Positions 1-64,000 of a DNA stretch of 64,000 nucleotides are shown here, one piece after another. The DNA lies in the NCBI RefSeq assembly GCF_900129125.1, contig NZ_FQVJ01000001.1, positions 1 through 64,000 of the forward strand, read 5' to 3'. The notes below the pieces were generated by a model. That model was not told the origin of the DNA. It searched no databases and saw only the letters and a program-made list of their open reading frames with translations. A program made the translations under genes and the position numbers. Within the stretch, counting starts at the first letter, position 1; every line of letters starts with the position of its first letter. The stretch comes from Acidocella aminolytica 101 = DSM 11237 (GTDB lineage: Bacteria; Pseudomonadota; Alphaproteobacteria; Acetobacterales; Acetobacteraceae).

Positions 1-1293
1 TTACAGTACAGCTTTCACCTGCAAGCCGAAGACCCATGCATTGGGGATATGGGTGTAGGAGAACGTGCCTGGATCCATCACATATTGCATATTCGGATGG
101 ATAGTCAGCCAGGGCGTGGCGCGGAAGCCATAGCCAAATTCAAGAACGCCTTCGCCTGTGGACAGGTTGGTTAAAGTCCCGTTTGACGCTGCTTCCTTCG
201 CGTCCACGGCACGCTTGTTGAGAATGGCGCGGACATAGCCTAGATCGATAAAGTCATTCGGCCGTGAGGCGAAGGGGCCTTGCGCGATCAACCCGCCCAG
301 CACGGAACCTTGGAACAATGCTGTGGTCGGATCGGAATAAGAGACCATGGCAATGGCAACCAACCCCCTCTTCGGTGTACCGAAATTCACCAGCATCTGA
401 TGGCCGATGGCATAAAAGCCATAGCGCCCGCTCTGCATGTCAGAGCTGTTGGTGACGGAAGCCGCATCGCTGGTATCGTAATAAGCGCCAACCTTGTACT
501 CGCCAGGCAAGCCGCCCAGCGTCATCTTGTACCCGGCCTCAACGGGGATCAGCGCGCCGGTGGAGCCGGACATACTGATCTTCAGGCCATTATTCTTCTC
601 GTAATAGCCGGGGTTCACATCATACACGCCGGTTTCGAGATAGAGAGATGGCACTGGCGTAATCTTGATCCGCCCGCCCCATTTTCCTGTGGGGTAATCC
701 GACCAGCCGGAAGACGCTGGCAGGTTCTGCGCATGCGCGCAGAAGCCAACGTTCTGGAAGTCGCAGCCATCCTCGATCTCGCCAAAGTCGTTACCCATCG
801 GCGCGAATCCCACCTTGGTGTTGACCACGCCATGGTCGAAATTCTGCTCATAAGAGAGCTCGGTGAGGCGTAGCGTTTCACCCGCGCCGTAAACTTCCTG
901 CACCGCTAGACGGTTGCCGATGAAGTCCGACGAGACAGAGCGACCCTGACGCTGGTTGAAGGCAATATGCAGCGTTCCCCCCTGCAGCCCAAACAGTTTA
1001 CCCATATCAAGGTTCACGCCAAAGCCAAGCTGCTGCGCATAGCCATTGCCCTGCCGCTTGCCGCCGGAAAAGGCGTCCGCAAAATTGCCGTCATAGAACC
1101 CTTTGAAGGTCAAACCGGCATCTTCAAGCTTCGTCCGACCGCCATTCCAGTTCCCCGTCATCGTCGGACGTGTCAGAAAACTGTCAATAAAAGAACTCTG
1201 CGCGTGGGCGTTGGTAGCGCAAATAGTGGCGCTGAATGAGAATGTTGTTAGGAAAAAAGCGCGAAGACGCTTCTGCGCGATTTTTGAGCGCAT
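1..1293 (-). CDS. OprB-family carbohydrate-selective porin
   Basis: About 430 aa, an outer-membrane beta-barrel of the OprB family that lets sugars or small polyols and acids diffuse into the periplasm. A signal peptide (basic start MRSKIAQKR, then a hydrophobic stretch ending near ATNAHAQ) precedes the mature protein. The early MTGNWNGGRTKLEDAGL segment is typical of OprB, as is the C-terminal beta-strand that ends in a hydrophobic residue. The start at 1293 is chosen because AAAGG stands 8 nt upstream; an in-frame codon 20 residues earlier would spoil the signal peptide. It lies just downstream of the MFS gene and in the same direction, so it may supply outer-membrane passage for quinate or shikimate. 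That role is inferred from position only. Confidence 0.88.
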   Translation of the reverse strand: MRSKIAQKRLRAFFLTTFSFSATICATNAHAQSSFIDSFLTRPTMTGNWNGGRTKLEDAGLTFKGFYDGNFADAFSGGKRQGNGYAQQLGFGVNLDMGKLFGLQGGTLHIAFNQRQGRSVSSDFIGNRLAVQEVYGAGETLRLTELSYEQNFDHGVVNTKVGFAPMGNDFGEIEDGCDFQNVGFCAHAQNLPASSGWSDYPTGKWGGRIKITPVPSLYLETGVYDVNPGYYEKNNGLKISMSGSTGALIPVEAGYKMTLGGLPGEYKVGAYYDTSDAASVTNSSDMQSGRYGFYAIGHQMLVNFGTPKRGLVAIAMVSYSDPTTALFQGSVLGGLIAQGPFASRPNDFIDLGYVRAILNKRAVDAKEAASNGTLTNLSTGEGVLEFGYGFRATPWLTIHPNMQYVMDPGTFSYTHIPNAWVFGLQVKAVL

Positions 1294-1378
1294 TTGAAAA
1301 CCTTTCGTCCCTGTTGTTTTTGTCGGGGGCGGCCCAATATATTTTCCCGGCACGGCCGCCGCGTGCCGGAAAAAAGGC

Positions 1379-2698
1379 TTAGGCGCTATGCCTGAGCGTG
1401 ATCGGCTTCAGTTCGCCGATTCCAAAAATCCAGGATAGTGCGCCTACCAGGGCAACCCCGCCGACGAAGATCAAGGCCCCGACAAAGGAGCCAGTATCCT
1501 GCACGATAAAGCCGATGACGATGGGAATGACGATACCGGAGAGGTTCGCTGCCGCGTTGAACAGTCCGCCTACAAGACCGAGCTTGCCTAAAGGAGAAAT
1601 CTCCGACAGCACCGACCAGCCGGAAGAAGACATGGCTTGGCAGAAGAAGGCGAATGACAGAATGGCGATGACCATATTGTCAGACTTCACATAGTTGCAG
1701 GCGATGATTGTGGAAGCCCCAAGCAAGCCCATGATGACGGGCAGCTTACGCGCCACGCCGAGGCTTACACCACGATGCAGCAGCTTGTCGGACAGCCAGC
1801 CAGCGAACAGAATACCAAAGAAACCCGCAATGTAGGGCAGCGATGCAAAGAAACCGACCTTGATCCAGCCCATGTGACGCGCGGTCGCGAGATAGGTGGG
1901 GAACCAAGTGAGGAAGAAGATGAAGGTGGAGTAAACCGAGAACTGACCGATCAGCAGACCCCAGATCTGGCGGTGACGGAACAGCTCAGCCACATCGGCC
2001 CATTTGAATTTTTGACCCGACACGCCCTTGCCGGTGAGGCCACCGCCCGCGGCAATATGCTGCAATTCAGCTTGGCTGACGGACTTGCTCTCGTGTGGGT
2101 CACGGTATTTGGCGATCCAGATGGCGGCGATGATCAGGCCGGCGATACCGGTAACGATGAACAAAGAGGGCCAGCCAAAACTCTGGAGCAGCCAGAACAG
2201 GCCCGGGGTCAGGAACCCAAGACCGACATATTCAGCGGCGGTATAGATGCCAATGGCGCGCGCGCGTTCCTTACGGGGGAACCACATGCCAACAATATTG
2301 CTGTTTGCTGGGAAGCAGGGAGCTTCCGCAAGGCCGAGGCCAACGCGTAGCCCGATAAACCCGCCCACGGATGAGGCGAACGCCTGGCCCAGCGTGAACA
2401 AAGACCAGAAAGCCAAGGCCAGGAAATAGATGATACGGTTGCCAAAGCGGTCCAGCATGGCCCCGAGGGGTATCTGAGCCGCGAAATAGCTCCAGGAAAA
2501 GGCGGAGAACACGAAGCCCATCATCGCTGCGTCGATATGCATTTCGCTGCGAATGCTCGGGGCCGCAATGCCGATGATGGCTCGGTCCAGATAATTGACG
2601 AGCACGGCCAAACAGACCAGGCCCAGCATGAAGAAGCGCGTGCCACCGATGCGCGAGGCACCGGCGGCGCTGGCGCCTGTTGTGGTGATGTCTGACAT
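1379..2698 (-). CDS. MFS transporter, ACS-type, probable quinate/shikimate importer
   Basis: About 439 aa with 12 predicted membrane segments. NYLDRA in the first helix and the loop GAMLDRFGNR are hallmarks of the anion:cation symporter branch of the major facilitator superfamily, which carries sugar acids and aromatic or hydroaromatic acids with protons. The ATG at 2698 has GAGGGAG 7 nt upstream; a TTG two codons earlier is less likely. It is downstream of the quinate/shikimate dehydrogenase and upstream of the porin, all on the minus strand, which looks like one operon. The substrate assignment to quinate or shikimate comes from these neighbours, not from the sequence. Confidence 0.85.
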   Translation of the reverse strand: MSDITTTGASAAGASRIGGTRFFMLGLVCLAVLVNYLDRAIIGIAAPSIRSEMHIDAAMMGFVFSAFSWSYFAAQIPLGAMLDRFGNRIIYFLALAFWSLFTLGQAFASSVGGFIGLRVGLGLAEAPCFPANSNIVGMWFPRKERARAIGIYTAAEYVGLGFLTPGLFWLLQSFGWPSLFIVTGIAGLIIAAIWIAKYRDPHESKSVSQAELQHIAAGGGLTGKGVSGQKFKWADVAELFRHRQIWGLLIGQFSVYSTFIFFLTWFPTYLATARHMGWIKVGFFASLPYIAGFFGILFAGWLSDKLLHRGVSLGVARKLPVIMGLLGASTIIACNYVKSDNMVIAILSFAFFCQAMSSSGWSVLSEISPLGKLGLVGGLFNAAANLSGIVIPIVIGFIVQDTGSFVGALIFVGGVALVGALSWIFGIGELKPITLRHSA

Positions 2699-2755
2699 GT
2701 TCAACTCCCTCTGTTTGAACAGTGTTTATAAGGTTGGACGTTGACGGCGGTGGGG

Positions 2756-3640
2756 TTAGACGCTGAAGCTGGTAAGCATACGCTCCGCATCAGGTTCCTG
2801 CCCGGTGAATAAGCGGAAAGCTTCCACGGCCTGAAACACGGCCATGCCGCCGCCATCGCTGACCCGACAGCCAAGGGCGCGGGCAGTTTGCACGAGGGCG
2901 GTTTCCAGCGGGAAATAAACAATCTCGGCCACCCACAGGTCGGGGCGCAGAAGAGTCGCGGGCAAGGGCAGGCCGGGATGAGCGGCCATGCCCATAGGCG
3001 TACAATTTACGAGGCCGGTGGCGCTTTGCATTGACAGTTCCGGCGTGTCGGCGGCCTCGATTTTCGCCGCGGGGAAAAGCGGCGCGTAGCGAGCGACCAG
3101 GCTTTCTGCGCGGGAGAGGTCAGTATCTATAAGAGTGAGTTTGGCCGCGCCGAGTTTCAGCAAAGCGTAAGCGACGGCACTGCCCGCGCCTCCGGCGCCG
3201 ATTTGCACAGCATGGGCCATATCGGCGCCATTGAGACGGCGGTGAAAGTTTTCGGAAAAGCCAGACCAGTCGGTATTATGGCCGATGCGCCTTCCGTCGC
3301 GGAGCAGCACGGTGTTCACGGCGCCCAGGGCCTGTGCGTCGGCAGAGAGTTCGTTCAGCAGGGGAATAACGGCCTGTTTGCAGGGATGTGTAACATTCAC
3401 TCCCGCATAGCCTGCGGCTTCGATGTCAGTCAGAAGCTTCGGCAGGTCGCTGACATTCAGATTCAGGGCGGAAAGGTCGAACAGATCATAACGGATATTT
3501 AGCCCTTGTGCCTTGCCTTCTGCCATCTGCATGCGCGGCGTGCGGGATGGGCCGATGCCTTCGCCAATCAAACCAAGGAGGATTTGGCCGTTGGTATGTG
3601 CGGGGGCAATGCCGGTGGGAGCCGGGGCGACATGATTCAT
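2756..3640 (-). CDS. Quinate/shikimate dehydrogenase (AroE superfamily, catabolic QsuD-like)
   Basis: 294 aa. It oxidises quinate or shikimate to the 3-dehydro acids with a nicotinamide cofactor. The substrate loop reads GEGIGPSRTP instead of the usual biosynthetic AroE form with SxS. In my recollection this matches the catabolic quinate/shikimate dehydrogenases of the Corynebacterium QsuD type. Visible AroE features are VNVTHPCK with the catalytic lysine (around residue 88), GHNTDWSGF with the catalytic aspartate, the Rossmann motif GAGGAGSA, NCTPMGM and the C-terminal GGGMAVFQAVEAF. It is divergent from the dehydroshikimate dehydratase gene, sharing a 207-bp regulatory gap. A purely biosynthetic AroE is less likely given the neighbours. 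Confidence 0.88.
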   Translation of the reverse strand: MNHVAPAPTGIAPAHTNGQILLGLIGEGIGPSRTPRMQMAEGKAQGLNIRYDLFDLSALNLNVSDLPKLLTDIEAAGYAGVNVTHPCKQAVIPLLNELSADAQALGAVNTVLLRDGRRIGHNTDWSGFSENFHRRLNGADMAHAVQIGAGGAGSAVAYALLKLGAAKLTLIDTDLSRAESLVARYAPLFPAAKIEAADTPELSMQSATGLVNCTPMGMAAHPGLPLPATLLRPDLWVAEIVYFPLETALVQTARALGCRVSDGGGMAVFQAVEAFRLFTGQEPDAERMLTSFSV

Positions 3641-3753
3641 GATAAGGACATTCCCTAACCAATGTGAGCACGCGGAACAGGCGCGCCGTGAAAACGAAAC
3701 ACTCCAAAAATACTTATGCAGGTGCCGGAGCCCGGTTTATTTTTGCTTCGTGA

Positions 3754-3766
3754 GTTAGTAACTAAC
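3754..3766. promoter_or_regulatory. Palindromic operator candidate in the divergent quinate cluster promoter
   Basis: GTTAGTAACTAAC is a perfect palindrome (GTTAGT, central A, ACTAAC) in the gap between the leftward dehydrogenase operon and the rightward dehydratase gene. Position, symmetry and length suit a TetR-family operator, and a TetR gene sits at the other end of the dehydratase. Binding by that regulator is inferred. Confidence 0.5.
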
Positions 3767-3847
3767 CAAATAGAACATTTCAAGCATTTTTTTGCCGCGA
3801 CTCTGTTCGGGACATGCGATATAATGCTGCTAAGGAGGGTATTCGCC

Positions 3848-5707
<1,860 letters not shown>

Positions 5708-6370
5708 TTATTCGGGAGTTGTCATCAAAAGCAGGATAGAATCCGCAATATATCGGCGCTGACGCTCCCGTGCGCGGGCGGCGCCGATATCAATACTATA
5801 TAAAGTGCCGAACGTCGCGCGGTTGGAAACCCGGTAGAAGGAAAGGGCGCTGATCATCATATGCAGCTCCCGCGGCTCAATCTGCCGTTTGAACACACCG
5901 GTTTTGTAACCGCGCTCCAGAATATCGGTCAGCACCTCGATGGCGGGGCTGTTGGTCCGGCGCAGCAGCTCTGAATCGCGCACATGTTCGGCATTGTGGA
6001 TGTTCTCGATCATCACCAGCCGAACGAATTCCGGGTGGGCCTCGTGATAGTCGAAATTGAATTCGATCAGCCGGCGCAAGGCTGTTTCAGGGTCGAGCTC
6101 ATCGAGCTTCATATGCGCCTCGATCTGTCTTATCCCGCTATAAGAACGTTCAAGAACAGCGACGTAGAGCCCCTCCTTGCTGCCGAAATAATAATAGATC
6201 ATCCGTTTGGTGGTATGCGTTCGAGCCGCGATGGCGTCCACGCGCGCGCCGGAGAGCCCGAATTTGGCGAATTCCTCTGCCGCGACGCGTAAGATGTCTT
6301 GTTTCGTGCGCTCAGGGTCGCGGGCGCGGGCAGGTGGAGTGGTCTCGGCCAGTTGGCTTACGTCTTCCAT
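5708..6370 (-). CDS. TetR/AcrR-family transcriptional regulator of the quinate cluster
   Basis: 220 aa. The N-terminal helix-turn-helix spans roughly residues 25-70 (ILRVAAEEFAKFGLSGARVDAIAA, then TTKRMIYYYFGSKEGLY), followed by an all-helical ligand domain. Its stop codon directly abuts the stop of the convergent dehydratase gene. AAGGT lies about 5 nt before the ATG. It is the only regulator in this cluster, so it probably controls the divergent dehydrogenase and dehydratase operons through the palindrome near 3760. An aromatic or hydroaromatic acid would be the likely inducer; this is inference. Confidence 0.88.
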   Translation of the reverse strand: MEDVSQLAETTPPARARDPERTKQDILRVAAEEFAKFGLSGARVDAIAARTHTTKRMIYYYFGSKEGLYVAVLERSYSGIRQIEAHMKLDELDPETALRRLIEFNFDYHEAHPEFVRLVMIENIHNAEHVRDSELLRRTNSPAIEVLTDILERGYKTGVFKRQIEPRELHMMISALSFYRVSNRATFGTLYSIDIGAARARERQRRYIADSILLLMTTPE

Positions 6371-6422
6371 GTTTTACCTTGTTACTGAGGCTGGCTGCTT
6401 AAGGAGCATGACGGTTGGGGCC

Positions 6423-7004
6423 TTATGGCAATTCAAGGTTGTTGATATCGATCACCATCATGCCTGCGCGGCTGGCAGCTTCCAACCCCTGTGGACTATC
6501 TTCGAATACAAGGCAGCGATCAGGCGTGATATTGAGGCGTTTGGCTGCTTCAAGAAACAGGTCCGGGGCGGGTTTCGGGGTGGGAACGTCGTCAATGGTG
6601 ACAATTTCATCAAATAAGTCAGCAAGGCCGGTAGCGGTGAGTGTGGCGTTGACAATGGCCGCGGGACCTGAGGAGGCCACAGCCAGCCGCCGCTGCCCAT
6701 GATGCTGGCGGGCAATGGCGGTAACGGTGCCGATCTCCTGCAATGTGTGCAAATTGGTCAGCACGCTGTGGCGTAACAGCCTGATAACCTCATCGCGGGG
6801 CAAAGTTGTGCCGAAATGCGCGTCCACCTCATCCATGAGCAGATGTTCTGAAAGGCCGGTGCGTGGGCGGAACCAGTCCAGTTCTGGGGTGGCGTCAAAA
6901 GGGCGCAACGCATCCATCCACGCGCGGGCGTAGAGGGGCGGCGTGTCCACCAGCGTGCCGTCGCAATCGAAGATAAGGCCTTGGATGTGGTCGGGGATCA
7001 GCAT
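6423..7004 (-). CDS. HAD-superfamily hydrolase, subfamily IA (YqaB/beta-phosphoglucomutase-like)
   Basis: About 193 aa. All four haloacid dehalogenase motifs are visible: FDCDGTLVDT (nucleophile and acid Asp pair), VASSGP (motif II Ser), PKPAPD (motif III Lys) and LVFEDSPQG (motif IV acidic residues). The alpha-helical cap between motifs I and II is of the C1 type found in sugar-phosphate phosphatases and phosphoglucomutases. The start is uncertain: ATG 7004 gives a normal N terminus, while a TTG at 7040 adds 12 residues without homology; neither has a strong ribosome site. The substrate is probably a small phosphosugar, but it cannot be assigned. Confidence 0.8.
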   Translation of the reverse strand: MLIPDHIQGLIFDCDGTLVDTPPLYARAWMDALRPFDATPELDWFRPRTGLSEHLLMDEVDAHFGTTLPRDEVIRLLRHSVLTNLHTLQEIGTVTAIARQHHGQRRLAVASSGPAAIVNATLTATGLADLFDEIVTIDDVPTPKPAPDLFLEAAKRLNITPDRCLVFEDSPQGLEAASRAGMMVIDINNLELP

Positions 7005-7093
7005 GATGCCAGATGTGGAACATGGCAGGGTTGTTGCCAAGGCCGGGCGGTTAATTGCTTGCCTTCAGAAGGGGGATCGCTTAAAGGAACGCC

Positions 7094-7147
7094 ATGGCAA
7101 ATGCCTCTATCCTTGCTGGGCTGCTCCTTCGACTTATCCGCCCCTGA
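7094..7147 (+). CDS. leuA leader peptide (17 aa, leucine-rich)
   Basis: A small open frame, MANASILAGLLLRLIRP, with five leucine codons, four of them in the run LLLRL. AAAGGAAC stands 4-10 nt upstream. It ends at TGA 7145, inside the 5' arm of a perfect 10-bp inverted repeat, about 100 nt before leuA. This layout is that of a leucine-responsive transcription attenuator, as described for leuA in other proteobacteria: ribosome stalling at Leu codons when leucyl-tRNA is scarce would change folding of the downstream hairpin. Confidence 0.75.
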   Translation: MANASILAGLLLRLIRP

Positions 7148-7199
7148 GCGATAAGTCCTTTTCGCGCGTGTTCTGAATGCCGCGCCCGCCGCTCAGGGG
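7141..7199 (+). promoter_or_regulatory. leuA attenuator hairpin
   Basis: CCCCTGAGCG (7141-7150) and CGCTCAGGGG (7190-7199) form a perfect 10-bp stem that encloses 39 nt. The 5' arm contains the leader-peptide stop codon, so a ribosome there would mask it. An AT-rich tail with a CTTTT run follows. Exactly which hairpin acts as terminator and which as antiterminator is not resolved by eye. Confidence 0.6.
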
Positions 7200-7246
7200 A
7201 ATATATCCCGCTTTTACCTGAACAGGCCAGATTTTGGAGCAGTAAC

Positions 7247-8821
7247 ATGACGATCAATCATCCTAATTTCGGTAAGATGGACGAAAACCGTGTCGTCATC
7301 TTCGATACGACGCTGCGCGACGGCGAGCAGTCCCCCGGTTTCTCGATGAATTTGAACGAGAAGATCCGCATGGCGGAGGCGCTGGCGGCTTTGGGGGTGG
7401 ATGTGCTGGAGGCGGGGTTTCCCATCGCTTCGCCCGGCGATTTCGAGAGCGTACAGCGCATTGCCGAGACGGTGAAGGGCCCGGTGATCACCGGCCTGTC
7501 CCGCTCCGCGCCGAACGACATTATCCGTGCAGGTGAGGCGATCCGCGCCGCTGAGCGCAAGCGTATCCATACCTTCATCTCCACCTCGCCGCTGCACATG
7601 AAGTATAAGCTGAAGATGGAGCCGGAGGTGGTGCTGGAGCACGTGACCAAATCCGTGACGCTGGCCCGTCAATATACTGATGACGTGGAATGGTCCGCCG
7701 AGGATGGCACCCGTACGGACATGGAGTTCCTGCTGCGCTGTGTGGAAGCCGCCATCAAGGCTGGTGCGACCACCATCAATATCCCTGACACGGTAGGTTA
7801 TGCGGTGCCGGAGGATATGGAGCGGATTTTCTCGACCGTGCTGGAGAAGGTGCCGGGGGCTGACCAAGTTATCCTGTCCACCCATTGCCATAACGATCTG
7901 GGGTTGGCCGTGGCCAATGCTCTGGCGTCGCTGCGGGGCGGAGCGCGGCAGATTGAATGTACGATTAACGGCATTGGTGAGCGCGCGGGCAATGCCTCGC
8001 TGGAGGAGGTGGTGATGGCCATCCGCACCCGGCAGGACAACAACCCCTATATCAACGGCATTGAAACCACCCGACTGCTGCGGACGTCCAAGCTGCTGTC
8101 CACCATCACCGGCTTTGACGTGCAGCCGAACAAGGCGATCGTGGGCCGTAATGCCTTCGCCCATGAATCCGGCATTCATCAGGATGGTATGCTGAAGAAC
8201 GCTGCCACCTATGAAATCATGACGCCGGAGAGTGTTGGTTGGCAGAAAACCTCCTTGGTGATGGGCAAGCATTCCGGCCGCGCCGCTTTCCGGGACAAGC
8301 TGAATGCACTCGGCTATGGCGATATCGGCGATAATGCGCTGAACGATGCCTTTACCCGCTTCAAGATTTTGGCCGATCGCAAGAAGGTTGTGTACGACGA
8401 GGATATTGTCGCGCTGGTGGATGACGAGGTGGTGCGCAGCCATGAAGCGATTAAGTTCGTGTCGTTGGAGGTGTGGGCTGGCTCGAAGGACAAGCCGCGC
8501 GCCGTGTTGGAACTGGAAGTGAATGGTGTCGTGAAAACTGCCGATGAGCGGGGCGACGGTCCGGTGGATGCCGCGTTCAACGCGATCCGCGCTATTTTCC
8601 CGCATACGGCGGAACTGCAGCTGTTCTCCGTGGGCGCGGTGACCGAGGGCACGGATGCCCAGGCCCGCTGCACTGTGCGTCTGGCCGAGGACGGTAAGAG
8701 TGTTGACGGGCAGGGGGCGGATACTGATACGATCGTAGCGGCCGTTCGGGCTTATATCCATGCGTTGAACAAGCTGGTGACCAAACGCACTCGCCACGCG
8801 CCTGAGGCCCTGAGCGCTTAA
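7247..8821 (+). CDS. leuA: 2-isopropylmalate synthase
   Basis: 524 aa, the usual length for the long bacterial LeuA. It condenses acetyl-CoA with 2-oxoisovalerate as the first committed step of leucine synthesis. [12 protein letters not shown] near the N terminus is the DRE-TIM metallolyase signature. [11 protein letters not shown] supplies the divalent-metal histidines, NGIGERAGN is also conserved, and residues from about 390 onward form the leucine-sensing LeuA regulatory dimer domain. Expression is probably attenuated through the leader peptide upstream. A separate leuCD pair lies 14 kb away in the mobile part of the window. Confidence 0.97.
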
Positions 8822-8839
8822 GTAAAAAATGTTCAAAAC

Positions 8840-8892
8840 CGTCTTTTATAGCCAGTTTTGACGCGGCTTTGTAAATAAAAGACGATATTTTT
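8840..8892 (+). terminator. Intrinsic terminator after leuA
   Basis: CGTCTTTTAT (8840-8849) pairs perfectly with ATAAAAGACG (8875-8884) and is followed by ATATTTTTTC. The loop is 25 nt and AT-rich. Confidence 0.7.
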
Positions 8893-9016
8893 TCACGCCC
8901 GGGCATGAGCATTCCGCTCTTGTGTCCGGGGGTTACAATGAATAGATACTGAGTCATCTCAAAGGGGTCGCACCGGTGCTTCGGGCCGGCGTGTCCCGCT
9001 GCAAAGGAGCGATTAT

Positions 9017-10927
9017 ATGAGCAAAGTCATTGGTATTGACCTCGGCACCACCAACTCGTGCGTGGCGGTGCTAGAGGGTAAGGATGTTCGCGTCATCGAG
9101 AACGCTGAGGGTGCGCGTACCACCCCGTCCATGGTCGCATTCGCCGATTCCGGTGAGCGTCTAGTCGGCCAGAGCGCCAAGCGGCAGGCCGTAACCAATC
9201 CGACCAACACGCTTTTCGCGGTGAAGCGTCTGATCGGCCGCCGCTATGATGACCCGACCGTGACCAAGGACAAGGGCCTCGTACCCTATGGCATCGTCAA
9301 GGGTGATAACGGAGATGCGTGGGTTGAGGCCAAGGGTGAGAAATACTCTCCCTCGCAGATTTCGTCTTACATCTTGACCAAGATGAAGGAGACGGCCGAG
9401 GCATATCTGGGCGAGACTGTGACCCAGGCGGTAATCACCGTGCCGGCTTACTTTAACGACGCCCAGCGCCAGGCGACCAAGGATGCTGGTAAGATTGCTG
9501 GTCTAGAAGTGCTGCGCATCATCAACGAGCCGACGGCAGCTGCCCTTGCCTATGGCATGGACAAGAAGAACGCTGGCACCATCGCAGTGTATGACCTTGG
9601 TGGCGGTACGTTCGACGTGTCCGTGCTCGAGCTGGGCGACGGCGTGTTCGAGGTGAAATCCACCAATGGCGATACCTTCCTGGGTGGTGAGGATTTCGAC
9701 GCGCGCATCATCGACTACCTGGCTACCGAGTTCCAGAAAGATCAGGGCATCGACCTGCGTAAGGATAAGCTTGCCCTGCAGCGCCTGAAGGAAGCCGCGG
9801 AGAAGGCGAAGATCGAGCTGTCCTCGTCAAAAGAGACCGAGATCAACCTCCCCTTCATCACGGCCGACGCCTCCGGGCCGAAGCATCTAGTGCTGAAGCT
9901 CTCCCGCGCGAAGCTGGAAAGCCTGGTGGATGACCTGATCGAACGCACCTTGGCTCCGTGCCGGGCGGCGCTGAAGGATGCCGGTGTGACCGCCGGTGAA
10001 ATCTCTGAAGTGATCCTGGTGGGCGGCATGACCCGCATGCCGAAGGTGATCGAGACGGTGAAGAGCTTCTTCGGCAAGGAGCCCGCCCGTAACGTGAACC
10101 CGGACGAGGTTGTGGCCATCGGCGCAGCCATTCAGGGCGGCGTGCTGAAGGGGGACGTGAAGGACGTTCTGCTGCTGGACGTGACCCCGCTCTCTCTGGG
10201 CATTGAGACACTGGGTGGAGTGTTCACCCGCCTGATCGATCGCAATACCACCATCCCGACCAAGAAGAGCCAGACTTTCTCCACTGCTGAGGACGGCCAA
10301 ACGGCCGTGACCATCAAGGTCTTCCAGGGCGAGCGCGAGATGGCTGCGGACAACAAGCTGCTCGGCAATTTTGACCTGCAGGGCATTCCCTCCGCTCCGC
10401 GCGGTGTGCCGCAGATCGAGGTGACCTTCGATATCGACGCGAACGGCATTGTGTCCGTCTCCGCGAAGGACAAGGCGACCGGCAAGGAGCAGCAGATCCG
10501 CATCCAGGCTTCTGGTGGTCTGTCCGATGCCGATATTGAGCGCATGGTGAAGGATGCCGAAGCCAACGCGGCGGCTGACAAGGCGCGGCGTGAGGCGGTG
10601 GAAACCCGCAACCAGACCGAAAGCCTGATCAACCAGGTTGAGAAGGCGCTGAAGGAAGGGGGCGATAAGGTGGCCCCCGCGGACAAGGCGGAAGCCGAAG
10701 CCGCGATTACCGAAGCGAAGTCGGCTCTGGAACGTGGCGATGCGGAGGCGGTGAAGGCCGCGTCCGAGAAGCTGACCCAGGTGGCCATGAAGATCGGTGA
10801 GGCCATGTATAAGGCCCAAGGTGAGGCGGGGCCCGCCGAGTCTGGTGCCGAAAGCGCTGGTCCGAACGGCGAGAAAGTCGTGGACGCGGATTTCGAGGAC
10901 GTTGACGACAAGAACAAATCCGCTTGA
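9017..10927 (+). CDS. dnaK: Molecular chaperone DnaK (Hsp70)
   Basis: 636 aa, full length. It is the ATP-dependent chaperone that binds exposed hydrophobic peptides in the cytosol with DnaJ and GrpE. The ATPase domain shows [10 protein letters not shown] (residues 5-14), [11 protein letters not shown] near 195 and VGGMTRMP near 337. The substrate-binding domain starts around 390, and the tail ends in the charged DADFEDVDD motif typical of proteobacteria. AAAGGAGC precedes the ATG. A CTTGTG element at 8919 could be part of a heat-shock or vegetative promoter, but the matching -10 is weak. dnaJ follows after 88 bp, separated by a hairpin. Confidence 0.98.
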
Positions 10928-10954
10928 ACCCGGGTTTGATCTGACAAGTAAAGG

Positions 10955-10980
10955 TCCCGGGGCGCTGCTCCGGGATTTTC
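10955..10980 (+). terminator. Hairpin terminator/attenuator between dnaK and dnaJ
   Basis: TCCCGGGGC (10955-10963) pairs with GCTCCGGGA (10967-10975) with one G-U pair, followed by TTTTCCGTTTT. It may reduce dnaJ expression relative to dnaK. Confidence 0.65.
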
Positions 10981-11015
10981 CGTTTTAGCCGATTAGTAAG
11001 GATTGAAGCGCCGCC

Positions 11016-12158
11016 ATGGCTAAACTTGACTATTACGCCGTGCTGATGGTTGAGCGTAGCGCCAGCGCCGATGAGTTGAAGAAAGCTTACCGCAAGCTGG
11101 CGATGCAGCATCACCCAGACCGCAATCCCGGTGATGCGAAGGCCGAGCAGAAGTTTAAGGAAATCAACGAGGCTTATGACGTCCTGAAGGACGAAGATAA
11201 GCGCGCCGCTTATGACCGTTATGGTCATGCTGCCTTTGAGAATGGCGGTATGGGGGGCGGTGGCGCCGGTTTCGGCGGCTTTGGCTTTGAAGGCGGCCTT
11301 GGCGATATTTTCGAGCAAATGTTCGGTGGCGGTGGTCGGCGTGGCGCGGAGCGTACTCAGACCGGTGCGGATATCAAGGCGGCTATCGAGATTGACCTGA
11401 CCGAGGCATTTACCGGGACCAAGGCGAATGTGCGGGTGTCCACGCGCATGGCCTGTGATGCCTGTGGTGGCTCCGGCTCGGCGGATAAGAACGCTACGGC
11501 CGATAATTGCAGCACTTGCGGCGGCATAGGGCGCGTGCGGGCCCAGCAGGGCTTTTTTGTCGTGGAGCGGACCTGCCCGACCTGTGGCGGGGCAGGTCGC
11601 GTGGTGCGTAACCCTTGCCGCGTTTGCTCCGGCGTGGGGACGGTGCCCCGTGAGCGGACATTGGCGGTACAGATTCCAGCCGGTGTGGAAGATGGCACGC
11701 GCATCCGCCTTTCCGGTGAGGGAGAGGCCGGGCCGCGAGGGACGGCGCCGGGGGATCTTTACGTGCATGTCGCTATCCGGCCGCATCCGATCTTTCAGCG
11801 CGATGGTGCCAATATTTTCTGCCGGGTGCCGCTACGCATGGGCCAGGCGGCTTTGGGCGGTGAGGTAGAAGTGCCGTCTATCGACGGAACTGCAGCCAAG
11901 GTGAAGATTCCGGCTGGCACGCAGTCGGGCGATCAGTTCCGGTTGCGCGGCAAGGGTTTCTCAGTGCTGCGCTCCACCCAGCGGGGCGATATGTATATTC
12001 AGGTTGCGGTGGAGACGCCGCAGAACCTCACCAAACGCCAGCGTGAACTGCTTGAGGAGTTCGAGCAAGAAACGGCCGGACAGAGCGCCTCTAGCCCGGA
12101 ACATGAGGGCTTTTTCGCCAAGGTGAAGGAGTTTCTGAAAAATGTGGCGGAGGGCTGA
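11016..12158 (+). CDS. dnaJ: Co-chaperone DnaJ (Hsp40)
   Basis: 380 aa, type I DnaJ. The N-terminal J domain (residues 1-70) has the HPD motif that stimulates DnaK ATPase, followed by a Gly/Phe-rich linker (about 78-115). The zinc-binding region has four CxxCxGxG repeats ([32 protein letters not shown]), and the C-terminal substrate-binding beta domains are complete. It is downstream of dnaK in the conserved order. Confidence 0.98.
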
Positions 12159-12188
12159 GTCTCCGTCTTTTTGCCGTAATACAAGGCT

Positions 12189-12233
12189 AGGCAGGATGAG
12201 CGCTACGAATTGTAATCCTGCCTGCAGATGCGT
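12189..12233. repeat. Inverted repeat in the dnaJ-lipoprotein gap
   Basis: AGGCAGGAT (12189-12197) and ATCCTGCCT (12225-12233) are perfect 9-nt inverted arms separated by 27 nt. No T-run follows, so a terminator is doubtful. It may be a leader structure of the next gene. Confidence 0.35.
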
Positions 12234-12303
12234 TGCCGCACCGGGAGGGGGGATCTAAATTCAGCGGTCTTTGATAACTTCTTGTCTGGAACAGGAGTTT
12301 TGA

Positions 12304-12822
12304 ATGCTGAAGAAAATCACGGGGGTAGCCTTGCTGCCTTTGTTGGCATTGGGGGCATGTACGGCGGCTGTTCCATCGGGGCCTACCATTGTGGCGATGC
12401 CCGGCCCGGGAAAGAGCTGGGATCAATTTCAGGGGGATAATGCGGCTTGTAAGGCTTATGCGTCAGCGCAGATGCCCAATGCCGGACAGGTGGCGGTTGG
12501 CACACACAATAACTCCGTAGCGACCGCGGCGGCGGGGACGTTGATTGGCGCGGGCATTGGCGCGGCATTAGGCTCGTTGGCGGGCAATGTTGGGGCTGGC
12601 GCGGCTATAGGGGCGGGGGCTGGCCTGCTTGGCGGCGCGGCTGCGGCAGGTAATAATACCCAGGACACGGCGGATTCCCTCCAGGGCCGTTATGATGTGG
12701 CCTATGCGCAGTGCATGGTGGGACATGGTGAAACGATTCAACAGCCTGTGGCGCCGATTTATGTTGCGCCCCCAGCCTATTACGCTCCCCCGCCGCCCGT
12801 TTACTATTACGCCCCTTACTGA
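12304..12822 (+). CDS. Glycine-zipper outer-membrane lipoprotein
   Basis: 172 aa. A type II signal peptide ends in the lipobox LALGAC, with Cys 19 as the lipidation site, so the protein should be anchored in the outer membrane. The middle (about residues 75-115) is a glycine-zipper region with repeated GxxxG spacing (GTLIGAGIGAALGSLAG), which is predicted to insert in membranes. The C terminus is Pro/Tyr-rich (APPAYYAPPPP). AGGAG lies 8 nt before the ATG. Function is unknown; similar proteins are linked to envelope integrity. It directly precedes tonB with a 25-bp gap. Confidence 0.8.
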   Translation: MLKKITGVALLPLLALGACTAAVPSGPTIVAMPGPGKSWDQFQGDNAACKAYASAQMPNAGQVAVGTHNNSVATAAAGTLIGAGIGAALGSLAGNVGAGAAIGAGAGLLGGAAAAGNNTQDTADSLQGRYDVAYAQCMVGHGETIQQPVAPIYVAPPAYYAPPPPVYYYAPY

Positions 12823-12847
12823 AGCGAAGACCGCTCAAGGCGGCTCT

Positions 12848-13741
12848 GTGACACTTGTAGCGGATGCGCATTTGGTGCCGCCGCTGGAGAAGTTGCGCCG
12901 CAACCCATGGGCTTGGGGCGCGGCGTTGCTTTTACACCTGCTGGTGATTGCCGCAGTGCTGCTGGTGCGGGTGAGGATGCCGCAGCAACAGCAGAGTCCT
13001 CCGGCTGTTTCCGTGGTATTTGATAATGGCGGCACCAGCGCGCAGAATACGGGGCTGAAGAAGGCTTTGCCAGGCCCACCGCAAACCGCTGAAGCCCCGC
13101 CGCCAGCGCCTCCTCCTTCGCCGCCGCAAAGGCAGGCACCAAGCGTTGCCCCAAAACCCGCCCCGCCGCCACCTGCTGCGCAAACAGCCACGCAGGACGA
13201 GGTTCAAGTGCCGGATATGCAGCTGTCCCAACTTCCCGCACCGCCACCCGCGCCGCCCGCCCGTCCTAGGCAGCACGCAGCAGCGTCCTCTTCCGCTGCG
13301 CAGCAGAAATATGTGTTTCTGAACGGGATGAGCTACGGCAGACCAGCATCGATGGCGTCCCCCGCGTCGAAAGTGCCGAAAGGAATGAATTTCTCACTCC
13401 CGACCTCGAACACTCAGGCGGCCACGGCCTCGGACTTGTCGATTAAAGGTAATGCCGGTGCGGATTGGGATGCAGCCTTAACGAAATGGGTGCAGGAACA
13501 CGCCTATTATCCGCAAGCCGCTGCCGAGCAGGGGCAGGAGGGTACGGCCACCGTGGAGTTCACCGTGGACCGCAGTGGCCATGTGACGGGACTGCGGTTG
13601 CTGCAATCGGCCGGGTCGCCGTTCCTGGATCAGGCATGGGAGCAGCTTTTTAAGGACAATACGCTGCCGCCTTTCCCGCCCGACGCGAAAGATAACCATG
13701 TCACGGTGCGCTATACGGTCCATTACAAGCTGATCCGTTAA
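12848..13741 (+). CDS. tonB: TonB-family energy transducer
   Basis: About 297 aa. A short cytoplasmic tail is followed by one N-terminal membrane anchor (WGAALLLHLLVIAAVLLVRV). A long Pro/Ala-rich periplasmic spacer then leads to a C-terminal TonB domain (YYPQAAAEQGQEGTATVEF, LLQSAGSPFLDQAW, HVTVRYTVHYKL). It would couple ExbB-ExbD proton energy to outer-membrane receptors; exbBD are not in the window. The start is uncertain. GTG 12848 has AAGGCGG upstream and avoids overlap with the lipoprotein gene, while the open frame extends far upstream in a way that looks non-coding. Confidence 0.85.
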   Translation: MTLVADAHLVPPLEKLRRNPWAWGAALLLHLLVIAAVLLVRVRMPQQQQSPPAVSVVFDNGGTSAQNTGLKKALPGPPQTAEAPPPAPPPSPPQRQAPSVAPKPAPPPPAAQTATQDEVQVPDMQLSQLPAPPPAPPARPRQHAAASSSAAQQKYVFLNGMSYGRPASMASPASKVPKGMNFSLPTSNTQAATASDLSIKGNAGADWDAALTKWVQEHAYYPQAAAEQGQEGTATVEFTVDRSGHVTGLRLLQSAGSPFLDQAWEQLFKDNTLPPFPPDAKDNHVTVRYTVHYKLIR

Positions 13742-13787
13742 GGCTGGCGGCTTGCGCCGACTCGTTTATTCTGGCTCAACCGGTGGA

Positions 13788-15557
13788 ATGGACGCGCATG
13801 TTTTCGGCATTACCCAGAGCTTAACCGGTAAGAGCTGGGTTTGGCGGCCAGGGCAGCACGAACGTCAGGGGGAGGGCTTGGCGCAGCAACTCGGTGTGCC
13901 TGACCTGATGGGACGGCTGCTGGCCGCGCGTGGTGTGACCGCTGATCACGCCGCAAATTTCCTCGACCCTACGCTGCGGGCCATGCTGCCTGACCCTTCC
14001 AGCATGGTGGACATGGATAGTGCCGCTGTCCGTTTGGCTGATGCTGTGATGCAGGGCGAAATGGTCGGGGTGTTTGGTGATTACGATGTGGATGGTGCCT
14101 GTTCCTCTGCTTTGATGATCACCTTGCTGCGTCAGCTTGGCTGCCCGGTGACGTATCATGTCCCGGACCGGTTGGCCGAGGGGTACGGCCCCAATGCCGA
14201 GGCGCTGCGCGCCATGGTGGAGCGTGGGGCGCGCTTGATCGTTTGCGTGGATTGCGGCACGGCCGCTCATAGTGCTTTTGCGCCGTTGCATAATGCGGTT
14301 GATATCGTTGTGCTGGACCATCACAAGTCCGAAGGGCCGCCGCCGCCTATTCGCGCCACGGTAAACCCCAACCGGTTGGATTGCCCATCGGGTCTGCGGC
14401 AGATTTGTGCGGCGGCGGTGGCGTTTTTAACTGCTGTGGCGTTGCTGCGCACATTGCGCCGTCGAGGCTTTTTTGCCGAACGGGTTGAGCCTGATTTGCG
14501 GGAGTTTTTAGACCTCGTGGCGCTGGCGACGGTTTGCGACGTCATGCCTTTGGTGGGGCTGAACCGAGCTTTTGTGATTCAAGGGCTTAAGGTCATGGCG
14601 CGCCGGGCACGGCCTGGTATTGCGGCGCTGTTGGATGTTACCAAGTTGACCGAGGCGCCAACCGCCATGAATTGCGGGTTTGCGCTGGGGCCGCGCATCA
14701 ACGCATCGGGCCGTATTGCTGAAGCGGATATGGGTTTGCGGCTGCTATTGGCCGAGGATGAGGGCATCGCCTTTGAGCTCGCACAAACGCTGGATGCGGT
14801 GAATCGTCAGCGCCAGACCGTGGAAGCAGGGATTTCCAGCGATGCAATGGCCCGTGCCGAGGCTCAGGCGGCGGGCGGGCATGGTATTATTTTACTGGCA
14901 CAGGAGGGCTGGCACCCAGGCGTTGTGGGGATTGTGGCCGGGCGGGTAAAAGAGCGCTTCAACCGCCCCGCGCTGGTTGCAGGCATTACCGATGGCATGG
15001 CCAAGGGGTCAGGACGCTCAGTTCCAGGGATTGACCTGGGGGCAGCGGTGATCGCGGCACGGCAGAGCGGCATCCTGGCAACCGGAGGCGGGCATGCCAT
15101 GGCGGCGGGGTTTTCAGCCCCGGAGACAGCGCTTTCGACCTTCCATGAGTTTTTGAATGACCGATTGGCCAGCGCGGCCTTGCTGCCGCCCAGCGCTGAA
15201 CTGGTGCTGGATGGCGTGCTGGGCGTGGCCGGGGCAGATGCCGGGCTGGCCCAGATGGTGTCGCGATTAGGGCCCTTTGGCAGTGGGAACGAGGAACCGC
15301 TTTTCGTTCTGCCACGCGCACGGGTCGTAAAGGCAGACCGCATTGGCAAGGATGGCAACACCATCCGCGTAATGGTTGAAGGCGAAGGCGGGGGGCGGTT
15401 GAAGGCGCTGCTATTCCGCGCCAAGGAAGGGCCACTGGCAGAGGCATTAAGCCGTGTCGGGGGAGCGCCGTTGCATCTGGCCGGGCACTTAAGGGCCGAA
15501 TTTTGGCGGGGCAGGGTTTCGGCAGGTTTTTTCATCGCAGACGCGGCGCCCGCTTGA
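13788..15557 (+). CDS. recJ: Single-stranded-DNA-specific exonuclease RecJ
   Basis: About 589 aa. It degrades single-stranded DNA 5' to 3' in recombination and repair. DHH-phosphoesterase motifs are complete: GDYDVDG (around residue 100), VDCGT, LDHHKSE and, in the DHHA1 domain, GGHAMAAGFS. The C-terminal OB-like region is present. The start is chosen at ATG 13788 because the N terminus MDAHVFGITQSLTGKSW looks like that of related RecJ proteins. A TTG at 13752, 8 nt after AAGG, would add 12 residues and remains possible. Confidence 0.95.
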   Translation: MDAHVFGITQSLTGKSWVWRPGQHERQGEGLAQQLGVPDLMGRLLAARGVTADHAANFLDPTLRAMLPDPSSMVDMDSAAVRLADAVMQGEMVGVFGDYDVDGACSSALMITLLRQLGCPVTYHVPDRLAEGYGPNAEALRAMVERGARLIVCVDCGTAAHSAFAPLHNAVDIVVLDHHKSEGPPPPIRATVNPNRLDCPSGLRQICAAAVAFLTAVALLRTLRRRGFFAERVEPDLREFLDLVALATVCDVMPLVGLNRAFVIQGLKVMARRARPGIAALLDVTKLTEAPTAMNCGFALGPRINASGRIAEADMGLRLLLAEDEGIAFELAQTLDAVNRQRQTVEAGISSDAMARAEAQAAGGHGIILLAQEGWHPGVVGIVAGRVKERFNRPALVAGITDGMAKGSGRSVPGIDLGAAVIAARQSGILATGGGHAMAAGFSAPETALSTFHEFLNDRLASAALLPPSAELVLDGVLGVAGADAGLAQMVSRLGPFGSGNEEPLFVLPRARVVKADRIGKDGNTIRVMVEGEGGGRLKALLFRAKEGPLAEALSRVGGAPLHLAGHLRAEFWRGRVSAGFFIADAAPA

Positions 15558-15596
15558 CGTGGCGCTTCAGGCGTCGTACCAGGCGCTCCACCTTTA

Positions 15597-15672
15597 GTCC
15601 CCATCGTCTAGAGGCCTAGGACACCGCCCTCTCACGGCGGTAACAGGGGTTCGAATCCCCTTGGGGACGCCA
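15597..15672 (+). tRNA. tRNA-Glu (anticodon CUC)
   Basis: A complete 76-nt cloverleaf. Acceptor arms GTCCCCA and TGGGGAC pair perfectly, the anticodon stem CCGCC/GGCGG encloses CTCTCAC with anticodon CTC, and the T arm contains GGTTCGAATCC. Discriminator G and an encoded CCA end the gene at 15672. A tyrosine integrase lies 540 bp downstream, so this gene is one of two candidate attachment sites. Confidence 0.95.
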
Positions 15673-15983
15673 TTGGTTTTTCGTGATTTTTGGAAATTCT
15701 GACATCTTGGTAGTGGTCCGTTTGTACCACTATGAAAAACATCATGTAACTGATGCTGTCATCCTCCTCGAGTGAGTTACGACAATCAGAGGTCTCAGGC
15801 AGACGGCAAATCCACGATACTAGTGATGTAAGGGCAGCACATTCTGAAACCTTTGGCTCAAGAAGGAAGTGCTTAAGGCAGTGGCGGAGTTTGACTATCG
15901 TCGACACCTCCAGGCAATCATAAATTCCATATAGGGCGTTAATTGAAGGAGAGTTTTGTAAATAATACTTAGTACCTTAGTTT
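15673..15983. other. Non-coding gap between tRNA-Glu and the initiator-tRNA fragment
   Basis: About 310 bp, more AT-rich than the core genes to the left. No gene is supported. One minus-strand reading frame here includes a stretch read backwards through tRNA-Glu and is spurious. Confidence 0.6.
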
Positions 15984-16040
15984 TATTGGCTCGTCAGGCT
16001 CATAACCTGAAGGTCTCTGGTTCAAATCCGGGTCCCGCAA
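15984..16040 (+). pseudogene. 3' fragment of initiator tRNA (tRNA-fMet), probable attachment-site scar
   Basis: From GGCTCGTCAGGC through CTCATAACCTG (anticodon CAT), the T arm GGTTCAAATCC and the 3' end CCCGCAACCA, this matches the 3' three-quarters of an alphaproteobacterial initiator tRNA. The 5' acceptor strand and most of the D arm are missing, so it cannot be a functional tRNA. Such 3' fragments are what tRNA-targeting integrases leave, and an integrase gene starts 170 bp further on. Confidence 0.75.
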
Positions 16041-16071
16041 CCAGATCTTCCAATTAAACCAAGCATTTAAG

Positions 16072-16092
16072 GCCACCTTCGGGTGGCTTTTT
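16072..16092 (+). terminator. Strong intrinsic terminator after the tRNA fragment
   Basis: GCCACC, loop TTCG, GGTGGC, then TTTTT. It may be the original terminator of the initiator tRNA gene carried along with the fragment. Confidence 0.85.
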
Positions 16093-16212
16093 GTGTTTCT
16101 GGGCCCTAGGGCGTCGCTAGGGCATTTTGACCGACAAAATAGAACCTGATGACGTATGGTCGCCGCGGGGCATCACCCCCGAGGCGCGGCTTCATTCCCA
16201 CTAGGAGGGAAA

Positions 16213-17520
16213 ATGGCAACCATCGATTTGCTGGGCGGCAAGGTCCAGATCTATCAGCGCGGCAATAGCCGGTTCTGGCAGGCCAGGGCCTCAGTCGGGG
16301 GCAAGCAGCGCCAGACCTCCACCAAACAAGAAAAGCAGGAACTGGCGGCCAAGGCGGCCGAGGACTGGTATCTGACCCTGCAGGGGAAGAAGCTGGCCGG
16401 GACGCTTGATGTTGGCGTGCTGTTCAAGGATGCGGCCAGGCAATTTCTAAAAGAGTACAGCGTCATCACAGAGGGCGAGCGTTCCGAGCAATGGAGCGCC
16501 TCTCATGAGGCCCGGCTGCGTTTGCATCTGCTCCCGTTCTTTGGCGAGACCCCGCTCAAGAAGATCAACCAGGGCAAGGCACAGGAATACCGGATGCACC
16601 GGATGACCAATTATGCCCAGCCCAATCCCCACGCGATGGGTAAAAATAAGCCGAAGTCGAAGCCGCCGGCGCGCAGCACTCTGCACGACGAGATCGTGAC
16701 CTTGCGCATGGTGCTGAAGACGGCCATCCGCAATGAGTGGCTGGAATTTTTGCCGGATTTGTCGCCGCCATACCGGGGGCAAGCAAAAGTGTCACACCGG
16801 CCCTGGTTCAGCCCGGAGGAATATAAGAGGCTGTATGAGGCGGCCCGCGATTACGCCAAGGAGCCGTTCCATGATCATTTTAAGTGGAATGCCGAGCAGG
16901 TCTATGATCAGATTCTGTTCATGGCCAATACCGGGCTGCGGCCGGACGAGGTTTTTAACCTGGAGCACCGGGATGTAACCATTGCCCAGGACGATTCCAG
17001 TAGGGATGAGATCCTGGAGATTGAGGTCCGGGGCAAGCGTGGTGTTGGGCATTGTAAGAGCATGCCTGGTGCTGTCCGCGTGTATCGGCGGTTGTTGGCG
17101 CGGCCCAAGCCGGTCAGGGCGGAATCACGGCGGGAGCGTCAGCGCCGGCGCAAAGAGGGCAGGGAGGAGCCGCCGGCACCGGCAGTAGAATTGCCGCAGT
17201 CGACCGATCTGTTGTTCCCTGGCAATCACACAGAGATGTTCAATAATCTGCTGGAACGGACCAATCTAAAGGTTGACCGCGATGGCAAGCCGCGCACGGC
17301 ATACAGTTTGCGTCACACTTATATCTGTATGCGGCAGCTGGAAGGGGCGGACATCTACCAGGTGGCCAAAAACTGCCGCACAAGTGTTGAGATGATCGAG
17401 AAGCACTACGGTGTCCATCTCAAGAATACCCTCGATGCCGCCGCCATCAATGTGCGGAAGCCCAAGTCCAAGCCGAAGGGGAAGGTCGGTGCGAAGCCCA
17501 AACCACCGGCGGAGGTTTGA
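16213..17520 (+). CDS. Tyrosine-type site-specific integrase
   Basis: About 435 aa. The N-terminal SAM-like core-binding domain (residues ~65-150) is followed by the catalytic domain with TGLRPDEV (first Arg), SLRHTY (the RHxxY box) and the C-terminal EKHYGVH with the nucleophilic Tyr. An insertion rich in Arg and Glu (around 300-325) interrupts the catalytic domain. ATG 16213 has AGGAGGG 5 nt upstream; upstream codons in frame are ignored. It sits beside a tRNA fragment and near tRNA-Glu, as genomic-island integrases do. Confidence 0.9.
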   Translation: MATIDLLGGKVQIYQRGNSRFWQARASVGGKQRQTSTKQEKQELAAKAAEDWYLTLQGKKLAGTLDVGVLFKDAARQFLKEYSVITEGERSEQWSASHEARLRLHLLPFFGETPLKKINQGKAQEYRMHRMTNYAQPNPHAMGKNKPKSKPPARSTLHDEIVTLRMVLKTAIRNEWLEFLPDLSPPYRGQAKVSHRPWFSPEEYKRLYEAARDYAKEPFHDHFKWNAEQVYDQILFMANTGLRPDEVFNLEHRDVTIAQDDSSRDEILEIEVRGKRGVGHCKSMPGAVRVYRRLLARPKPVRAESRRERQRRRKEGREEPPAPAVELPQSTDLLFPGNHTEMFNNLLERTNLKVDRDGKPRTAYSLRHTYICMRQLEGADIYQVAKNCRTSVEMIEKHYGVHLKNTLDAAAINVRKPKSKPKGKVGAKPKPPAEV

Positions 17521-17762
17521 GCCGGAGAAAACCAGGGTAGCAAGAACCGGTGGAACGCAATCCAGGCCGCTTGGCGGTCCGGTCAGAGCGCGCCCCTTGC
17601 GGGCGCGATCTGTGGGGCTCGGCCCCTCCCTGTAGTCAGAACAGGGGAAGCGCAACCGGTCGCAGGCAACCGGAAACTTTTTTATGTTCCGGGTCCGCCC
17701 CTCCCGTCACGATCCTTCGGGAAGCTCCGTACCGCCGTCAAGCAGGTATGCCGCCGCGACGA
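17521..17762. other. Non-coding stretch after the integrase
   Basis: GC-rich, with a short hairpin (CGCGCCC, loop CTTGC, GGGCGCG near 17590) without a T-run. No gene seen. Confidence 0.4.
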
Positions 17763-17945
17763 CTAAGAGAAAATCTCAACCAACCCCGCTCCCAACAGCA
17801 GTCCTATGACGGCTGCTACAGTCATCATTAGGGGCGCATTGTAATCTGGGAGCCTCTGACTTTGCAGCTTGATGCGGCGGGAACGTATGCATTCCACTTC
17901 CTTGTCAAGCTCCGGGGATGAGTAGGGGGCCGAGACCATGCCCAT
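17763..17945 (-). CDS. Small hypothetical protein with a C-terminal membrane helix
   Basis: 60 aa. The N-terminal 40 residues are polar and charged (SPELDKEVECIRSRRIKLQ) and the last 20 form one likely transmembrane helix (MTVAAVIGLLLGAGLVEIF). No family is recognised and the ribosome site is weak. It may be a real accessory small membrane protein of the island or a chance frame. Confidence 0.35.
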   Translation of the reverse strand: MGMVSAPYSSPELDKEVECIRSRRIKLQSQRLPDYNAPLMMTVAAVIGLLLGAGLVEIFS

Positions 17946-18012
17946 AGTATAATTCCAATTCCCTTAGGGGTTGAGTCCATTTTGGGGGTTGATGTGATCG
18001 TGCCACTTGCGA

Positions 18013-18063
18013 ATTTTAGGGGTTTGCCTCATATTTTGCCTTAAATCGGGATGATTTTAGGGG
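18013..18063. promoter_or_regulatory. Direct repeats upstream of the toxin-antitoxin operon
   Basis: ATTTTAGGGG occurs at 18013-18022 and again at 18054-18063, 41 bp apart (about four helical turns). The second copy overlaps the ribosome site of the antitoxin. This fits an autorepression site for the antitoxin; binding is inferred. Confidence 0.4.
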
Positions 18064-18070
18064 CAATTTC

Positions 18071-18436
18071 ATGGGCGCAGTGCAATTCCTGACAGAGACG
18101 GCGGATCAGAGCGGTTTTGTGGCCGCTGACCAGTTGAGCGATCTGCTGCATATCACACGCGCTGAGTTGGCCGTGGCGGCGGGTTTGTCGCGTGACGCCA
18201 TCGTCAAAACGGCGAGAGTCCGCACCCTGGCGACGCAGGCACGGCTCCGGGATGTCGTGGAGATTCTCAATCGCGTGCAGGGCTGGGCCGGCTCACCCCA
18301 GCAGGCGTTTGCCTGGTACCGTTCCCAGCCGCTTCCCTCCTTTGGTGACCAGACCGCCGAGGCTTTGGTAAAGGAAGGAAGAGCGGAAGCGGTCAAACGC
18401 TACCTCGACCGGATCGCGGTCGGTGGCTTCGCGTGA
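18071..18436 (+). CDS. Xre/MbcA/ParS-type antitoxin
   Basis: 121 aa. The N-terminal half contains an Xre-like helix-turn-helix (LSDLLHITRAELAVAAGLSRD). The C-terminal half is the DUF2384 toxin-binding domain (VVEILNRVQGWAGSPQQAFAWYRSQ, then LVKEGRAEAVKRYLDRI). It is immediately followed by a RES-domain toxin whose GTG start overlaps this stop codon (GTGA), the usual antitoxin-first order. It should neutralise the toxin and repress the operon. Confidence 0.88.
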   Translation: MGAVQFLTETADQSGFVAADQLSDLLHITRAELAVAAGLSRDAIVKTARVRTLATQARLRDVVEILNRVQGWAGSPQQAFAWYRSQPLPSFGDQTAEALVKEGRAEAVKRYLDRIAVGGFA

Positions 18437-18954
18437 GGTTTCGAGGGACGGTCTATCGCGCGCATCATCCTCGCTGGGCATTTTCTCCGGTATCGGGCGA
18501 AGGCGCTGCCCGCTATGGCGGCAGATTTAACCCTGTCGGCGTGGCGGCGCTCTACACCTCGTTGCGGATGCCCACGGCCTGGCTGGAGGCGCAACAGGCT
18601 TTTCCGTTCAAGGCCCAGCCCATGACGTTGTGCGCCTATGACGTGGATTGCGACGATGTGCTGGATTTAACGGACCGGAATGTCTTGAATGAACGCTATG
18701 TGGCGCCGGACGATCTGGCCTGCGCATGGGAAGATATGGCCTCGCGCGGCCTTACCCCGCCGAGCTGGGACATCGCAAAGCACCTGCCAGCCGCAGGTGT
18801 CGCAGGAATTATTGTTCCGAGCTTTGCTGCAGGTGCCACGATAGATGACCGGAATCTCGTGTTCTGGAATTGGTCGGATGTCTTGCCTCATCGCGTCACG
18901 GTGATAGATGACGACCACCGGCTGCCCAAGGATGACCGATCATGGCAGTCGTAG
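18433..18954 (+). CDS. RES-domain toxin (MbcT/ParT-like)
   Basis: 173 aa. RES-domain toxins deplete or modify NAD-related substrates (NAD+ phosphorylase in MbcT, ADP-ribosylation in ParT). Visible family features are YRAHHPRWAFSP, GAARYGGRFNPVGVAALYTS (with the conserved Arg) and PTAWLEAQQ (conserved Glu), followed by a later hydrophobic strand GVAGIIVPSFA. The full expected length is present, so the pair is probably functional. Start GTG 18433 is set by coupling to the antitoxin stop. Confidence 0.88.
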   Translation: MRFRGTVYRAHHPRWAFSPVSGEGAARYGGRFNPVGVAALYTSLRMPTAWLEAQQAFPFKAQPMTLCAYDVDCDDVLDLTDRNVLNERYVAPDDLACAWEDMASRGLTPPSWDIAKHLPAAGVAGIIVPSFAAGATIDDRNLVFWNWSDVLPHRVTVIDDDHRLPKDDRSWQS

Positions 18955-19082
18955 ATGGCATGTCATTGCGGTTCAGTACCATTGATGCCGGCCTGAATGG
19001 GGTGCCGAAAGCCGCACTTCCGCTGGCCAACCTCTGGACGTTCGAGCAAATCATGGGCGAGGATTTATGGTCTGGGTCATAG
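18942..19082 (+). CDS. Short unrecognised ORF overlapping the toxin end
   Basis: 46 codons starting at ATG 18942 inside the last codons of the RES gene. No family recognised. It ends 75 bp before the IS-interrupted ORF and may be a truncated remnant. Confidence 0.2.
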   Translation: MAVVDGMSLRFSTIDAGLNGVPKAALPLANLWTFEQIMGEDLWSGS

Positions 19083-19181
19083 TTCCTAATCAGATATGAA
19101 GTGGCAAGCCCCCGATGACTGGTCCATTTCATATGTAGTTAATCCGGTGGTTGGGACTTCACCCCGTTTTTGGTCCGGGTT

Positions 19182-20022
19182 TCATGCGAATTTTCGGGTT
19201 GGATAAAGTTGCTCCGCAAAGGCGTTTGGCGTCAAGTTGCCAAGCGCCGAATGCGGCCGATGTTGGTTGTAGTCGATCCTCCAGTCATTGATCCTCTGCC
19301 GGGCGTCGGCCATCGATAGGAACCACGCGGTATTAAGGCACTCCTGCCGGATGCGGCTGTTGAACGCTTCAATGTAGGCGTTGTCGCTGGGCTTCCCTGG
19401 GCGGGAGAAGTCCAGTTCGATCTTGTTGAGATAGGCCCACTGGTCAAGCAATCGGCCAGCGAACTCTGGGCCGTTGTCAACGCGAATGCTCCGCGGTTTC
19501 CCCCTGAGCCGGATGATCCGGTCGAGCTCCTCCACGACCTGGTACGCCCGAAAATTTGTCTTCGCAGATGTCGCGAGAGCCTCTCTCGTATGGCAATCCA
19601 CAATCGTCAAAATCCGGAACGGTTGGTCGTCAAAGAGCTTGTCCGACACAAAGTCCATCGCCCAGACATCGTTCATCGTACCGGGCTCTGCGCGCGCCAA
19701 TCGGTAGCGGCACGCGCCGCCGCCTTAGGCTGCGGGTACGGATCGACAAGCCTTCTTCGCTGTAGAGCCGGTAGATGCGCTTATGGTTCACCGGCCAACC
19801 TTCCCGCCTGAGCAGGACATGGAGCCGGCGGTAGCCATAGCGAACCCGGCTCTCCGCCAAATCCTTCAACCGCAGCCGCAGCTCCACTGCCGGGTCACGC
19901 CGCGACCGGTAGCGATGAGAGGTCCGCCCAAAACCCATCGCGTCGCACGCCCGCCGTTCCGATATCGCGAAGACATCCTGATAATGCCGGACAACCTCGC
20001 GACGAGCAGCGGGCTTCACCAC
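19182..20022 (-). pseudogene. IS3-family transposase OrfB, frameshifted
   Basis: The DDE transposase catalytic half. Residues from the first part (HYQDVFAISERRACDAMG to RRRRVPLPIGARR) and the second part (MNDVWAMDFVSDKLFDDQPFRI, VDNGPEFAG, NAYIEAFNSRIRQECLN) lie in different frames. The change is around 19680-19700, where ARRA/RAEPGT should join. The D, D and E catalytic residues are all present (WAMDFV, VDNGPEF, IEAFNS). The frame break probably inactivates this copy unless it is a sequence error. The upstream A6G run near 20025-20035 is a likely programmed -1 frameshift site from orfA. Confidence 0.8.
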
Positions 20023-20282
20023 TTTTTTCGCAGGGCATCCTGCAGCATCGACTTGTCCAATGTCAGGTCGGCTACCAGCCGTTTCAGCTTCGCGTTCTCT
20101 TCCTCAAGCTGCTTTAGACGGCGAATCTCCGATATCCCCATCCCGGCATAGACCTTCTTCCAGCGATAAAACGTGGCATCCGACACGCCCATCTTGCGGC
20201 AAATCTCACCTACCGACGTGCCAGACTCAGCCTGCCTCAAGGCAAATGCTATCTGCTCTTCTGAAAATCGCTTCTTCGGCAT
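20016..20282 (-). CDS. IS3-family transposase OrfA
   Basis: 88 aa with a helix-turn-helix (SVGEICRKMGVSDATFYRWKKVYAGM) and a leucine-zipper-like coiled coil (RRLKQLEEENAKLKRLVADLTLDKSML). It ends in a run of six A followed by G, just before orfB, allowing the usual -1 frameshifted OrfAB fusion. Confidence 0.88.
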   Translation of the reverse strand: MPKKRFSEEQIAFALRQAESGTSVGEICRKMGVSDATFYRWKKVYAGMGISEIRRLKQLEEENAKLKRLVADLTLDKSMLQDALRKKW

Positions 20283-20598
20283 CAGGGTTCTCCTCTCGTT
20301 CCAGAGAAAATACCCAAAAATTCGCGCTTCGAGTGGACCAATTTACCGGGTCAGGACCCACCTGATCGATGCGGTTTCGCCGATTGGGATGATTTGCAAG
20401 GTTCCTATTTACTTCGATTTATCGCTCAGACGTTTTGAAGATATCTATGTTCCCGTAGGCTGCCCTAGAAAAATTTTAAGAATTCCTGTCGACCGGCTGG
20501 CTCGTATGGTGGGCGCACAATGGATCGACGTCAGCCGCCCTGCGCGGGTGGTCGACGAAACGATAGAGATAGCACCTCGTGATTATATACTCGTATAG

Positions 20599-20826
20599 CA
20601 ACGGGAATATAGTCGCCAGGAATGTGGTCGGTTGGCGGTCCCTCGAATCAAACGAGATCGAAACCAAGCGCTAAATCGGCATAGGACGGATGGCGCTGGC
20701 CTTGACGCTATTAAACCCGACCTGAATGCCAAAACGCGAAACTTTCGTATTATATGATCGAATACCCTCGGCATGGGGGCAGCAGCAGAATTTCTTAGCT
20801 AGCCCTTAAAATTCAAGCGGTCGCTT
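20599..20826. other. Stretch without a supported gene, right of the IS
   Basis: About 230 bp with only short frames in all directions. It may be the eroded end of the cyclase-like gene. Confidence 0.4.
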
Positions 20827-21128
20827 CTAATGACGAAAGGCAGCAAACCAGGGTATGACGGTTACGGTCAATAACCCGCCTTTGACGGCTGGATCGGCGT
20901 TCGCAATCGTTCGCGCTTGCTCTTGGTCGCGGTGTTAAATATCGCCATGCCGCCACTGTCATCAAGAAACGGGCCGCCCATGACAAGTTCTCCACTAGCG
21001 AAAAATCCGCTCATGTACTCAATATGCTTCATCACCGCAGGCTGATTTTGAAAACGAATCCCGGCCTACCAGAGCGGGCCAGGTTTATGGAATAGCACGA
21101 AATAGGTCGGTGGCGTTTCGTCAGCCAT
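20827..21128 (-). pseudogene. YciI-like (YCII domain) protein, broken
   Basis: Reading from ATG 21128 (GGAGGGAG 5 nt upstream) gives about 100 codons resembling YciI-family proteins: TYFVLFHKPGP, then KHIEYMSGFFASGELVMGG and PFLDDSGGMAIF. After one frame change near 20905 it continues IANADPAVKGGLLTVTVIPW to a TAG at 20827. An in-frame TAG at 21066-21068 (codon 21) plus the frameshift show that it is dead. YciI-like enzymes are small ferredoxin-fold lyases or dehalogenases often found in aromatic pathways. Confidence 0.6.
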
Positions 21129-21772
21129 AGCAGCTCCCTCCATCCAACAGCTCCTCAACCCTTTCGTCGTATGCCACCATCGGTTGCCTTCCAGCGTTTC
21201 GATCGTCCCTACGCGCCCATGCCACGTTATTGAATCGGGCCTGCCTGTCGAAATGCAAAGGTCTTGATGAAATCATAGACCAGCTGGATGAAGGCCGAAG
21301 TTACCGTCGCGTAAGCTGCCTGTACACCATGGGCGAGTCATGGGCTTAAACGGGTGGTGTTTCAGTTCCATCCAAAGGCGACCATCCTTCAATTGACCAT
21401 GTCGCCCAGGAGGCAGATTCCCGGCAGCTACGTGTTTAGCCGTAAATTGCAATAGACACTTTGTTACTCATATAATCCACTTACTGCCTTTTGTGTTTGA
21501 AAATCAAAGAACTGTGTAGATTTCAATAGCAGTTACATTGGATAAATGGTCTCGAGTCAACCAGTTGGAGCTGTTCGGGCCAAACCCGTACGAGATCTGT
21601 AGTAAAAGGTTGACGCCTGCACACCACAAATTCCACTAAAATCCCAACCTGCGAGACTCCGAACCCACGGCGACAATAACTTGGAACCGTTGAGCGACTT
21701 CGTTGGAATCGGCAGGTATCATCCGCATCATCCACCTGGCATGCCGGGTAATGGATGCGAGATTCAGGATAT
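21129..21772. other. Eroded region between the YciI remnant and leuD
   Basis: About 640 bp with no intact gene. Several minus-strand stretches look once-coding but change frame repeatedly. No family is recognised with confidence. Confidence 0.4.
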
Positions 21773-22363
21773 TTATATCACCTTCCGGAATATCCAAGGA
21801 GTATCCAACTCCCTCTGTGCCTCATAAACTGCAATGGTAACGTCCAACTCGAGCGTGATCGCGATCTCATCGAAGCCCTTGAGCAAACAGTCTTGCCTGA
21901 ACGGCTCGATCTCAAACCTATACCAGTCAGATGGCGTGGCGATTGTGCATGTTTCTAGGTCGACAGTAATCGGCTGTTGTTCGGCGGCCCTGAGCAGGCA
22001 GTTGACCTGATCCTCCGATAGAGTAACGGTTAGTATGCCATTCCGGAACGCGTTGCCGGCGAAGATATCCGAGAAACTTGGCGCAATGATGACCCTGATG
22101 CCCATATCGATCATTGCCCAGGCGGCATGCTCGCGGCTGGATCCGCAGCCGAAGTTCTCGCCGGCGATGATAATCGGAGCATCTTTGAAGCGCGGGTCAT
22201 TGAAGACATTACCTGGTTCGCTGCGGACCGTCTCAAAAGCGGCTTTTCCAAGCCCTTTCCGGCTAATCGTCTTGAGCCATTTTGCAGCGATTATGGTGTC
22301 AGTGTCGATGTTGGGGCGACCGAGTGGATAGGCGCGCCCTTCGATCCTGATGAACGGATCCAT
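21773..22363 (-). CDS. leuD: 3-isopropylmalate dehydratase, small subunit
   Basis: 196 aa. Together with LeuC it isomerises 2- to 3-isopropylmalate through an aconitase-type mechanism. The swivelling-domain signature is clear: GRPNIDTDTIIAAKWL near the N terminus, and GENFGCGSSREHAAWAM around residue 70. Its start overlaps the leuC stop (TGATG), so translation is coupled. Here leuCD is separated from leuA by an integrase and an IS, so it may be a second, acquired copy or a relocated original. Confidence 0.93.
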   Translation of the reverse strand: MDPFIRIEGRAYPLGRPNIDTDTIIAAKWLKTISRKGLGKAAFETVRSEPGNVFNDPRFKDAPIIIAGENFGCGSSREHAAWAMIDMGIRVIIAPSFSDIFAGNAFRNGILTVTLSEDQVNCLLRAAEQQPITVDLETCTIATPSDWYRFEIEPFRQDCLLKGFDEIAITLELDVTIAVYEAQRELDTPWIFRKVI

Positions 22364-23820
22364 CAGATAGCTCCTACAGGACGAAAGGTACGAACGTCCG
22401 TGAGCCGGCCAGTGACTGCCGCTGCAGCAGCCATCGCCGGCGAGAGGAGATGAGTTCGTGCCCCTGGACCTTGTCGGCCAACGAAATTGCGGTTTGATGT
22501 TGAGGCACAGCGCTCACCTGCGGGCACTTTGTCTGGATTCATTGCCAGACACATGGAGCAGCCTGGTTCACGCCATTCAAAGCCCGCTTCGACAAAGATT
22601 TGATTTAGCCCTTCTGCTTCAGCTTGCCGCTTCACTTGACCAGATCCTGGAACTACAAGCGCTTGTTTGATCGTTGGCGCGATCCGCCGTCCGCGAGCAA
22701 TGGCAGCAGCGGCCCGAAGATCCTCAATTCGGCCGTTGGTGCAACTACCAATGAAAACACGGTCCACCATTATATCCTGCATCCTCATGCCCGGCGTCAA
22801 ACCCATATACGTGAGGGCATTTCTTGCGGCCGAGTGGTGCGCGGCATTTGGCAACTCGTCTGGGTTCGGCACACTCCCGGTGATGGGTACAACCTGATCG
22901 GGGCTGGTCCCCCATGTGACCAGAGGTGCTATGGCCTCAGCCGCAATCGTGATAACCTTGTCGTAACCTGCGCCATGATCTGTGACCAATGTCCGCCAAC
23001 GTGCGACGGCTTGGTCCCAGTCGGCGCCTTGCGGGGCTCGCGGTCGTCCCTTCAGGTAGGCAAAGGTAGTTTCATCCGGCGCAACGAGGCCAGCACGGGC
23101 ACCCGCTTCGATCGACATATTGCAGACTGTCAGCCGCCCCTCAATCGACATCTCTCGAAAAGTGGATCCGGTATACTCAATCACGTGGCCTGCGCCCCCG
23201 GATGCAGTCAGTTCGCCGACGATAGCAAGCGCCACGTCCTTTGGAGAGACGCCTAGCCCAAGCGTGCCGTCTATACGGACTTCGAGTGTTTTGAAGCGCT
23301 TCAGCCGCAATGTCTGGGTCGCCAATACGTGCTCGACCTCGGACGTGCCAATGCCAAAACCCAATGCGCCCAGCGCCCCGTGACTCGCGGTATGGCTGTC
23401 CCCGCAAACAAGGGTTGTACCCGGCAGCGTGAAACCCAATTCTGGACCGATCACATGGACGATACCCTGCTCTGGAGCAATGGCATCGATAAGCTCGATA
23501 CCGAACTCAGCCGTGTTTTGATACAAAACCGATACTTGCTCTGCGGACTCTTGATCAGCGATCGGCAACCGGTACCCATCTGAACCGACGCGGGCAGTCG
23601 TCGGAAGATTATGGTCGGGCACAGCGAGGGTGAGTTCAGGGCGGCGTACCTTTCGGCCAGCAACCCGCAACCCTTCGAAAGCCTGAGGGCTTGTTACCTC
23701 ATGTACAAGGTGACGGTCGATATAGAGCAGGCAGGTGCCGTCGTCATAGTGATGGATGACATGTTCATCCCAGATTTTTTCGTACAGGGTTCGTGGGATG
23801 TCAACTTTCGTCGTCATCAT
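22363..23820 (-). CDS. leuC: 3-isopropylmalate dehydratase, large subunit
   Basis: 485 aa, full length. It carries the [4Fe-4S] cluster with ligands in GSCTNGR and GCSMCLAMN near residues 345-420, and the [22 protein letters not shown] region near 135. It overlaps leuD and is the first gene of a two-gene operon. The neighbouring outer-membrane and aromatic-acid transporter genes face the same way but are separated by about 170 bp. Homoaconitase or methylmalate specificity is possible but nothing here favours it. Confidence 0.93.
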
Positions 23821-23994
23821 CGATTGTCACCTCAATGTCCCTAAATGATCTTTTCCGTCGCCTCGATTGTCCACTCTCATCCCGAATAACTCATGAGAAT
23901 TTCGTTTTTTATGGGGAGCGCTTGACAGATCGTCTATTCATTTTCCGGCCACGCACTCCTCCATAAAGGCATCATGTGAGTTGGGCGAGGCTCG

Positions 23995-24915
23995 TCATGT
24001 CGAGGGGCGTATGCCGCCAAAGAGTGGCACCGCGAATTCAAACCAAACCTTGTCACCACCCGGTCGATTTCTTACAGCAAATTCGTGTTGATACTTAAGA
24101 ACGATTGCGCCAAACGGAATATCATAACGAATCTGCGGGCCTATTCCGAACTCTTGTCCTCTGTTTCCATCGGCGGGAGCGGTGGGCCCAGTATCGTTGG
24201 TGAACTGCTTATAAGCGTAACCTTGTAGACCGATACTGAAATGGGGTGCCGATGGCCAAGCTTTGTAGCTAAGTCCATAGTCAAAATCGACATCATCACC
24301 GGAGTGGTAATGAGTTGAAGAGTTGGTTGTTTTGAACTCTGTAATAATACCCCCTGTTAGTTCCAAATTTTTTTCAATATTAAATGTAAAATCATAGTTT
24401 GGGGCAAATGTCCAATAGTTTAATCCCGTGTTGATGAGTGCATTTTTATTATAATCTCCTGTCGGTGCATAGAGATCTAATCCAAAATGCATAAAAATGC
24501 TATGAGATGCATTAGCATACCCAAAATAGTTTTGGAAACCCAGGTCGCCAACACCAAAGTCGTGACCATGGAGGCCATCCGCGCGGAGATCTAAATTTGC
24601 TACAGGAATGACCAATCCGCTAACGATATGGAATGGTCCGATAGCAGGCTTCCAAGTGTAGAGAAAGCGTGAGGCGTTGGCGAGTACCATCAGGTGAAAT
24701 CTTGGTACTGCACTATGTCCGCTTCCATTATTATATTCGGGAGATTCCTGTAGCTCCGTATAGTTGAAATATTGAAGCATACCTGGCAGCGGGAAGTTGC
24801 CATTTGCTACCGTGCCAACTCCGATAGGATACTCTTGAGTCCCACCTTCAGTTGCGAATGCCGGCAATGCTGGCAGCATTGTCAGGGATATGATTAGAGG
24901 AAGTGTTTTCTTCAT
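23995..24915 (-). CDS. Outer-membrane transporter-like protein (phenol meta-pathway type)
   Basis: 306 aa. It starts with a signal peptide (MKKTLPLIISLTMLPALPAFA). The rest alternates amphipathic beta-strands and fits the family found next to aromatic degradation genes (phenol meta-degradation / SphA-like transporter proteins). It lies between leuC and an aromatic-acid MFS gene and probably helps aromatic acids cross the outer membrane. Its base composition is visibly more AT-rich than the core genes, pointing to acquisition. Confidence 0.7.
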   Translation of the reverse strand: MKKTLPLIISLTMLPALPAFATEGGTQEYPIGVGTVANGNFPLPGMLQYFNYTELQESPEYNNGSGHSAVPRFHLMVLANASRFLYTWKPAIGPFHIVSGLVIPVANLDLRADGLHGHDFGVGDLGFQNYFGYANASHSIFMHFGLDLYAPTGDYNKNALINTGLNYWTFAPNYDFTFNIEKNLELTGGIITEFKTTNSSTHYHSGDDVDFDYGLSYKAWPSAPHFSIGLQGYAYKQFTNDTGPTAPADGNRGQEFGIGPQIRYDIPFGAIVLKYQHEFAVRNRPGGDKVWFEFAVPLFGGIRPST

Positions 24916-25070
24916 TTTATTCTCCCATAGCCAACTATATCAAGCGGGCTTTATTATTTTTTTGAGTTTTGGCTTCTAAAGATGACTCATATTCGCTCTG
25001 TGAGAATCGGATAGAATCAACCGGGGTAATGTCGATTGCATTGGTTTTCAAATAATCAAGATAATGCCTA

Positions 25071-26438
25071 TTAATTCATGATAATAGGCGCATCGTCTTG
25101 AGGCTTCGCAATACCACTTCTGACACGCTTCATCATTGTGAAGATGGCTATAGCGGCTATAACAGCAGGCACACTACACATGAGAAAGGTTCTCGAAATT
25201 GGCATGTCGAATGAGAGCATTATTCCACCGATGATGGGGCCGATAATTGCGCCAACACGCCCGATTCCCAATGCCCAGCCGACTCCGGTGGATCGAATGG
25301 AGGTCGGGTAAAACTCCGCCACAAGCGCGTTCAATCCTGCCTGAGCACCTTGAACAACGAAACCAAGAACAGTCGTGATAATAATAATCGGCAAAAGACC
25401 TCTTGAATAGAAGAATGCAAGCAGAGTAACCAAAGCAATTGCCGCCAAAAATTCAACGAAAACGACTCTGTGGCTTCCAAATGCTCTCAATATCTGTCCG
25501 GTAACCAAACAGCCAGCTGCACCGCCGAGACTGAACGCCGTCGCTGCCGATATCCCAACTGATAGAGACAGACCGCCTTCATGTAATAGCGCTGGAAGCC
25601 AACTCATCACGAGATAAATGACTATGAGATTCATTAAATAAGGCACCCACAGCAACAATGTTCCGGTGGCCCGACCTTGCGTAAATAGGTACTTCACGGG
25701 TACCCCCTTTGCGAGGGTATGAGTTGATATAAAACGTTGGTCAGTTTGAAATGCCACGCCAGGTGCGATACGCCGCATTATTGCAAGCACTTGGCCGACG
25801 GGAGCCTGCTTCAAGAGCAAAAAACGCACGGATTCTGGAACAAGAGCAGCCAAGATTATTGTCAAGAGTATTGGCAAAATTCCGCCGATTTCAAAAATGC
25901 CTCTCCAACCGATCAAAGGGATTAACCAGTAGCTTAGTCCCCCTGCCAGGAGCGCGCCAACGGGAATGCCCGCGAATAGCCATGAGACTATTTTAGCCTG
26001 ATATCGTAATGGAGAAAATTCCGTTGCATATGCTACGGCATTCGGCATGGCGGCTCCGAGCCCAAGACCGGCCAGGAAACGAAATCCAATGAGCGTTTCG
26101 AGAGAATGGGCGTCAGCGGCGGCAAGCGTAAACAAACCAAAAATTAGTGTCGCCGTGATTAATATGATGCGTCGCCCAATTTTATCAGCTATGGGCCCCA
26201 ACAGCATGGCGCCAATCATCACCCCGATCAGCCCTGCCGAGAAGACAGAAGCGAAAAGTTCAACATGCAGGCCAAATGATCGTGAGATCGCTGGCACAAG
26301 AAAGCCCATGACCTGAGTGTCAAAGCCGTCGAGTACGGCAACGCACCCGCACAAAATGATCGTTCTAATTTGGAAACTGCTAAATCGTTCGTTGTCGATG
26401 ATCTCGTTTATATCTTGGACGTGGCCTTGCATCTGCAT
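25071..26438 (-). CDS. Aromatic acid:H+ symporter (AAHS-type MFS)
   Basis: About 455 aa, 12 membrane helices. DGFDTQVMGFLVPAI in helix 1 and the helix 2-3 loop GPIADKIGRR are signatures of the AAHS family (PcaK, BenK, MhbT). The long central loop and the AVPxx-less short C terminus fit. ATG 26438 has GGAGGGGAG upstream, so the nine residues before it are excluded. Next to gentisate genes, so 3-hydroxybenzoate or gentisate is the likely substrate (inference). Confidence 0.85.
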   Translation of the reverse strand: MQMQGHVQDINEIIDNERFSSFQIRTIILCGCVAVLDGFDTQVMGFLVPAISRSFGLHVELFASVFSAGLIGVMIGAMLLGPIADKIGRRIILITATLIFGLFTLAAADAHSLETLIGFRFLAGLGLGAAMPNAVAYATEFSPLRYQAKIVSWLFAGIPVGALLAGGLSYWLIPLIGWRGIFEIGGILPILLTIILAALVPESVRFLLLKQAPVGQVLAIMRRIAPGVAFQTDQRFISTHTLAKGVPVKYLFTQGRATGTLLLWVPYLMNLIVIYLVMSWLPALLHEGGLSLSVGISAATAFSLGGAAGCLVTGQILRAFGSHRVVFVEFLAAIALVTLLAFFYSRGLLPIIIITTVLGFVVQGAQAGLNALVAEFYPTSIRSTGVGWALGIGRVGAIIGPIIGGIMLSFDMPISRTFLMCSVPAVIAAIAIFTMMKRVRSGIAKPQDDAPIIMN

Positions 26439-26973
26439 GGAAAATACTCCCCTCCAATCCGGCACAGATTGCCTAGTGTCTGTGCCGTGCCAGAATCTCC
26501 GTCCGGCTATTAGGGCTGGCTAGTAGCCGCATCGAGCGCAACGAGTCAACAATTTTATCAATTTACGGTAAAAAATGTTTTCTGTTATAAGATTCGAGGA
26601 GACCTGACGCCCCGAATCCACCTTCCTCGCGGGAAAGGTTGGGTCTCCCGGCGGGTTATGACAGCCGTGCTACCAAGGGAATGACGAGGTCGAGACCGCC
26701 AGTACGCGTTGGGAATCGACGTCCCTTATCGTGAACAGACGGCATCACATATTATGATCTTCTCATGTAAAATCACGGGACTTTTGAAGGGAATGCTTCC
26801 GGGAACTTGATTGGATCATGAATTGAGGTTTCCGTTCGGCTCTTTGCACTCGGTCACAGCGGGGCATGATACCGGCGATATGCCTGAAAATACTAAACAA
26901 TAATTCTTGTATAATGAGAAAAATTATATTATATGTCGGTTAACTTCGAACGAACCGAATGCAGGAGGAATAA
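26439..26973. promoter_or_regulatory. Divergent promoter region of the gentisate cluster
   Basis: About 535 bp between the leftward transporter and the rightward gentisate dioxygenase, with no gene. A TATAAT at 26910-26915 is a good -10 for the rightward genes, but no clear -35 is seen at the right distance. The IclR gene of the cluster probably acts here. Confidence 0.4.
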
Positions 26974-28008
26974 ATGGAGGATATTCAGCGTGGTGACATA
27001 ATGGCTGATTTCCACGAGGAACTGGCTCAGGAGAGCCTTGCCCCCCTGTGGGAGGTCTTGAAAGCTCTGGTTCCGCGGGAACCCCGTCCTGTTGCAGCGC
27101 CTGCCCATTGGTCGTTTGACCTTTTGCGCAAATTTGCTCTTCAGGCTGGAAAGCTCATCACAGCGGAACAGGCGGAACGGCGGGTCATCGTTTTGGAAAA
27201 TCCCGCGCTGCGTGGCCAATCGCAGATCACGACTTCACTTTATGCCGGCGTACAATTAATCCTGCCGGGTGAGGTGGCGCCGACGCACCGGCATACCGCG
27301 TCGGCACTTCGCCTGCTTCTTGAGGGGGAGGGAGGATATACGATTGTCGACGGCGAGCGTGTCGAAATGCACCCCGGTGACTTCATCATTACGCCGACTT
27401 GGAGTCTTCATGACCACGGTAGCGACAGCGACCAGCCCGTGATCTGGCTCGATGGGTTGGACGTGCCAATCGTCAAGCTGCTGAATGCCGGCTTCGCTGA
27501 AGATAGTGGCAATGGCCGTCAGACCGTGGTTCATCCGGAGGGCGACTCTCTCGCTCGCTACGGCAGTGGGCTCACGCCCGTCAATTATATTCCCAAAACG
27601 GCAGTCAGTCCGATCTTCTGGTATCCCTATGCACGCACGCGGGAGGCCTTGGAACGCATGCGGCAACGCGCCGAATGGGATCCTGCCGAGGGCTTGCGCC
27701 TAACCTTTACCGACCCCACGACAGGCGGATCGCCGATCCAGACGATGGCTGCCTTTATGCAACTTCTTCCAGCAGGTTTTTCCGGCAGCGAAGTCCGCTC
27801 GACCGACGGCGCCGTCTATAGCGTTGTAGAAGGTTCGGGCCGCGTGACCGTTGGGGATATCACATGGGAGGTGAAGCCTCGAGACATCTTCGTAGTGCCG
27901 GGCTGGGCGTGGCACCGCCTCGCCGCGGAAACCGATCTGATCCTCTTTAGCTTTTCCGACCGGCCTTTACAGCAGAAGCTCGGCTTCTGGCGCGAGCAGC
28001 GCGGCTGA
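26974..28008 (+). CDS. Gentisate 1,2-dioxygenase
   Basis: 344 aa. This bicupin iron enzyme opens gentisate to maleylpyruvate. The N-terminal cupin shows PTHRHTASALR (Fe-binding histidines) and EMHPGDFIITPTWSLHDHG. The second cupin lies near residues 255-330 (TDGAVYSVVEGSGRVTVGD, VVPGWAWHRL). Length and motifs match the family. The ATG at 26974 has AGGAGG 6 nt upstream. It is first in a three-gene operon with an FAH-family hydrolase and 3-hydroxybenzoate 6-hydroxylase. Confidence 0.93.
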   Translation: MEDIQRGDIMADFHEELAQESLAPLWEVLKALVPREPRPVAAPAHWSFDLLRKFALQAGKLITAEQAERRVIVLENPALRGQSQITTSLYAGVQLILPGEVAPTHRHTASALRLLLEGEGGYTIVDGERVEMHPGDFIITPTWSLHDHGSDSDQPVIWLDGLDVPIVKLLNAGFAEDSGNGRQTVVHPEGDSLARYGSGLTPVNYIPKTAVSPIFWYPYARTREALERMRQRAEWDPAEGLRLTFTDPTTGGSPIQTMAAFMQLLPAGFSGSEVRSTDGAVYSVVEGSGRVTVGDITWEVKPRDIFVVPGWAWHRLAAETDLILFSFSDRPLQQKLGFWREQRG

Positions 28009-28058
28009 GGTTTCTGCCGCAAAGAAACTATCGATCAAATACCTCGAGGAAATTCATA

Positions 28059-28913
28059 ATGCGCCTATGCCTTTTCAACGACCATCGCCTAGGAGTTATC
28101 GAGGCGGATGGGGTTCACGATGTGACCACGGTCCTGAAAGCCTTGCCTGCCAAGGAGTATCCATTCCCACATTACGATTTACTCGTGGCGGCCCTCCCTG
28201 ACCTCCGCCCCGCGATCGAAGAGGCGGTTCGGCAGTCTTCTCCAATTCCACTGGATGGGGTGCAGTTACTTAGCCCGGTTGCCAATCCCGGCAAGATCGT
28301 CGCGGCACCGGTGAATTACCGTAAGCATCTGGAAGAATCGATTGCCGAACCAGAGACTTTCTCGCGTGCCCACGTCCGCCAGATCCAGGAGACGGGCCTT
28401 TTTCTCAAGGCGACCAGTTCGTTGATCGGTGCATCCGAAGCCGTGCGTATCCGGCATCCTGAACGTAGGACTGACCACGAAGTCGAGCTCGCCGTGATCA
28501 TCGGGCGCACGTGCGATCGCGTCAGCCGCGACCAGGCGCTCAGCTATGTCGCGGGCTATGCGATTGGCCTTGATATTACGGTCCGCGGCCCGGAGGAGCG
28601 CAGCCTGCGGAAATCCATTGACACCTACACCGTGCTTGGGCCGTGGCTGGTTACGAGCGACGAGATACCGGATCCGTCGGCATTAGCGTTCTCGCTGGAT
28701 GTGAATGGCGAGGTTCGGCAATCGGCGAATACGCGCGATCTGATTCTCAGCGTTCCTGAACTGATCGAATTCGCATCTTCGTTCTACACATTGCTCCCCG
28801 GCGACATCCTTCTCACGGGAACGCCGGAGGGGGTGGGACCCATTCGGCCAGGCGATACGATGAACGCGCATATTGATTGCATCGGCGATATCAACGTTTC
28901 TGTGGTTGAGTGA
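28059..28913 (+). CDS. Fumarylacetoacetate hydrolase family protein (fumaryl/maleylpyruvate hydrolase)
   Basis: 284 aa. The FAH fold is shown by NYRKHLEES, LFLKATSSLIG, HEVELAVIIG (metal-binding Glu residues), YAIGLDITVRG and LLPGDILLTGTPEGVGP. In gentisate pathways this enzyme splits fumarylpyruvate to fumarate and pyruvate, or maleylpyruvate directly. No maleylpyruvate isomerase is present in the window, so direct hydrolysis of maleylpyruvate is possible. It starts 51 bp after the dioxygenase. Confidence 0.88.
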   Translation: MRLCLFNDHRLGVIEADGVHDVTTVLKALPAKEYPFPHYDLLVAALPDLRPAIEEAVRQSSPIPLDGVQLLSPVANPGKIVAAPVNYRKHLEESIAEPETFSRAHVRQIQETGLFLKATSSLIGASEAVRIRHPERRTDHEVELAVIIGRTCDRVSRDQALSYVAGYAIGLDITVRGPEERSLRKSIDTYTVLGPWLVTSDEIPDPSALAFSLDVNGEVRQSANTRDLILSVPELIEFASSFYTLLPGDILLTGTPEGVGPIRPGDTMNAHIDCIGDINVSVVE

Positions 28914-28920
28914 GGGACAT

Positions 28921-30099
28921 ATGAGTATTTCAATGAAATCTCCCTTCCTGGTCGCGGGCGCGGGTATCGGCGGTCTAGCCGCGGCATTGGCGCTGGCGCG
29001 CAAGGGTATTCCGGTTGATGTCATTGAACAGGCAGCCGAAATCAAGGAGGTCGGTGCCGGCATCCAGTTCGGCCCGAATGGATTCCGCATGATGGACCGT
29101 CTCGGATTGCGGGACGCGGTGAATCACCTCGCCGTTTTTCCCGACGACTTGATCTTGATGGATGGCGTGTCTGCCGAAGAGATCACCAGAATCCACGTCG
29201 GGCAGGCGTTCAGGGATAAGTTCGGTTACCCCTATGCCTTGATCCACCGCGCGGATCTTCACTCTGTGCTTCTGAAGGCGGCCGAAGAATCGGGACTCGT
29301 GCGTGTTCACGCGGGACAATCTTTGGAGCGTTTTGAGGATGACGGTGAACGTGTCATTGTCGCGACAAGAGAAGGTCAGCGCTACGAGGGGCAGGCACTG
29401 ATTGGAGCCGACGGGCTCTGGTCAAAGGTCCGCCAGGCGGTGATTGGAGACGGAAAGCCCCGTGTCTCGGGGCATATTGCCTATCGAGCTGTGCTTCCAA
29501 TCGAGAAAGTGCCGGAGCAATATCGAAAGAATGCCATGATTCTCTGGGCTGGCCCCAAGAATCATCTCGTCCAATATCCGTTACGGGGTGGGGAGCTATT
29601 CAATCTCGTCGCCGTTTTCCACAGTGATCGCTACGACGAAGGATGGGATGCGGAAGGTGAGCGCGAGGAGCTCTTCAAGCGATTCGCGAACAACTGCGAG
29701 ACCGTTAAGACACTTCTTGGGAAGATCGATACGTGGCGCATGTGGGTCCTGTGCGACCGTGATCCGATCGAAAAATGGAGTGATGGCAGGGTCACGCTGC
29801 TCGGTGATGCGGCGCACCCGATGCTACAATATCTTGCTCAAGGTGCATGCATGGCGATCGAGGATGGTGTGATCTTGGCAGACATGGTTATGTCTTCGGG
29901 TGGCGATCTTCCTTCAGCCTTCAATAACTATCAGGAAGCTCGCCACCTGCGGGCGGGCAGGTGCCAAGTGACCGCCCGCCTGTATGGTGAATTCTACCAT
30001 GCCGACGGCGTCAAAGCGAAGCTTCGCACGCAGATGCTTTCAGGGCGCACCGCCGAGCAAGCGTACGAGAGTGTTAGCTGGCTCTACGACGGCCCTTGA
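28921..30099 (+). CDS. 3-hydroxybenzoate 6-hydroxylase (FAD monooxygenase)
   Basis: About 392 aa. It converts 3-hydroxybenzoate to gentisate with NADH and O2. Group A flavoprotein hydroxylase motifs: GAGIGGLAAALAL (FAD ADP-binding), GADGLWSKVR (NAD-ring DG motif) and GDAAHPMLQYLAQGACMAIED (second FAD motif, in the form seen in 3-hydroxybenzoate 6-hydroxylases). The start at 28921 follows GAGGGAC. The gene overlaps the end of the convergent IclR gene by 16 bp. Salicylate 1-hydroxylase is a less likely alternative given the linked gentisate dioxygenase. Confidence 0.88.
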   Translation: MSISMKSPFLVAGAGIGGLAAALALARKGIPVDVIEQAAEIKEVGAGIQFGPNGFRMMDRLGLRDAVNHLAVFPDDLILMDGVSAEEITRIHVGQAFRDKFGYPYALIHRADLHSVLLKAAEESGLVRVHAGQSLERFEDDGERVIVATREGQRYEGQALIGADGLWSKVRQAVIGDGKPRVSGHIAYRAVLPIEKVPEQYRKNAMILWAGPKNHLVQYPLRGGELFNLVAVFHSDRYDEGWDAEGEREELFKRFANNCETVKTLLGKIDTWRMWVLCDRDPIEKWSDGRVTLLGDAAHPMLQYLAQGACMAIEDGVILADMVMSSGGDLPSAFNNYQEARHLRAGRCQVTARLYGEFYHADGVKAKLRTQMLSGRTAEQAYESVSWLYDGP

Positions 30100-30866
30100 G
30101 CCATTGGTCCAGTTGCAATGCGGCGCAGGTCACCAGTTACTTGCGCCGCGGTAAGCGGCATTTGCTTGGTTAAACGGTCCTGAAGTTCCTTACCGCAATC
30201 CCTCTCCTCGATAACTAGGCCCAGACTACCGATAACTGTGCCGTCGGGTCCGAATATCGCGGCGGCGAGCCCAAGCGCGCCGGAATCAAGTTCTGAGTGT
30301 GTTAGGCAAACCTCTGCATTCCGCATGAGCCTCAGTTGCCTTTTCAACGTCGGCCAATCGTGGCCCAGCCCGACGGCTCTGATATCCTCAAGATGTTCAT
30401 CCTGATACGTGCGGACAATTCGTGCGGGGAGGTGGGCAAGGATGATCTTGGACGCCGCACCGCGGTGCAACGGCATCAGACGTCCACGCTCATAGCTGGT
30501 GGCTAGGACAGGTGTGTGGGCAGTCTCTTGATGAACACAGATCACCTGGCGCCGGTACAGCCGGCATAATAGGAAAGTTCCTGGAACCCCAATTTCCGCT
30601 GCCAAGCGCCGCATCGCGGGACTAGCCGCGCGGATCAGCGGATCACCGAGACGGGTTTGCCGGTCTAACTGTGTAATCGCCGGCCCCAACACGTATCGCC
30701 CAGCCGCAAAGCCAACGATCAAACCTGCGTCGCTGAGGCTCTTGAAGTATCGGTAGGCCGTGCTGACAGCAAGCCCAAGCTGGCTCGCGGCTTCTTCCAC
30801 TGTCCACTCGGACCTTTCAGTCGTAAAGAGCGCGAAGATTGAGAGGAGCTTGTCGGTTGCACTCAT
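30084..30866 (-). CDS. IclR-family regulator of the gentisate cluster
   Basis: About 260 aa. The N-terminal winged helix (LLSIFALFTTERSEWTVEEAASQLGLAVSTAYRYF region) is followed by the IclR effector domain (VICVHQE, GRLMPLHRGAASKIILAHLP, GLVIEE). The start is placed at the ATG before SATDKLLS; codons further upstream look non-coding. It is convergent with the 3-hydroxybenzoate hydroxylase gene and is the natural candidate regulator for it and the transporter. Confidence 0.88.
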   Translation of the reverse strand: MSATDKLLSIFALFTTERSEWTVEEAASQLGLAVSTAYRYFKSLSDAGLIVGFAAGRYVLGPAITQLDRQTRLGDPLIRAASPAMRRLAAEIGVPGTFLLCRLYRRQVICVHQETAHTPVLATSYERGRLMPLHRGAASKIILAHLPARIVRTYQDEHLEDIRAVGLGHDWPTLKRQLRLMRNAEVCLTHSELDSGALGLAAAIFGPDGTVIGSLGLVIEERDCGKELQDRLTKQMPLTAAQVTGDLRRIATGPMAQGPS

Positions 30867-31006
30867 AGGTGGCGTTTCATTTTTTAGAATGACGAGATGT
30901 GGTAGCCGCAACAAAGCGGCTGTCCGAGCCGGCAGTCAAGGGGGGTGACCAGAGCTTGGTTTTGGCCTGCCGGATATTTTGTACCAGCGTGATTGAGATA
31001 AAGCAG

Positions 31007-31834
31007 TCATGCGGCTTGGTCGAGATGAATTATGTTTGGCTGGATGGTTTGTGGCGCGGGCGGCCTGTATCCAAGTGCTGAATGTGGCCGCAGCGTATTG
31101 TAGTGGTTACGCCATAGCTCGATGAGGATTTGCGCCTCCCTCAGGCTGTAGAAGATTTCGCCGTTCAGTAGCTCATCGCGCAACTTGCTATTGAAACTCT
31201 CGCAATACCCGTTTTCCCATGGTGAGCCCGGCTCGATGTAAAGCGTCTGCGCTCCAACTTTGGCGAACCATTCCCGAACGACCTTCGATGTCATTTCCGC
31301 CCCATTGTCTGAACGAATATGCTCAGGCACGCCCCTAACCATCATCACCTTGGCCATCGTCTCCAGTACGCCAAGGCCGTTGATCCTGCGAGCAACACGA
31401 ATGGCCAAACATTCCCGGGTGAATTCGTCGATCAGCGTCATCAGCCGCAGCTTACGGTCATCATGCGTCTGGGCTTCGACAAAGTCATAAGACCAGACAT
31501 GGTTGCGCCGCTCCGACCGCAACCGGATGCAGGAGCCGTCATTCAGCCAGAGCCGGCCCCTGGGTTTCTGCTTCTGGGGAACCTTCAGCCCTTCCCGGCG
31601 CCAGATCCGCTGCACTCGGTCCGTGCCAACCTCCCATCCGGCAGCCCGTAGCAACGTTGTGATCCGCCTATAGCCGTATCGGCCGTAGTTGCCGGCCAGG
31701 GCGATGATGGCCTGTGTCAACTCATCCTCATCAGGGCGAAGCTGGGACACGTAACGTTGCGTGCCGCGGGGATGGTCCAGCAAGCGGCAAGCGTGACGCT
31801 CCGAGAGATCGTAGCTCTCCCGGATATTAGCCAC
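31007..31834 (-). CDS. IS3-family transposase OrfB
   Basis: 275 aa, an intact DDE integrase-core transposase: HxxH-like N terminus (SERHACRLLDHPRGTQRY), NHVWSYDFVEAQTHDDR (first Asp), RSDNGAEMTS (second Asp) and ENGYCESFNSKLRDELLN (Glu). It ends with HSALGYRPPAP, typical of IS3 members. Confidence 0.92.
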   Translation of the reverse strand: MANIRESYDLSERHACRLLDHPRGTQRYVSQLRPDEDELTQAIIALAGNYGRYGYRRITTLLRAAGWEVGTDRVQRIWRREGLKVPQKQKPRGRLWLNDGSCIRLRSERRNHVWSYDFVEAQTHDDRKLRLMTLIDEFTRECLAIRVARRINGLGVLETMAKVMMVRGVPEHIRSDNGAEMTSKVVREWFAKVGAQTLYIEPGSPWENGYCESFNSKLRDELLNGEIFYSLREAQILIELWRNHYNTLRPHSALGYRPPAPQTIQPNIIHLDQAA

Positions 31835-31857
31835 CGCCTGCCGGCGCCGTTCAGGGC

Positions 31858-32136
31858 TTACAAGTTTCCCGCCGCAACGTCTTTAAGGATCTGCTTCTCA
31901 AGCGACAGATCCGCCACCAGACGTTTTAAGCGATTGTTTTCCTTCTCTAATTCCTTCAGACGCCGCGCCTGGTCCATATCCAGCCCACCGTACTCTTTCC
32001 GGTACCGGTAATAGCTCTTGTCAGAGATCCCAGCCTCTCGGCAGGCAGCTTGGATCGTCTTTCCCTGGCCGGTTTGCAACTCAATCTGCCGCAGCAGCAC
32101 AATAATCTGCTCCGCGCTCATCCGTTTCGTCGGCAT
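31858..32136 (-). CDS. IS3-family transposase OrfA
   Basis: 92 aa. A helix-turn-helix (TIQAACREAGISDKSYYRYRKEYGG) and a coiled coil (ARRLKELEKENNRLKRLVADLSLEKQIL). Upstream of orfB in the usual arrangement, with a 23-bp gap in which frameshifted fusion may occur. Confidence 0.9.
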   Translation of the reverse strand: MPTKRMSAEQIIVLLRQIELQTGQGKTIQAACREAGISDKSYYRYRKEYGGLDMDQARRLKELEKENNRLKRLVADLSLEKQILKDVAAGNL

Positions 32137-32336
32137 GCAAATGCCTCCTGTCTAAACCAGTTTGTCTCAATTCAACTGGTTCAAAAATCCCCAGGCAGGC
32201 CAACGGCAATCTTCTCATTTTCAAAAGTACCAGGTGGACCGGCACTCAGCCGAAACCGTTGAAACGAGACCACCGTATAGGCGCAAGCATATATAATCAC
32301 CATATAAAATAAGCCACGGGAATCACTTGGCCCAAG

Positions 32337-32972
32337 CTACAAAGGCATTTTTATATTGCACATTGGCAGGATTACTTGAATGTTGTGTTTTAATTTTCCA
32401 CGACTGGGAGCTTTTTTGTAGCCAAGGGCGACAAAAAACATATGCCGACCTATTAAGCCGGCCCAAATGAGTTCGCTTACAAACAGTGGCGCTTGGACCA
32501 TCAGATATCCTTGCTCAGCCTGTTGAGTGAGCCAAGCCGACAGGCGACGCACGAAAAATTCGCTACCACTCTCGAAATGGGTCTTTGCAATGCTTGGCAA
32601 GGTTCGCCTCTCATCCATCGCCATCCGCACGATGTTTATGGCGATTGGGGAGAGAGCGGCGTTTGCCCAGCGATACAAAAACTCCTCTAGGATCGCAACG
32701 GCCTGCTCAGGACCTTCTACTGGACCATCAAGAAGGTCAGTAGCGTATGTTCTGATATGTTTGATTACTAGCTCGATGAGCGCTTCCTTACTTTTAACGA
32801 GGCTGTACAAGGTTCTCTTGGACATACTTGCCTCACGCGCGATCGCCGCCATACTGTGCGTGTCGAGCTCTTGCTTGACCAAGATTGCCTCAGTGGCCTG
32901 AATGACGCGCTTGAGCCCTTCCTCTGGATTTAGCATGGGCCTGCCACGGGCTACTTTCTTGGTACTCTGCAT
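32337..32972 (-). CDS. TetR/AcrR-family regulator
   Basis: 211 aa. The DNA-binding region is around residues 20-65 (VIQATEAILVKQELDTHSMAAIAREASMSKRTLYSLVKSKEAL), followed by a C-terminal helical domain of the AefR-like type. It lies between an IS and the GMC oxidoreductase gene, all on the minus strand, with a 240-bp gap. Target genes are not apparent. Confidence 0.85.
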   Translation of the reverse strand: MQSTKKVARGRPMLNPEEGLKRVIQATEAILVKQELDTHSMAAIAREASMSKRTLYSLVKSKEALIELVIKHIRTYATDLLDGPVEGPEQAVAILEEFLYRWANAALSPIAINIVRMAMDERRTLPSIAKTHFESGSEFFVRRLSAWLTQQAEQGYLMVQAPLFVSELIWAGLIGRHMFFVALGYKKAPSRGKLKHNIQVILPMCNIKMPL

Positions 32973-33213
32973 GTTGGTCCGGTGTAGGTCCCCCCGATCT
33001 GACGGCCGAGCATGCCGTCCATTGACGGATACTATATGACGCTCTTTCCCTACTGTGCAAAGGGCTAGATAAGGGCAAAGGAGGCAGACGTTGGCATAGC
33101 CATCAGGATAGCGTCATCAACTGATCGAACGCCTAGCATCGTTGAAGATTACGGCGTCACCGGTCCAGGAATGGACTCGTTCGCGCGCGCCTTGCGGGTG
33201 TCTTGAGTGGCGA

Positions 33214-34824
33214 TCAAGCGACGCACTTGATGAACATATCGGCTCCGTGACGTGCGAGCGCCATTGTCGGCGCATTGGTATTGCCGCTAACGATGTTTGG
33301 CATGATGGATGCGTCGATTACGCGTAGCCCACTCACACCATTCACGCGCAAATGCGCATCGACCACTGCGCGATCGTCGCTCCCCATCCGGCAGGTACCC
33401 ACCGGATGCCACATAGTGGTAACCACTTTCTTAATCCAGGCCGCCAGATCGTCATCCGACTGGAGTGCCGGGCCTGGAGCGATTTCCTCTTTGAGTAACG
33501 ATTTCAGGGAAGGCTTCTGCACGACTTCGCGCATCGCCCGGATAGATTTGATCGCGGTCGAGAGATCGTAACTATCTCCCATGAAATTTGGATCGATCAA
33601 GGGCATCGAAGTTGGATCGCCATCGCTCAGGCGGATGCTGCCCCGACTCCTGGGCTGTAAGACTACGAGCTCGAACGTGATGCCCGGTTGCGTGCCGGTG
33701 GGCCGCAGGCCATCCTCAGAAACAATGGGCACGTGGTAGCACTGGATCGTCGGCAGCGCGGATAGGTTCTCGGGGTTCCAATAGGAGACCGTTTCGATGC
33801 CGCTGCCAGATGCCGGCCCGTCCTTCGTCAACGCGTAGCGCAAACCGGCTTTGACTGCGCCAAAGCCCTGTGCAGTATTCTGATAACCCAGTTTTTCCTT
33901 GCAGTAAGCTTTGAGGGGAACGATGGGATGATCCTGCAAGTTCAGGCCGACATCGGGAGCATCGTGAATGACCTGGATGCCATGTTTCTTCAGATGTTCT
34001 GCCGGGCCGATACCGGAGTGCATGAGGATTTTAGGAGTGTGAAGCGCGCCAGCAGAGAGAATTACCTGCTTTGCATGCACGAAAATGTTCTTGCCGCTCG
34101 CAGAATATTGGACACCCGTCGTTATGCCATTTTCTATGACGACCCGCTCGACTACGCATTTCACACGTACCTCAAGACGGCCACTCGCAAGAGCGGGACG
34201 CAGATGAGCATCGGCAGAACTGCACCGGCGACTCTTCCAAACAGTAGACTGCACCGGCGACACGCCGCTCTGTGATTCTCCATTATAGTCAGGGTTGTAC
34301 GGCAACCCATACTCTTGGAATGCCTTCAGGCATCCCTGGTTCAATTCATTTATGTCCCTCGGCAATGAAACCTTTAGATACCCATCTACGCCGTGGTATT
34401 TGTTATGAAATGTGTCGCTGCATTCTTGGGCTATGAAGTGGGGGAGGAGGTCAGAGAACGACCATGCTCCAGTGTCGCCAACAGCGTCTTGCCACGCGTC
34501 ATAGTCGCGAGCTTGGCCACGTACATAGGCCATCGCATTAATGGAACTGCCTCCACCAATAACTTTCCCGGACCGGTAACGGCGCACGGTACCATCGAGT
34601 TGTATCTGAGGCACCGTATTGTATGGCCACACATGCAGGTCATGCTCAAGAATCTTCGCGTATCCCGCAGGCAGGTGAATCAGCGGGTCAGAGTCGTTGC
34701 TGCCTGCTTCCAGCAGCAGAACCGATGCTTGCGTTTCTGTTGCAATTCGTCCAGCGACGACACAGCCTGCCGCGCCGCCTCCCACTACGATGACGTCATA
34801 GGTACTCTTTTCGGACTGGCTCAT
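33214..34824 (-). CDS. GMC-family FAD alcohol dehydrogenase (choline/aryl- or alkyl-alcohol dehydrogenase type)
   Basis: 536 aa. GMC signature 1 (VVGGGAAGCVVAGRI with downstream EAG), KVIGGGSSINAMAYVRG, GALHTPKILMHSGIGP (signature 2) and the active-site WHPVGTCRMG with NTNAPTMALA are all present. It is closest in style to AlkJ/BetA-like enzymes that oxidise primary alcohols to aldehydes at the membrane. The adjacent benzaldehyde-type aldehyde dehydrogenase suggests an alcohol-to-acid pair acting on an aryl or alkyl alcohol. Confidence 0.88.
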   Translation of the reverse strand: MSQSEKSTYDVIVVGGGAAGCVVAGRIATETQASVLLLEAGSNDSDPLIHLPAGYAKILEHDLHVWPYNTVPQIQLDGTVRRYRSGKVIGGGSSINAMAYVRGQARDYDAWQDAVGDTGAWSFSDLLPHFIAQECSDTFHNKYHGVDGYLKVSLPRDINELNQGCLKAFQEYGLPYNPDYNGESQSGVSPVQSTVWKSRRCSSADAHLRPALASGRLEVRVKCVVERVVIENGITTGVQYSASGKNIFVHAKQVILSAGALHTPKILMHSGIGPAEHLKKHGIQVIHDAPDVGLNLQDHPIVPLKAYCKEKLGYQNTAQGFGAVKAGLRYALTKDGPASGSGIETVSYWNPENLSALPTIQCYHVPIVSEDGLRPTGTQPGITFELVVLQPRSRGSIRLSDGDPTSMPLIDPNFMGDSYDLSTAIKSIRAMREVVQKPSLKSLLKEEIAPGPALQSDDDLAAWIKKVVTTMWHPVGTCRMGSDDRAVVDAHLRVNGVSGLRVIDASIMPNIVSGNTNAPTMALARHGADMFIKCVA

Positions 34825-34893
34825 AAGTATCTCATATGTGATACGGCGTTTTGATCTGTGATGAATTTCTTGTCTGCTGATATGGTCTCTCTC

Positions 34894-36369
34894 TCACAAG
34901 GGATAGATCGGCGCATCGCTCTTGAGCGTCAGCCATTGCCATTGAGTGAACTCCTCCCAATTGGCTGGGCCACCGACGCTGCTGCCGTTGCCCGAGGCGC
35001 CAACGCCGCCAAAGGGGTTGATCACCTCGTCGTCCACGGTTTGGTCATTGATATGCAGGATGCCGGTATGTAGCCGTTCGCCGAGCTTCAGCGCGCGACC
35101 TACGTCACTGGAGATTACCGCCATTGATAGGCCGTATTCGGAATCGTTAGCTAGGTGGATGGCTTCCTCGTCCGTATCGAATGATGTGACAACGGCCACC
35201 GGGCCGAAGATTTCCTCGCGGAAAGCAGGATTGTCCGGACCAACGCCACTGAGTACAGTGGGTTCGAAGAACAGCTCGCGATAATGGCCGCCGGTTTCCA
35301 GCTTTGCCCCAGCGGCCTGTGCAGCCCGTACGAGCTGGTAAGCGTGGTCTCGCTGCTGAACGTTGATGAGGGGGCCCAGATCCACCTCCTCGGTGGCCGG
35401 GTCGCCTATGCGTAGGCTCTTAGCCTTGGCAACCAACCGTTCAAGCAGGCGCGGGTAGATGCTGCTCTGGACCAGCAGCCGGCCGGTGGCCATGCAGATT
35501 TGGCCTTGATGCAGGTAGATGCCCCAAGTGGCGCAAGCTAGCGCACGGTCCAGGTCGGCGTCGTCCAGCACGATCAGGGAATTCTTGCCGCCCAACTCCA
35601 GTGAAACCTTCTTGAGGTGGCGGCCGGCAGCCTCGCCCACCTTGCGGCCCGCGCCGGTGGAGCCCGTGAATGCGATCATGGCGACGTTCGGATCTGCCGT
35701 CAGTGCCGCGCCCGCCGCGCCATCTCCGGGCAACACATACAGCAGACCGGCGGGTAGACCAGCCAGTTCGAACAGGCGAGCGATCGAAAAACCGCCGCAA
35801 ACCGCGGTGCGAGGATCGGGCTTGAGCACCACGGCGTTACCCAAAGCCAGCGCTGGCGCTACCGCACGGATAGCCAGATATAGCGGAAAGTTGAATGGCG
35901 CGATCACCCCGACCACGCCCAGCGGGCGGCGGCGAGCCAGACTGAGGCGGCCGGGCACTGAGGGCAGCACTTCGCCCGCGCTCTTGGAAGGTAGAGCCGA
36001 ACTTTCGTGTAGCACCTTGGTCGACACGGCCACCTCGAAGCTGGCCTTGGCGCGCACTGAGCCGCTTTCGCGCACCAGCCATTCCGTTATCTCGCCGGCG
36101 TATTCCTCGGCCAAGCGGGCGGCCTTGCGTAACACGGCCGCCCGTTCCTCGTAAGGCAGTGCAGCCCATTCCACTTGATTTAGCCGTGCCTGCCGCGTCG
36201 ATTCGGCAATTAGAGTTGGGTCGGCCATGCCGATCTGGCCTAGGGAACTTCCGGTGGCGGGTTCTGCCACCGTGCTAGGGGACAAATTGCCTTTGCGCCA
36301 GATACCAGTGAAAAGTTTCTCATGCCAGAGAGTGGTGTCAAGCAAGGGAGTAGAATTTTTTAATGCCAT
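34894..36369 (-). CDS. Aldehyde dehydrogenase, benzaldehyde dehydrogenase type
   Basis: About 491 aa. It oxidises an aldehyde to the acid with NAD(P)+. Motifs: APFNFPLYLAIRAVAPALA, FTGSTGAGRKVG (cofactor), LELGGKNSLIVLDDAD (catalytic Glu), GQICMATGRLLV (catalytic Cys) and HINDQTVDDEVINPFGG near the end. The N terminus (TTLWHEKLFTGIWR) is like benzaldehyde/vanillin dehydrogenases. ATG 36369 has AGGAAAC upstream. It is 69 bp before the GMC gene, so the two form an operon that converts an alcohol to an acid. Confidence 0.88.
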   Translation of the reverse strand: MALKNSTPLLDTTLWHEKLFTGIWRKGNLSPSTVAEPATGSSLGQIGMADPTLIAESTRQARLNQVEWAALPYEERAAVLRKAARLAEEYAGEITEWLVRESGSVRAKASFEVAVSTKVLHESSALPSKSAGEVLPSVPGRLSLARRRPLGVVGVIAPFNFPLYLAIRAVAPALALGNAVVLKPDPRTAVCGGFSIARLFELAGLPAGLLYVLPGDGAAGAALTADPNVAMIAFTGSTGAGRKVGEAAGRHLKKVSLELGGKNSLIVLDDADLDRALACATWGIYLHQGQICMATGRLLVQSSIYPRLLERLVAKAKSLRIGDPATEEVDLGPLINVQQRDHAYQLVRAAQAAGAKLETGGHYRELFFEPTVLSGVGPDNPAFREEIFGPVAVVTSFDTDEEAIHLANDSEYGLSMAVISSDVGRALKLGERLHTGILHINDQTVDDEVINPFGGVGASGNGSSVGGPANWEEFTQWQWLTLKSDAPIYPL

Positions 36370-36947
36370 GATGTTTCCTGTTGTTTGAGCCTTTAACGGG
36401 CGGTTTTGATATCGCAAGTGATCTGCGGGACCACGGGATCAGCTTGAGTTGCCGTCCTTGCAGGCCGCATCGTCACCGTTAGAGTGCGTGCGACATTGTT
36501 CGCGCGTAAACCAGATCGAAACAGGTACGCAGTTTCCCATTCCTACTCTCCCGTACAAGGATCTCATCAAGCTCGAAGCTGCCAAGCCTTCTTGAATGTC
36601 GCCTGATGTAGGAAGTGTTTTTCGATAACAAGGTGCGAGGCAATCATCTGAACTCACCCTCCTTCGGTCAGTGGCGAGACTTCATAGTTGTAACCCGAGT
36701 TTCCCCAACGTCTGCTGCCCATCTAAAAGATGAGAGCAAACCAGTTGAAAACTTCTCTTTCTAGACATGTGGAGTACATCTCGCATGAACTCCGAAAATT
36801 ACTCGGCGCGTATTGGGCAGGCACTCAGGTTGTCTTGCGTCCAGCAAAATCACATCGGTGCATATTAATATATTCATAGTAAATAGTAAACCGTATGGTA
36901 CCGTAATTCTGGCGACTGTCACCTCATATCTTTTTCCCATAACCTGA
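36370..36947. other. Leader/decayed region upstream of the aldehyde dehydrogenase
   Basis: About 580 bp without an intact gene. On the minus strand AAGGAGGG precedes an ATG at 36647 that opens a 26-codon frame, and a later frame continues weakly; this may be a dead first gene of the operon. An operator-like site lies near 36887. Confidence 0.35.
36887..36906. promoter_or_regulatory. TetR operator-like site, left copy
   Basis: Read on the minus strand, ACGGTACCATACGGT shares ACGGTAC with the two sites on the other side of the TetR gene. It lies in the probable promoter region of the aldehyde dehydrogenase-GMC operon. Confidence 0.4.
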
Positions 36948-37550
36948 TCAATGAAGATAAGCCGCTAGGAATATATCTACCGCTTCCTCTGCGGCCGCTT
37001 TCCGGGTTTTCGCGTCGGGCCGCTTGTCGAGCCCCCATAGTTGGCGTCCTACCTGCCCGGCGGCGTCGCACAGCGACTGGAAGTTAAGGCCGGCCTTGCG
37101 TGGCTCCGCGCGCCGGAGGAACCCTTCATCCATAAACCGGTCGATTACGCCGCAAACCGACAGTAAGGTCAGGCGTGGGCCATTCTCATAAAATATCCGG
37201 ACCAGTTGCGGATGACGCCCAGATTCTCCAATGATAAGGCGATGCACGGCCATGACCTCCGGGCGGGTCACGAGGTCGAGATAGGCGACGCCGAGACGGA
37301 CGAGACTGGACCGGACGTCACTTTCTTCCCGGGATGCGTCGAGCGCGGCGATGCCACCTTCGCCAGCTTCCACCACAAATGCCTCGAACAGTGCCTCTTT
37401 GCCCGAGAAATACCCATAGAGCGTCGCCTTCGAAGCCCCCGCCTCTGCTGCGATCGCCTCCATCGTCACCGCGCCGAACCCCTGCGCAACAAATAATTTT
37501 CTCGCGGCCTCGACGAAGCTGAAACGGCGGGTTTCGGTTTTCCTGCGCAT
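36948..37550 (-). CDS. TetR/AcrR-family regulator
   Basis: About 200 aa. Helix-turn-helix at residues 10-55 (FVEAARKLFVAQGFGAVTMEAIAAEAGASKATLYGYFSGKEALF) and a C-terminal domain (PRLTLLSVCGVIDRF, AGQVGRQLWGLDKRPD) of the AcrR-like TetR_C type. A start 24 residues upstream is possible. Two near-identical operator-like repeats precede it and one follows it, so it probably controls itself and both flanking transcription units. Confidence 0.87.
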   Translation of the reverse strand: MRRKTETRRFSFVEAARKLFVAQGFGAVTMEAIAAEAGASKATLYGYFSGKEALFEAFVVEAGEGGIAALDASREESDVRSSLVRLGVAYLDLVTRPEVMAVHRLIIGESGRHPQLVRIFYENGPRLTLLSVCGVIDRFMDEGFLRRAEPRKAGLNFQSLCDAAGQVGRQLWGLDKRPDAKTRKAAAEEAVDIFLAAYLH

Positions 37551-37634
37551 CCGTGGGAAGGTCTTTCTATCTGTCTGTTGGCTAAGCAGGTGGCAGCTGT
37601 CGTGGCCTGGTTGAACGGACAAACTCTTAAATAA

Positions 37635-37700
37635 CTAAACGGTACTGTTCAAGAAGCTTGACGCCAGAAAGGCGTTGCCTTATCTAAACGGTATAGTTCA
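37635..37700. promoter_or_regulatory. Tandem TetR operator-like repeats
   Basis: CTAAACGGTACTGTTCA (37635-37651) and CTAAACGGTATAGTTCA (37684-37700) differ at two positions and start 49 bp apart. Each has partial dyad symmetry (AAC-x-GTAC-x-GTT in the first). They lie between the TetR gene and the rightward genes. Confidence 0.55.
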
Positions 37701-37764
37701 GTTAAAGGGGTTGGTCGTGACGATTTCGTGCTCGTCCCTTCGCAGCGGACAAAAGCCGGTTCAG

Positions 37765-38007
37765 AGTGCCAACTATGCAAAGTTCGGCCTGTCGAGCGAG
37801 GTCTACGCGGACGGCGAAGCGCTCGGCCTGAGCTTTGCTCTGCACATCGAGGCGGGAATCACGCACATCAACGACATTTCTCCCAACGAGGATCCGAACA
37901 TCATGTTCGGCGGCGCGAAGAACGGCGGCATCGACCGCTTTAACAGCAACTGGATCATCGGCAACTGGCCGCCGGTCATTGGATCGGCATGCACAGGGAC
38001 TTCGTGA
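37765..38007 (+). pseudogene. C-terminal remnant of an aldehyde dehydrogenase
   Basis: About 80 codons. YAKFGLSSEVYADG, HIEAGITHINDISPNEDPN and MFGGAKNGGIDRF match the last part of benzaldehyde/vanillin-type aldehyde dehydrogenases (the intact gene at 34894 has HINDQTVDDEV in the same place). The catalytic domain is missing. It suggests that a second copy of the pathway was deleted here, leaving its 3' end upstream of the DUF2236-like gene. Confidence 0.65.
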
Positions 38008-38052
38008 CGATCCCTTCTGATCCAAACCTACTAAGGAAAGGAGAACCCTCCC

Positions 38053-39129
38053 GTGAGCACCCAACCCAAAAAATGGATCCAGGCAGAAATCGAGTCACTC
38101 GATCCCGAAATCGATTATGTGCGGATTTGGCAGTTATCGAGCTGCTATGACTCAAGCGAGTTTATGTCGAATTTGATGTATGCGCTTACCTTCCCAAACT
38201 TTGTTGTGACCGAATGGGGCTCTACCGCAGTGTGGCGTGAGGACGGCGGCAAGGTGGTCGAGCGCGCGACCTCCCGAGTGGAGCAGACCCAGAGTACGAA
38301 TAGCTTGTGGTGGTGGTACGGGCCGCACGACGAGCGCACCAAGAAGTCAGTCGACGGGATCAACCGCCTACATGCTTATTGGGCCAAGCAATATCCAGGC
38401 ATGTTCTCGTACAATGACGACTACATCTATGTCTGCGCGTTCTCAGCTGTACTCTTGCACCGATTCCGGCTTCGTCTAGGGCTGCCTGGCGTCTCGGAGA
38501 AGGAAAAGATTGCCTCCCATAAGTTCTGGGGTGAGCTGTCCAAGCTGTTTCGATCTGAGAATGATATGCCGCTGCATGGCTATCCGGAGGATTTCGACGG
38601 GTGCCTTCGTTTTTGCGAGGAGTATGAAACCGCACCGAAGCCCAAACCGGAGCGGGGCAACCTGATCGCCTCGGCGATCTACGAACAGTTCGTGTTCCGT
38701 TACTTTCCCGAGGAACTGCACTGGCTTGGCCACCAGTTGATCCGAAGCCTCGCGCTGCCGACCACGCTGGAAACCATGCAGATCGATCCTCCGCTGCCCA
38801 TGGCGAAAGAGATTCTGCCGAAATTGGTGGGCTTTATTCTCTGGTACAAGGACACCTACGAAGACGATCCGCCGCGTAGCTATATTGAGATGCGTGAAGC
38901 CATGAGTCAGGAACAGCGGCGGGCAGTCATGGATTCGATCCGCAAGCTGGACAAGCAGTTTCCCGCTCATTTTGCGTCCCTCTACAAGGACGATCCCAAG
39001 TTCGCGGGGTGCCCGTTCCATGCGGCGCTGCCGTCTTACGAGGGTGAAATCGAGTTCAAGCCATCAGTAACGGTTCGCGACATCGAGGCCGTCGTTTCAG
39101 GCGATGTCGGCGTCGCCAAAGCAGGCTGA
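38053..39129 (+). CDS. Putative oxygenase of the MpaB/DUF2236 type
   Basis: 358 aa, no signal peptide. The spacing of LMYALTFPNF, GGKVVERATSRVEQT, WWWYGPHDERTKKSVDGINRLHAYWA and FSYNDDYIYVCAF resembles the MpaB/latex-clearing-protein (DUF2236) family. In that family a histidine corresponding to RLHAYWA and nearby Arg/Thr residues bind haem b. Biochemically known members cleave or oxidise hydrophobic substrates such as polyisoprene or prenyl side chains. The match is by pattern only. AAAGGAGAA precedes the ATG. It follows an aldehyde dehydrogenase remnant downstream of TetR operator-like repeats. Confidence 0.5.
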   Translation: MSTQPKKWIQAEIESLDPEIDYVRIWQLSSCYDSSEFMSNLMYALTFPNFVVTEWGSTAVWREDGGKVVERATSRVEQTQSTNSLWWWYGPHDERTKKSVDGINRLHAYWAKQYPGMFSYNDDYIYVCAFSAVLLHRFRLRLGLPGVSEKEKIASHKFWGELSKLFRSENDMPLHGYPEDFDGCLRFCEEYETAPKPKPERGNLIASAIYEQFVFRYFPEELHWLGHQLIRSLALPTTLETMQIDPPLPMAKEILPKLVGFILWYKDTYEDDPPRSYIEMREAMSQEQRRAVMDSIRKLDKQFPAHFASLYKDDPKFAGCPFHAALPSYEGEIEFKPSVTVRDIEAVVSGDVGVAKAG

Positions 39130-39359
39130 CCGGCATTTTTTGGTGGCCGGTTCGTCCGGTTGCTGCCTGCATTATCCGGCGGCGTCTTCCTTCAGTTCGG
39201 CCGACCGCGTTTTGAAATAGGGGGGAACATGGATAGTTCGGGCCAACGCAGCCGGCCAATGTCAAGAAAACGGTCCGTAAGACCCGCCAACTAGGTTGGC
39301 TTAAACAGCGACCGGAGGCACTCGTTCCAGAGACATTGTTCGAAAACGGCTCATCCGCC
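39130..39359. other. Gap without a supported gene
   Basis: About 230 bp between convergent genes. No terminator with a good T-run is seen. Confidence 0.3.
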
Positions 39360-40109
39360 TCAATATTCCTGAGCGGTAGGACGAAACAGAATTTCGTTGA
39401 TGTCAACGTCATCTGGTTGGCCAATGGCGAACGCCACGGCTCTTGCGAAGGAGGCCGCGGGGATTGCAATCTTGTAAAACGCTTTTGTAGTCTGCTGCGT
39501 CTCCGGATCGGTGATGCTATCCGGCAGCTCCGTCTCGACCGCTCCCGGTGAGATGATCGTCGTGCGGATGTTGTACGGTTTCACCTCCTGCCGCAAGCCC
39601 TCTGAAATGACTCGCACAGCATGCTTGGTCGCCGAATAGACCGTGCTGCCTTGACGTACTTTATGGCCCGCGACCGAAGCCACGTTGATGAAATGGCCCG
39701 ATCGCTGGTGCTGCATATGTGGCAATGCCGCCGCGATCCCATAAAGCAGACCCTTGATGTTGACGTCGATCATCCTGTCCCAATCGTCGACCTTCAGCCG
39801 ATCGAGCAACGAGTTTGGCATTAACCCGGCGTTGTTGATCATGACATCGATTTGGCCGAACCGTTCGACCGCGGCGCCGACGAGACCCTCGACATCTTCC
39901 CGTCGCGTGACATCGGTTACGCGCGCCAGCACGTCGCCTCCTGCCGCAGCCAATTCTTGCGCCAGATCTTCGATCCGATCCTTGCGGCGGGCACCGATAA
40001 TCAGCTTTGCCCCCTTCGCAGCCAACAGCCGCGCCGTGGCTTCCCCAAGGCCGCTGCTTGCACCCGTGATCACGATGATCTTGCCTTTGATCTTGTCCGT
40101 AACGTCCAT
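39360..40109 (-). CDS. Short-chain dehydrogenase/reductase
   Basis: 249 aa, classical [15 protein letters not shown] (cofactor motif), NNAGLMP, catalytic Ser in FINVASVAG and YSATKHAVR with the Tyr-x3-Lys pair. The C-terminal part ([18 protein letters not shown]) is typical of YdfG-like serine/3-hydroxy-acid SDRs. Single gene; no clear pathway, though it stands between the oxygenase-like gene and a MarR regulator. Confidence 0.87.
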
Positions 40110-40346
40110 GCCATCACCTCACATCGTGCCGCTCCAATATCGTTGCCTTGCACGGAATTCTCAACCCCACGGTACAACAAAAAGTACTTTACTCACCCAG
40201 CCGTGAATGGATTCGATTCTGATTCTGGCGGTGTGGAGCCAATCGAAATTTTGAATTCAATCCTATATGGTGGCGCACATTTATGCGGTTAACCAAAAGT
40301 TGGGACACCAATATTACAAAGCTTGCTTTTTAGAGCCACCAACTGC

Positions 40347-40847
40347 TTAATCTATTTCTCCATTTATCGAATTGAGTGCGGCGCAGATGTGTTCCAGAAC
40401 CTTGTACGCAACCTCGACTTCATGGTCGGTTAAACCTGAGAGCGAGTCGATCTGTACCTGGTCTACAATATTTCTGACTTGATTTGCTAGAGTCCGCCCT
40501 TTCCTGGTCAGGACTATCAATTTGGCCCTCCGATCAGACGCCTCTTCTTCCCGCCGTATCAAGCTCGCCTTCTCCAAATTATCCAGGAGACGAACGATCG
40601 ATGAGCCGTCCAATGACATTGAGAATGCAAGATCCTTCTGCCGCATTGGTGCCGTCGCACGCAGCAAATGTATAAGGGGAAGCCAAGTTGCTTCTGTCAG
40701 CTTAAAGGGCAGAAGATAAGAATTGGCAGCACGGCGCCAAGTGCGTGTGGCAAGCCCCAACATACTCGCGAAGTTTTCACGATTTTTTTTCTTGGGCGGC
40801 ATTTTTAGGGCAATCTTGATATCTGATGACGAACAACTAGATGTCAT
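40347..40847 (-). CDS. MarR-family regulator
   Basis: 166 aa (or 151 if the ATG at 40802 is used; neither start has a strong ribosome site). The winged helix is clear: APMRQKDLAFSMSLDGSSIVRLLDNLEKASLIRREEEASDRRAKLIVLTRKG. It is divergent from the FAD reductase-patatin operon, and a perfect palindrome lies in the 288-bp gap. It probably represses that operon. Confidence 0.85.
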   Translation of the reverse strand: MTSSCSSSDIKIALKMPPKKKNRENFASMLGLATRTWRRAANSYLLPFKLTEATWLPLIHLLRATAPMRQKDLAFSMSLDGSSIVRLLDNLEKASLIRREEEASDRRAKLIVLTRKGRTLANQVRNIVDQVQIDSLSGLTDHEVEVAYKVLEHICAALNSINGEID

Positions 40848-40871
40848 ACAATCTATTTTTGTGCAATGGAG

Positions 40872-40883
40872 TTATGCGCATAA
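40872..40883. promoter_or_regulatory. Palindrome in the MarR/FAD-patatin gap
   Basis: TTATGCGCATAA is a perfect 12-bp palindrome 25 bp before the MarR start. MarR proteins bind such AT-rich dyads. Binding is inferred. Confidence 0.45.
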
Positions 40884-41135
40884 ATTTGGTTCTAGTGCAT
40901 CTGTCTTAGGTCAATATGTCAGCCGCATACCCGTTCATTCGGGCCTGCGGCAACATGCAACTCGGGAAGGGCTTGCCGAGCATGTCTTTTGTTGATTCAG
41001 TACTTGCATCTCCTCGGGCAAGACAAAAACTTTTTGATTCCTGCCCGGGGGATGGACGCCGCTGCCAAGAAAGGCGTGAGGATAGCCGCAAGTTCCATCC
41101 AACCCCCGCACCGATAGAAAGAGGGCAGCTTCTTA

Positions 41136-43487
41136 ATGCCAACTGAAGTCGATTATCTGCTCCTCGGCGGCGGGCTTGCCAGCGCAACCGCGGCGGCAAC
41201 CCTCCGGCTCGAAGGAGCCAAGGGGTCGATCATGATCCTGTCAAACGAGGAGCTGCCTCCTTACTATAGGCCGCCGCTGTCCAAGCAGTTCTTGCTTGGG
41301 GCCGCCACCGCGGAAATGCTCTCCATCTATTCGGACAGTTTTTACAAGGAACAAGAGATTGAGCTTGCCTTGAATGTGTCGGCCATCGCAGTTAACACGG
41401 AGACACGTCATGTGACTACGGATACATGCGGGGATATCCGGTATGGACAGCTTCTGATCGCGACCGGAGGCAGGCCAAAGCCGCTTGAAATTCCTGGCAC
41501 TGACCTCAAGAGTATTCATTATTTACGGCGCAAGGCCGAATGTGAGGCTATCAGGCAAAATGCCCGTTCGGGAGCAAAGAGCGCCGTCGTCATAGGCGCC
41601 AGTTTTCTTGGCATGGAGATTGCGATGTCTCTTATCGCGCTGGGGCTCCATGTCACCCTCATCGAGGCCGACGATAAGGTGCTCAAGCACCTGGAATCGA
41701 CAGATATCTCTGAATATTTCAAAGGACATGCCGAGAGCCAGGGAGCATCGGTCCTGCTACGCGATACACCCTTGGCGTTTCATGGCGAAGGCGGGCAGGT
41801 GCGCGAGGTCGAAACCGCATCCGGGCATCGGGTGCCATGCGATCTCGCCGTGATCAGCATCGGCGTCGTTCCCAACACGGAATTCCTCCAGGGAAGTGGC
41901 ATTGTGCTGGACGAAGGTCTCGTAGTGGTCGACGAGTTGTTGAGATCAAATGTCGCGAATGTCTTTGCCGCTGGCGATGTAACCAGTTTTTATGATCCTG
42001 TCTTTGCCTTGCGCCGTCATATCGAGCATTGGGACAATGCCGTGAAACAGGGGCGCTTGGCGGCAAAAAACATGCTGGACCAGCGATTGCGTTACGACGA
42101 GGTATCGTACTTCTTTTGTGATGTTGGAGATATCAGCTTTAGCGTCCTGGGTGCTCCTGAGGAGGGCAACGAGCAGTTCAGCCGCGGCGCCCTCGACAAG
42201 AGATCTTTGGCGATATTCTATCTAAAAGACGGCGTGCCGCGCGCGCTGTTCTCCATAGGCCGGCCGGTTGAGGAAACACGGCATGCGGAAGATCTGATAC
42301 GATATCGCGTCAATCTTGGCGACGTGCAAGACAGGCTGAGCGATCAGACTTTCAGTCTCGCCCAGATTCCAATAAGCACTGTGTTGATTCTACAAGGGGG
42401 CGGTGCGCTCGGCGCTTTCGAGTGGGGCGTGGTGAAGGCGCTAGAGGAAGAGCAGATTTTTCCTGACATCGTCGCCGGTGTGTCGATCGGCGCCCTGAAT
42501 GGCGCCATCATTGCGGCTAATCCCCGCCACGCGACAGAGGCGCTGGAATCATTCTGGTCTGACCTCTCCGTCCGGACGCCATTCCTGCCGCCCGGGGAGG
42601 CCAGTCGCGCCATTACCTCGATGGAGATATTGATGTTCGGGGTGCCGAACTTTTTTAAGCCCCGTTGGCTTCAACCCTTTGCCAATCCGTCGCTGCTGCC
42701 GGCGGACTGGACCAGCTATTACGACACGGCGCCGATGAAGGAGCTGATCTCAAAATATGTCGATTTCCCGACGCTCAAGGCCAGTCCGGTCCGGCTTCTG
42801 GTCGGAGCGGTCAATGTCGCTACAGCGGAGCTTGAAATCTTCGACAGTTATGTCGACGATCTGACGCCTAACCATATTCTTGCCAGCGGCAGTCTGCCGC
42901 CGGGTTTTCCCTGGACCGTGATCGACGGCGAGGCTTACTGGGATGGCGGAATCGTAAGTAATTCGCCGCTCGATCTGGTTCTCGATCGGTGCGGCCCCGG
43001 CGGCAAGCATGTTTTTATCGTTGACCTGTTCGCAGGCCACAGAGACCTGCCTAAAAACATGATGGAAGTCATGTCCAGGCGCGATGAGATTTTTTATTCG
43101 GAACGAATCCGGAGCGACCGGCGACTGCGCGAAACTGTTGCTTCGTATCGCACACTGGTCAACCTGATCCTTGCGCAGGTTGACCCCTACAAACTCACCA
43201 AAATTCAACAACGTCCACTTTATATCGAGATGATGGGGGACGGAGCACTTGTGAATTTCACGAGATTCGTGCGGGAAAGCGCAAATGGAGAGCCGTCCTC
43301 CCGCGATTATGATTTTTCGGAGGAGTCGATCAGGCTTAATCAAGCGGCGGGCTACGCCCTTGCCAAGAAAACGCTCCACCACCCCGTAGGCAACGTAGAG
43401 GGGTTGACGGCGGCATCTCCTCTCCCGGTTCTATTACCCGTCCAGACCCGGCAAACCAGTCCGAGAAAACGGACTGGCCCCATGTAG
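41136..43487 (+). CDS. Fusion: FAD-dependent NAD(P)H reductase + patatin-like phospholipase
   Basis: 783 aa in one frame. Residues 1-~405 are a ferredoxin/rubredoxin-reductase-like flavoprotein: LLLGGGLASATAAATL (FAD), YYRPPLSKQ, VVIGASFLGMEIA (NAD(P)H), VFAAGDVTSF, and a reductase C-terminal domain. Residues ~415-740 are a patatin-like esterase with oxyanion loop GGGALGAFEWG, nucleophile elbow GVSIGALNG and the dyad Asp in DGGIVSNSPL. All catalytic elements of both halves are present. The operon partners (acetoacetate decarboxylase, 3-hydroxybutyrate dehydrogenase, phasin) point to lipid or polyhydroxybutyrate/ketone-body metabolism. The fusion is unusual: in relatives I know, the patatin gene in this context stands alone. 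Confidence 0.88.
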   Translation: MPTEVDYLLLGGGLASATAAATLRLEGAKGSIMILSNEELPPYYRPPLSKQFLLGAATAEMLSIYSDSFYKEQEIELALNVSAIAVNTETRHVTTDTCGDIRYGQLLIATGGRPKPLEIPGTDLKSIHYLRRKAECEAIRQNARSGAKSAVVIGASFLGMEIAMSLIALGLHVTLIEADDKVLKHLESTDISEYFKGHAESQGASVLLRDTPLAFHGEGGQVREVETASGHRVPCDLAVISIGVVPNTEFLQGSGIVLDEGLVVVDELLRSNVANVFAAGDVTSFYDPVFALRRHIEHWDNAVKQGRLAAKNMLDQRLRYDEVSYFFCDVGDISFSVLGAPEEGNEQFSRGALDKRSLAIFYLKDGVPRALFSIGRPVEETRHAEDLIRYRVNLGDVQDRLSDQTFSLAQIPISTVLILQGGGALGAFEWGVVKALEEEQIFPDIVAGVSIGALNGAIIAANPRHATEALESFWSDLSVRTPFLPPGEASRAITSMEILMFGVPNFFKPRWLQPFANPSLLPADWTSYYDTAPMKELISKYVDFPTLKASPVRLLVGAVNVATAELEIFDSYVDDLTPNHILASGSLPPGFPWTVIDGEAYWDGGIVSNSPLDLVLDRCGPGGKHVFIVDLFAGHRDLPKNMMEVMSRRDEIFYSERIRSDRRLRETVASYRTLVNLILAQVDPYKLTKIQQRPLYIEMMGDGALVNFTRFVRESANGEPSSRDYDFSEESIRLNQAAGYALAKKTLHHPVGNVEGLTAASPLPVLLPVQTRQTSPRKRTGPM

Positions 43488-43612
43488 GTCTTGAGAAAGG
43501 ATGGATAGACTAGCCTATATTACCGCGATGGAGATATTGGACATATTCCCGTGAACAATCCGACCGGCCAGACGGCTTGTTGTATCGAATCACTGACGAG
43601 GAGCGACAAAAT

Positions 43613-44365
43613 ATGACCCGTGACGAAATTCTGAGCACACCGTCGATGCCCGCGTTCTCACCTAGTTATCCGTTCGGGCCATTTCATTTCGTTCGCCGCG
43701 AATATTTGATCATCACCTACGAGACCGACCCTGAGGTGATCAGAGAGGCTCTGCCTGAGCCGCTTGAACCGGCGCCGGGCAATCTCGCCTATTATGAGTG
43801 GATGAAGATGCCTGATTCCACTGGTTTTGGTTCCTATGAGGAGAGCGGCAGCGGCATACAGGCGCTCTGGCAAGGCGAGCCTTGTAATTTCTCCGTCCAG
43901 ATGTATCTGGACGACGAACCGCCTATCACCGGAGGGCGGGAGATCTGGGGATTTCCGAAAAAATACGGCGTGCCGCGGCTGGATCTGGTCAAGGATACTC
44001 TGACGGGCACATTGCACTACGATGGAGAGCGTGTCGCCATGGGTACTATGCGCTACAAGATTAAGAGCCTCGCCGATAAGCTGGACGAGGTAAAGGCCGG
44101 CGTCGCCAAGCTGAACGTCAATCTGAAACTACTGCCGGATGTGGACGGTAAACCCAAGGTCGCGCAACTCGTCGGCTACAATCTCGAAGACATCCACATC
44201 CACGGCGCATGGGAGGGCACAGCGGATATACAATTGTTGCCGCATGCCAATTGTCGTGTGGCCGCCCTACCCGTGAAACGGGTCGTTGGCGGGCGTCATT
44301 TGGTCGTTGATCTCGTGCTGCCCTACGGCAAGGTGTTGCATGATTATCTCGCGGAACAGCAATAA
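43613..44365 (+). CDS. adc: Acetoacetate decarboxylase
   Basis: About 250 aa. It converts acetoacetate to acetone and CO2 through a Schiff-base lysine. REIWGFPKKYG near residue 110 carries the adjacent lysines of the active site, and GPFHFVRREYLIITYETDPE and MRYKIKSL are family hallmarks. ATG 43613 follows GAGGAGCG; the 12 residues upstream are excluded. 3-hydroxybutyrate dehydrogenase starts 12 bp after it. Confidence 0.92.
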   Translation: MTRDEILSTPSMPAFSPSYPFGPFHFVRREYLIITYETDPEVIREALPEPLEPAPGNLAYYEWMKMPDSTGFGSYEESGSGIQALWQGEPCNFSVQMYLDDEPPITGGREIWGFPKKYGVPRLDLVKDTLTGTLHYDGERVAMGTMRYKIKSLADKLDEVKAGVAKLNVNLKLLPDVDGKPKVAQLVGYNLEDIHIHGAWEGTADIQLLPHANCRVAALPVKRVVGGRHLVVDLVLPYGKVLHDYLAEQQ

Positions 44366-44377
44366 GAGGATTTGAAC

Positions 44378-45163
44378 ATGGCGTTGAAGGGCAAGGTTGC
44401 ACTGGTGACGGGGTCGACCAGCGGCATTGGGCTTGGCATCGCGCGTGCGCTGGCGGCGGAGGGTGCCGACATCATGCTGAACGGGTTCGGCGATGCGGGC
44501 GAGATCGAGGCGCTGCGCGCTGATCTGGCCAAGGAGTTTTCCGTGAAGGTCGAGTATGACGGCGCGGATCTGAGCAAGCCGGACCAGGTGGCGGCGATCG
44601 TTGCGAAGACGCAGAGTGACCTGGGCAGCCTGGATATTCTCGTCAACAATGCCGGCATCCAGTTCACCGCTCCGGTCGAGGAATTTCCCGAGGCGAAGTG
44701 GGAGGCGATCATCGCTATCAATCTCTCCGCCGTGTTCTACGGCATGAAGGCGGCGATTCCGGGGATGAAGGCGAAGGGCTGGGGGCGGATCATCAATATT
44801 GCCTCGGCGCATGGGTTGGTGGCGAGCCCGCACAAGGTGGCCTATGTGGCGGCCAAGCACGGCGTTGTGGGCGCGACCAAGGTGGCGGCGATCGAGACGG
44901 CGAATGACGGCATCACGGTGAACGCGATCTGCCCCGGCTGGGTGCTGACGCCGCTGGTGGAGAAGCAGCTTGAGGACCGGGCCAAGGAAGCGGGCACGGA
45001 TGTGGAGACCGAGAAGAAGAAGATGCTGCAGGAGACGCAGCCGATGCTGAAATTCTCGACGCCGGAGGAGATCGGCGCGCTGGCTGTGTTTCTGTCCTCC
45101 GACGGGGCGGCGACGATCACCGGCGTGCCGCTGTCCATCGATGGCGGCTGGGTGGCGCATTAA
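44378..45163 (+). CDS. bdhA: 3-hydroxybutyrate dehydrogenase
   Basis: About 261 aa, SDR. It interconverts 3-hydroxybutyrate and acetoacetate with NAD. TGSTSGIGLGIA, NNAGIQF, NIASAHGLVASPHKVAYVAAKHG (Ser/Tyr/Lys) and the family-specific CPGWVLTPLVEKQ and SIDGGWVAH are present. GAGG precedes the ATG. With acetoacetate decarboxylase it would drain 3-hydroxybutyrate to acetone. The coding GC is noticeably higher than that of the phasin gene that follows. Confidence 0.94.
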   Translation: MALKGKVALVTGSTSGIGLGIARALAAEGADIMLNGFGDAGEIEALRADLAKEFSVKVEYDGADLSKPDQVAAIVAKTQSDLGSLDILVNNAGIQFTAPVEEFPEAKWEAIIAINLSAVFYGMKAAIPGMKAKGWGRIINIASAHGLVASPHKVAYVAAKHGVVGATKVAAIETANDGITVNAICPGWVLTPLVEKQLEDRAKEAGTDVETEKKKMLQETQPMLKFSTPEEIGALAVFLSSDGAATITGVPLSIDGGWVAH

Positions 45164-45200
45164 CCCCAACATCAAATATTTTTAAAACGGAGAGCAGACT

Positions 45201-45596
45201 ATGACCCAAGAAAAAGAAAATGCCCTGGAGGGTGGCAGTACTCAGGTAAAATTCGGGCCTGAGGCCATCTTTCGTTTATGGACGAAGAATGTAGAGAAAA
45301 TAGTCCGCATTAACGAGTTAACGGCGCGAACGATCATCGAAACAGCCACACGTCAGTTGGAGTTCAGTCAAGAACTATTACGGCAGGATTTGGCTGAAAT
45401 ACGGAAACTAACAGAAAAAGGTGTCTCGGTAAAACCCGCGGATCTGACTAAGATATATCTCGAGCATGCTTTACAAAGGGTCGAGAGTTTGGTTGTCGAG
45501 TCAAGTAATGTCGTGAATACCGCGGGGCAGCATTTCAATGGGTCTCTAAAGCTGATCCTTCATGACGTTCCATCTGAAAGCGAACCTAAATCATAG
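45201..45596 (+). CDS. Phasin-family protein
   Basis: 131 aa, almost entirely helical and amphipathic. IFRLWTKNVEKIVRINELTART, then FSQELLRQDLAEIRKL and ALQRVESLVVESSNV resemble granule-associated phasins that coat polyhydroxybutyrate inclusions. It is 37 bp after 3-hydroxybutyrate dehydrogenase. No PHB synthase is in the window. Confidence 0.75.
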   Translation: MTQEKENALEGGSTQVKFGPEAIFRLWTKNVEKIVRINELTARTIIETATRQLEFSQELLRQDLAEIRKLTEKGVSVKPADLTKIYLEHALQRVESLVVESSNVVNTAGQHFNGSLKLILHDVPSESEPKS

Positions 45597-45689
45597 GCTG
45601 CAACGTATCCTAAGATCAACGAGATAGAAACGATATCGAAATAAATATGACGGCAAGAAACTGCGGGCTACTGGCCAGCCGTGCATCAC

Positions 45690-46250
45690 GTGGTGAACAC
45701 GGGCCTACTGGTATATCGTGCATGGCTTTGCTCGGTGGGCACAGACATTCCTTGGCTCACTCTACCATTTCTCGCACAATGCCGCTGCCATCATCGATGC
45801 CTTCATTGGTCGGCACCGCATCGCGTTGCGGTAGATCGGTAACCAGGTTAGTGAAACGCCGACCTCCGTTTGGATGGAGCTGTCCGCGGCGGACACCATT
45901 GAACGTTTGCTGATACCGTATGTTGAATATGTTTTGGAACGCCCTGACTTCCTTCCATTGTTTCACAGCCCGTCAATTGTTTCTCCCGAGCCTAACGGAC
46001 GTGAAGATCTCATCCGCGTAATTCAATCGGTACTTGATGTACGGCTGCCACATGTCGCCTGGAAACAGAGGTAATTCTATGCAGTGATGTCGGATGTTGT
46101 TGCGGCAGGAACGATGCAGATGAGTTTTTAGGCTGCCCCGGCACGGGCGCATACTTGTCTGCGCGAGGTACTACGCGTGTTGACGGCGTACCCGCAGCTA
46201 ATCGAGAGCGATATGGCCGATGAAAGAGCCGATTCTGGTATGTTTCGAGG
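45690..46250 (+). pseudogene. Remnant of a TetR-like regulator
   Basis: Scattered frames carry pieces of a regulator. LGSLYHFSHNAAAIIDAFI resembles the recognition helix of TetR proteins, then MELSAADTIERLLIPYVEYVLERP and LREVLRVLTAYPQLIES continue in other frames with stops between. Boundaries are approximate and the family call is tentative. Confidence 0.35.
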
Positions 46251-46265
46251 AAAGGGGCGTGTTTA

Positions 46266-47585
46266 ATGTCGGACAGTGGAGCGCAGTATCACGTCGTCGT
46301 CGTCGGGGGTGGTGTTGCGGGGCTGGAGATTGCTACAACACTTGGCCGCCGTTGGCGCCGGCAGCGCCCGCAAAATCAGGCAGTTCCAAAGGTTACGTTG
46401 ATCGACAGTGATTCAGCTCATGTGTGGAAGCCCATGCTCCATACGATCGCTGCCGGAACAAGAGATATGGCAGCGCAACAGGTGACGTACGTGACGCAAG
46501 CCTATGATTCGGGTTTTATCTATCAACCTGGAGAGCTATGCGGTCTCGACCGAACGAAACACGAAGTGCTGCTAGCTCCACTCTACGCCGCGGATGGCCG
46601 GCTGCTCATTCCCGAGAGAAGGCTGGTATATCACAAGCTGATCCTAGCGGTCGGCAGCCAGGCAAATGATTTTGGCACGCTTGGCGTCGGCGAGCATTGC
46701 TGGATGATTGATTCCCGTCGCCAGGCTGACGCATTCAATCACGAGTTGCGAATTCATATGCTCCGAAGCCTGACCCAGGACCTGCCATTGGACATCGCCA
46801 TCATCGGCGGTGGCGCGACCGGGGTCGAATTGGCCGCGGAACTGGTACAACTGGTTGAAGCCTCGGCCGCCTATGGAGCGCAAGGCATCGCGGAACGAAT
46901 CACAGTGACCCTCATAGAGAGCGGCTCCAGGCTTCTAGCGGCGTTTCCCGAGGACATTTCGTCGGCAACGCGGCGCCGTCTGGAAGCTCTCGGCATCTGC
47001 GTCTTGACTGATACCAAGGTCAGCGCCGTGACGGCTGACGGCCTGGCGTTTGGCGATGGTAGGAAGATGAGGGCCTCGTTAAAGATTTGGGCCGCAGGGG
47101 TAAAAGCCCCTGAATTCCTGGCTCACCTCGATGGGTTGGAAACCAATCGATCCAACCAACTCGTTGTGTTGCCGTCGCTGCAAACCAGCCGCGATCCCGA
47201 TATCTATGCCGTAGGTGACTGCTCGAGCCTTACCCTCCCAAAAACTTCCCGGCCGCTTCCGCCGACGGCACAGGTTGCCCATCAGCAGGCGCAGTATCTG
47301 ATCCGCCACTTACCCCGAATCATCCAGCATCAAGAAGAACCTCCTCCATTTGCTTACCGCGACTTTGGCGCGCTGGTTTCTCTGAGCAACTATGACGCCT
47401 ATGGGTCGCTCGGGAAATTCGGTTTGTTCAGAGGCCGGACCATTCGAGGACACCTGGCCCAGCTGAGCCATGTCATGCTCTATCGTAGCCATCAGGCGCG
47501 GCTTTATGGGGTTTGGCGTGGTAGTTTGGTGTGGCTGGTTGACTGCTTGAATGCACGCCTGCGGGCGAAGATTCGGTTGGATTAA
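46266..47585 (+). CDS. NDH-2-like NAD(P)H:quinone oxidoreductase (FAD)
   Basis: 439 aa. VVVGGGVAGLEIATTLG (FAD), IAIIGGGATGVELAAELVQL (NADH) and DIYAVGDCSSLTLP (second FAD site) fit type II NADH dehydrogenases. The C terminus (YRDFGALVSLSNYDAYG, then GRTIRGHLAQLSHVMLYRSHQARL) is like Ndh membrane-binding ends. It would pass electrons from NADH to quinone without proton pumping, useful for reoxidising NADH made by 3-hydroxybutyrate oxidation. AAAGGGGCG precedes the ATG. Confidence 0.85.
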   Translation: MSDSGAQYHVVVVGGGVAGLEIATTLGRRWRRQRPQNQAVPKVTLIDSDSAHVWKPMLHTIAAGTRDMAAQQVTYVTQAYDSGFIYQPGELCGLDRTKHEVLLAPLYAADGRLLIPERRLVYHKLILAVGSQANDFGTLGVGEHCWMIDSRRQADAFNHELRIHMLRSLTQDLPLDIAIIGGGATGVELAAELVQLVEASAAYGAQGIAERITVTLIESGSRLLAAFPEDISSATRRRLEALGICVLTDTKVSAVTADGLAFGDGRKMRASLKIWAAGVKAPEFLAHLDGLETNRSNQLVVLPSLQTSRDPDIYAVGDCSSLTLPKTSRPLPPTAQVAHQQAQYLIRHLPRIIQHQEEPPPFAYRDFGALVSLSNYDAYGSLGKFGLFRGRTIRGHLAQLSHVMLYRSHQARLYGVWRGSLVWLVDCLNARLRAKIRLD

Positions 47586-47657
47586 ATAATATGTCTGGCG
47601 TCGTGAGGTGAGAACAGCAAAAAAACGACTGTGGGCCAAGCGTAAGACGGAAGCACC

Positions 47658-48521
47658 TTAGGCGGCTTCCACCTGCATGGAATCACAGAATTCGACAAGA
47701 CGGTCTGCGAGTCTCAGTGCCGCCTTGCTGGCATCGGGCGCGGCGACAAGCGCCACTTCGGTTTGGCCAATAGGGGAAAAACCGTCGCCTTCGGTCAATA
47801 CGCGATGCTCCGGCAGAATGGCGATTTCGGAGAGAATCCCGAACCCAAGACCAGCCGCAGCCGCGGCTTGAATGCCGGTGAGGTTGGCGCTGGTATAGGC
47901 CATGTGCCAGGCGCGTCCTGCCGCTTCCAGCGCATGGATGGCGCGCTTGCGGTACAGGCAGCCGGGTGGAAACCCGATCAGCGGCACTGATGAGCAGGAC
48001 AGATCGACGGGATGGTCCCGGCTCGTCACCCAATGGATGTTTTCGGGCCACACCGCGATGCCGCCAGCTTCACCGGCATCGCGCTTGAGCAGTGCGAGGT
48101 CGAGATCGCCGCGTTCAAGGTCTTGGCGGAGATAGAGGCTTTGATCGGCGCGAATATCGAGCCGTAGAGCGGGATGCGAGCGCGCGAAACCGGCGAGCAG
48201 CTGGGGTAGGCGGTAGGCTGCAAAATCCTCCGGGATGCCCAACCGGATGGCACCATCCTGGGCCGAACCGGTCAGCACGTCTCGGGCTTCCTCCGTGAGC
48301 AACAGAATGCGACGCGCATAGGAGAGCAACCGTTCGCCATCCTCCGTCAGCGTGACCTGCTTGCCGGTGCGGTTGAGCAACTGCTTGCCTAAGCCGTCCT
48401 CCAGCCGTCTGATTTGCTGGCTGACCGTTGATTGCGTGCGGTGAACACGTTCGCCCGCACGCGTGAACCCTCCGGCTTCCACTACGGAGACGAAGCTGCG
48501 CAAAAGCTCCAGATCAAGCAT
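47658..48521 (-). CDS. LysR-family regulator
   Basis: 287 aa. N-terminal helix-turn-helix (LLRSFVSVVEAGGFTRAGERVHRTQSTVSQQIRRLEDGLGKQLL) and a periplasmic-binding-like effector domain. It is divergent from the EamA transporter gene with a 96-bp gap that contains a LysR-type palindrome, so it probably activates that operon. Confidence 0.9.
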   Translation of the reverse strand: MLDLELLRSFVSVVEAGGFTRAGERVHRTQSTVSQQIRRLEDGLGKQLLNRTGKQVTLTEDGERLLSYARRILLLTEEARDVLTGSAQDGAIRLGIPEDFAAYRLPQLLAGFARSHPALRLDIRADQSLYLRQDLERGDLDLALLKRDAGEAGGIAVWPENIHWVTSRDHPVDLSCSSVPLIGFPPGCLYRKRAIHALEAAGRAWHMAYTSANLTGIQAAAAAGLGFGILSEIAILPEHRVLTEGDGFSPIGQTEVALVAAPDASKAALRLADRLVEFCDSMQVEAA

Positions 48522-48548
48522 GGCATATTATCCATTTATCCACTGATG

Positions 48549-48561
48549 ATGATTTGATCAT
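48549..48561. promoter_or_regulatory. Palindrome between lysR and the EamA gene
   Basis: ATGATTTGATCAT has perfect 5-bp arms (ATGAT/ATCAT) with a 3-bp centre, in the expected position for a LysR site. Confidence 0.45.
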
Positions 48562-48617
48562 TTAATTTCCAAATATCAAGAGGTCTCGCCATATCGGGGT
48601 GGCACAGGAGACTCACC

Positions 48618-49547
48618 ATGTCCGCCTCATCCACCGGCACTATCGCACGTCCGGCCACCAGTTTTTTGCCGGTCACTATTACGGCCTTCTGCCTGCTGTG
48701 GAGCTTCGCTTTCGTCGCGGGGAAGGTGGGCGTCATGAACTGTCCGCCCCTCATTCTTCTTACGTCGCGGTTTTCGCTCGCGGGCATTTTGATCCTTGGC
48801 CTCTCCACCGGGTGGCGTGGCCTGTGGACATTGTCATGGCGCGATGTGTGGGTGTTCGCCCTGCTTGGAGTCGTGAACAACGCCCTTTACCTCGGCCTGG
48901 CCTATACCGGGCTGCGGTCGGTCTCGGCGGGCCTTGGCGGGTTGATCGTTAGCGCCAACCCGGTGTTCACGGCGATCCTGGCGGCCCTGCTTCTGGGCGA
49001 GCCGCTCACCTGGCGGAAAATTCTTGGCATGGCACTTGGTATCGGTGGCGTGGCCCTCATTGTCGCGCACCGGCTTTCGTCCGGAACCGACGGCCTGACC
49101 GGCATCCTCTTAACAGTCGCCGCGCTCGCCTCCATCGTGACCGGAACCGTCTTGTTCAAGCTGCTTGCCCCGAAAGGCAATCTCTGGATTGGAAATGGCG
49201 TACAGAATTTGGCGTCCGGTCTCGTGTTGCTGCCGTTCGCACTGGTTTTCACCGATGTGAACCAGATCAGGCCGGACATTCAACTCATCAGCGCCTTCGC
49301 CTATCTGGTGCTCGGCGGGTCGATTTTGGCGTCGCTGCTCTGGTTTCATTTGCTGGCGATTTGTGGCGCCTCGAAAGCGAGTTCGTTCCATTTCGCCATG
49401 CCGCCACTCAGCATGTTCTTCGCCTGGCTGGTACTTGGTGAGCACGTGGCGCCGCAGGATTTTCTGGGCATCATTCCCGTCGCGGCCGGCATCTATCTGG
49501 TCACACGTCCCGGCCGACAGATGATAAGACAAGGAGCCGCTCGATGA
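48618..49547 (+). CDS. EamA-family (DMT superfamily) transporter
   Basis: 309 aa with ten membrane helices in two EamA repeats (ALLGVVNNALYLGLAYTGLR and later GSILASLLWFHLLAICGAS, PLSMFFAWLVLGEHV). These are metabolite exporters of the RhaT/YdcZ type. AGGAG precedes the ATG. Its stop overlaps the start of the MBL-fold gene (ATGA), so both are co-translated. Confidence 0.9.
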   Translation: MSASSTGTIARPATSFLPVTITAFCLLWSFAFVAGKVGVMNCPPLILLTSRFSLAGILILGLSTGWRGLWTLSWRDVWVFALLGVVNNALYLGLAYTGLRSVSAGLGGLIVSANPVFTAILAALLLGEPLTWRKILGMALGIGGVALIVAHRLSSGTDGLTGILLTVAALASIVTGTVLFKLLAPKGNLWIGNGVQNLASGLVLLPFALVFTDVNQIRPDIQLISAFAYLVLGGSILASLLWFHLLAICGASKASSFHFAMPPLSMFFAWLVLGEHVAPQDFLGIIPVAAGIYLVTRPGRQMIRQGAAR

Positions 49548-50350
49548 CATGGCTGAAACTCACGTTGATTGGCGGGCCGACCGCGCTCATCGAGATTGGT
49601 GGCTTTCGGTTGCTCACTGACCCAACCTTTGACGCGCCGGGAGAATATTCTCTTCCGCATGTGACGCTCGTCAAAACGGCCAATCCTGCCGTAAGTGCCG
49701 ATGCCATAGGAAACGTGGATGCCGTGCTGCTCAGCCATGACCAGCATGCAGACAATCTGGATCATGCTGGGCGGGACTTTCTGGCAACGGCAAATCGCAC
49801 GCTGACGACTGTCACCGGTGCCGGCAGGCTCGGCGGGAACGCGGAAGGGTTAAAACCGTGGGACAGTGTGACGCTGACGAAGCCGGATGACAGCCAGCTC
49901 ATCATCACCGCCACGCCCGCGCGCCACGGGCCGGCGGGGATCGAGCCGTTTGCCGGAGACGTGATTGGCTTCGTCCTGACCCTGGGGGATGACGACGAAG
50001 CATCCGTCTATATTACAGGCGATACCGTCTGGTATGAGGGTGTCGCCGAGGTGTCGCGGCGATTCAAACCGACGGTTGTCATGCCCTTCGCGGGCGCGGC
50101 GCAAACGCGCGGGCCATTCCATCTGACGATGAACGTCAATGACGTGATCGAGACCGCCGCGGCCTTTTCCGATGCGGTCATTGTCCCGTTACATTTCGAT
50201 GGCTGGCGGCATTTCAGCCAGAGCGGGGAGGATATGGAAAGGTCCTTTGCTGCACTCGGTATTGGTTCCCGGCTGTTCATGCTCAAACCGGGCGTGCCTA
50301 CGAAAATAGGGTTGTCGGTTTCAGGGAGACACGTCGAGAAAAACTCATGA
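49544..50350 (+). CDS. MBL-fold metallo-hydrolase (UlaG-like)
   Basis: 268 aa. LLTDPTFD, the metal motif LLSHDQHADNLDHAG, TPARHGPAG, ITGDTVWYEG and IVPLHFDGW mark a metallo-beta-lactamase fold of the UlaG-like group. The first motif ends in Asn rather than His (H-x-x-H-x-D-N). Coupled to the transporter, it may hydrolyse a compound that is then exported; no substrate can be named. Confidence 0.85.
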   Translation: MTWLKLTLIGGPTALIEIGGFRLLTDPTFDAPGEYSLPHVTLVKTANPAVSADAIGNVDAVLLSHDQHADNLDHAGRDFLATANRTLTTVTGAGRLGGNAEGLKPWDSVTLTKPDDSQLIITATPARHGPAGIEPFAGDVIGFVLTLGDDDEASVYITGDTVWYEGVAEVSRRFKPTVVMPFAGAAQTRGPFHLTMNVNDVIETAAAFSDAVIVPLHFDGWRHFSQSGEDMERSFAALGIGSRLFMLKPGVPTKIGLSVSGRHVEKNS

Positions 50351-50799
50351 CCCCCCACTGCCAATGGGTTCGGTCACCTCAATATAAGAGGGTAGGGGAC
50401 GTGATTTTAATACCCCGAAAAAGGAAACCGTGCTGTCGGATTTTTTGAAATCGGCCAGGCACGAAACCCACGATAATTCTGTTTCTGTCGGCGCGGGTGT
50501 CTGGCAAGTGATATTGCCATAATTGCACGGGATTAAAATATGTCCCTGCGCCAACACGACGGCATTATTTATTATTGGCGCGGCATTCAGACGGTGGTGG
50601 TCCAACCCGCTTGGAAGCGATCCACCTTTGATGTAGTTTTGTTTTGGAGGACGAACTGCGTGATCTGGTCGTCGCGGAGGCTGAAGTAGAAACTCAGGAT
50701 CAGCGGATCGGGCAGACCGGCTTTCTCGTATCAGATCAATGGATCGGAACATTTCCCGGCCTCGATAATTGAGAGCTTGGGGGAGCTCCAATGCCTTTA
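50351..50799. other. Gap without a supported gene
   Basis: About 450 bp. One minus-strand frame of 148 codons spans it, but its composition (Arg/Ser/Pro-rich, no family) looks non-coding. A short plus-strand segment near 50655-50750 looks once-coding but is not recognisable. Confidence 0.4.
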
Positions 50800-51642
50800 T
50801 TACAAGACGGCGAGCGGTTGTTTGCGGCGCGGGGACGGGTATGCCGCGTCGATTGCCGCCAGATCCTCCGTGGTCAGTTGAATGCGAGCGGCGGCGGCGT
50901 TTTCGCGGACATGCGGGAGGGAACCGGACTTCGGTATTGATATCGTCGCGCCGTCCCGGATGCTCCAGGCCAGGGCCACCTGCGCCGCTATTGCATTATG
51001 CCGTTTGCCGATTTCGGTGAGAGTTGGGTTGTGCAGCAGGCTGCCTGTATGCCCCAGCGGGGAGTAGGCCATGATCGACATCGAACGGGAGCGGCACCAG
51101 GGCAGTAGGTCGAACTCGATACTGCGCGTCTCCGGATTGTAGAGTATCTGGTTGGTCGCGCAGTTGCCGCCGCCGGGCAGTTGCGTGAGTGCCGCCATGT
51201 CATCGGTGTCGAAATTGGAGACACCCCAGGCGCCGATATGCCCGGCGTCACGCAGGCGCTCGAAGGCTTCCACGGTTTCAGCCAGAGGGTGGGGGCCGGG
51301 CCAATGCAGCAAGTAGAGGTCGATATGTTCAGTCTGCAGGCGGCGCAGGCTTTGCGTGCAGGCGCGGGGAAGCCCCATGGCGGAAGCGTTTTGCGGATGT
51401 ACCTTGCTGACCAGGAATAGTTTATCGCGCCGCTCTGCGATGGCCTGGCCGACGATTTTTTCGGCGCCACCGTCGGCATAGGCTTCGGCGGTGTCGATCA
51501 GGGTCATGCCGAGCTCGATGCCTGTCTGCAGGGCGGTGACCTCCGCCTTCGCGCTGGCGGCGGTTTCGCCCATGTACCAGGTGCCTTGCCCTAGGGCGGG
51601 AACGCTTACACCGTTGGGCAATTTGACGTGCGGCATTGTCAT
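50800..51642 (-). CDS. Aldo/keto reductase
   Basis: 280 aa, AKR TIM barrel. The catalytic tetrad is visible: Asp and Tyr in DTAEAYADGG, Lys in FLVSKVHP and His in YLLHWPG. It continues with WGVSNFD and SIPKSGSLPHVREN (cofactor). It is the last gene of the leftward amide-catabolism operon and probably reduces an aldehyde or ketone made in the pathway. Confidence 0.9.
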   Translation of the reverse strand: MTMPHVKLPNGVSVPALGQGTWYMGETAASAKAEVTALQTGIELGMTLIDTAEAYADGGAEKIVGQAIAERRDKLFLVSKVHPQNASAMGLPRACTQSLRRLQTEHIDLYLLHWPGPHPLAETVEAFERLRDAGHIGAWGVSNFDTDDMAALTQLPGGGNCATNQILYNPETRSIEFDLLPWCRSRSMSIMAYSPLGHTGSLLHNPTLTEIGKRHNAIAAQVALAWSIRDGATISIPKSGSLPHVRENAAAARIQLTTEDLAAIDAAYPSPRRKQPLAVL

Positions 51643-51668
51643 GACGGGATCACCTTATTGTCAAATGA

Positions 51669-52463
51669 CTACCAGCCGTGCAGGCGCCCGCCGCTGACAT
51701 TCAGCACGCTGCCGCTTGTCCAGCTTCCGCCGCTGCCCGCGAGATAGAGGCAGGCGCGGGCGACCGGGTCCGGCCCGACGATCGGCAAAGGGTAATTGGC
51801 GACCTCGAAGGTAATTTCCTCCTCGATCATTGGTTCGCCTGTGCCGATGGAGCCGGGAGCGACCGCGTTCACCAGCACATTATGCTGCTCAAGCTGCTTG
51901 GCAAGGCCGATGACCATGCCGATGACGCCGGATTTCGCGGCGTTGTAGGCGCAGGAGGTGCTGGCTGAGCCGATCTTGGCCGACACTGAGCTGATCAGGA
52001 TGATCCGCCCCTGCCGTTTTTCGATCATTTCCGGGATGACGGATTTGGCGCACCAGAAGGAGCCGTTCAGGTCGACATTGATGATGCGCTGCCAGTGCGA
52101 ATCGTCGAGTTCCCAGGCCAGCCCGCGCGGAGCGTCGATGGCTGCGGCGTGGACGAGGATATCGACAGGGCCAAAGGCGGTGCGGGCAGCGTCCGTCATC
52201 GCCCGCACGGAGTCGGGATTAGAGATATCGACGGGTATGGCCTGGATCGAGGCACCGGTGGATTTGATGTCTTCGACCACAGCGCGGAGTGCCTGCTCGC
52301 GTATGTCAGCGGCGGAGACATGCGCGCCGGCGGCGGCGAAATGGCGGGCGACGCAACCGCCGATGCCACCGGCGACGCCAGTGACGATGACGTGCTTCCC
52401 GGCGAGGTCGGCCGATACGGTGCCGGGCGGAACCTGCGGCTGTGGAAACGGGCTGGATATCAT
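51669..52463 (-). CDS. Short-chain dehydrogenase/reductase
   Basis: 264 aa. VTGVAGGIGGCVA (cofactor), the active-site Ser in ILISSVSAKIG, YNAAKSG (Tyr, Lys) and VAPGSIGTGEPM. One bp separates it from the racemase-superfamily gene, so they are translated together. Its substrate is unknown; the partners suggest a hydroxy or keto intermediate. Confidence 0.88.
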   Translation of the reverse strand: MISSPFPQPQVPPGTVSADLAGKHVIVTGVAGGIGGCVARHFAAAGAHVSAADIREQALRAVVEDIKSTGASIQAIPVDISNPDSVRAMTDAARTAFGPVDILVHAAAIDAPRGLAWELDDSHWQRIINVDLNGSFWCAKSVIPEMIEKRQGRIILISSVSAKIGSASTSCAYNAAKSGVIGMVIGLAKQLEQHNVLVNAVAPGSIGTGEPMIEEEITFEVANYPLPIVGPDPVARACLYLAGSGGSWTSGSVLNVSGGRLHGW

Positions 52464-52464
52464 G

Positions 52465-53217
52465 TCAGATTGCCTTTCTCGTTTGATTCAGCCAAGGTTT
52501 TTGGAAGAGGCTGCCCCATCCTGTGACTAGGTTGGTCGGGATGCCGGCGATGCGCAGGCTGCCCCAGACGGCCGTGGAGACCGTGTCGTAAACGGGGATG
52601 CCGTATTCCTGTTCCAGCGGCTCGGCCAGGTGCGCGGCGCGCAGGTTCGTGCAGATGACCGCGATCGCGTCAGGCTTGTGCAGGGCGACTTGTCGCGCGG
52701 CATCGAGGATCGTTGCGTCACCGACCTCGGCGAAGGAGAAATTCTCCTGCAGGCGGAAATGAACCTCTGACGCGCAGCGATAGCCTAACCCTTCGTATGT
52801 GCTGAGAATCCGGGCCTGAACATCGTCAGTGTACGGCGTAATCAAGCCGTAATTCCGCACGCCGGAGGCGGCAAAAACTTCATTGAGGGCGAGCATGGAT
52901 GTTGTCGCCGGAATGCCGGTGGCAGCCTTGATACGGCGGCAGAGTGTCTCGTCGCGTTCAAGGCCGAGCCAGCCGGAGGAGGTGCCGTTCCAGGCGATGA
53001 CATCGACGCGCGCCTCGGCCAGTCGCTCGACGGCCTGCATGATCACGTCTTCGTCGAACTGAGCCAGCATTTGCTCCTTGAGAGAAATCTCGACGACGCG
53101 GAAGCGTGAGAAATGCACGCTGACATGGGGTAGCCCGGCGACGATGCGGGTGCTCATGGGTTCGAGAACGGTGTTGGAGGACGGCGTAAGCATGCCGAGC
53201 CTGACATTGGAAGGCAT
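52465..53217 (-). CDS. Asp/Glu racemase-superfamily enzyme (maleate isomerase/arylmalonate decarboxylase-like)
   Basis: 250 aa. LGMLTPSSNTVLEP near the N terminus is typical of maleate cis-trans isomerase relatives, and ICTNLRA near residue 190 gives the second catalytic Cys. The first Cys of racemases and isomerases is absent: the strand reads AWNGTSSGW. By memory this matches the Gly-Thr-Ser of arylmalonate decarboxylase, which also uses a single Cys. A decarboxylase or lyase role is therefore as likely as isomerisation. Part of the leftward operon. Confidence 0.75.
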   Translation of the reverse strand: MPSNVRLGMLTPSSNTVLEPMSTRIVAGLPHVSVHFSRFRVVEISLKEQMLAQFDEDVIMQAVERLAEARVDVIAWNGTSSGWLGLERDETLCRRIKAATGIPATTSMLALNEVFAASGVRNYGLITPYTDDVQARILSTYEGLGYRCASEVHFRLQENFSFAEVGDATILDAARQVALHKPDAIAVICTNLRAAHLAEPLEQEYGIPVYDTVSTAVWGSLRIAGIPTNLVTGWGSLFQKPWLNQTRKAI

Positions 53218-53256
53218 AAGCAGAAGACCTTTTGTTGTGACGGGCGCTGAAAAATT

Positions 53257-54795
53257 TTAGAAGCGTGAGCTTTGGCGGTAATGCGGAACATGGTCCGCGG
53301 GGTTGAAATAATCCTTATAGAAGGCCCGGACATGGGGAAGGATGAGGTGCGCGAGGTTACGGCGCTCCAGTTCCTCCGCGTTGAGCGGGCGGCGCAGGCG
53401 GCCGGCAAGCTCGTGCAGCATCGCGCTTTGGTCGATACGAGTGAATTTCCCGTCCTGATAGAGGATTTCGCCTTCCACCATCACGGTATTCACCCCTTGC
53501 GTTTTGGCGCGTTGCAGCACGGCGTCTAGCACCGGGGTTTCCTCGTCGAGATAGGGGAAGCTGATTTGCGACCAGTTGATCATGACAAGGTCGGCCGCCA
53601 TGCCGGGGGTGAGCGTGCCGATCTCTGACCCGTAAGGCGTGGTGAGGGCGCCGCCGGCCGTCGCCATGCGGAGTACTTGGCCCATGCCCGGCACGTCGTC
53701 CCCCATGCCAGGGGTACGGTGCGCGCGCAGTACCATGCGCATCTCCTGCAACATGTCCCGGTCGTCGTTGATGCCGGCTTCATCGATGCCGATGGCGACG
53801 TTGACGCCTTTTTCCTCCAGGCGGTTGAGAGGGGCGATGCCTGAGCGAAGGCGGAAGTTCGAGCTGCAATTATGGCATACATGCACGCCGTTACCGGCAA
53901 GGCACTCTATGTCACCCTCGCTCAGCCAGACGCCATGGCCAAGCGTAAGGCGGGAATTCAGCAGGCCGAATTTTGCCAGATAATCCACGGCCGTGCCGCC
54001 GCCCCGGCGCTTCGCATATTCTTTCTGGTAGGGGGTCTCCAGCAGATGCATGTGCATCGGCACGTCGTGCCGGGCGGAGGTTTCGGCCAGGAGTTCCAAC
54101 GCCGCGTCGCTGCACCAATGCAGGTTGGCTGGCGCGAGTTGCAGGCGCACGCGGGATTTTCCGTGGTGCGTCTTACGCAACTGCTCGAAAAGCTGCACCA
54201 GATCGGCAGCGCCGAGTTGAAACCTGCCGAAATGGCGCTGAAGCGCCGGCTTGATGTCATCGGGAACGCTTGCGGTGAATGCGTCGTTGGGGCCGTAGAC
54301 GAGGTGGTTCTGGTCGCGCAGTGCGTAGCAGTAGGAGACGCGCATGCCGATCGCCTCATAGCCGCGAATGACCTCGTTCGCGGCATGTTCGATCTTCGGT
54401 AAATCGCCCGGTACCCAGCCGTGGATATGCTGGACTGTCGTGACGCCGGAGGCGATCATCTCGAAGGCAGAATAGAGCGTGTCGAGGTAAGGATCGACCT
54501 CGCGCGTGACCATGCGCGTTGCGAACCATAGCTCCAACGGCATGTCGGGCGAGCCCAATTGCACAGGCGTCAACCCGACATGGTGATGCCCGTTGACGAA
54601 GCCTGGCATGACGACATGGTTGCCGGTGCCGATGACCGGCAGATTGGGGTACTTCGCCGCCAGCGCTACGAAATCACTGATTTCCTCAATGCGGCCGCCG
54701 CGTTGAAGGATTGCGCCATTCTCGATGATTTGCGCGGTGTGACGGCCGAGGGCGCGGGTGATGACGTATTTGCCGCGAATGATGGAACTGGTCAT
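53257..54795 (-). CDS. Amidohydrolase, ATZ/TRZ (cytosine/hydroxyatrazine-type) family
   Basis: 512 aa, longer than typical (about 450) because of a C-terminal tail with PHVRAFYKDYFNPADHVPHY. Metal ligands are NGHHHVG (HxH), HMHLLE, LTLGHGVWLS and GIDEAG (Asp). The enzyme would remove an amine or open an amide bond on an N-heterocycle in the cytosol. It overlaps the ATPase gene start region by 4 bp and belongs to the leftward operon. Confidence 0.87.
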   Translation of the reverse strand: MTSSIIRGKYVITRALGRHTAQIIENGAILQRGGRIEEISDFVALAAKYPNLPVIGTGNHVVMPGFVNGHHHVGLTPVQLGSPDMPLELWFATRMVTREVDPYLDTLYSAFEMIASGVTTVQHIHGWVPGDLPKIEHAANEVIRGYEAIGMRVSYCYALRDQNHLVYGPNDAFTASVPDDIKPALQRHFGRFQLGAADLVQLFEQLRKTHHGKSRVRLQLAPANLHWCSDAALELLAETSARHDVPMHMHLLETPYQKEYAKRRGGGTAVDYLAKFGLLNSRLTLGHGVWLSEGDIECLAGNGVHVCHNCSSNFRLRSGIAPLNRLEEKGVNVAIGIDEAGINDDRDMLQEMRMVLRAHRTPGMGDDVPGMGQVLRMATAGGALTTPYGSEIGTLTPGMAADLVMINWSQISFPYLDEETPVLDAVLQRAKTQGVNTVMVEGEILYQDGKFTRIDQSAMLHELAGRLRRPLNAEELERRNLAHLILPHVRAFYKDYFNPADHVPHYRQSSRF

Positions 54796-55568
54796 TGAGT
54801 GCTCCCCAGGGCAGCGCGAACGGTATGCAAGACTGAACTTCTCAATTTCAGAAACTCGGGCGACTCGCGTAGCTCTAGCAGACGATCGTCGCCAATCTGT
54901 GCTGTGACATCAATATCCTCTAGGATTGAGGCTGGGCGCTGGGAGAACACGATGATGCGGTCGGCGAGATAGACGGCCTCCTCGACATCATGTGTGACGA
55001 AGATGATCGTTTTGCGCTCTTCCTTCTGGATACGGCGAAGCTCCACCTGAAGCTGCTCGCGCCTTTGCGCATCGAGCGCGCCGAACGGTTCGTCCATGAG
55101 CAGAATCTCTGAACCAGCCGCCAGGGTGCGTGCGATGGCGACACGCTGACGCATGCCGCCCGAGATACGGTTGGGATAACTTGCTGCAAAATTCGATAAT
55201 CCGACAAGCTCAAGATAGTGCTGGGCGCGGTCGCGCTTTTCCGTTTTCGTCAGGTCGTGCCGGAACCTCATGCCGAACGCAACATTCTCCTCCACGGTGA
55301 GCCAGGGGAAAGAGGAATAGGATTGGAAGACCATGCCGCGGCGGCTGTCCGGCTCGCCGATGGCTTCGCCTTGCAGCGCGATCATCCCCGTGCTCGCCGT
55401 TTCAAGTCCGCCGACCATGCGCATGAGCGTGGTTTTGCCGCAGCCCGAAGGGCCCAAGAATACCATGAACTGATGATGCGGGATGGTGAGGCTAAACGGC
55501 GGGGAAATGACATCGAGGTTACCAAATGTCTTGGTAATGTCATTGAACTGCAGGTACGGCATGGTCAT
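54792..55568 (-). CDS. ABC transporter ATP-binding protein (SsuB/TauB/nitrate type)
   Basis: 258 aa. Walker A GPSGCGKTT, Q-loop, signature ISGGMRQRVAIAR, Walker B EILLMDEPFGALD and switch HDVEEAV. It powers import with the permease whose stop overlaps its start. The substrate-binding protein is not beside it but in the divergent operon at 59121. Confidence 0.95.
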   Translation of the reverse strand: MTMPYLQFNDITKTFGNLDVISPPFSLTIPHHQFMVFLGPSGCGKTTLMRMVGGLETASTGMIALQGEAIGEPDSRRGMVFQSYSSFPWLTVEENVAFGMRFRHDLTKTEKRDRAQHYLELVGLSNFAASYPNRISGGMRQRVAIARTLAAGSEILLMDEPFGALDAQRREQLQVELRRIQKEERKTIIFVTHDVEEAVYLADRIIVFSQRPASILEDIDVTAQIGDDRLLELRESPEFLKLRSSVLHTVRAALGSTQ

Positions 55569-56374
55569 GAATGCATGTATCCGAACATCTTTTTGTGAAG
55601 CCGGCGGAGGAGCTGGTCGGTGACGAGGCCTATGATGCCGATCATCACGACACCCGCCATGACCTGGGATGTCTCCATGAAGCGCCGAGCGGTCCAGATC
55701 ACGAAGCCGAGTCCGCTATTGGAGGCGACGATCTCGGCGATGATGAGGTAGGTCCAGCACCAGCCGAGCGTGATGCGGAGATTGTCGACCAGGCTCGGCA
55801 GCATAGCACGGATGGCGACGAGGCGCAGAATTTCGAGAGGTTTGGCGCCTAATGTCGAGGCGATCTCGAAATATTCATGCGGCACGCGATCTGTGTCTTG
55901 CGCGACCATGAGGACGAGTTGGAAGAACGTACCGAGCCAGAGGAGGAAGATCTTCGTCTCCTCGCCGATGCCGAACCAGATGATACTGAGCGGTACGAGG
56001 GCGGGGACGGGAAGGTAGCGGATGAAGTCGATGACCGGCTCCAGACCGGCGCCGATTGGCCGATAGACGCTCATGGCGATGCCGATGGGCACGGCCATAA
56101 TGGCGGAGAGAGCGAAAGCGACGGCGACCCTGGCGATGGAGACGCCCGTATTTGGCAGCAAGTTACCGTTCACGCTCATGTCCCACATTGTGGCTATGAT
56201 GGTGCTGGGGGCGGGCAGGAAGATCGGATTGGTCCAGCCGAGATCGACGGTGATTTCCCACAGGATGAGCAGCGCCAGACATGTTGCGATAGCGATGCCA
56301 TGCGCCACCCATGATGGTAGGGGGCGGCGAAGCGCGAGAAGACGGGGGCTGGTTTTTCGTCCTGGTTGTGCCAT
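55565..56374 (-). CDS. ABC transporter permease (SsuC/TauC type)
   Basis: About 269 aa, six membrane helices. The cytoplasmic EAA loop reads EIASTLGAKPLEILRLVAI, which contacts the ATPase. ATG 56374 has GGAGGG upstream; 16 extra residues of the longer frame are excluded. The dimer with 54792 should import a small organic nitrogen or sulfur compound. Confidence 0.93.
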   Translation of the reverse strand: MAQPGRKTSPRLLALRRPLPSWVAHGIAIATCLALLILWEITVDLGWTNPIFLPAPSTIIATMWDMSVNGNLLPNTGVSIARVAVAFALSAIMAVPIGIAMSVYRPIGAGLEPVIDFIRYLPVPALVPLSIIWFGIGEETKIFLLWLGTFFQLVLMVAQDTDRVPHEYFEIASTLGAKPLEILRLVAIRAMLPSLVDNLRITLGWCWTYLIIAEIVASNSGLGFVIWTARRFMETSQVMAGVVMIGIIGLVTDQLLRRLHKKMFGYMHS

Positions 56375-56471
56375 AGGAATGATCCCTCCATTATCGGCGA
56401 GGGGACGCCCTGTGTCAGCCATTACAATCGATGCTCCATGCTATGCGCTCCGTCTGTATTCATCGTTTGTC

Positions 56472-57254
56472 TTATGAAAGACCGAAGCCTTCGCGCAGCG
56501 CCTTTGTCACCAGCTCCTCATGGTCGCGGAGCATCCACTCCCCGATTTCCGCCCGGCTACCGCGCGCATCGGCAAGAACGCCGGAGGGCGGCACGAGAGT
56601 CTGGTCGAAGGGCAAGCGGTCATAGAGCGGGAACTTCGCCGGGCCATCCGTCGGGATGCGTTCTTGCCGAACGAGGTCCGGGCTGAGGGCGAGCATGAGG
56701 GAGGTTTCGAGCAGGCTTGCATGCTCCAGCTCGGTTCCGGGAAAGCCGTTTGGAAAAATGCGCGTCAGAGTCTCAGGGTATAGGAAATCGCCAAGTTCCA
56801 ACCGGAGCAATACCATATCCGTAATGCCGTCGCGCTTGAGATCGCGCATGGCGAGGTTGAGGCCCTCGACGATCGGCCAGGCATTCTCGAAATGCCCGTT
56901 GATGAGGGCGATGCGGCGCGCACCGTGCTGGCCCAGGTCGCACACGATATCATGGATGACGAGGGCGAGCGTATGTGCATCGAGGCTGGTGGTACCGGGG
57001 AAAGCCTGGCCGCCGCCGGATTTGGGGTGCGACTTATAGCCATAGGCGATGGCCGGCGCGACGATGGCGCCGATGGCTGGTGCGACGCGCTGGCATATTG
57101 ATCTGGGAATGACGACGTCTGTGCCGAGAGGGAGTTGCGGGCCGTGCTGCTCTGTTGACCCTACGGGGATGAGGATGGGGGCGCCAGCGGCGACCTTCTC
57201 CTTCCATTCCGGCCAGGTCATCTGATCCATCAGCATGCATTGAGTATCGGGCAA
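56472..57254 (-). CDS. Creatininase (creatinine amidohydrolase) family
   Basis: 260 aa. PVGSTEQHGPQLPLGTD supplies metal ligands (Glu, His, Asp), then YGYKSHPKSGGGQAFPGTTSLD, INGHFENAWPIVEG (in place of NGHGGN) and LEHASLLETSLMLAL. The segments YGYKS-x3-SGGG, NGHxEN and EHxxxxETSLMLAL are, from memory, those of genuine Pseudomonas creatininase rather than the MftE/FAPy-deformylase branch. So hydrolysis of creatinine or a close cyclic amide is likely. It is the first gene of the leftward operon, opposite the GntR gene. Confidence 0.88.
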   Translation of the reverse strand: MPDTQCMLMDQMTWPEWKEKVAAGAPILIPVGSTEQHGPQLPLGTDVVIPRSICQRVAPAIGAIVAPAIAYGYKSHPKSGGGQAFPGTTSLDAHTLALVIHDIVCDLGQHGARRIALINGHFENAWPIVEGLNLAMRDLKRDGITDMVLLRLELGDFLYPETLTRIFPNGFPGTELEHASLLETSLMLALSPDLVRQERIPTDGPAKFPLYDRLPFDQTLVPPSGVLADARGSRAEIGEWMLRDHEELVTKALREGFGLS

Positions 57255-57311
57255 TGAAAAGCTCCGCTGTTTCGCGATTCGCGTTATGAAGTGGTAGGTG
57301 GCAGTTTAAAG

Positions 57312-57377
57312 CACGAGGTAAACTTAATACGCAATTAGATATTATGAATTAAAATGGCATATTTTTAGATACTCGTG
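57312..57377. promoter_or_regulatory. Inverted half-sites between creatininase and gntR
   Basis: CACGAG (57312-57317) and CTCGTG (57372-57377) are inverted 60 bp apart in a very AT-rich divergent gap. They are possible operator halves for the GntR protein, but short and widely spaced. Confidence 0.25.
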
Positions 57378-57457
57378 CCTTTTGTGATTAATATATAGTC
57401 GTATTATGTTTATTTTTGGGCATTATGGGTATTTTGGAGGCTTATGTGAGGATTAGA

Positions 57458-58186
57458 ATGAGTGCGGAGTCGGCCTTGGACGAGGATCGGGATATGGAGT
57501 CCGGTACGGCTTCGCTGGGTCAGGTGACACCCGTCGTCAGGCTTTCCCTGCATGAGCAGATCGTGACCAAGGTGCGTGAGATGATTCAATTGGGGGAGTT
57601 GCCGCCAGGGGCGACGATCTCTGAAAATGATTTATGCGGCAGTCTTGGTATCTCCCGCACGCCGTTACGTGAGGCGTTGAAGGTGCTGGCATCGGAGAAT
57701 CTTGTCCATCTCCGGCCGCATCGCGCGCCGCTCGTCAGTCCGGTTGATTCCGATGAGATCGCCGAGCTTTTCGAACTGCTCTCGATCCTTGAGCCGGCGG
57801 CGGGCGCGTTGGCGTGCCAGCGTGCATCCTCTTCTGAAATCAATCGCTTGCGCGATATGCACGAGCAGTTGATGGGGCACTATTATACGCGCGAGCGCAC
57901 GCGCTATTTTAGCGACAATCAGGCGATTCATCATGAGATCGTCAGGCTCGCCGGGAACAAGGTAATGCTCGCCACGTACCAGTCTTTGCAGGGGCGCGTG
58001 TTGCGCGCGCGCTCCATGGCGAATCTCACGCAGGCGCGCTGGGCTGAGTCGAGCGCCGAACACGAAGCGCTGATTCGAGCTTTTTGCGAACATGATGATG
58101 CCGCCGTCAGCCGCCTACTCTACGAGCATACGAGGGAGACAGAAGCGGCGGTGCTGCGCGCGTTGAACACGTCAGAAACGGCGTAG
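57458..58186 (+). CDS. GntR-family regulator (FadR/FCD type)
   Basis: About 242 aa. The winged helix (IVTKVREMIQLGELPPGATISENDLCGSLGISRTPLREALKVLASENLV region) is followed by an FCD effector domain with EIAELFELLSILEPAAGALA and HHEIVRLAGN (metal/ligand-binding His). ATG 57458 has TGAGGATT upstream; 14 residues before are possible. It stands between the two divergent operons of the amide cluster and probably represses both until substrate appears. Confidence 0.88.
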   Translation: MSAESALDEDRDMESGTASLGQVTPVVRLSLHEQIVTKVREMIQLGELPPGATISENDLCGSLGISRTPLREALKVLASENLVHLRPHRAPLVSPVDSDEIAELFELLSILEPAAGALACQRASSSEINRLRDMHEQLMGHYYTRERTRYFSDNQAIHHEIVRLAGNKVMLATYQSLQGRVLRARSMANLTQARWAESSAEHEALIRAFCEHDDAAVSRLLYEHTRETEAAVLRALNTSETA

Positions 58187-58194
58187 ACAAAAAT

Positions 58195-58210
58195 TTGGCA
58201 CGGAGCTTGC
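58195..58210 (+). promoter_or_regulatory. Sigma-54 (-24/-12) promoter
   Basis: TTGGCACGGAGCTTGC matches the consensus TTGGCACG-N4-TTGC exactly, with the GG and GC 10 bp apart. It lies 9 bp after the gntR stop and about 120 bp before the SDR gene that heads the rightward operon. No sigma-54 activator gene is in the window; NtrC is a candidate. Confidence 0.8.
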
Positions 58211-58269
58211 CTTAACGATTTTCGTCGACGCGGGTGAAACCGTGTTTCGAAATCGAAAGGCCAAGCTCA

Positions 58270-58335
58270 ATGACGGAAGTTTCTTCCTTATCCTTCAGCC
58301 GATTTACCGTTGATCCACGCAAGCCCGTTATATGA
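58270..58335 (+). CDS. Short upstream ORF coupled to the SDR gene
   Basis: A 21-codon frame starting MTEVSSLSF with GAAAGG upstream. Its TGA stop overlaps the ATG of the SDR gene (ATGA), and the SDR has no ribosome site of its own, so translational coupling is plausible. Confidence 0.4.
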   Translation: MTEVSSLSFSRFTVDPRKPVI

Positions 58336-59081
58336 AGCGGCTGGAAGGGCGGGTTGCCCTTGTCACCGGGGCGGCACGAACCGGCTCCATCGGTAGGGCG
58401 ATCGCGTGGGAGCTTGCACAGGAAGGTGCATGCATCGCGGTCGCGGATTACCGGCGTGAAGATGAAGCACGCGGCTTTGCGGAGGAAATTGAAGAAGCTG
58501 GCGGAAAATCCTCAAACTTTGACGCCGATGTGACGAGCCCGGCGGCATGCGAGGCATTGGTGGCGCGGGTAGCAGCGCGGTTCGGGCGGCTGGACATATT
58601 GGTCAATAATGCAGGGCATTCTCGCCATCAGAAGCTTGAGGACATTACCGAAGCCGATTTTGATGAGATGATCGGACTGCATCTGCGGGGGCCATTTTTT
58701 CTGGCGCGTGCCGCCGCCGTGCATATGCGTGCGGCGGGCTGGGGACGCATCGTGAATATTTCTTCTGAGCAATCTTATGGTGGAGATCCGGAACTACCGC
58801 ATTATACCGCCGCGAAGGCGGGATTGCGGACGATGACAAAATCTCTCGCACTGGCCTTAGCCCCTTGCATCGCCGTGAATACGGTGGCGCCGGGGCCGAC
58901 CGCCACGGACCGTTTCAAGAACGGCCCGGAATATTTGGATGAATTCCGGGAGCGTATTCCGCTGAAACGCTGGGGGGCGCCGCGTGATGTCGCGCGTTCC
59001 GTGCTGTTTCTCGTGACCGATGATGGGGATGCATATACCGGCCAGACGCTTGACCCGAATTGCGGAACCGTCATGCCCTGA
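58332..59081 (+). CDS. Short-chain dehydrogenase/reductase
   Basis: 249 aa. VTGAARTGSIGRAIA is an SDR cofactor motif with a two-residue insert. NNAGHSR, active-site Ser in NISSEQSYGG, YTAAKAG and VAPGPTATDRF follow. The end (AYTGQTLDPNCGTVMP) differs from the usual DGG tail. First full gene of the sigma-54 operon. Confidence 0.88.
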   Translation: MKRLEGRVALVTGAARTGSIGRAIAWELAQEGACIAVADYRREDEARGFAEEIEEAGGKSSNFDADVTSPAACEALVARVAARFGRLDILVNNAGHSRHQKLEDITEADFDEMIGLHLRGPFFLARAAAVHMRAAGWGRIVNISSEQSYGGDPELPHYTAAKAGLRTMTKSLALALAPCIAVNTVAPGPTATDRFKNGPEYLDEFRERIPLKRWGAPRDVARSVLFLVTDDGDAYTGQTLDPNCGTVMP

Positions 59082-59120
59082 TGAGCCTGCTTCACTTTTT
59101 ATAACCTGTAAGGAAACAAC

Positions 59121-60125
59121 ATGAAGTTTCGTCGTATTCTGATGGCAACGAGTGCCGTGTTCCTCGCCGTGGCCGCGGCACTCCCCGCGAAAGCGGATGA
59201 CACGATCCGCGTGTTATCCCCTGTGTGGTCCGGCTTCGCACCGGTCATGGTCGCGCAGGATCTGGGCTATTATAAGAAGGAGGGACTGAATGTCTCCGTG
59301 ACGTTCGAGGATGACGTGCCGACGATCATGGCGGCGCTCAACCGGGGTGATATAGATATGGCGATGTTCACCGTCGGTGAATATCAGGATCTGCCGAAGG
59401 GCCTCACAGGCGGCACCATTATCGGGGAGGTTGATGAATCCCTTGGCGGCGACGGCACTGTTGCCGATGGCTCGATCAAAACAGCGGCGGACCTCAAGGG
59501 CAAGATTCTGGCTGAGTCGCCGACGCTGCCCGCGATGCTGCTGCTGCAGATGGATTTAAAAAAGGCTGGCCTTTCACTTAAGGATGTGCAGTTGCGTGAG
59601 TCCGAAGCGGGGGACGCCGTTGCGATCTTCTCGAACAAGGAAGTCGCGGCTGTCGCCACATCCGAGCCACAAATGTCTCAGACGGTGCAGCAGAACCCGC
59701 AACGCCACCCGCACATTATCAGTTCGTCGGCGGAGTATCCCGGCTATGTCGTGGACATCATTGAAGTCCGCACGGCGGATTTGAAGGCGCACCCGGAGAA
59801 ATATGTGAAGCTACTCACAGGCATGTATCAGGCGACTGCCTATTTTGAGAAAGACCAGGCCGGGTTCGCTAAGCTTGCCGCACCGCATTACAGCCTTTCT
59901 ACGACGGATTTCCTACAGAGCCTGAAGGGCGTACATTATATCGATTACCAGGATGCCGTGGCGGCGCTAGGTAAGCCGGGGAGCCCCGGTGCTCTCTACA
60001 ACATTTTCAATACGATCATGGAGCTGAATCTGGAAAATGGCGCCGCCACCCAGAAGCTTTCTGCGGTCAGTTCTATTGATAATTCCATCATCGCCAAAGT
60101 AACCCCTGAGGCCGTCAAGCAATGA
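59121..60125 (+). CDS. ABC transporter substrate-binding protein (SsuA/THI5-like)
   Basis: 334 aa. A signal peptide (MKFRRILMATSAVFLAVAAA, cleavage after AKA) leads to an NMT1/SsuA-type periplasmic-binding fold (GFAPVMVAQDLGYYKKEGL, NRGDIDMAMFTVGE, LKGKILAESPTLPAMLLL). It is the probable partner of the permease and ATPase genes of the divergent operon. The gene overlaps the next SDR by 4 bp. Confidence 0.88.
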   Translation: MKFRRILMATSAVFLAVAAALPAKADDTIRVLSPVWSGFAPVMVAQDLGYYKKEGLNVSVTFEDDVPTIMAALNRGDIDMAMFTVGEYQDLPKGLTGGTIIGEVDESLGGDGTVADGSIKTAADLKGKILAESPTLPAMLLLQMDLKKAGLSLKDVQLRESEAGDAVAIFSNKEVAAVATSEPQMSQTVQQNPQRHPHIISSSAEYPGYVVDIIEVRTADLKAHPEKYVKLLTGMYQATAYFEKDQAGFAKLAAPHYSLSTTDFLQSLKGVHYIDYQDAVAALGKPGSPGALYNIFNTIMELNLENGAATQKLSAVSSIDNSIIAKVTPEAVKQ

Positions 60126-60823
60126 GTGAAGTCAAGACGATTGTCGTAACAGGTGCGGCCAGTGGAATTGGCCGTGCCGCCAGCCGCAAATTTTTGGCGG
60201 CCGGTCATAAGGTCATAGGGCTCGACATTAATACTGGTGAGGATGCCGTTGTTCCGTTGATTGCGGTCGATCTGCGTGACGAGGCATCGGTGAAGGCGGC
60301 CGTCGCGGAGGTAGTGGAACAGCTCGGTCATATCGATATTCTAGTCAATTGCGCGGGTACGGATGGCGAAGCGCCGCTGCCGGAACTCGACATCAACGAT
60401 TTCGACCGCATATTCGGCGTTAACATCCGCGGTATGTTCCTCATGACACGCGAGACAATCAGGCATATTCCAAAAGGCGGGCGCATCATCAACGTTGCCT
60501 CCGAACTTGGTTTCCTGGGGCGGGCACAAATGTCCTGCTATTGTGCGACCAAAGGTGCGGTCATCGCGGCCACGCGCGCCTGGGCGCGGGAGTTTGCGCC
60601 CGGAATTCAGGTCAACGCGGTGGCGCCGGGGCCGACTAACACACCCTTGCTGCATTTTGATGCGATTCCTGAATCTCTCCGTCAGGAGGAGATGAGCAAC
60701 CCGATGAAGAGGATCGGAGAGCCCGAGGAGGTCGCCGCGGCTATTATTTTTCTGGCAAGCCCGGAGGCGACGTTCATTACCGGGCAATGCATCAATGTGG
60801 ATGGCGGGTCGGCAATGCACTGA
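60122..60823 (+). CDS. Short-chain dehydrogenase/reductase
   Basis: 233 aa, compact SDR. VTGAASGIGRAAS, NCAGTDG, Ser in NVASELGFLG, YCATKGAV and VAPGPTNTPL, ending INVDGGSAMH. It overlaps the binding-protein gene (ATGA) so they are co-translated. Second SDR of this operon. Confidence 0.9.
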   Translation: MSEVKTIVVTGAASGIGRAASRKFLAAGHKVIGLDINTGEDAVVPLIAVDLRDEASVKAAVAEVVEQLGHIDILVNCAGTDGEAPLPELDINDFDRIFGVNIRGMFLMTRETIRHIPKGGRIINVASELGFLGRAQMSCYCATKGAVIAATRAWAREFAPGIQVNAVAPGPTNTPLLHFDAIPESLRQEEMSNPMKRIGEPEEVAAAIIFLASPEATFITGQCINVDGGSAMH

Positions 60824-60865
60824 GGTGCTGCCCTGAATTAAGCTCATGCCGAAGGTGATATTGTC

Positions 60866-62269
60866 ATGAACGGGTTTGACACTGTGATAAGCGGTGGCCG
60901 GATATCCACCGCGTCGGACACATTCTTTGCCGATATAGGTATTAAGGATGGCTGCATCGCCGCGCTCGGTATGGAGCTTGGCGATGCAGCGGAGGTGATC
61001 GACGCGGCCGGGAAATGGGTGCTTCCCGGCGGCATCGACGGGCATGTGCATCTGTCCCAGCCATCGGGTGAGGGCATCGTGATGGCGGATGATTTCGAGA
61101 CGGGTACAAGGTCGGCTGCGTTTGGCGGCAACACGACGATATTACCGTTCTGTCTGCAAGAAAAAGGACGTTCTCTGCACGAGGCATTGAAGGCGTACCA
61201 TGCGAAGGCGGCGGGGAAATGCTATATCGATGTGGCGTTTCATCTGATTATCAGCGATGTAACGGAGACGCTGCTCGGGCAGGAATTGCCAGCTCTGGTC
61301 GAGGACGGTTACACCTCCTTCAAAATCTTCATGACATATGAAGGGTTGGCGCTTAGCGACCTGGAGATGCTCAAGGTCATGGAGACGGCGCGAAAATCCC
61401 GCGCGCTGGTTATGGTCCATGCGGAAAATTACGACGCTATCCGGTTTCTGACTGACAGGCTGGAGCAGTTGGGCAATACGGCGCCGAAGTTTCATGCGGC
61501 GTCCAGGCCGATCGCCGTGGAGAGGGAGGCAACCCATCGCGCCATCGCGCTGGCGGAAATTGCCGATGTGCCGGTGATGATTGTACATGTCTCCAACCGG
61601 GAGGCTATGAATGAGATTCTTCGCGCCCAGGGCAAAGGACTTAAAGTTTTTGGAGAAACCTGCCCGCAATATCTGTTCCTGACGGCGGATGATCTCGATG
61701 GCTTGAATATGGAAGGGGCCAAATATGTCTGCTCCCCGCCGCCCCGTGACCGCGCAAGCCAGCTTGCTTGTTGGGATGGGTTGGAGCGCGGCGTGTTTTC
61801 CATCTTTTCCTCGGACCATTGCCCGTTCCGGTATGACGACCCGAAGGGCAAGCTCGCGCTGCGCGGGCGTACCAGCTTCCGTTGGGTGCCGAATGGGATA
61901 CCCGGCGTTGCCGCGCGTCTACCGCTGCTGTTTTCTGAAGGCGTGATGAAAGGCCGTATCGATATTCATCGGTTTGTCGCCGTGACTGCGACGAACCAAG
62001 CCAAGATGTACGGGTTGGCACCGCGCAAGGGTACGATTGCGATCGGGTCGGACGCCGACATCGCCATATGGGACCCCGAGCGGAAGGTCATGCTGACGCA
62101 TGATCTGTTGCATGACGGGGCCGATTATACGCCTTACCAGGGTATGGAGATTACAGGCTGGCCGCAGCTTACCATGGTGCGTGGTCAAGTTGTGGTACGT
62201 GATGGGATTCTCGAAGGGCCGAAAGATCACGGCATGCACGTGGTCAGAGACCGCAGCGCATTCGTTTAA
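60866..62269 (+). CDS. Hydantoinase/dihydropyrimidinase family amidohydrolase
   Basis: 467 aa. It opens cyclic amides or ureides such as hydantoins or dihydropyrimidines. GGIDGHVHLSQ (metal HxH), TSFKIFMTYEG (carbamylated Lys), VMVHAENYD, IVHVSNREA and SSDHCPFRYDD (metal Asp) are all present, as in D-hydantoinase. Length matches dihydropyrimidinases. Allantoinase is an alternative but the FKIFMTY form fits hydantoinases better. Rightward operon. Confidence 0.9.
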   Translation: MNGFDTVISGGRISTASDTFFADIGIKDGCIAALGMELGDAAEVIDAAGKWVLPGGIDGHVHLSQPSGEGIVMADDFETGTRSAAFGGNTTILPFCLQEKGRSLHEALKAYHAKAAGKCYIDVAFHLIISDVTETLLGQELPALVEDGYTSFKIFMTYEGLALSDLEMLKVMETARKSRALVMVHAENYDAIRFLTDRLEQLGNTAPKFHAASRPIAVEREATHRAIALAEIADVPVMIVHVSNREAMNEILRAQGKGLKVFGETCPQYLFLTADDLDGLNMEGAKYVCSPPPRDRASQLACWDGLERGVFSIFSSDHCPFRYDDPKGKLALRGRTSFRWVPNGIPGVAARLPLLFSEGVMKGRIDIHRFVAVTATNQAKMYGLAPRKGTIAIGSDADIAIWDPERKVMLTHDLLHDGADYTPYQGMEITGWPQLTMVRGQVVVRDGILEGPKDHGMHVVRDRSAFV

Positions 62270-62350
62270 TTACATTTTAATATCGAACATAAATTTCGAC
62301 TTTCGTATTTTACAAAAATAACGGGCGTTTCCCAACAACAGGAGTGATGA

Positions 62351-63526
62351 ATGAAAAAGATGAGACCAGGCTTTGCGCTGGCGGCGGGTGGCTCTCTTCT
62401 CGCTATGCACGGCGCGCTGGCGATGACGCCGCCGGCCTCGATTGATATTGACGGCGGCCCGCTGGGGCAGTTGGAATTTTCCGGCGGTGCAGACGGGTAT
62501 TTTTATGCTCAGTCAGGCACGTCTGGCCGTGGCGAAGCCGGCAATAGCGCTGTTGGTGATAAGACCACGGGCGCGAACCTTGGCAATGCGCTGTTCAAAT
62601 TACAGAAGACGACGGGAACGCTTCAATTTACGTTGGAGATTGGTCCCCAAGGTGGTGCGCCGTTTCTTGGTGTTGTGCCGGCCAAGGGGAGCATTACGGT
62701 CTACCGGGCAAGTCCGATTTATCTTGGTTATATAACGATTTCGCCGCCGGGCTCGCCGGTTACGCTTTCTGTCGGCCAGCTTAACTCTCTTGAAGGGTAC
62801 GAGAGCGGGGAGGATTGGAACAACCCGAACCTGTTCACCAGCGCGCTGCTTTATGTCGAGAACGGGCAGAATGTCGGCGTTTCGGCGACATATACGCATG
62901 GCCCGCTGGCTGCGACGGTTCAATTTGGCGATGGCTGGGACACTCGGGTTTTCAACTTCCTGCAGGCGCTCGTCTCCTACAGCTTCGACAGTAATAATGT
63001 TTTAAGTCTCTATTATGGCGGCGAGCTTGGCCGTACCGGGCTGAACGCGCAGACCTATAATCAAAGCACTGTCGCGGGCTATGGTGCTTACCTCGTCAAC
63101 TCGCAGACATTCGGTGCATATTACATATACACCAACGGCAATCTCAACCTGATTCCCGAAGTGCAGTATGTTTATGCCAAGCCGGACCAGGCGATCGGTA
63201 TCGAGAAATATACAAGCACTTTCGGCGCTGCTGTGTTTGGCGACTATACGTTCGGCTCTTCGCCCTATTCGCTTGGCGGGATGGCTGAATATTTCACCTC
63301 CACCGGCGCGGGCCATTGGTTCATCGCGCCACATGCCGAAGGCTTCGGCCTCTCACTCACGCCGACATGGCAATATAAGGACCTCTTCGTCCGCGCCTCC
63401 GTCGGCTATATGCACCTGCTGAACAAAGGCACCTTCAGCCCGGATGATGGGAATGTCGCCTGGGGAACGGACGGGCGCAGCGCCAATCTGTTCCAAAGCG
63501 GCCTTGAGGCAGGAATTACCTTCTAG
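62351..63526 (+). CDS. Outer-membrane beta-barrel porin-like protein
   Basis: 391 aa. A signal peptide (KKMRPGFALAAGGSLLAMHGALA) leads to a barrel rich in alternating aromatic strands and ending in AGITF, a C-terminal outer-membrane signature. The N-terminal LGQLEFSGGADGYFYAQSG and VGQLNSLEGYESGEDWNN resemble BBP2/OmpL-like putative porins. CAGGAG precedes the ATG. It probably admits the cluster's substrate. Confidence 0.8.
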   Translation: MKKMRPGFALAAGGSLLAMHGALAMTPPASIDIDGGPLGQLEFSGGADGYFYAQSGTSGRGEAGNSAVGDKTTGANLGNALFKLQKTTGTLQFTLEIGPQGGAPFLGVVPAKGSITVYRASPIYLGYITISPPGSPVTLSVGQLNSLEGYESGEDWNNPNLFTSALLYVENGQNVGVSATYTHGPLAATVQFGDGWDTRVFNFLQALVSYSFDSNNVLSLYYGGELGRTGLNAQTYNQSTVAGYGAYLVNSQTFGAYYIYTNGNLNLIPEVQYVYAKPDQAIGIEKYTSTFGAAVFGDYTFGSSPYSLGGMAEYFTSTGAGHWFIAPHAEGFGLSLTPTWQYKDLFVRASVGYMHLLNKGTFSPDDGNVAWGTDGRSANLFQSGLEAGITF

Positions 63527-63600
63527 AATTTAAAACCAATCAAGAAACAAGCATGTCACGCGGCCACCATCTTCTCTCGCCTCAAGAAAAGGAAATTGTC

Positions 63601-64000
63601 ATGTCGGAGTTGAATATGGCGCTCCCTGCGCAGGCGGGAGCCAAGCCTAATGAGCCGGTGAAGGAGTTCGGCCTTTGGTCGGCATTTACACTTGGTTTCT
63701 CAAATATCTCGCCGATTCTTGGTATTTATTCGGTCTTCTCCATCAGCCTCATGTCCGCGGGGCCGGCATTTTTGTGGTCTTTGCCGCTTGTTCTCGTCGG
63801 GCAGCTTCTCGTTGCTTGTGTGTTTGGCGAGTTGGTTTCCCGTTGGCCGTTCCAGGGGAGTGTCTATGCATGGGCGAGCCAGCTTGGCGGCGCGCGATAC
63901 GGGTGGTTTGCGAATTGGGCCTATATATGGGGAATGGTGCTGTCACTCACCTTTTTGGCGCTGGCATCGGCGGGTTATCTGCTGAGTGCAATTGGCGTCA
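63601..64000 (+). CDS. APC-family amino-acid/amine permease, N-terminal part
   Basis: At least 133 codons, running off the window end. FGLWSAFTLGFSNISPILGIYSVFSISLMSAGP and ELVSRWPFQGSVYAWASQLGG belong to the APC superfamily, near GABA/choline-type permeases. AAGGAAA lies 6 nt before ATG 63601; an ATG at 63553 is an alternative. It suggests that a small nitrogenous compound or product is taken up or passed on. Confidence 0.88.
   Translation, partial: MSELNMALPAQAGAKPNEPVKEFGLWSAFTLGFSNISPILGIYSVFSISLMSAGPAFLWSLPLVLVGQLLVACVFGELVSRWPFQGSVYAWASQLGGARYGWFANWAYIWGMVLSLTFLALASAGYLLSAIGV

Follow-up and report, generated by a model that had tools for sequence, protein, structure and literature searches.

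An apparently undescribed gene cluster with a creatininase paralogue and a split importer in Acidocella aminolytica

Two divergent operons in the window, the whole 64,000 nucleotide stretch of Acidocella aminolytica 101 = DSM 11237 analysed here, hold a real and apparently undescribed group of genes for uptake and ring opening, kin to those of creatinine breakdown. Judged from the sequence, its target is probably a cyclic guanidine other than creatinine. The genes belong to two modules, termed A and B, that are conserved and usually found apart elsewhere, as a search for conserved neighbourhoods revealed. Our leading reading, tentative and at slightly less than an even chance, takes the locus for a derived catabolic hybrid in which both modules would act as one cyclic-guanidine pathway. 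The reading draws on the gene content, the likeness to both modules, the difference at residue 174 of the creatininase paralogue, the linkage of ureohydrolases in relatives and the overlap of ATP with AHY; from these we infer the substrate class and every chemical step.

Results

Gene content and layout

All genes that the original prediction had named for positions 50800-64000 were present on the strands it gave, with family matches above the Pfam cut-offs in a profile search of 13 genes (Table 1). Its counts of three different C-N hydrolases, three SDRs, one aldo/keto reductase and one GntR were correct, and its APC permease was recovered as a gene running past the end of the window. Our own gene finder gives approximate starts, and since L026, L029 and L032 supplied part of its training, its agreement with the annotation of these three is not independent.

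Table 1. Features of the divergent operons, with their family matches.
Feature	Coordinates	Strand	Family match
AKR, aldo/keto reductase, final gene of the left operon	50800..51642	-	PF00248 178.8 bits
SDR1, short-chain dehydrogenase	51669..52463	-	PF00106 170.2 bits
RAC, Amdase/Asp-Glu racemase superfamily, module A	52465..53217	-	PF17645 72.7 bits
AHY, ATZ/TRZ-type amidohydrolase, module A	53257..54795	-	PF01979 (Amidohydro_1) 147.4 bits
ATP, ABC importer ATPase, module B	54792..55568	-	Pfam match above cut-off
PERM, ABC importer permease, module B	55565..56422	-	Pfam match above cut-off
CRN, creatininase paralogue, module B	56472..57254	-	TIGR04448 320.1 bits (cut-off 235)
Region between operons, with inverted repeats as weak candidates for GntR operator/promoters	57255..57415	.	
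GntR/FCD regulator, module A type	57416..58186	+	Pfam match above cut-off
SDR2, short-chain dehydrogenase	58332..59081	+	PF13561 194.4 bits
SBP, periplasmic NMT1-type binding protein, module B	59121..60125	+	PF09084
SDR3, SDR partner of CRN, module B	60122..60823	+	Pfam match above cut-off
HYD, D-hydantoinase/dihydropyrimidinase, module A	60866..62269	+	TIGR02033 528.7 bits (cut-off 393.25); NF009941 749.9 (cut-off 647)
Outer-membrane BBP2-family porin	62351..63526	+	PF07642 99.6 bits
APC-type amino-acid permease	63553..64000, ends outside the window at contig position 65067	+	PF13520 123.2 bits

Genes of the two modules are interleaved within both operons. The coordinates place 4-base overlaps at PERM/ATP, ATP/AHY and SBP/SDR3, a spacing of 1 base between RAC and SDR1, and 42 bases between SDR3 of module B and HYD of module A. 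The inverted repeats in the intergenic region, for which no chance estimate was made, are weak candidates for GntR operators and promoters. No Rfam family, guanidine riboswitches included, was matched in 46000-64000 at E<=1; guanidine riboswitches were likewise absent from 7 loci searched, where only two ALIL pseudoknots matched.

Among the remaining genes, AKR contains DTAEAY and SKV, which we read as family motifs. SDR1 had no close relative in the module loci compared (best match 34%), and SDR2 is 39-40% identical to an SDR near a ureohydrolase and CRN in L145, L212 and L213. The best NCBIfam model for the APC permease was TIGR03428, urea carboxylase permease, with 139.6 bits, far under the cut-off of 740.45.

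The conserved operon of importer, SDRs, CRN and ureohydrolases

Module B, a grouping defined in the present analysis as the CRN/3-guanidinopropionase operon, has the gene order SBP-PERM-ATP-SDRb-SDR3-CRN-ureohydrolase-ureohydrolase and was complete in five fetched genomes (L196, L197, L198, L207 and L208), three of which (L196, L207 and L208) are congeners. The window retains five of the eight genes, spread over the divergent operons, and identities to L196 are 52% for SBP, 66% for PERM, 69% for ATP, 56% for SDR3 and 61% for CRN. ATP is also 72% identical to its counterpart in L148 and 68% to that in L166, PERM 60% and 64%, and SBP 46% in both; SBP is contiguous with PERM/ATP in L196, L166 and L148. 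The importer orthologues stand contiguous with CRN and SDRs in seven relatives (L196, L197, L198, L207, L208, L209 and L166), which means that the split transporter predicted for the window, with permease and ATPase to the left and the binding protein to the right, is real. A plasmid search with SBP found no close orthologue, the identity being 27-34% among the 20 matches listed. Near the window CRN neither SDRb, whose best window match is SDR3 at 35%, nor the two ureohydrolases were found; module A genes are interleaved instead and occupy the place of the ureohydrolases.

Twenty SDR-linked CRN loci were compared beside the window, all of them with SDR3 or SDRb by definition of the group, and SDR3 of the window is 48-58% identical to the SDR near CRN in 17. 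The ureohydrolase AGM_A was present in 13 of the 20, AGM_B in 6 and the window-type importer in 7, and some of the seven loci without AGM_A end at contig boundaries. The three AGM_A proteins compared with PDB entries were all nearest to the 3-guanidinopropionase GpuA of Pseudomonas aeruginosa (3nip), an enzyme the window lacks, with 444, 443 and 478 bits versus 316, 328 and 332 bits for guanidinobutyrase. With this 3-guanidinopropionase-like partner, the surroundings of the orthologues favour a guanidino compound or cyclic guanidine over a generic ureide. No paper combining guanidinopropionase and creatininase was among the matches listed in a literature search.

Residue 174 of the creatininase paralogue

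CRN scores above the curated creatininase cut-off, so activity on creatinine may persist. In the alignment it keeps E34, H36, D45, H120 and E122, which we take to be the metal ligands, and H178, presumably the base (P. putida creatininase numbering). Trp154 and Trp174 of creatininase, assumed here to sit over the substrate, are replaced in the window CRN by Gly and Thr, respectively. CRN scored 239.7 bits against the solved creatininase 3a6h, and PDB creatininase variants at positions 154 and 174 were among the structure matches.

The CRN copies were first grouped by whether their neighbourhood contained SDR3 or SDRb, and residue 174 was read afterwards. All 11 homologues taken from other contexts have Trp174 and none of the 20 SDR-linked loci does, so that residue 174 and the linked SDR co-vary across 31 copies, a comparison from which the distant L094 copy was excluded. 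L171, a locus of the group without SDR linkage, has an SDR at most 5 kb away that is 29% like SDRb. Position 154 is Trp in all 20 SDR-linked relatives and Gly in the window CRN, which is placed on a long tree branch (0.55); Gly154 and the long branch could reflect a new specificity or decay. None of the 20 relatives had a creatinase match at E<=1e-20 less than 9 kb from CRN, and neither creatinase nor sarcosine oxidase was among the cluster genes. We propose CRN as a putative cyclic-guanidine lactam hydrolase.

The module of AHY, RAC, HYD and GntR

Module A comprises an ATZ/TRZ amidohydrolase, a racemase-fold protein, a dihydropyrimidinase and a GntR, and recurs at other loci: L061 contains all four types, L173 GntR, RAC and HYD. 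Among 80 AHY loci, RAC occurred in 14 and HYD in 8. HYD, which is above both cut-offs in Table 1, is 60-71% identical to HYD near AHY in L043, L044, L061 and L109 and 56% to that of L173, and GntR shows 40% identity to its counterpart near RAC-HYD in L173 and 35% to that next to AHY-RAC in L061. HYD contains HVHL, KIFM, VHAE, VHVS and SSDH, which we take to be its metal and catalytic motifs.

AHY is a member of a 512-aa clade of ATZ/TRZ-type amidohydrolases and keeps H70, H72, H250, H287 and D338, the metal-ligand positions, which are invariant in a 40-member alignment; it is predicted to be a deaminase/iminohydrolase. Its AlphaFold model (pLDDT 84) had AtzA, TrzN and the isocytosine deaminase Vcz among the fold matches. 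Vcz, one of the isocytosine/8-oxoguanine deaminases (7ww2; PMC6186785), shares the fold over residues 24-460 at about 24% identity and at fold rank 9; other deaminases and triazine hydrolases rank equal or higher. AHY adjoins an arginase-fold gene in one of the 80 loci, L039, where the agmatinase model gave 157 bits, just under the cut-off of 174.3, and a simple motif scan found GGDH and no DAHxD. DUF1989-type genes lie close to AHY in L039 and L049. At L094 and L035 AHY-type genes have creatininase-family genes within 10 kb, although these are distant (35 and 30% identity), and at L148 the importer orthologue adjoins a different ATZ/TRZ-type amidohydrolase. AHY together with a window-type CRN was seen at no other locus compared, and their pairing may thus be of recent origin or confined to this strain.

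RAC belongs to the arylmalonate decarboxylase/maleate isomerase/EutA superfamily and is above the PF17645 cut-off. Its NGTS aligns with the GTS stretch of AMDase, with one Cys (ICTN) aligned. The AMDase model NF052327 gave 64.3 bits (cut-off 225) and the EutA model TIGR02990 86.5 bits (cut-off 318), and ectoine utilisation with RAC as EutA was dropped on that far lower score.

Related genes elsewhere in the genome

Creatinase and sarcosine oxidase are indeed missing from the window, as the original prediction had stated, but both occur on contig C66 (L149) in a set with creatininase and GlyA. The C66 creatininase scores 333.3 bits on the creatininase model and has Trp at both 154 and 174. Carbamoyl amidase is likewise absent from the scanned genes, although a carbamoylase-family gene unlinked to the cluster is present at C84 (TIGR01879 355.8 bits, cut-off 204). 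A ureidopropionase-like CN hydrolase gave only two weak genome matches (41.9 and 40.3 bits) to an L029 query. Among three arginase-family genes, the one on C67 is guanidinobutyrase-like by PDB comparison and the other two, only about 30% identical to AGM seeds, lie beside a gene that we take to resemble ornithine cyclodeaminase; none of the three, one compared with PDB entries and two with AGM seeds, is of GpuA type.

Discussion

Family chemistry suggests that the parent module B would import a guanidino compound, that its SDRs would produce a cyclic guanidino lactam or help prepare it, that the creatininase paralogue would open this lactam and that the 3-guanidinopropionase-like ureohydrolase would free urea from the guanidino acid, a six-membered-ring counterpart to creatininase plus creatinase. 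In the window, AHY would exchange an exocyclic imine or amine for oxygen and convert the cyclic guanidine to a cyclic ureide, which HYD would open; nitrogen would then leave via deimination and the ureide, not by urea release. RAC, SDR1, SDR2 and AKR may act on stereochemistry or side chains, and the unlinked carbamoylase-family gene could complete the route. The imported compound would be a creatinine-like cyclic guanidine lactam, probably six-membered, and a hydantoin-like or dihydropyrimidine ring would more likely arise along the route than be the compound taken up. In favour of this reading also stand the L148 importer beside an ATZ/TRZ-type amidohydrolase, the arginase-fold and DUF1989-type neighbours of AHY, the creatininase-family genes near AHY-type genes in L094 and L035, the fold kinship of AHY with Vcz and the unlinked TIGR01879 gene. 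Against it weigh the creatininase score of CRN, the single one of 80 AHY loci with an arginase-fold neighbour, the lack of a second locus with AHY and a window-type CRN among those compared, Gly154 and the long branch of CRN, the seven CRN loci without AGM_A, and the negative searches for guanidine riboswitches and for a GpuA-type gene in this genome.

Since the nearest characterised functions of the three hydrolase types can converge on a 2-amino-4-oxo-(dihydro)pyrimidine (isocytosine-type) ring, this ring may be named as a specific target, though we consider it rather improbable. Dihydroisocytosine is the lactam of 3-guanidinopropionate, matching the parent operon with its CRN paralogue and GpuA; AHY, as fold neighbour of an isocytosine deaminase, would deaminate it to dihydrouracil, a dihydropyrimidinase substrate. 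If so, nature would open this ring in two alternative ways, with release of urea or via the ureide, and the window would be the locus where the latter displaced the former. A different and unlikely, yet not negligible, explanation is a patchwork of two independent pathways, in which a module B remnant handles a guanidino compound while a substituted dihydropyrimidine or hydantoin falls to module A, as separate molecules under one GntR. It is consistent with each module being found alone in many genomes, with the missing urea-releasing enzymes and with L173, where the stretch read has RAC and HYD but neither AHY nor CRN; both operons, however, mix genes of both modules, ATP and AHY overlap, SDR3 closely precedes HYD, and the orthologous importer of L148 stands behind an ATZ/TRZ-type amidohydrolase.

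The statement that the cluster fits no known route holds for the layouts compared, those of creatinine, hydantoin, reductive pyrimidine and reductive uric acid degradation. The pathway of creatininase, creatinase and sarcosine oxidase, from creatinine over creatine to urea and sarcosine, resembles module B in opening a lactam and then releasing urea. That CRN is an ordinary creatininase feeding this route accords with its score and its retained ligand positions and H178, but the SDR-linked group has W174 replaced, the window CRN lacks W154 too, and the partners are SDRs, with arginase-fold ureohydrolases in 13 of 20 relatives, rather than creatinase. As the genome has its own creatinine set on C66 and CRN lacks Trp174, creatinine, a candidate of the original prediction, was rejected as main substrate, and the ordinary creatinine route has very little chance of being correct. 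The reductive pyrimidine pathway shares the dihydropyrimidinase type, but the scanned genes include neither a pyrimidine reductase nor a ureidopropionase. Hydantoin or substituted-hydantoin use, with RAC as hydantoin racemase and HYD as D-hydantoinase, is a similarly slim prospect, in spite of the HYD score and the superfamily of RAC: hydantoin racemases have two Cys, as in RACb of L026 (ACFGDPG, GCAGM), and RAC with its NGTS and single Cys was dropped as such a racemase; the linked N-carbamoylase required for hydantoin utilisation is absent from the scanned genes, and CRN, SDR3 and AHY are left unexplained. Very unlikely, too, is a purine-derived route resembling reductive uric acid degradation, with AHY as SsnA and HYD as HyuA. 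It agrees with a Mo-hydroxylase near AHY in L026 and with what we take to be a diaminopropionate ammonia-lyase-like gene, a neighbour of AHY at 3 of 80 loci. The pairing of an ATZ/TRZ-type amidohydrolase with a D-hydantoinase-type enzyme is identical, and PMC12507026 describes a pathway of XdhD, YgfK, SsnA, HyuA, YgeW/UacY, YgeY and YgeX, with the SsnA and HyuA ring openings demonstrated for E. coli/C. difficile enzymes. AHY, however, is far under the SsnA cut-offs (TIGR03314 134.7 bits, cut-off 455.5; NF005540 149.1 bits, cut-off 444), no XdhD, YgfK/UacX, YgeY or YgeX type was among the 13 scanned genes, the cluster has no reductases or downstream enzymes of that pathway, and CRN and SDR3 find no role.

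Under the favoured hybrid cyclic-guanidine reading, the locus yields a short list of candidate compounds and suggests how a urea-releasing route is exchangeable for a deimination/ureide route. Many genes annotated as 'creatininase' or 'agmatinase' may mark an undescribed guanidino-compound operon rather than creatinine or agmatine metabolism.

Layout of the cluster

The cluster at the right end of the window is real and unusual. Two divergent operons flank a single GntR/FCD regulator, and the inventory of the original prediction (hydrolases, short-chain dehydrogenases or SDRs, importer, porin and APC permease around one GntR) was confirmed gene by gene, each with a family match above the Pfam cut-off. 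Four-base overlaps occur between the importer permease and ATPase (PERM/ATP), between the ATPase and the ATZ/TRZ-type amidohydrolase (ATP/AHY), and between the binding protein and an SDR (SBP/SDR3). The contig bearing the cluster is 234,992 bases long. Inverted repeats between the divergent operons, AAAGCACGAG/CTCGTGCCTT and TAAACTTAATACG/CGTATTATGTTTA, could be GntR operators. A phage-type integrase and a MobA/MobL relaxase lie about 2-3 kb past the APC gene, and the cluster may adjoin an integrated mobile element.

Features of the cluster and of the compared loci (CRN, creatininase paralogue; RAC, racemase-fold protein; AKR, aldo/keto reductase; HYD, D-hydantoinase/dihydropyrimidinase)
Feature	Sequence	Position	Strand	Content
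Left operon	window		minus	CRN-PERM-ATP-AHY-RAC-SDR1-AKR, in transcription order
Right operon	window		plus	GntR, SDR2-SBP-SDR3-HYD-porin-APC permease
Inverted repeats	window	57300-57412		
End of APC permease gene	contig C68	65067		
Integrase and relaxase	contig C68	66931-71305 (L004 3931-8305)		
Canonical creatinine operon	contig C66 (L149)	50000-66498		creatininase, creatinase, SHMT, sarcosine oxidase subunits
ATZ/TRZ-type amidohydrolase followed by contiguous importer	L148	7906-12054		SBP, PERM, ATP
Compact set	L173 (Paraburkholderia largidicola)	7743-13450		GntR, MFS, RAC, dihydropyrimidinase, racemase-fold protein, DUF3830
Amidohydrolase cluster	L026 (Burkholderia aenigmatica plasmid)	4973-25539		AHY, CN hydrolase, M20 hydrolases, racemase, UbiD/UbiX, Mo-hydroxylase, XdhC
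ALIL pseudoknot	L184	13718-13834		outside the cluster
ALIL pseudoknot	L145	10388-10466		outside the cluster

A separate creatinine operon and the residues of CRN

At 320.1 bits against a cut-off of 235, CRN passes the equivalog model for creatininase, and it can be aligned with creatininase structures in the PDB; creatinine had been put forward as a candidate substrate. The genome contains three PF02633 members, one of which, on contig C66, scores 333.3 bits against the same model and is accompanied by SHMT and the sarcosine oxidase beta, delta and alpha subunits. The alpha ORF, cut off by the locus end, reached 962.6 (cut-off 1164); the creatinase gave 600.9 bits to creatine amidinohydrolase 7yto. 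Since C66 holds creatininase, creatinase, SHMT and sarcosine oxidase, this genome has its own dedicated creatinine operon, and creatinine is an unlikely substrate of the window cluster. Two loci of congeners (L151, L152) resemble the C66 operon, by similarity only.

In the window CRN the two tryptophans positioned over the substrate in creatininase are replaced by Gly at 154 and Thr at 174. The two top PDB sequences, which are creatininase point mutants, disagree with each other at these positions. Among 20 CRN-type loci residue 174 was T in 13, I in 6 and Y in 1; all 11 copies drawn from 10 loci in other contexts carry W, a count excluding the more distant L094 homologue (D at 174). Position 154 was W in 20/20 CRN-type loci and G in the window alone. 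A 21-row tree grouped the window CRN with L165, L143 and L144 at a weakly supported fork (85/87), on a long terminal branch (0.55). Creatininase homologues retaining W174 near ATZ/TRZ-type amidohydrolases and an ABC importer (L171, L146, L169) are a third context for the family; the L171 neighbourhood includes a cytosine deaminase and a nucleoside deaminase by annotation.

A conserved creatininase/ureohydrolase operon

CRN relatives were detected in 14 of 38 genus genomes at 1e-40 (in 12 of them at least one copy reaches 53%), 6 of 249 family genomes at E<=1e-30, 11 of 385 class genomes at 1e-60 and 4 of 398 phylum genomes at 1e-80, in overlapping sets that each count the own genome. SDR3 relatives were found in 7 of 200 order genomes at 1e-60. 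The neighbourhood conservation check proposed originally, as run, revealed a conserved operon, here module B, with the order SBP-PERM-ATP-SDRb-SDR3-CRN-AGM_A-AGM_B, in which AGM_A and AGM_B are arginase-fold ureohydrolases, in L196 (congener G006), L197 and L198. The same eight genes occur in L207 (congener G032), where an additional predicted ORF separates CRN from AGM_A, and in L208 (congener G015); L209 has seven of them before its contig stops.

The 20 CRN-type loci are a non-random sample, picked from part of the matches for their likeness to CRN or SDR3 of the window, and several are cut by contig ends. SDR3 is present in 17 and SDRb instead in the remaining 3; AGM_A was found in 13, a window-type importer in 7 and AGM_B in 6, the window not counted. 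All three AGM_A tested (L166, L145, L186) are closer to P. aeruginosa 3-guanidinopropionase than to guanidinobutyrase, and AGM_B of L196 comes closest to a deposited agmatinase (197 bits). Allophanate hydrolase genes flank L166 (798.6 vs 511) and L144 (749.7 vs 511), L166 also having a urea-type ABC binding protein (562.2 vs 333.9), which points to urea or guanidine nitrogen. A second operon type in the genus (L145, L212, L213) consists of a ureohydrolase, an SDR, a 474-482-aa protein without assigned family, SDRb and CRN; the L212 CRN has an internal stop.

Five of module B's eight genes are present in the window, interspersed with AHY, RAC, HYD and a GntR of the type found in a second set, module A. 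The window importer, common to both modules there, is most closely related to those of module B operons and of L148, in which SBP, PERM and ATP (46, 60 and 72% to the window) stand together immediately after another ATZ/TRZ-type amidohydrolase; the predicted split transporter is thus borne out as a rearranged importer.

The amidohydrolase module

AHY is an ATZ/TRZ-type amidohydrolase from a 512-residue clade. Scanning genome contigs gave 471 confirmed stretches; the comparison covers the best 80 of them (52 of at least 15 kb) and, in addition, 10 annotated plasmid neighbourhoods. Of the best 80 loci, 61 include an ATPase, 50 an NMT1 binding protein from a different clade and 45 a permease. RAC is present in 14, eight of them Methylobacterium and one at just 29%; 16 have a second racemase-fold protein, 9 a PuuE-like protein (under that model's cut-off) and 8 HYD (six at 47% or more, two at 29%). 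Rarer neighbours are an amidase (5), a DUF1989-type gene (2), an arginase-fold gene (1) and a distant creatininase-family member (1, L094).

HYD, AHY, GntR and RAC stand together in L061 (Paracoccus). L173 combines GntR (40%), RAC (56%), HYD (56%) and the second racemase-fold protein, and its compact set is possibly a minimal module A without AHY. The L026 cluster may represent a more complete heterocycle pathway. None of the other genus genomes (n = 38 including the own genome) contains an AHY match from this clade; five of them gave weaker amidohydrolase matches (best E 1.3e-33). No second locus with AHY and a window-type CRN was seen among the loci compared. The two enzyme families co-occur in other layouts, as L094 (Geminicoccaceae MAG) and L035 (Rhizobium leguminosarum plasmid; AHY relative 37%) pair an AHY-type amidohydrolase with a distant creatininase-family gene within 10 kb.

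Proposed chemistry and known systems

Creatininase opens a cyclic acylguanidine, and ureohydrolases free urea from guanidino acids. The position of CRN beside a GpuA-like partner therefore suggests that the ring opened in module B is the six-membered lactam of 3-guanidinopropionate, plain or substituted. No ureohydrolase lies near CRN in the window, and inspection of the three arginase-family genes of the own genome revealed none that looks GpuA-like.

AHY keeps the metal-ligand positions of deaminating amidohydrolases in alignment. Its predicted structure (mean pLDDT 84.0, pTM 0.89; low confidence at 74-85, 310-320 and 339-345) has adenosine-type deaminases, AtzA, TrzN and isocytosine deaminase Vcz as fold neighbours, a match that leaves the substrate unfixed. 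HYD clears the dihydropyrimidinase models, and a carbamoylase-family gene is located on C84, unlinked to the cluster. An imported compound would be converted by an SDR step to a cyclic guanidine, which AHY would deiminate to a ureide for opening by HYD; CRN might work on the lactam ahead of, or alongside, this route. RAC shares NGTS and one Cys with arylmalonate decarboxylase, and for that reason could act as a decarboxylase or one-Cys enzyme instead of as a racemase. A cyclic guanidine is the most likely substrate class of the cluster.

The reductive uric-acid pathway, in which the ATZ/TRZ-type amidohydrolase SsnA works with HyuA (PMC12507026), uses the same pair of enzyme types as AHY and HYD, but AHY is not SsnA by score. 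Hydantoinase clusters combine a dihydropyrimidinase and a carbamoylase, in some Bradyrhizobium also a hydantoin racemase, and no creatininase is mentioned in the passages of PMC3546935 consulted. Isocytosine deaminases are described in PMC6186785, PMC9772407 compares GbuA with GpuA, both guanidino-acid hydrolases, and PMC4617892 mentions creatininase and agmatinase once each. Searches for creatininase with ureohydrolase, SDR or guanidino terms found no publication. In titles and abstracts among the matches listed, a scope outside which most subscription papers fall, no paper joined guanidinopropionase with creatininase or described a module B-type operon. The operon of a creatininase lacking W174 with a 3-guanidinopropionase is a more general result than the window cluster.
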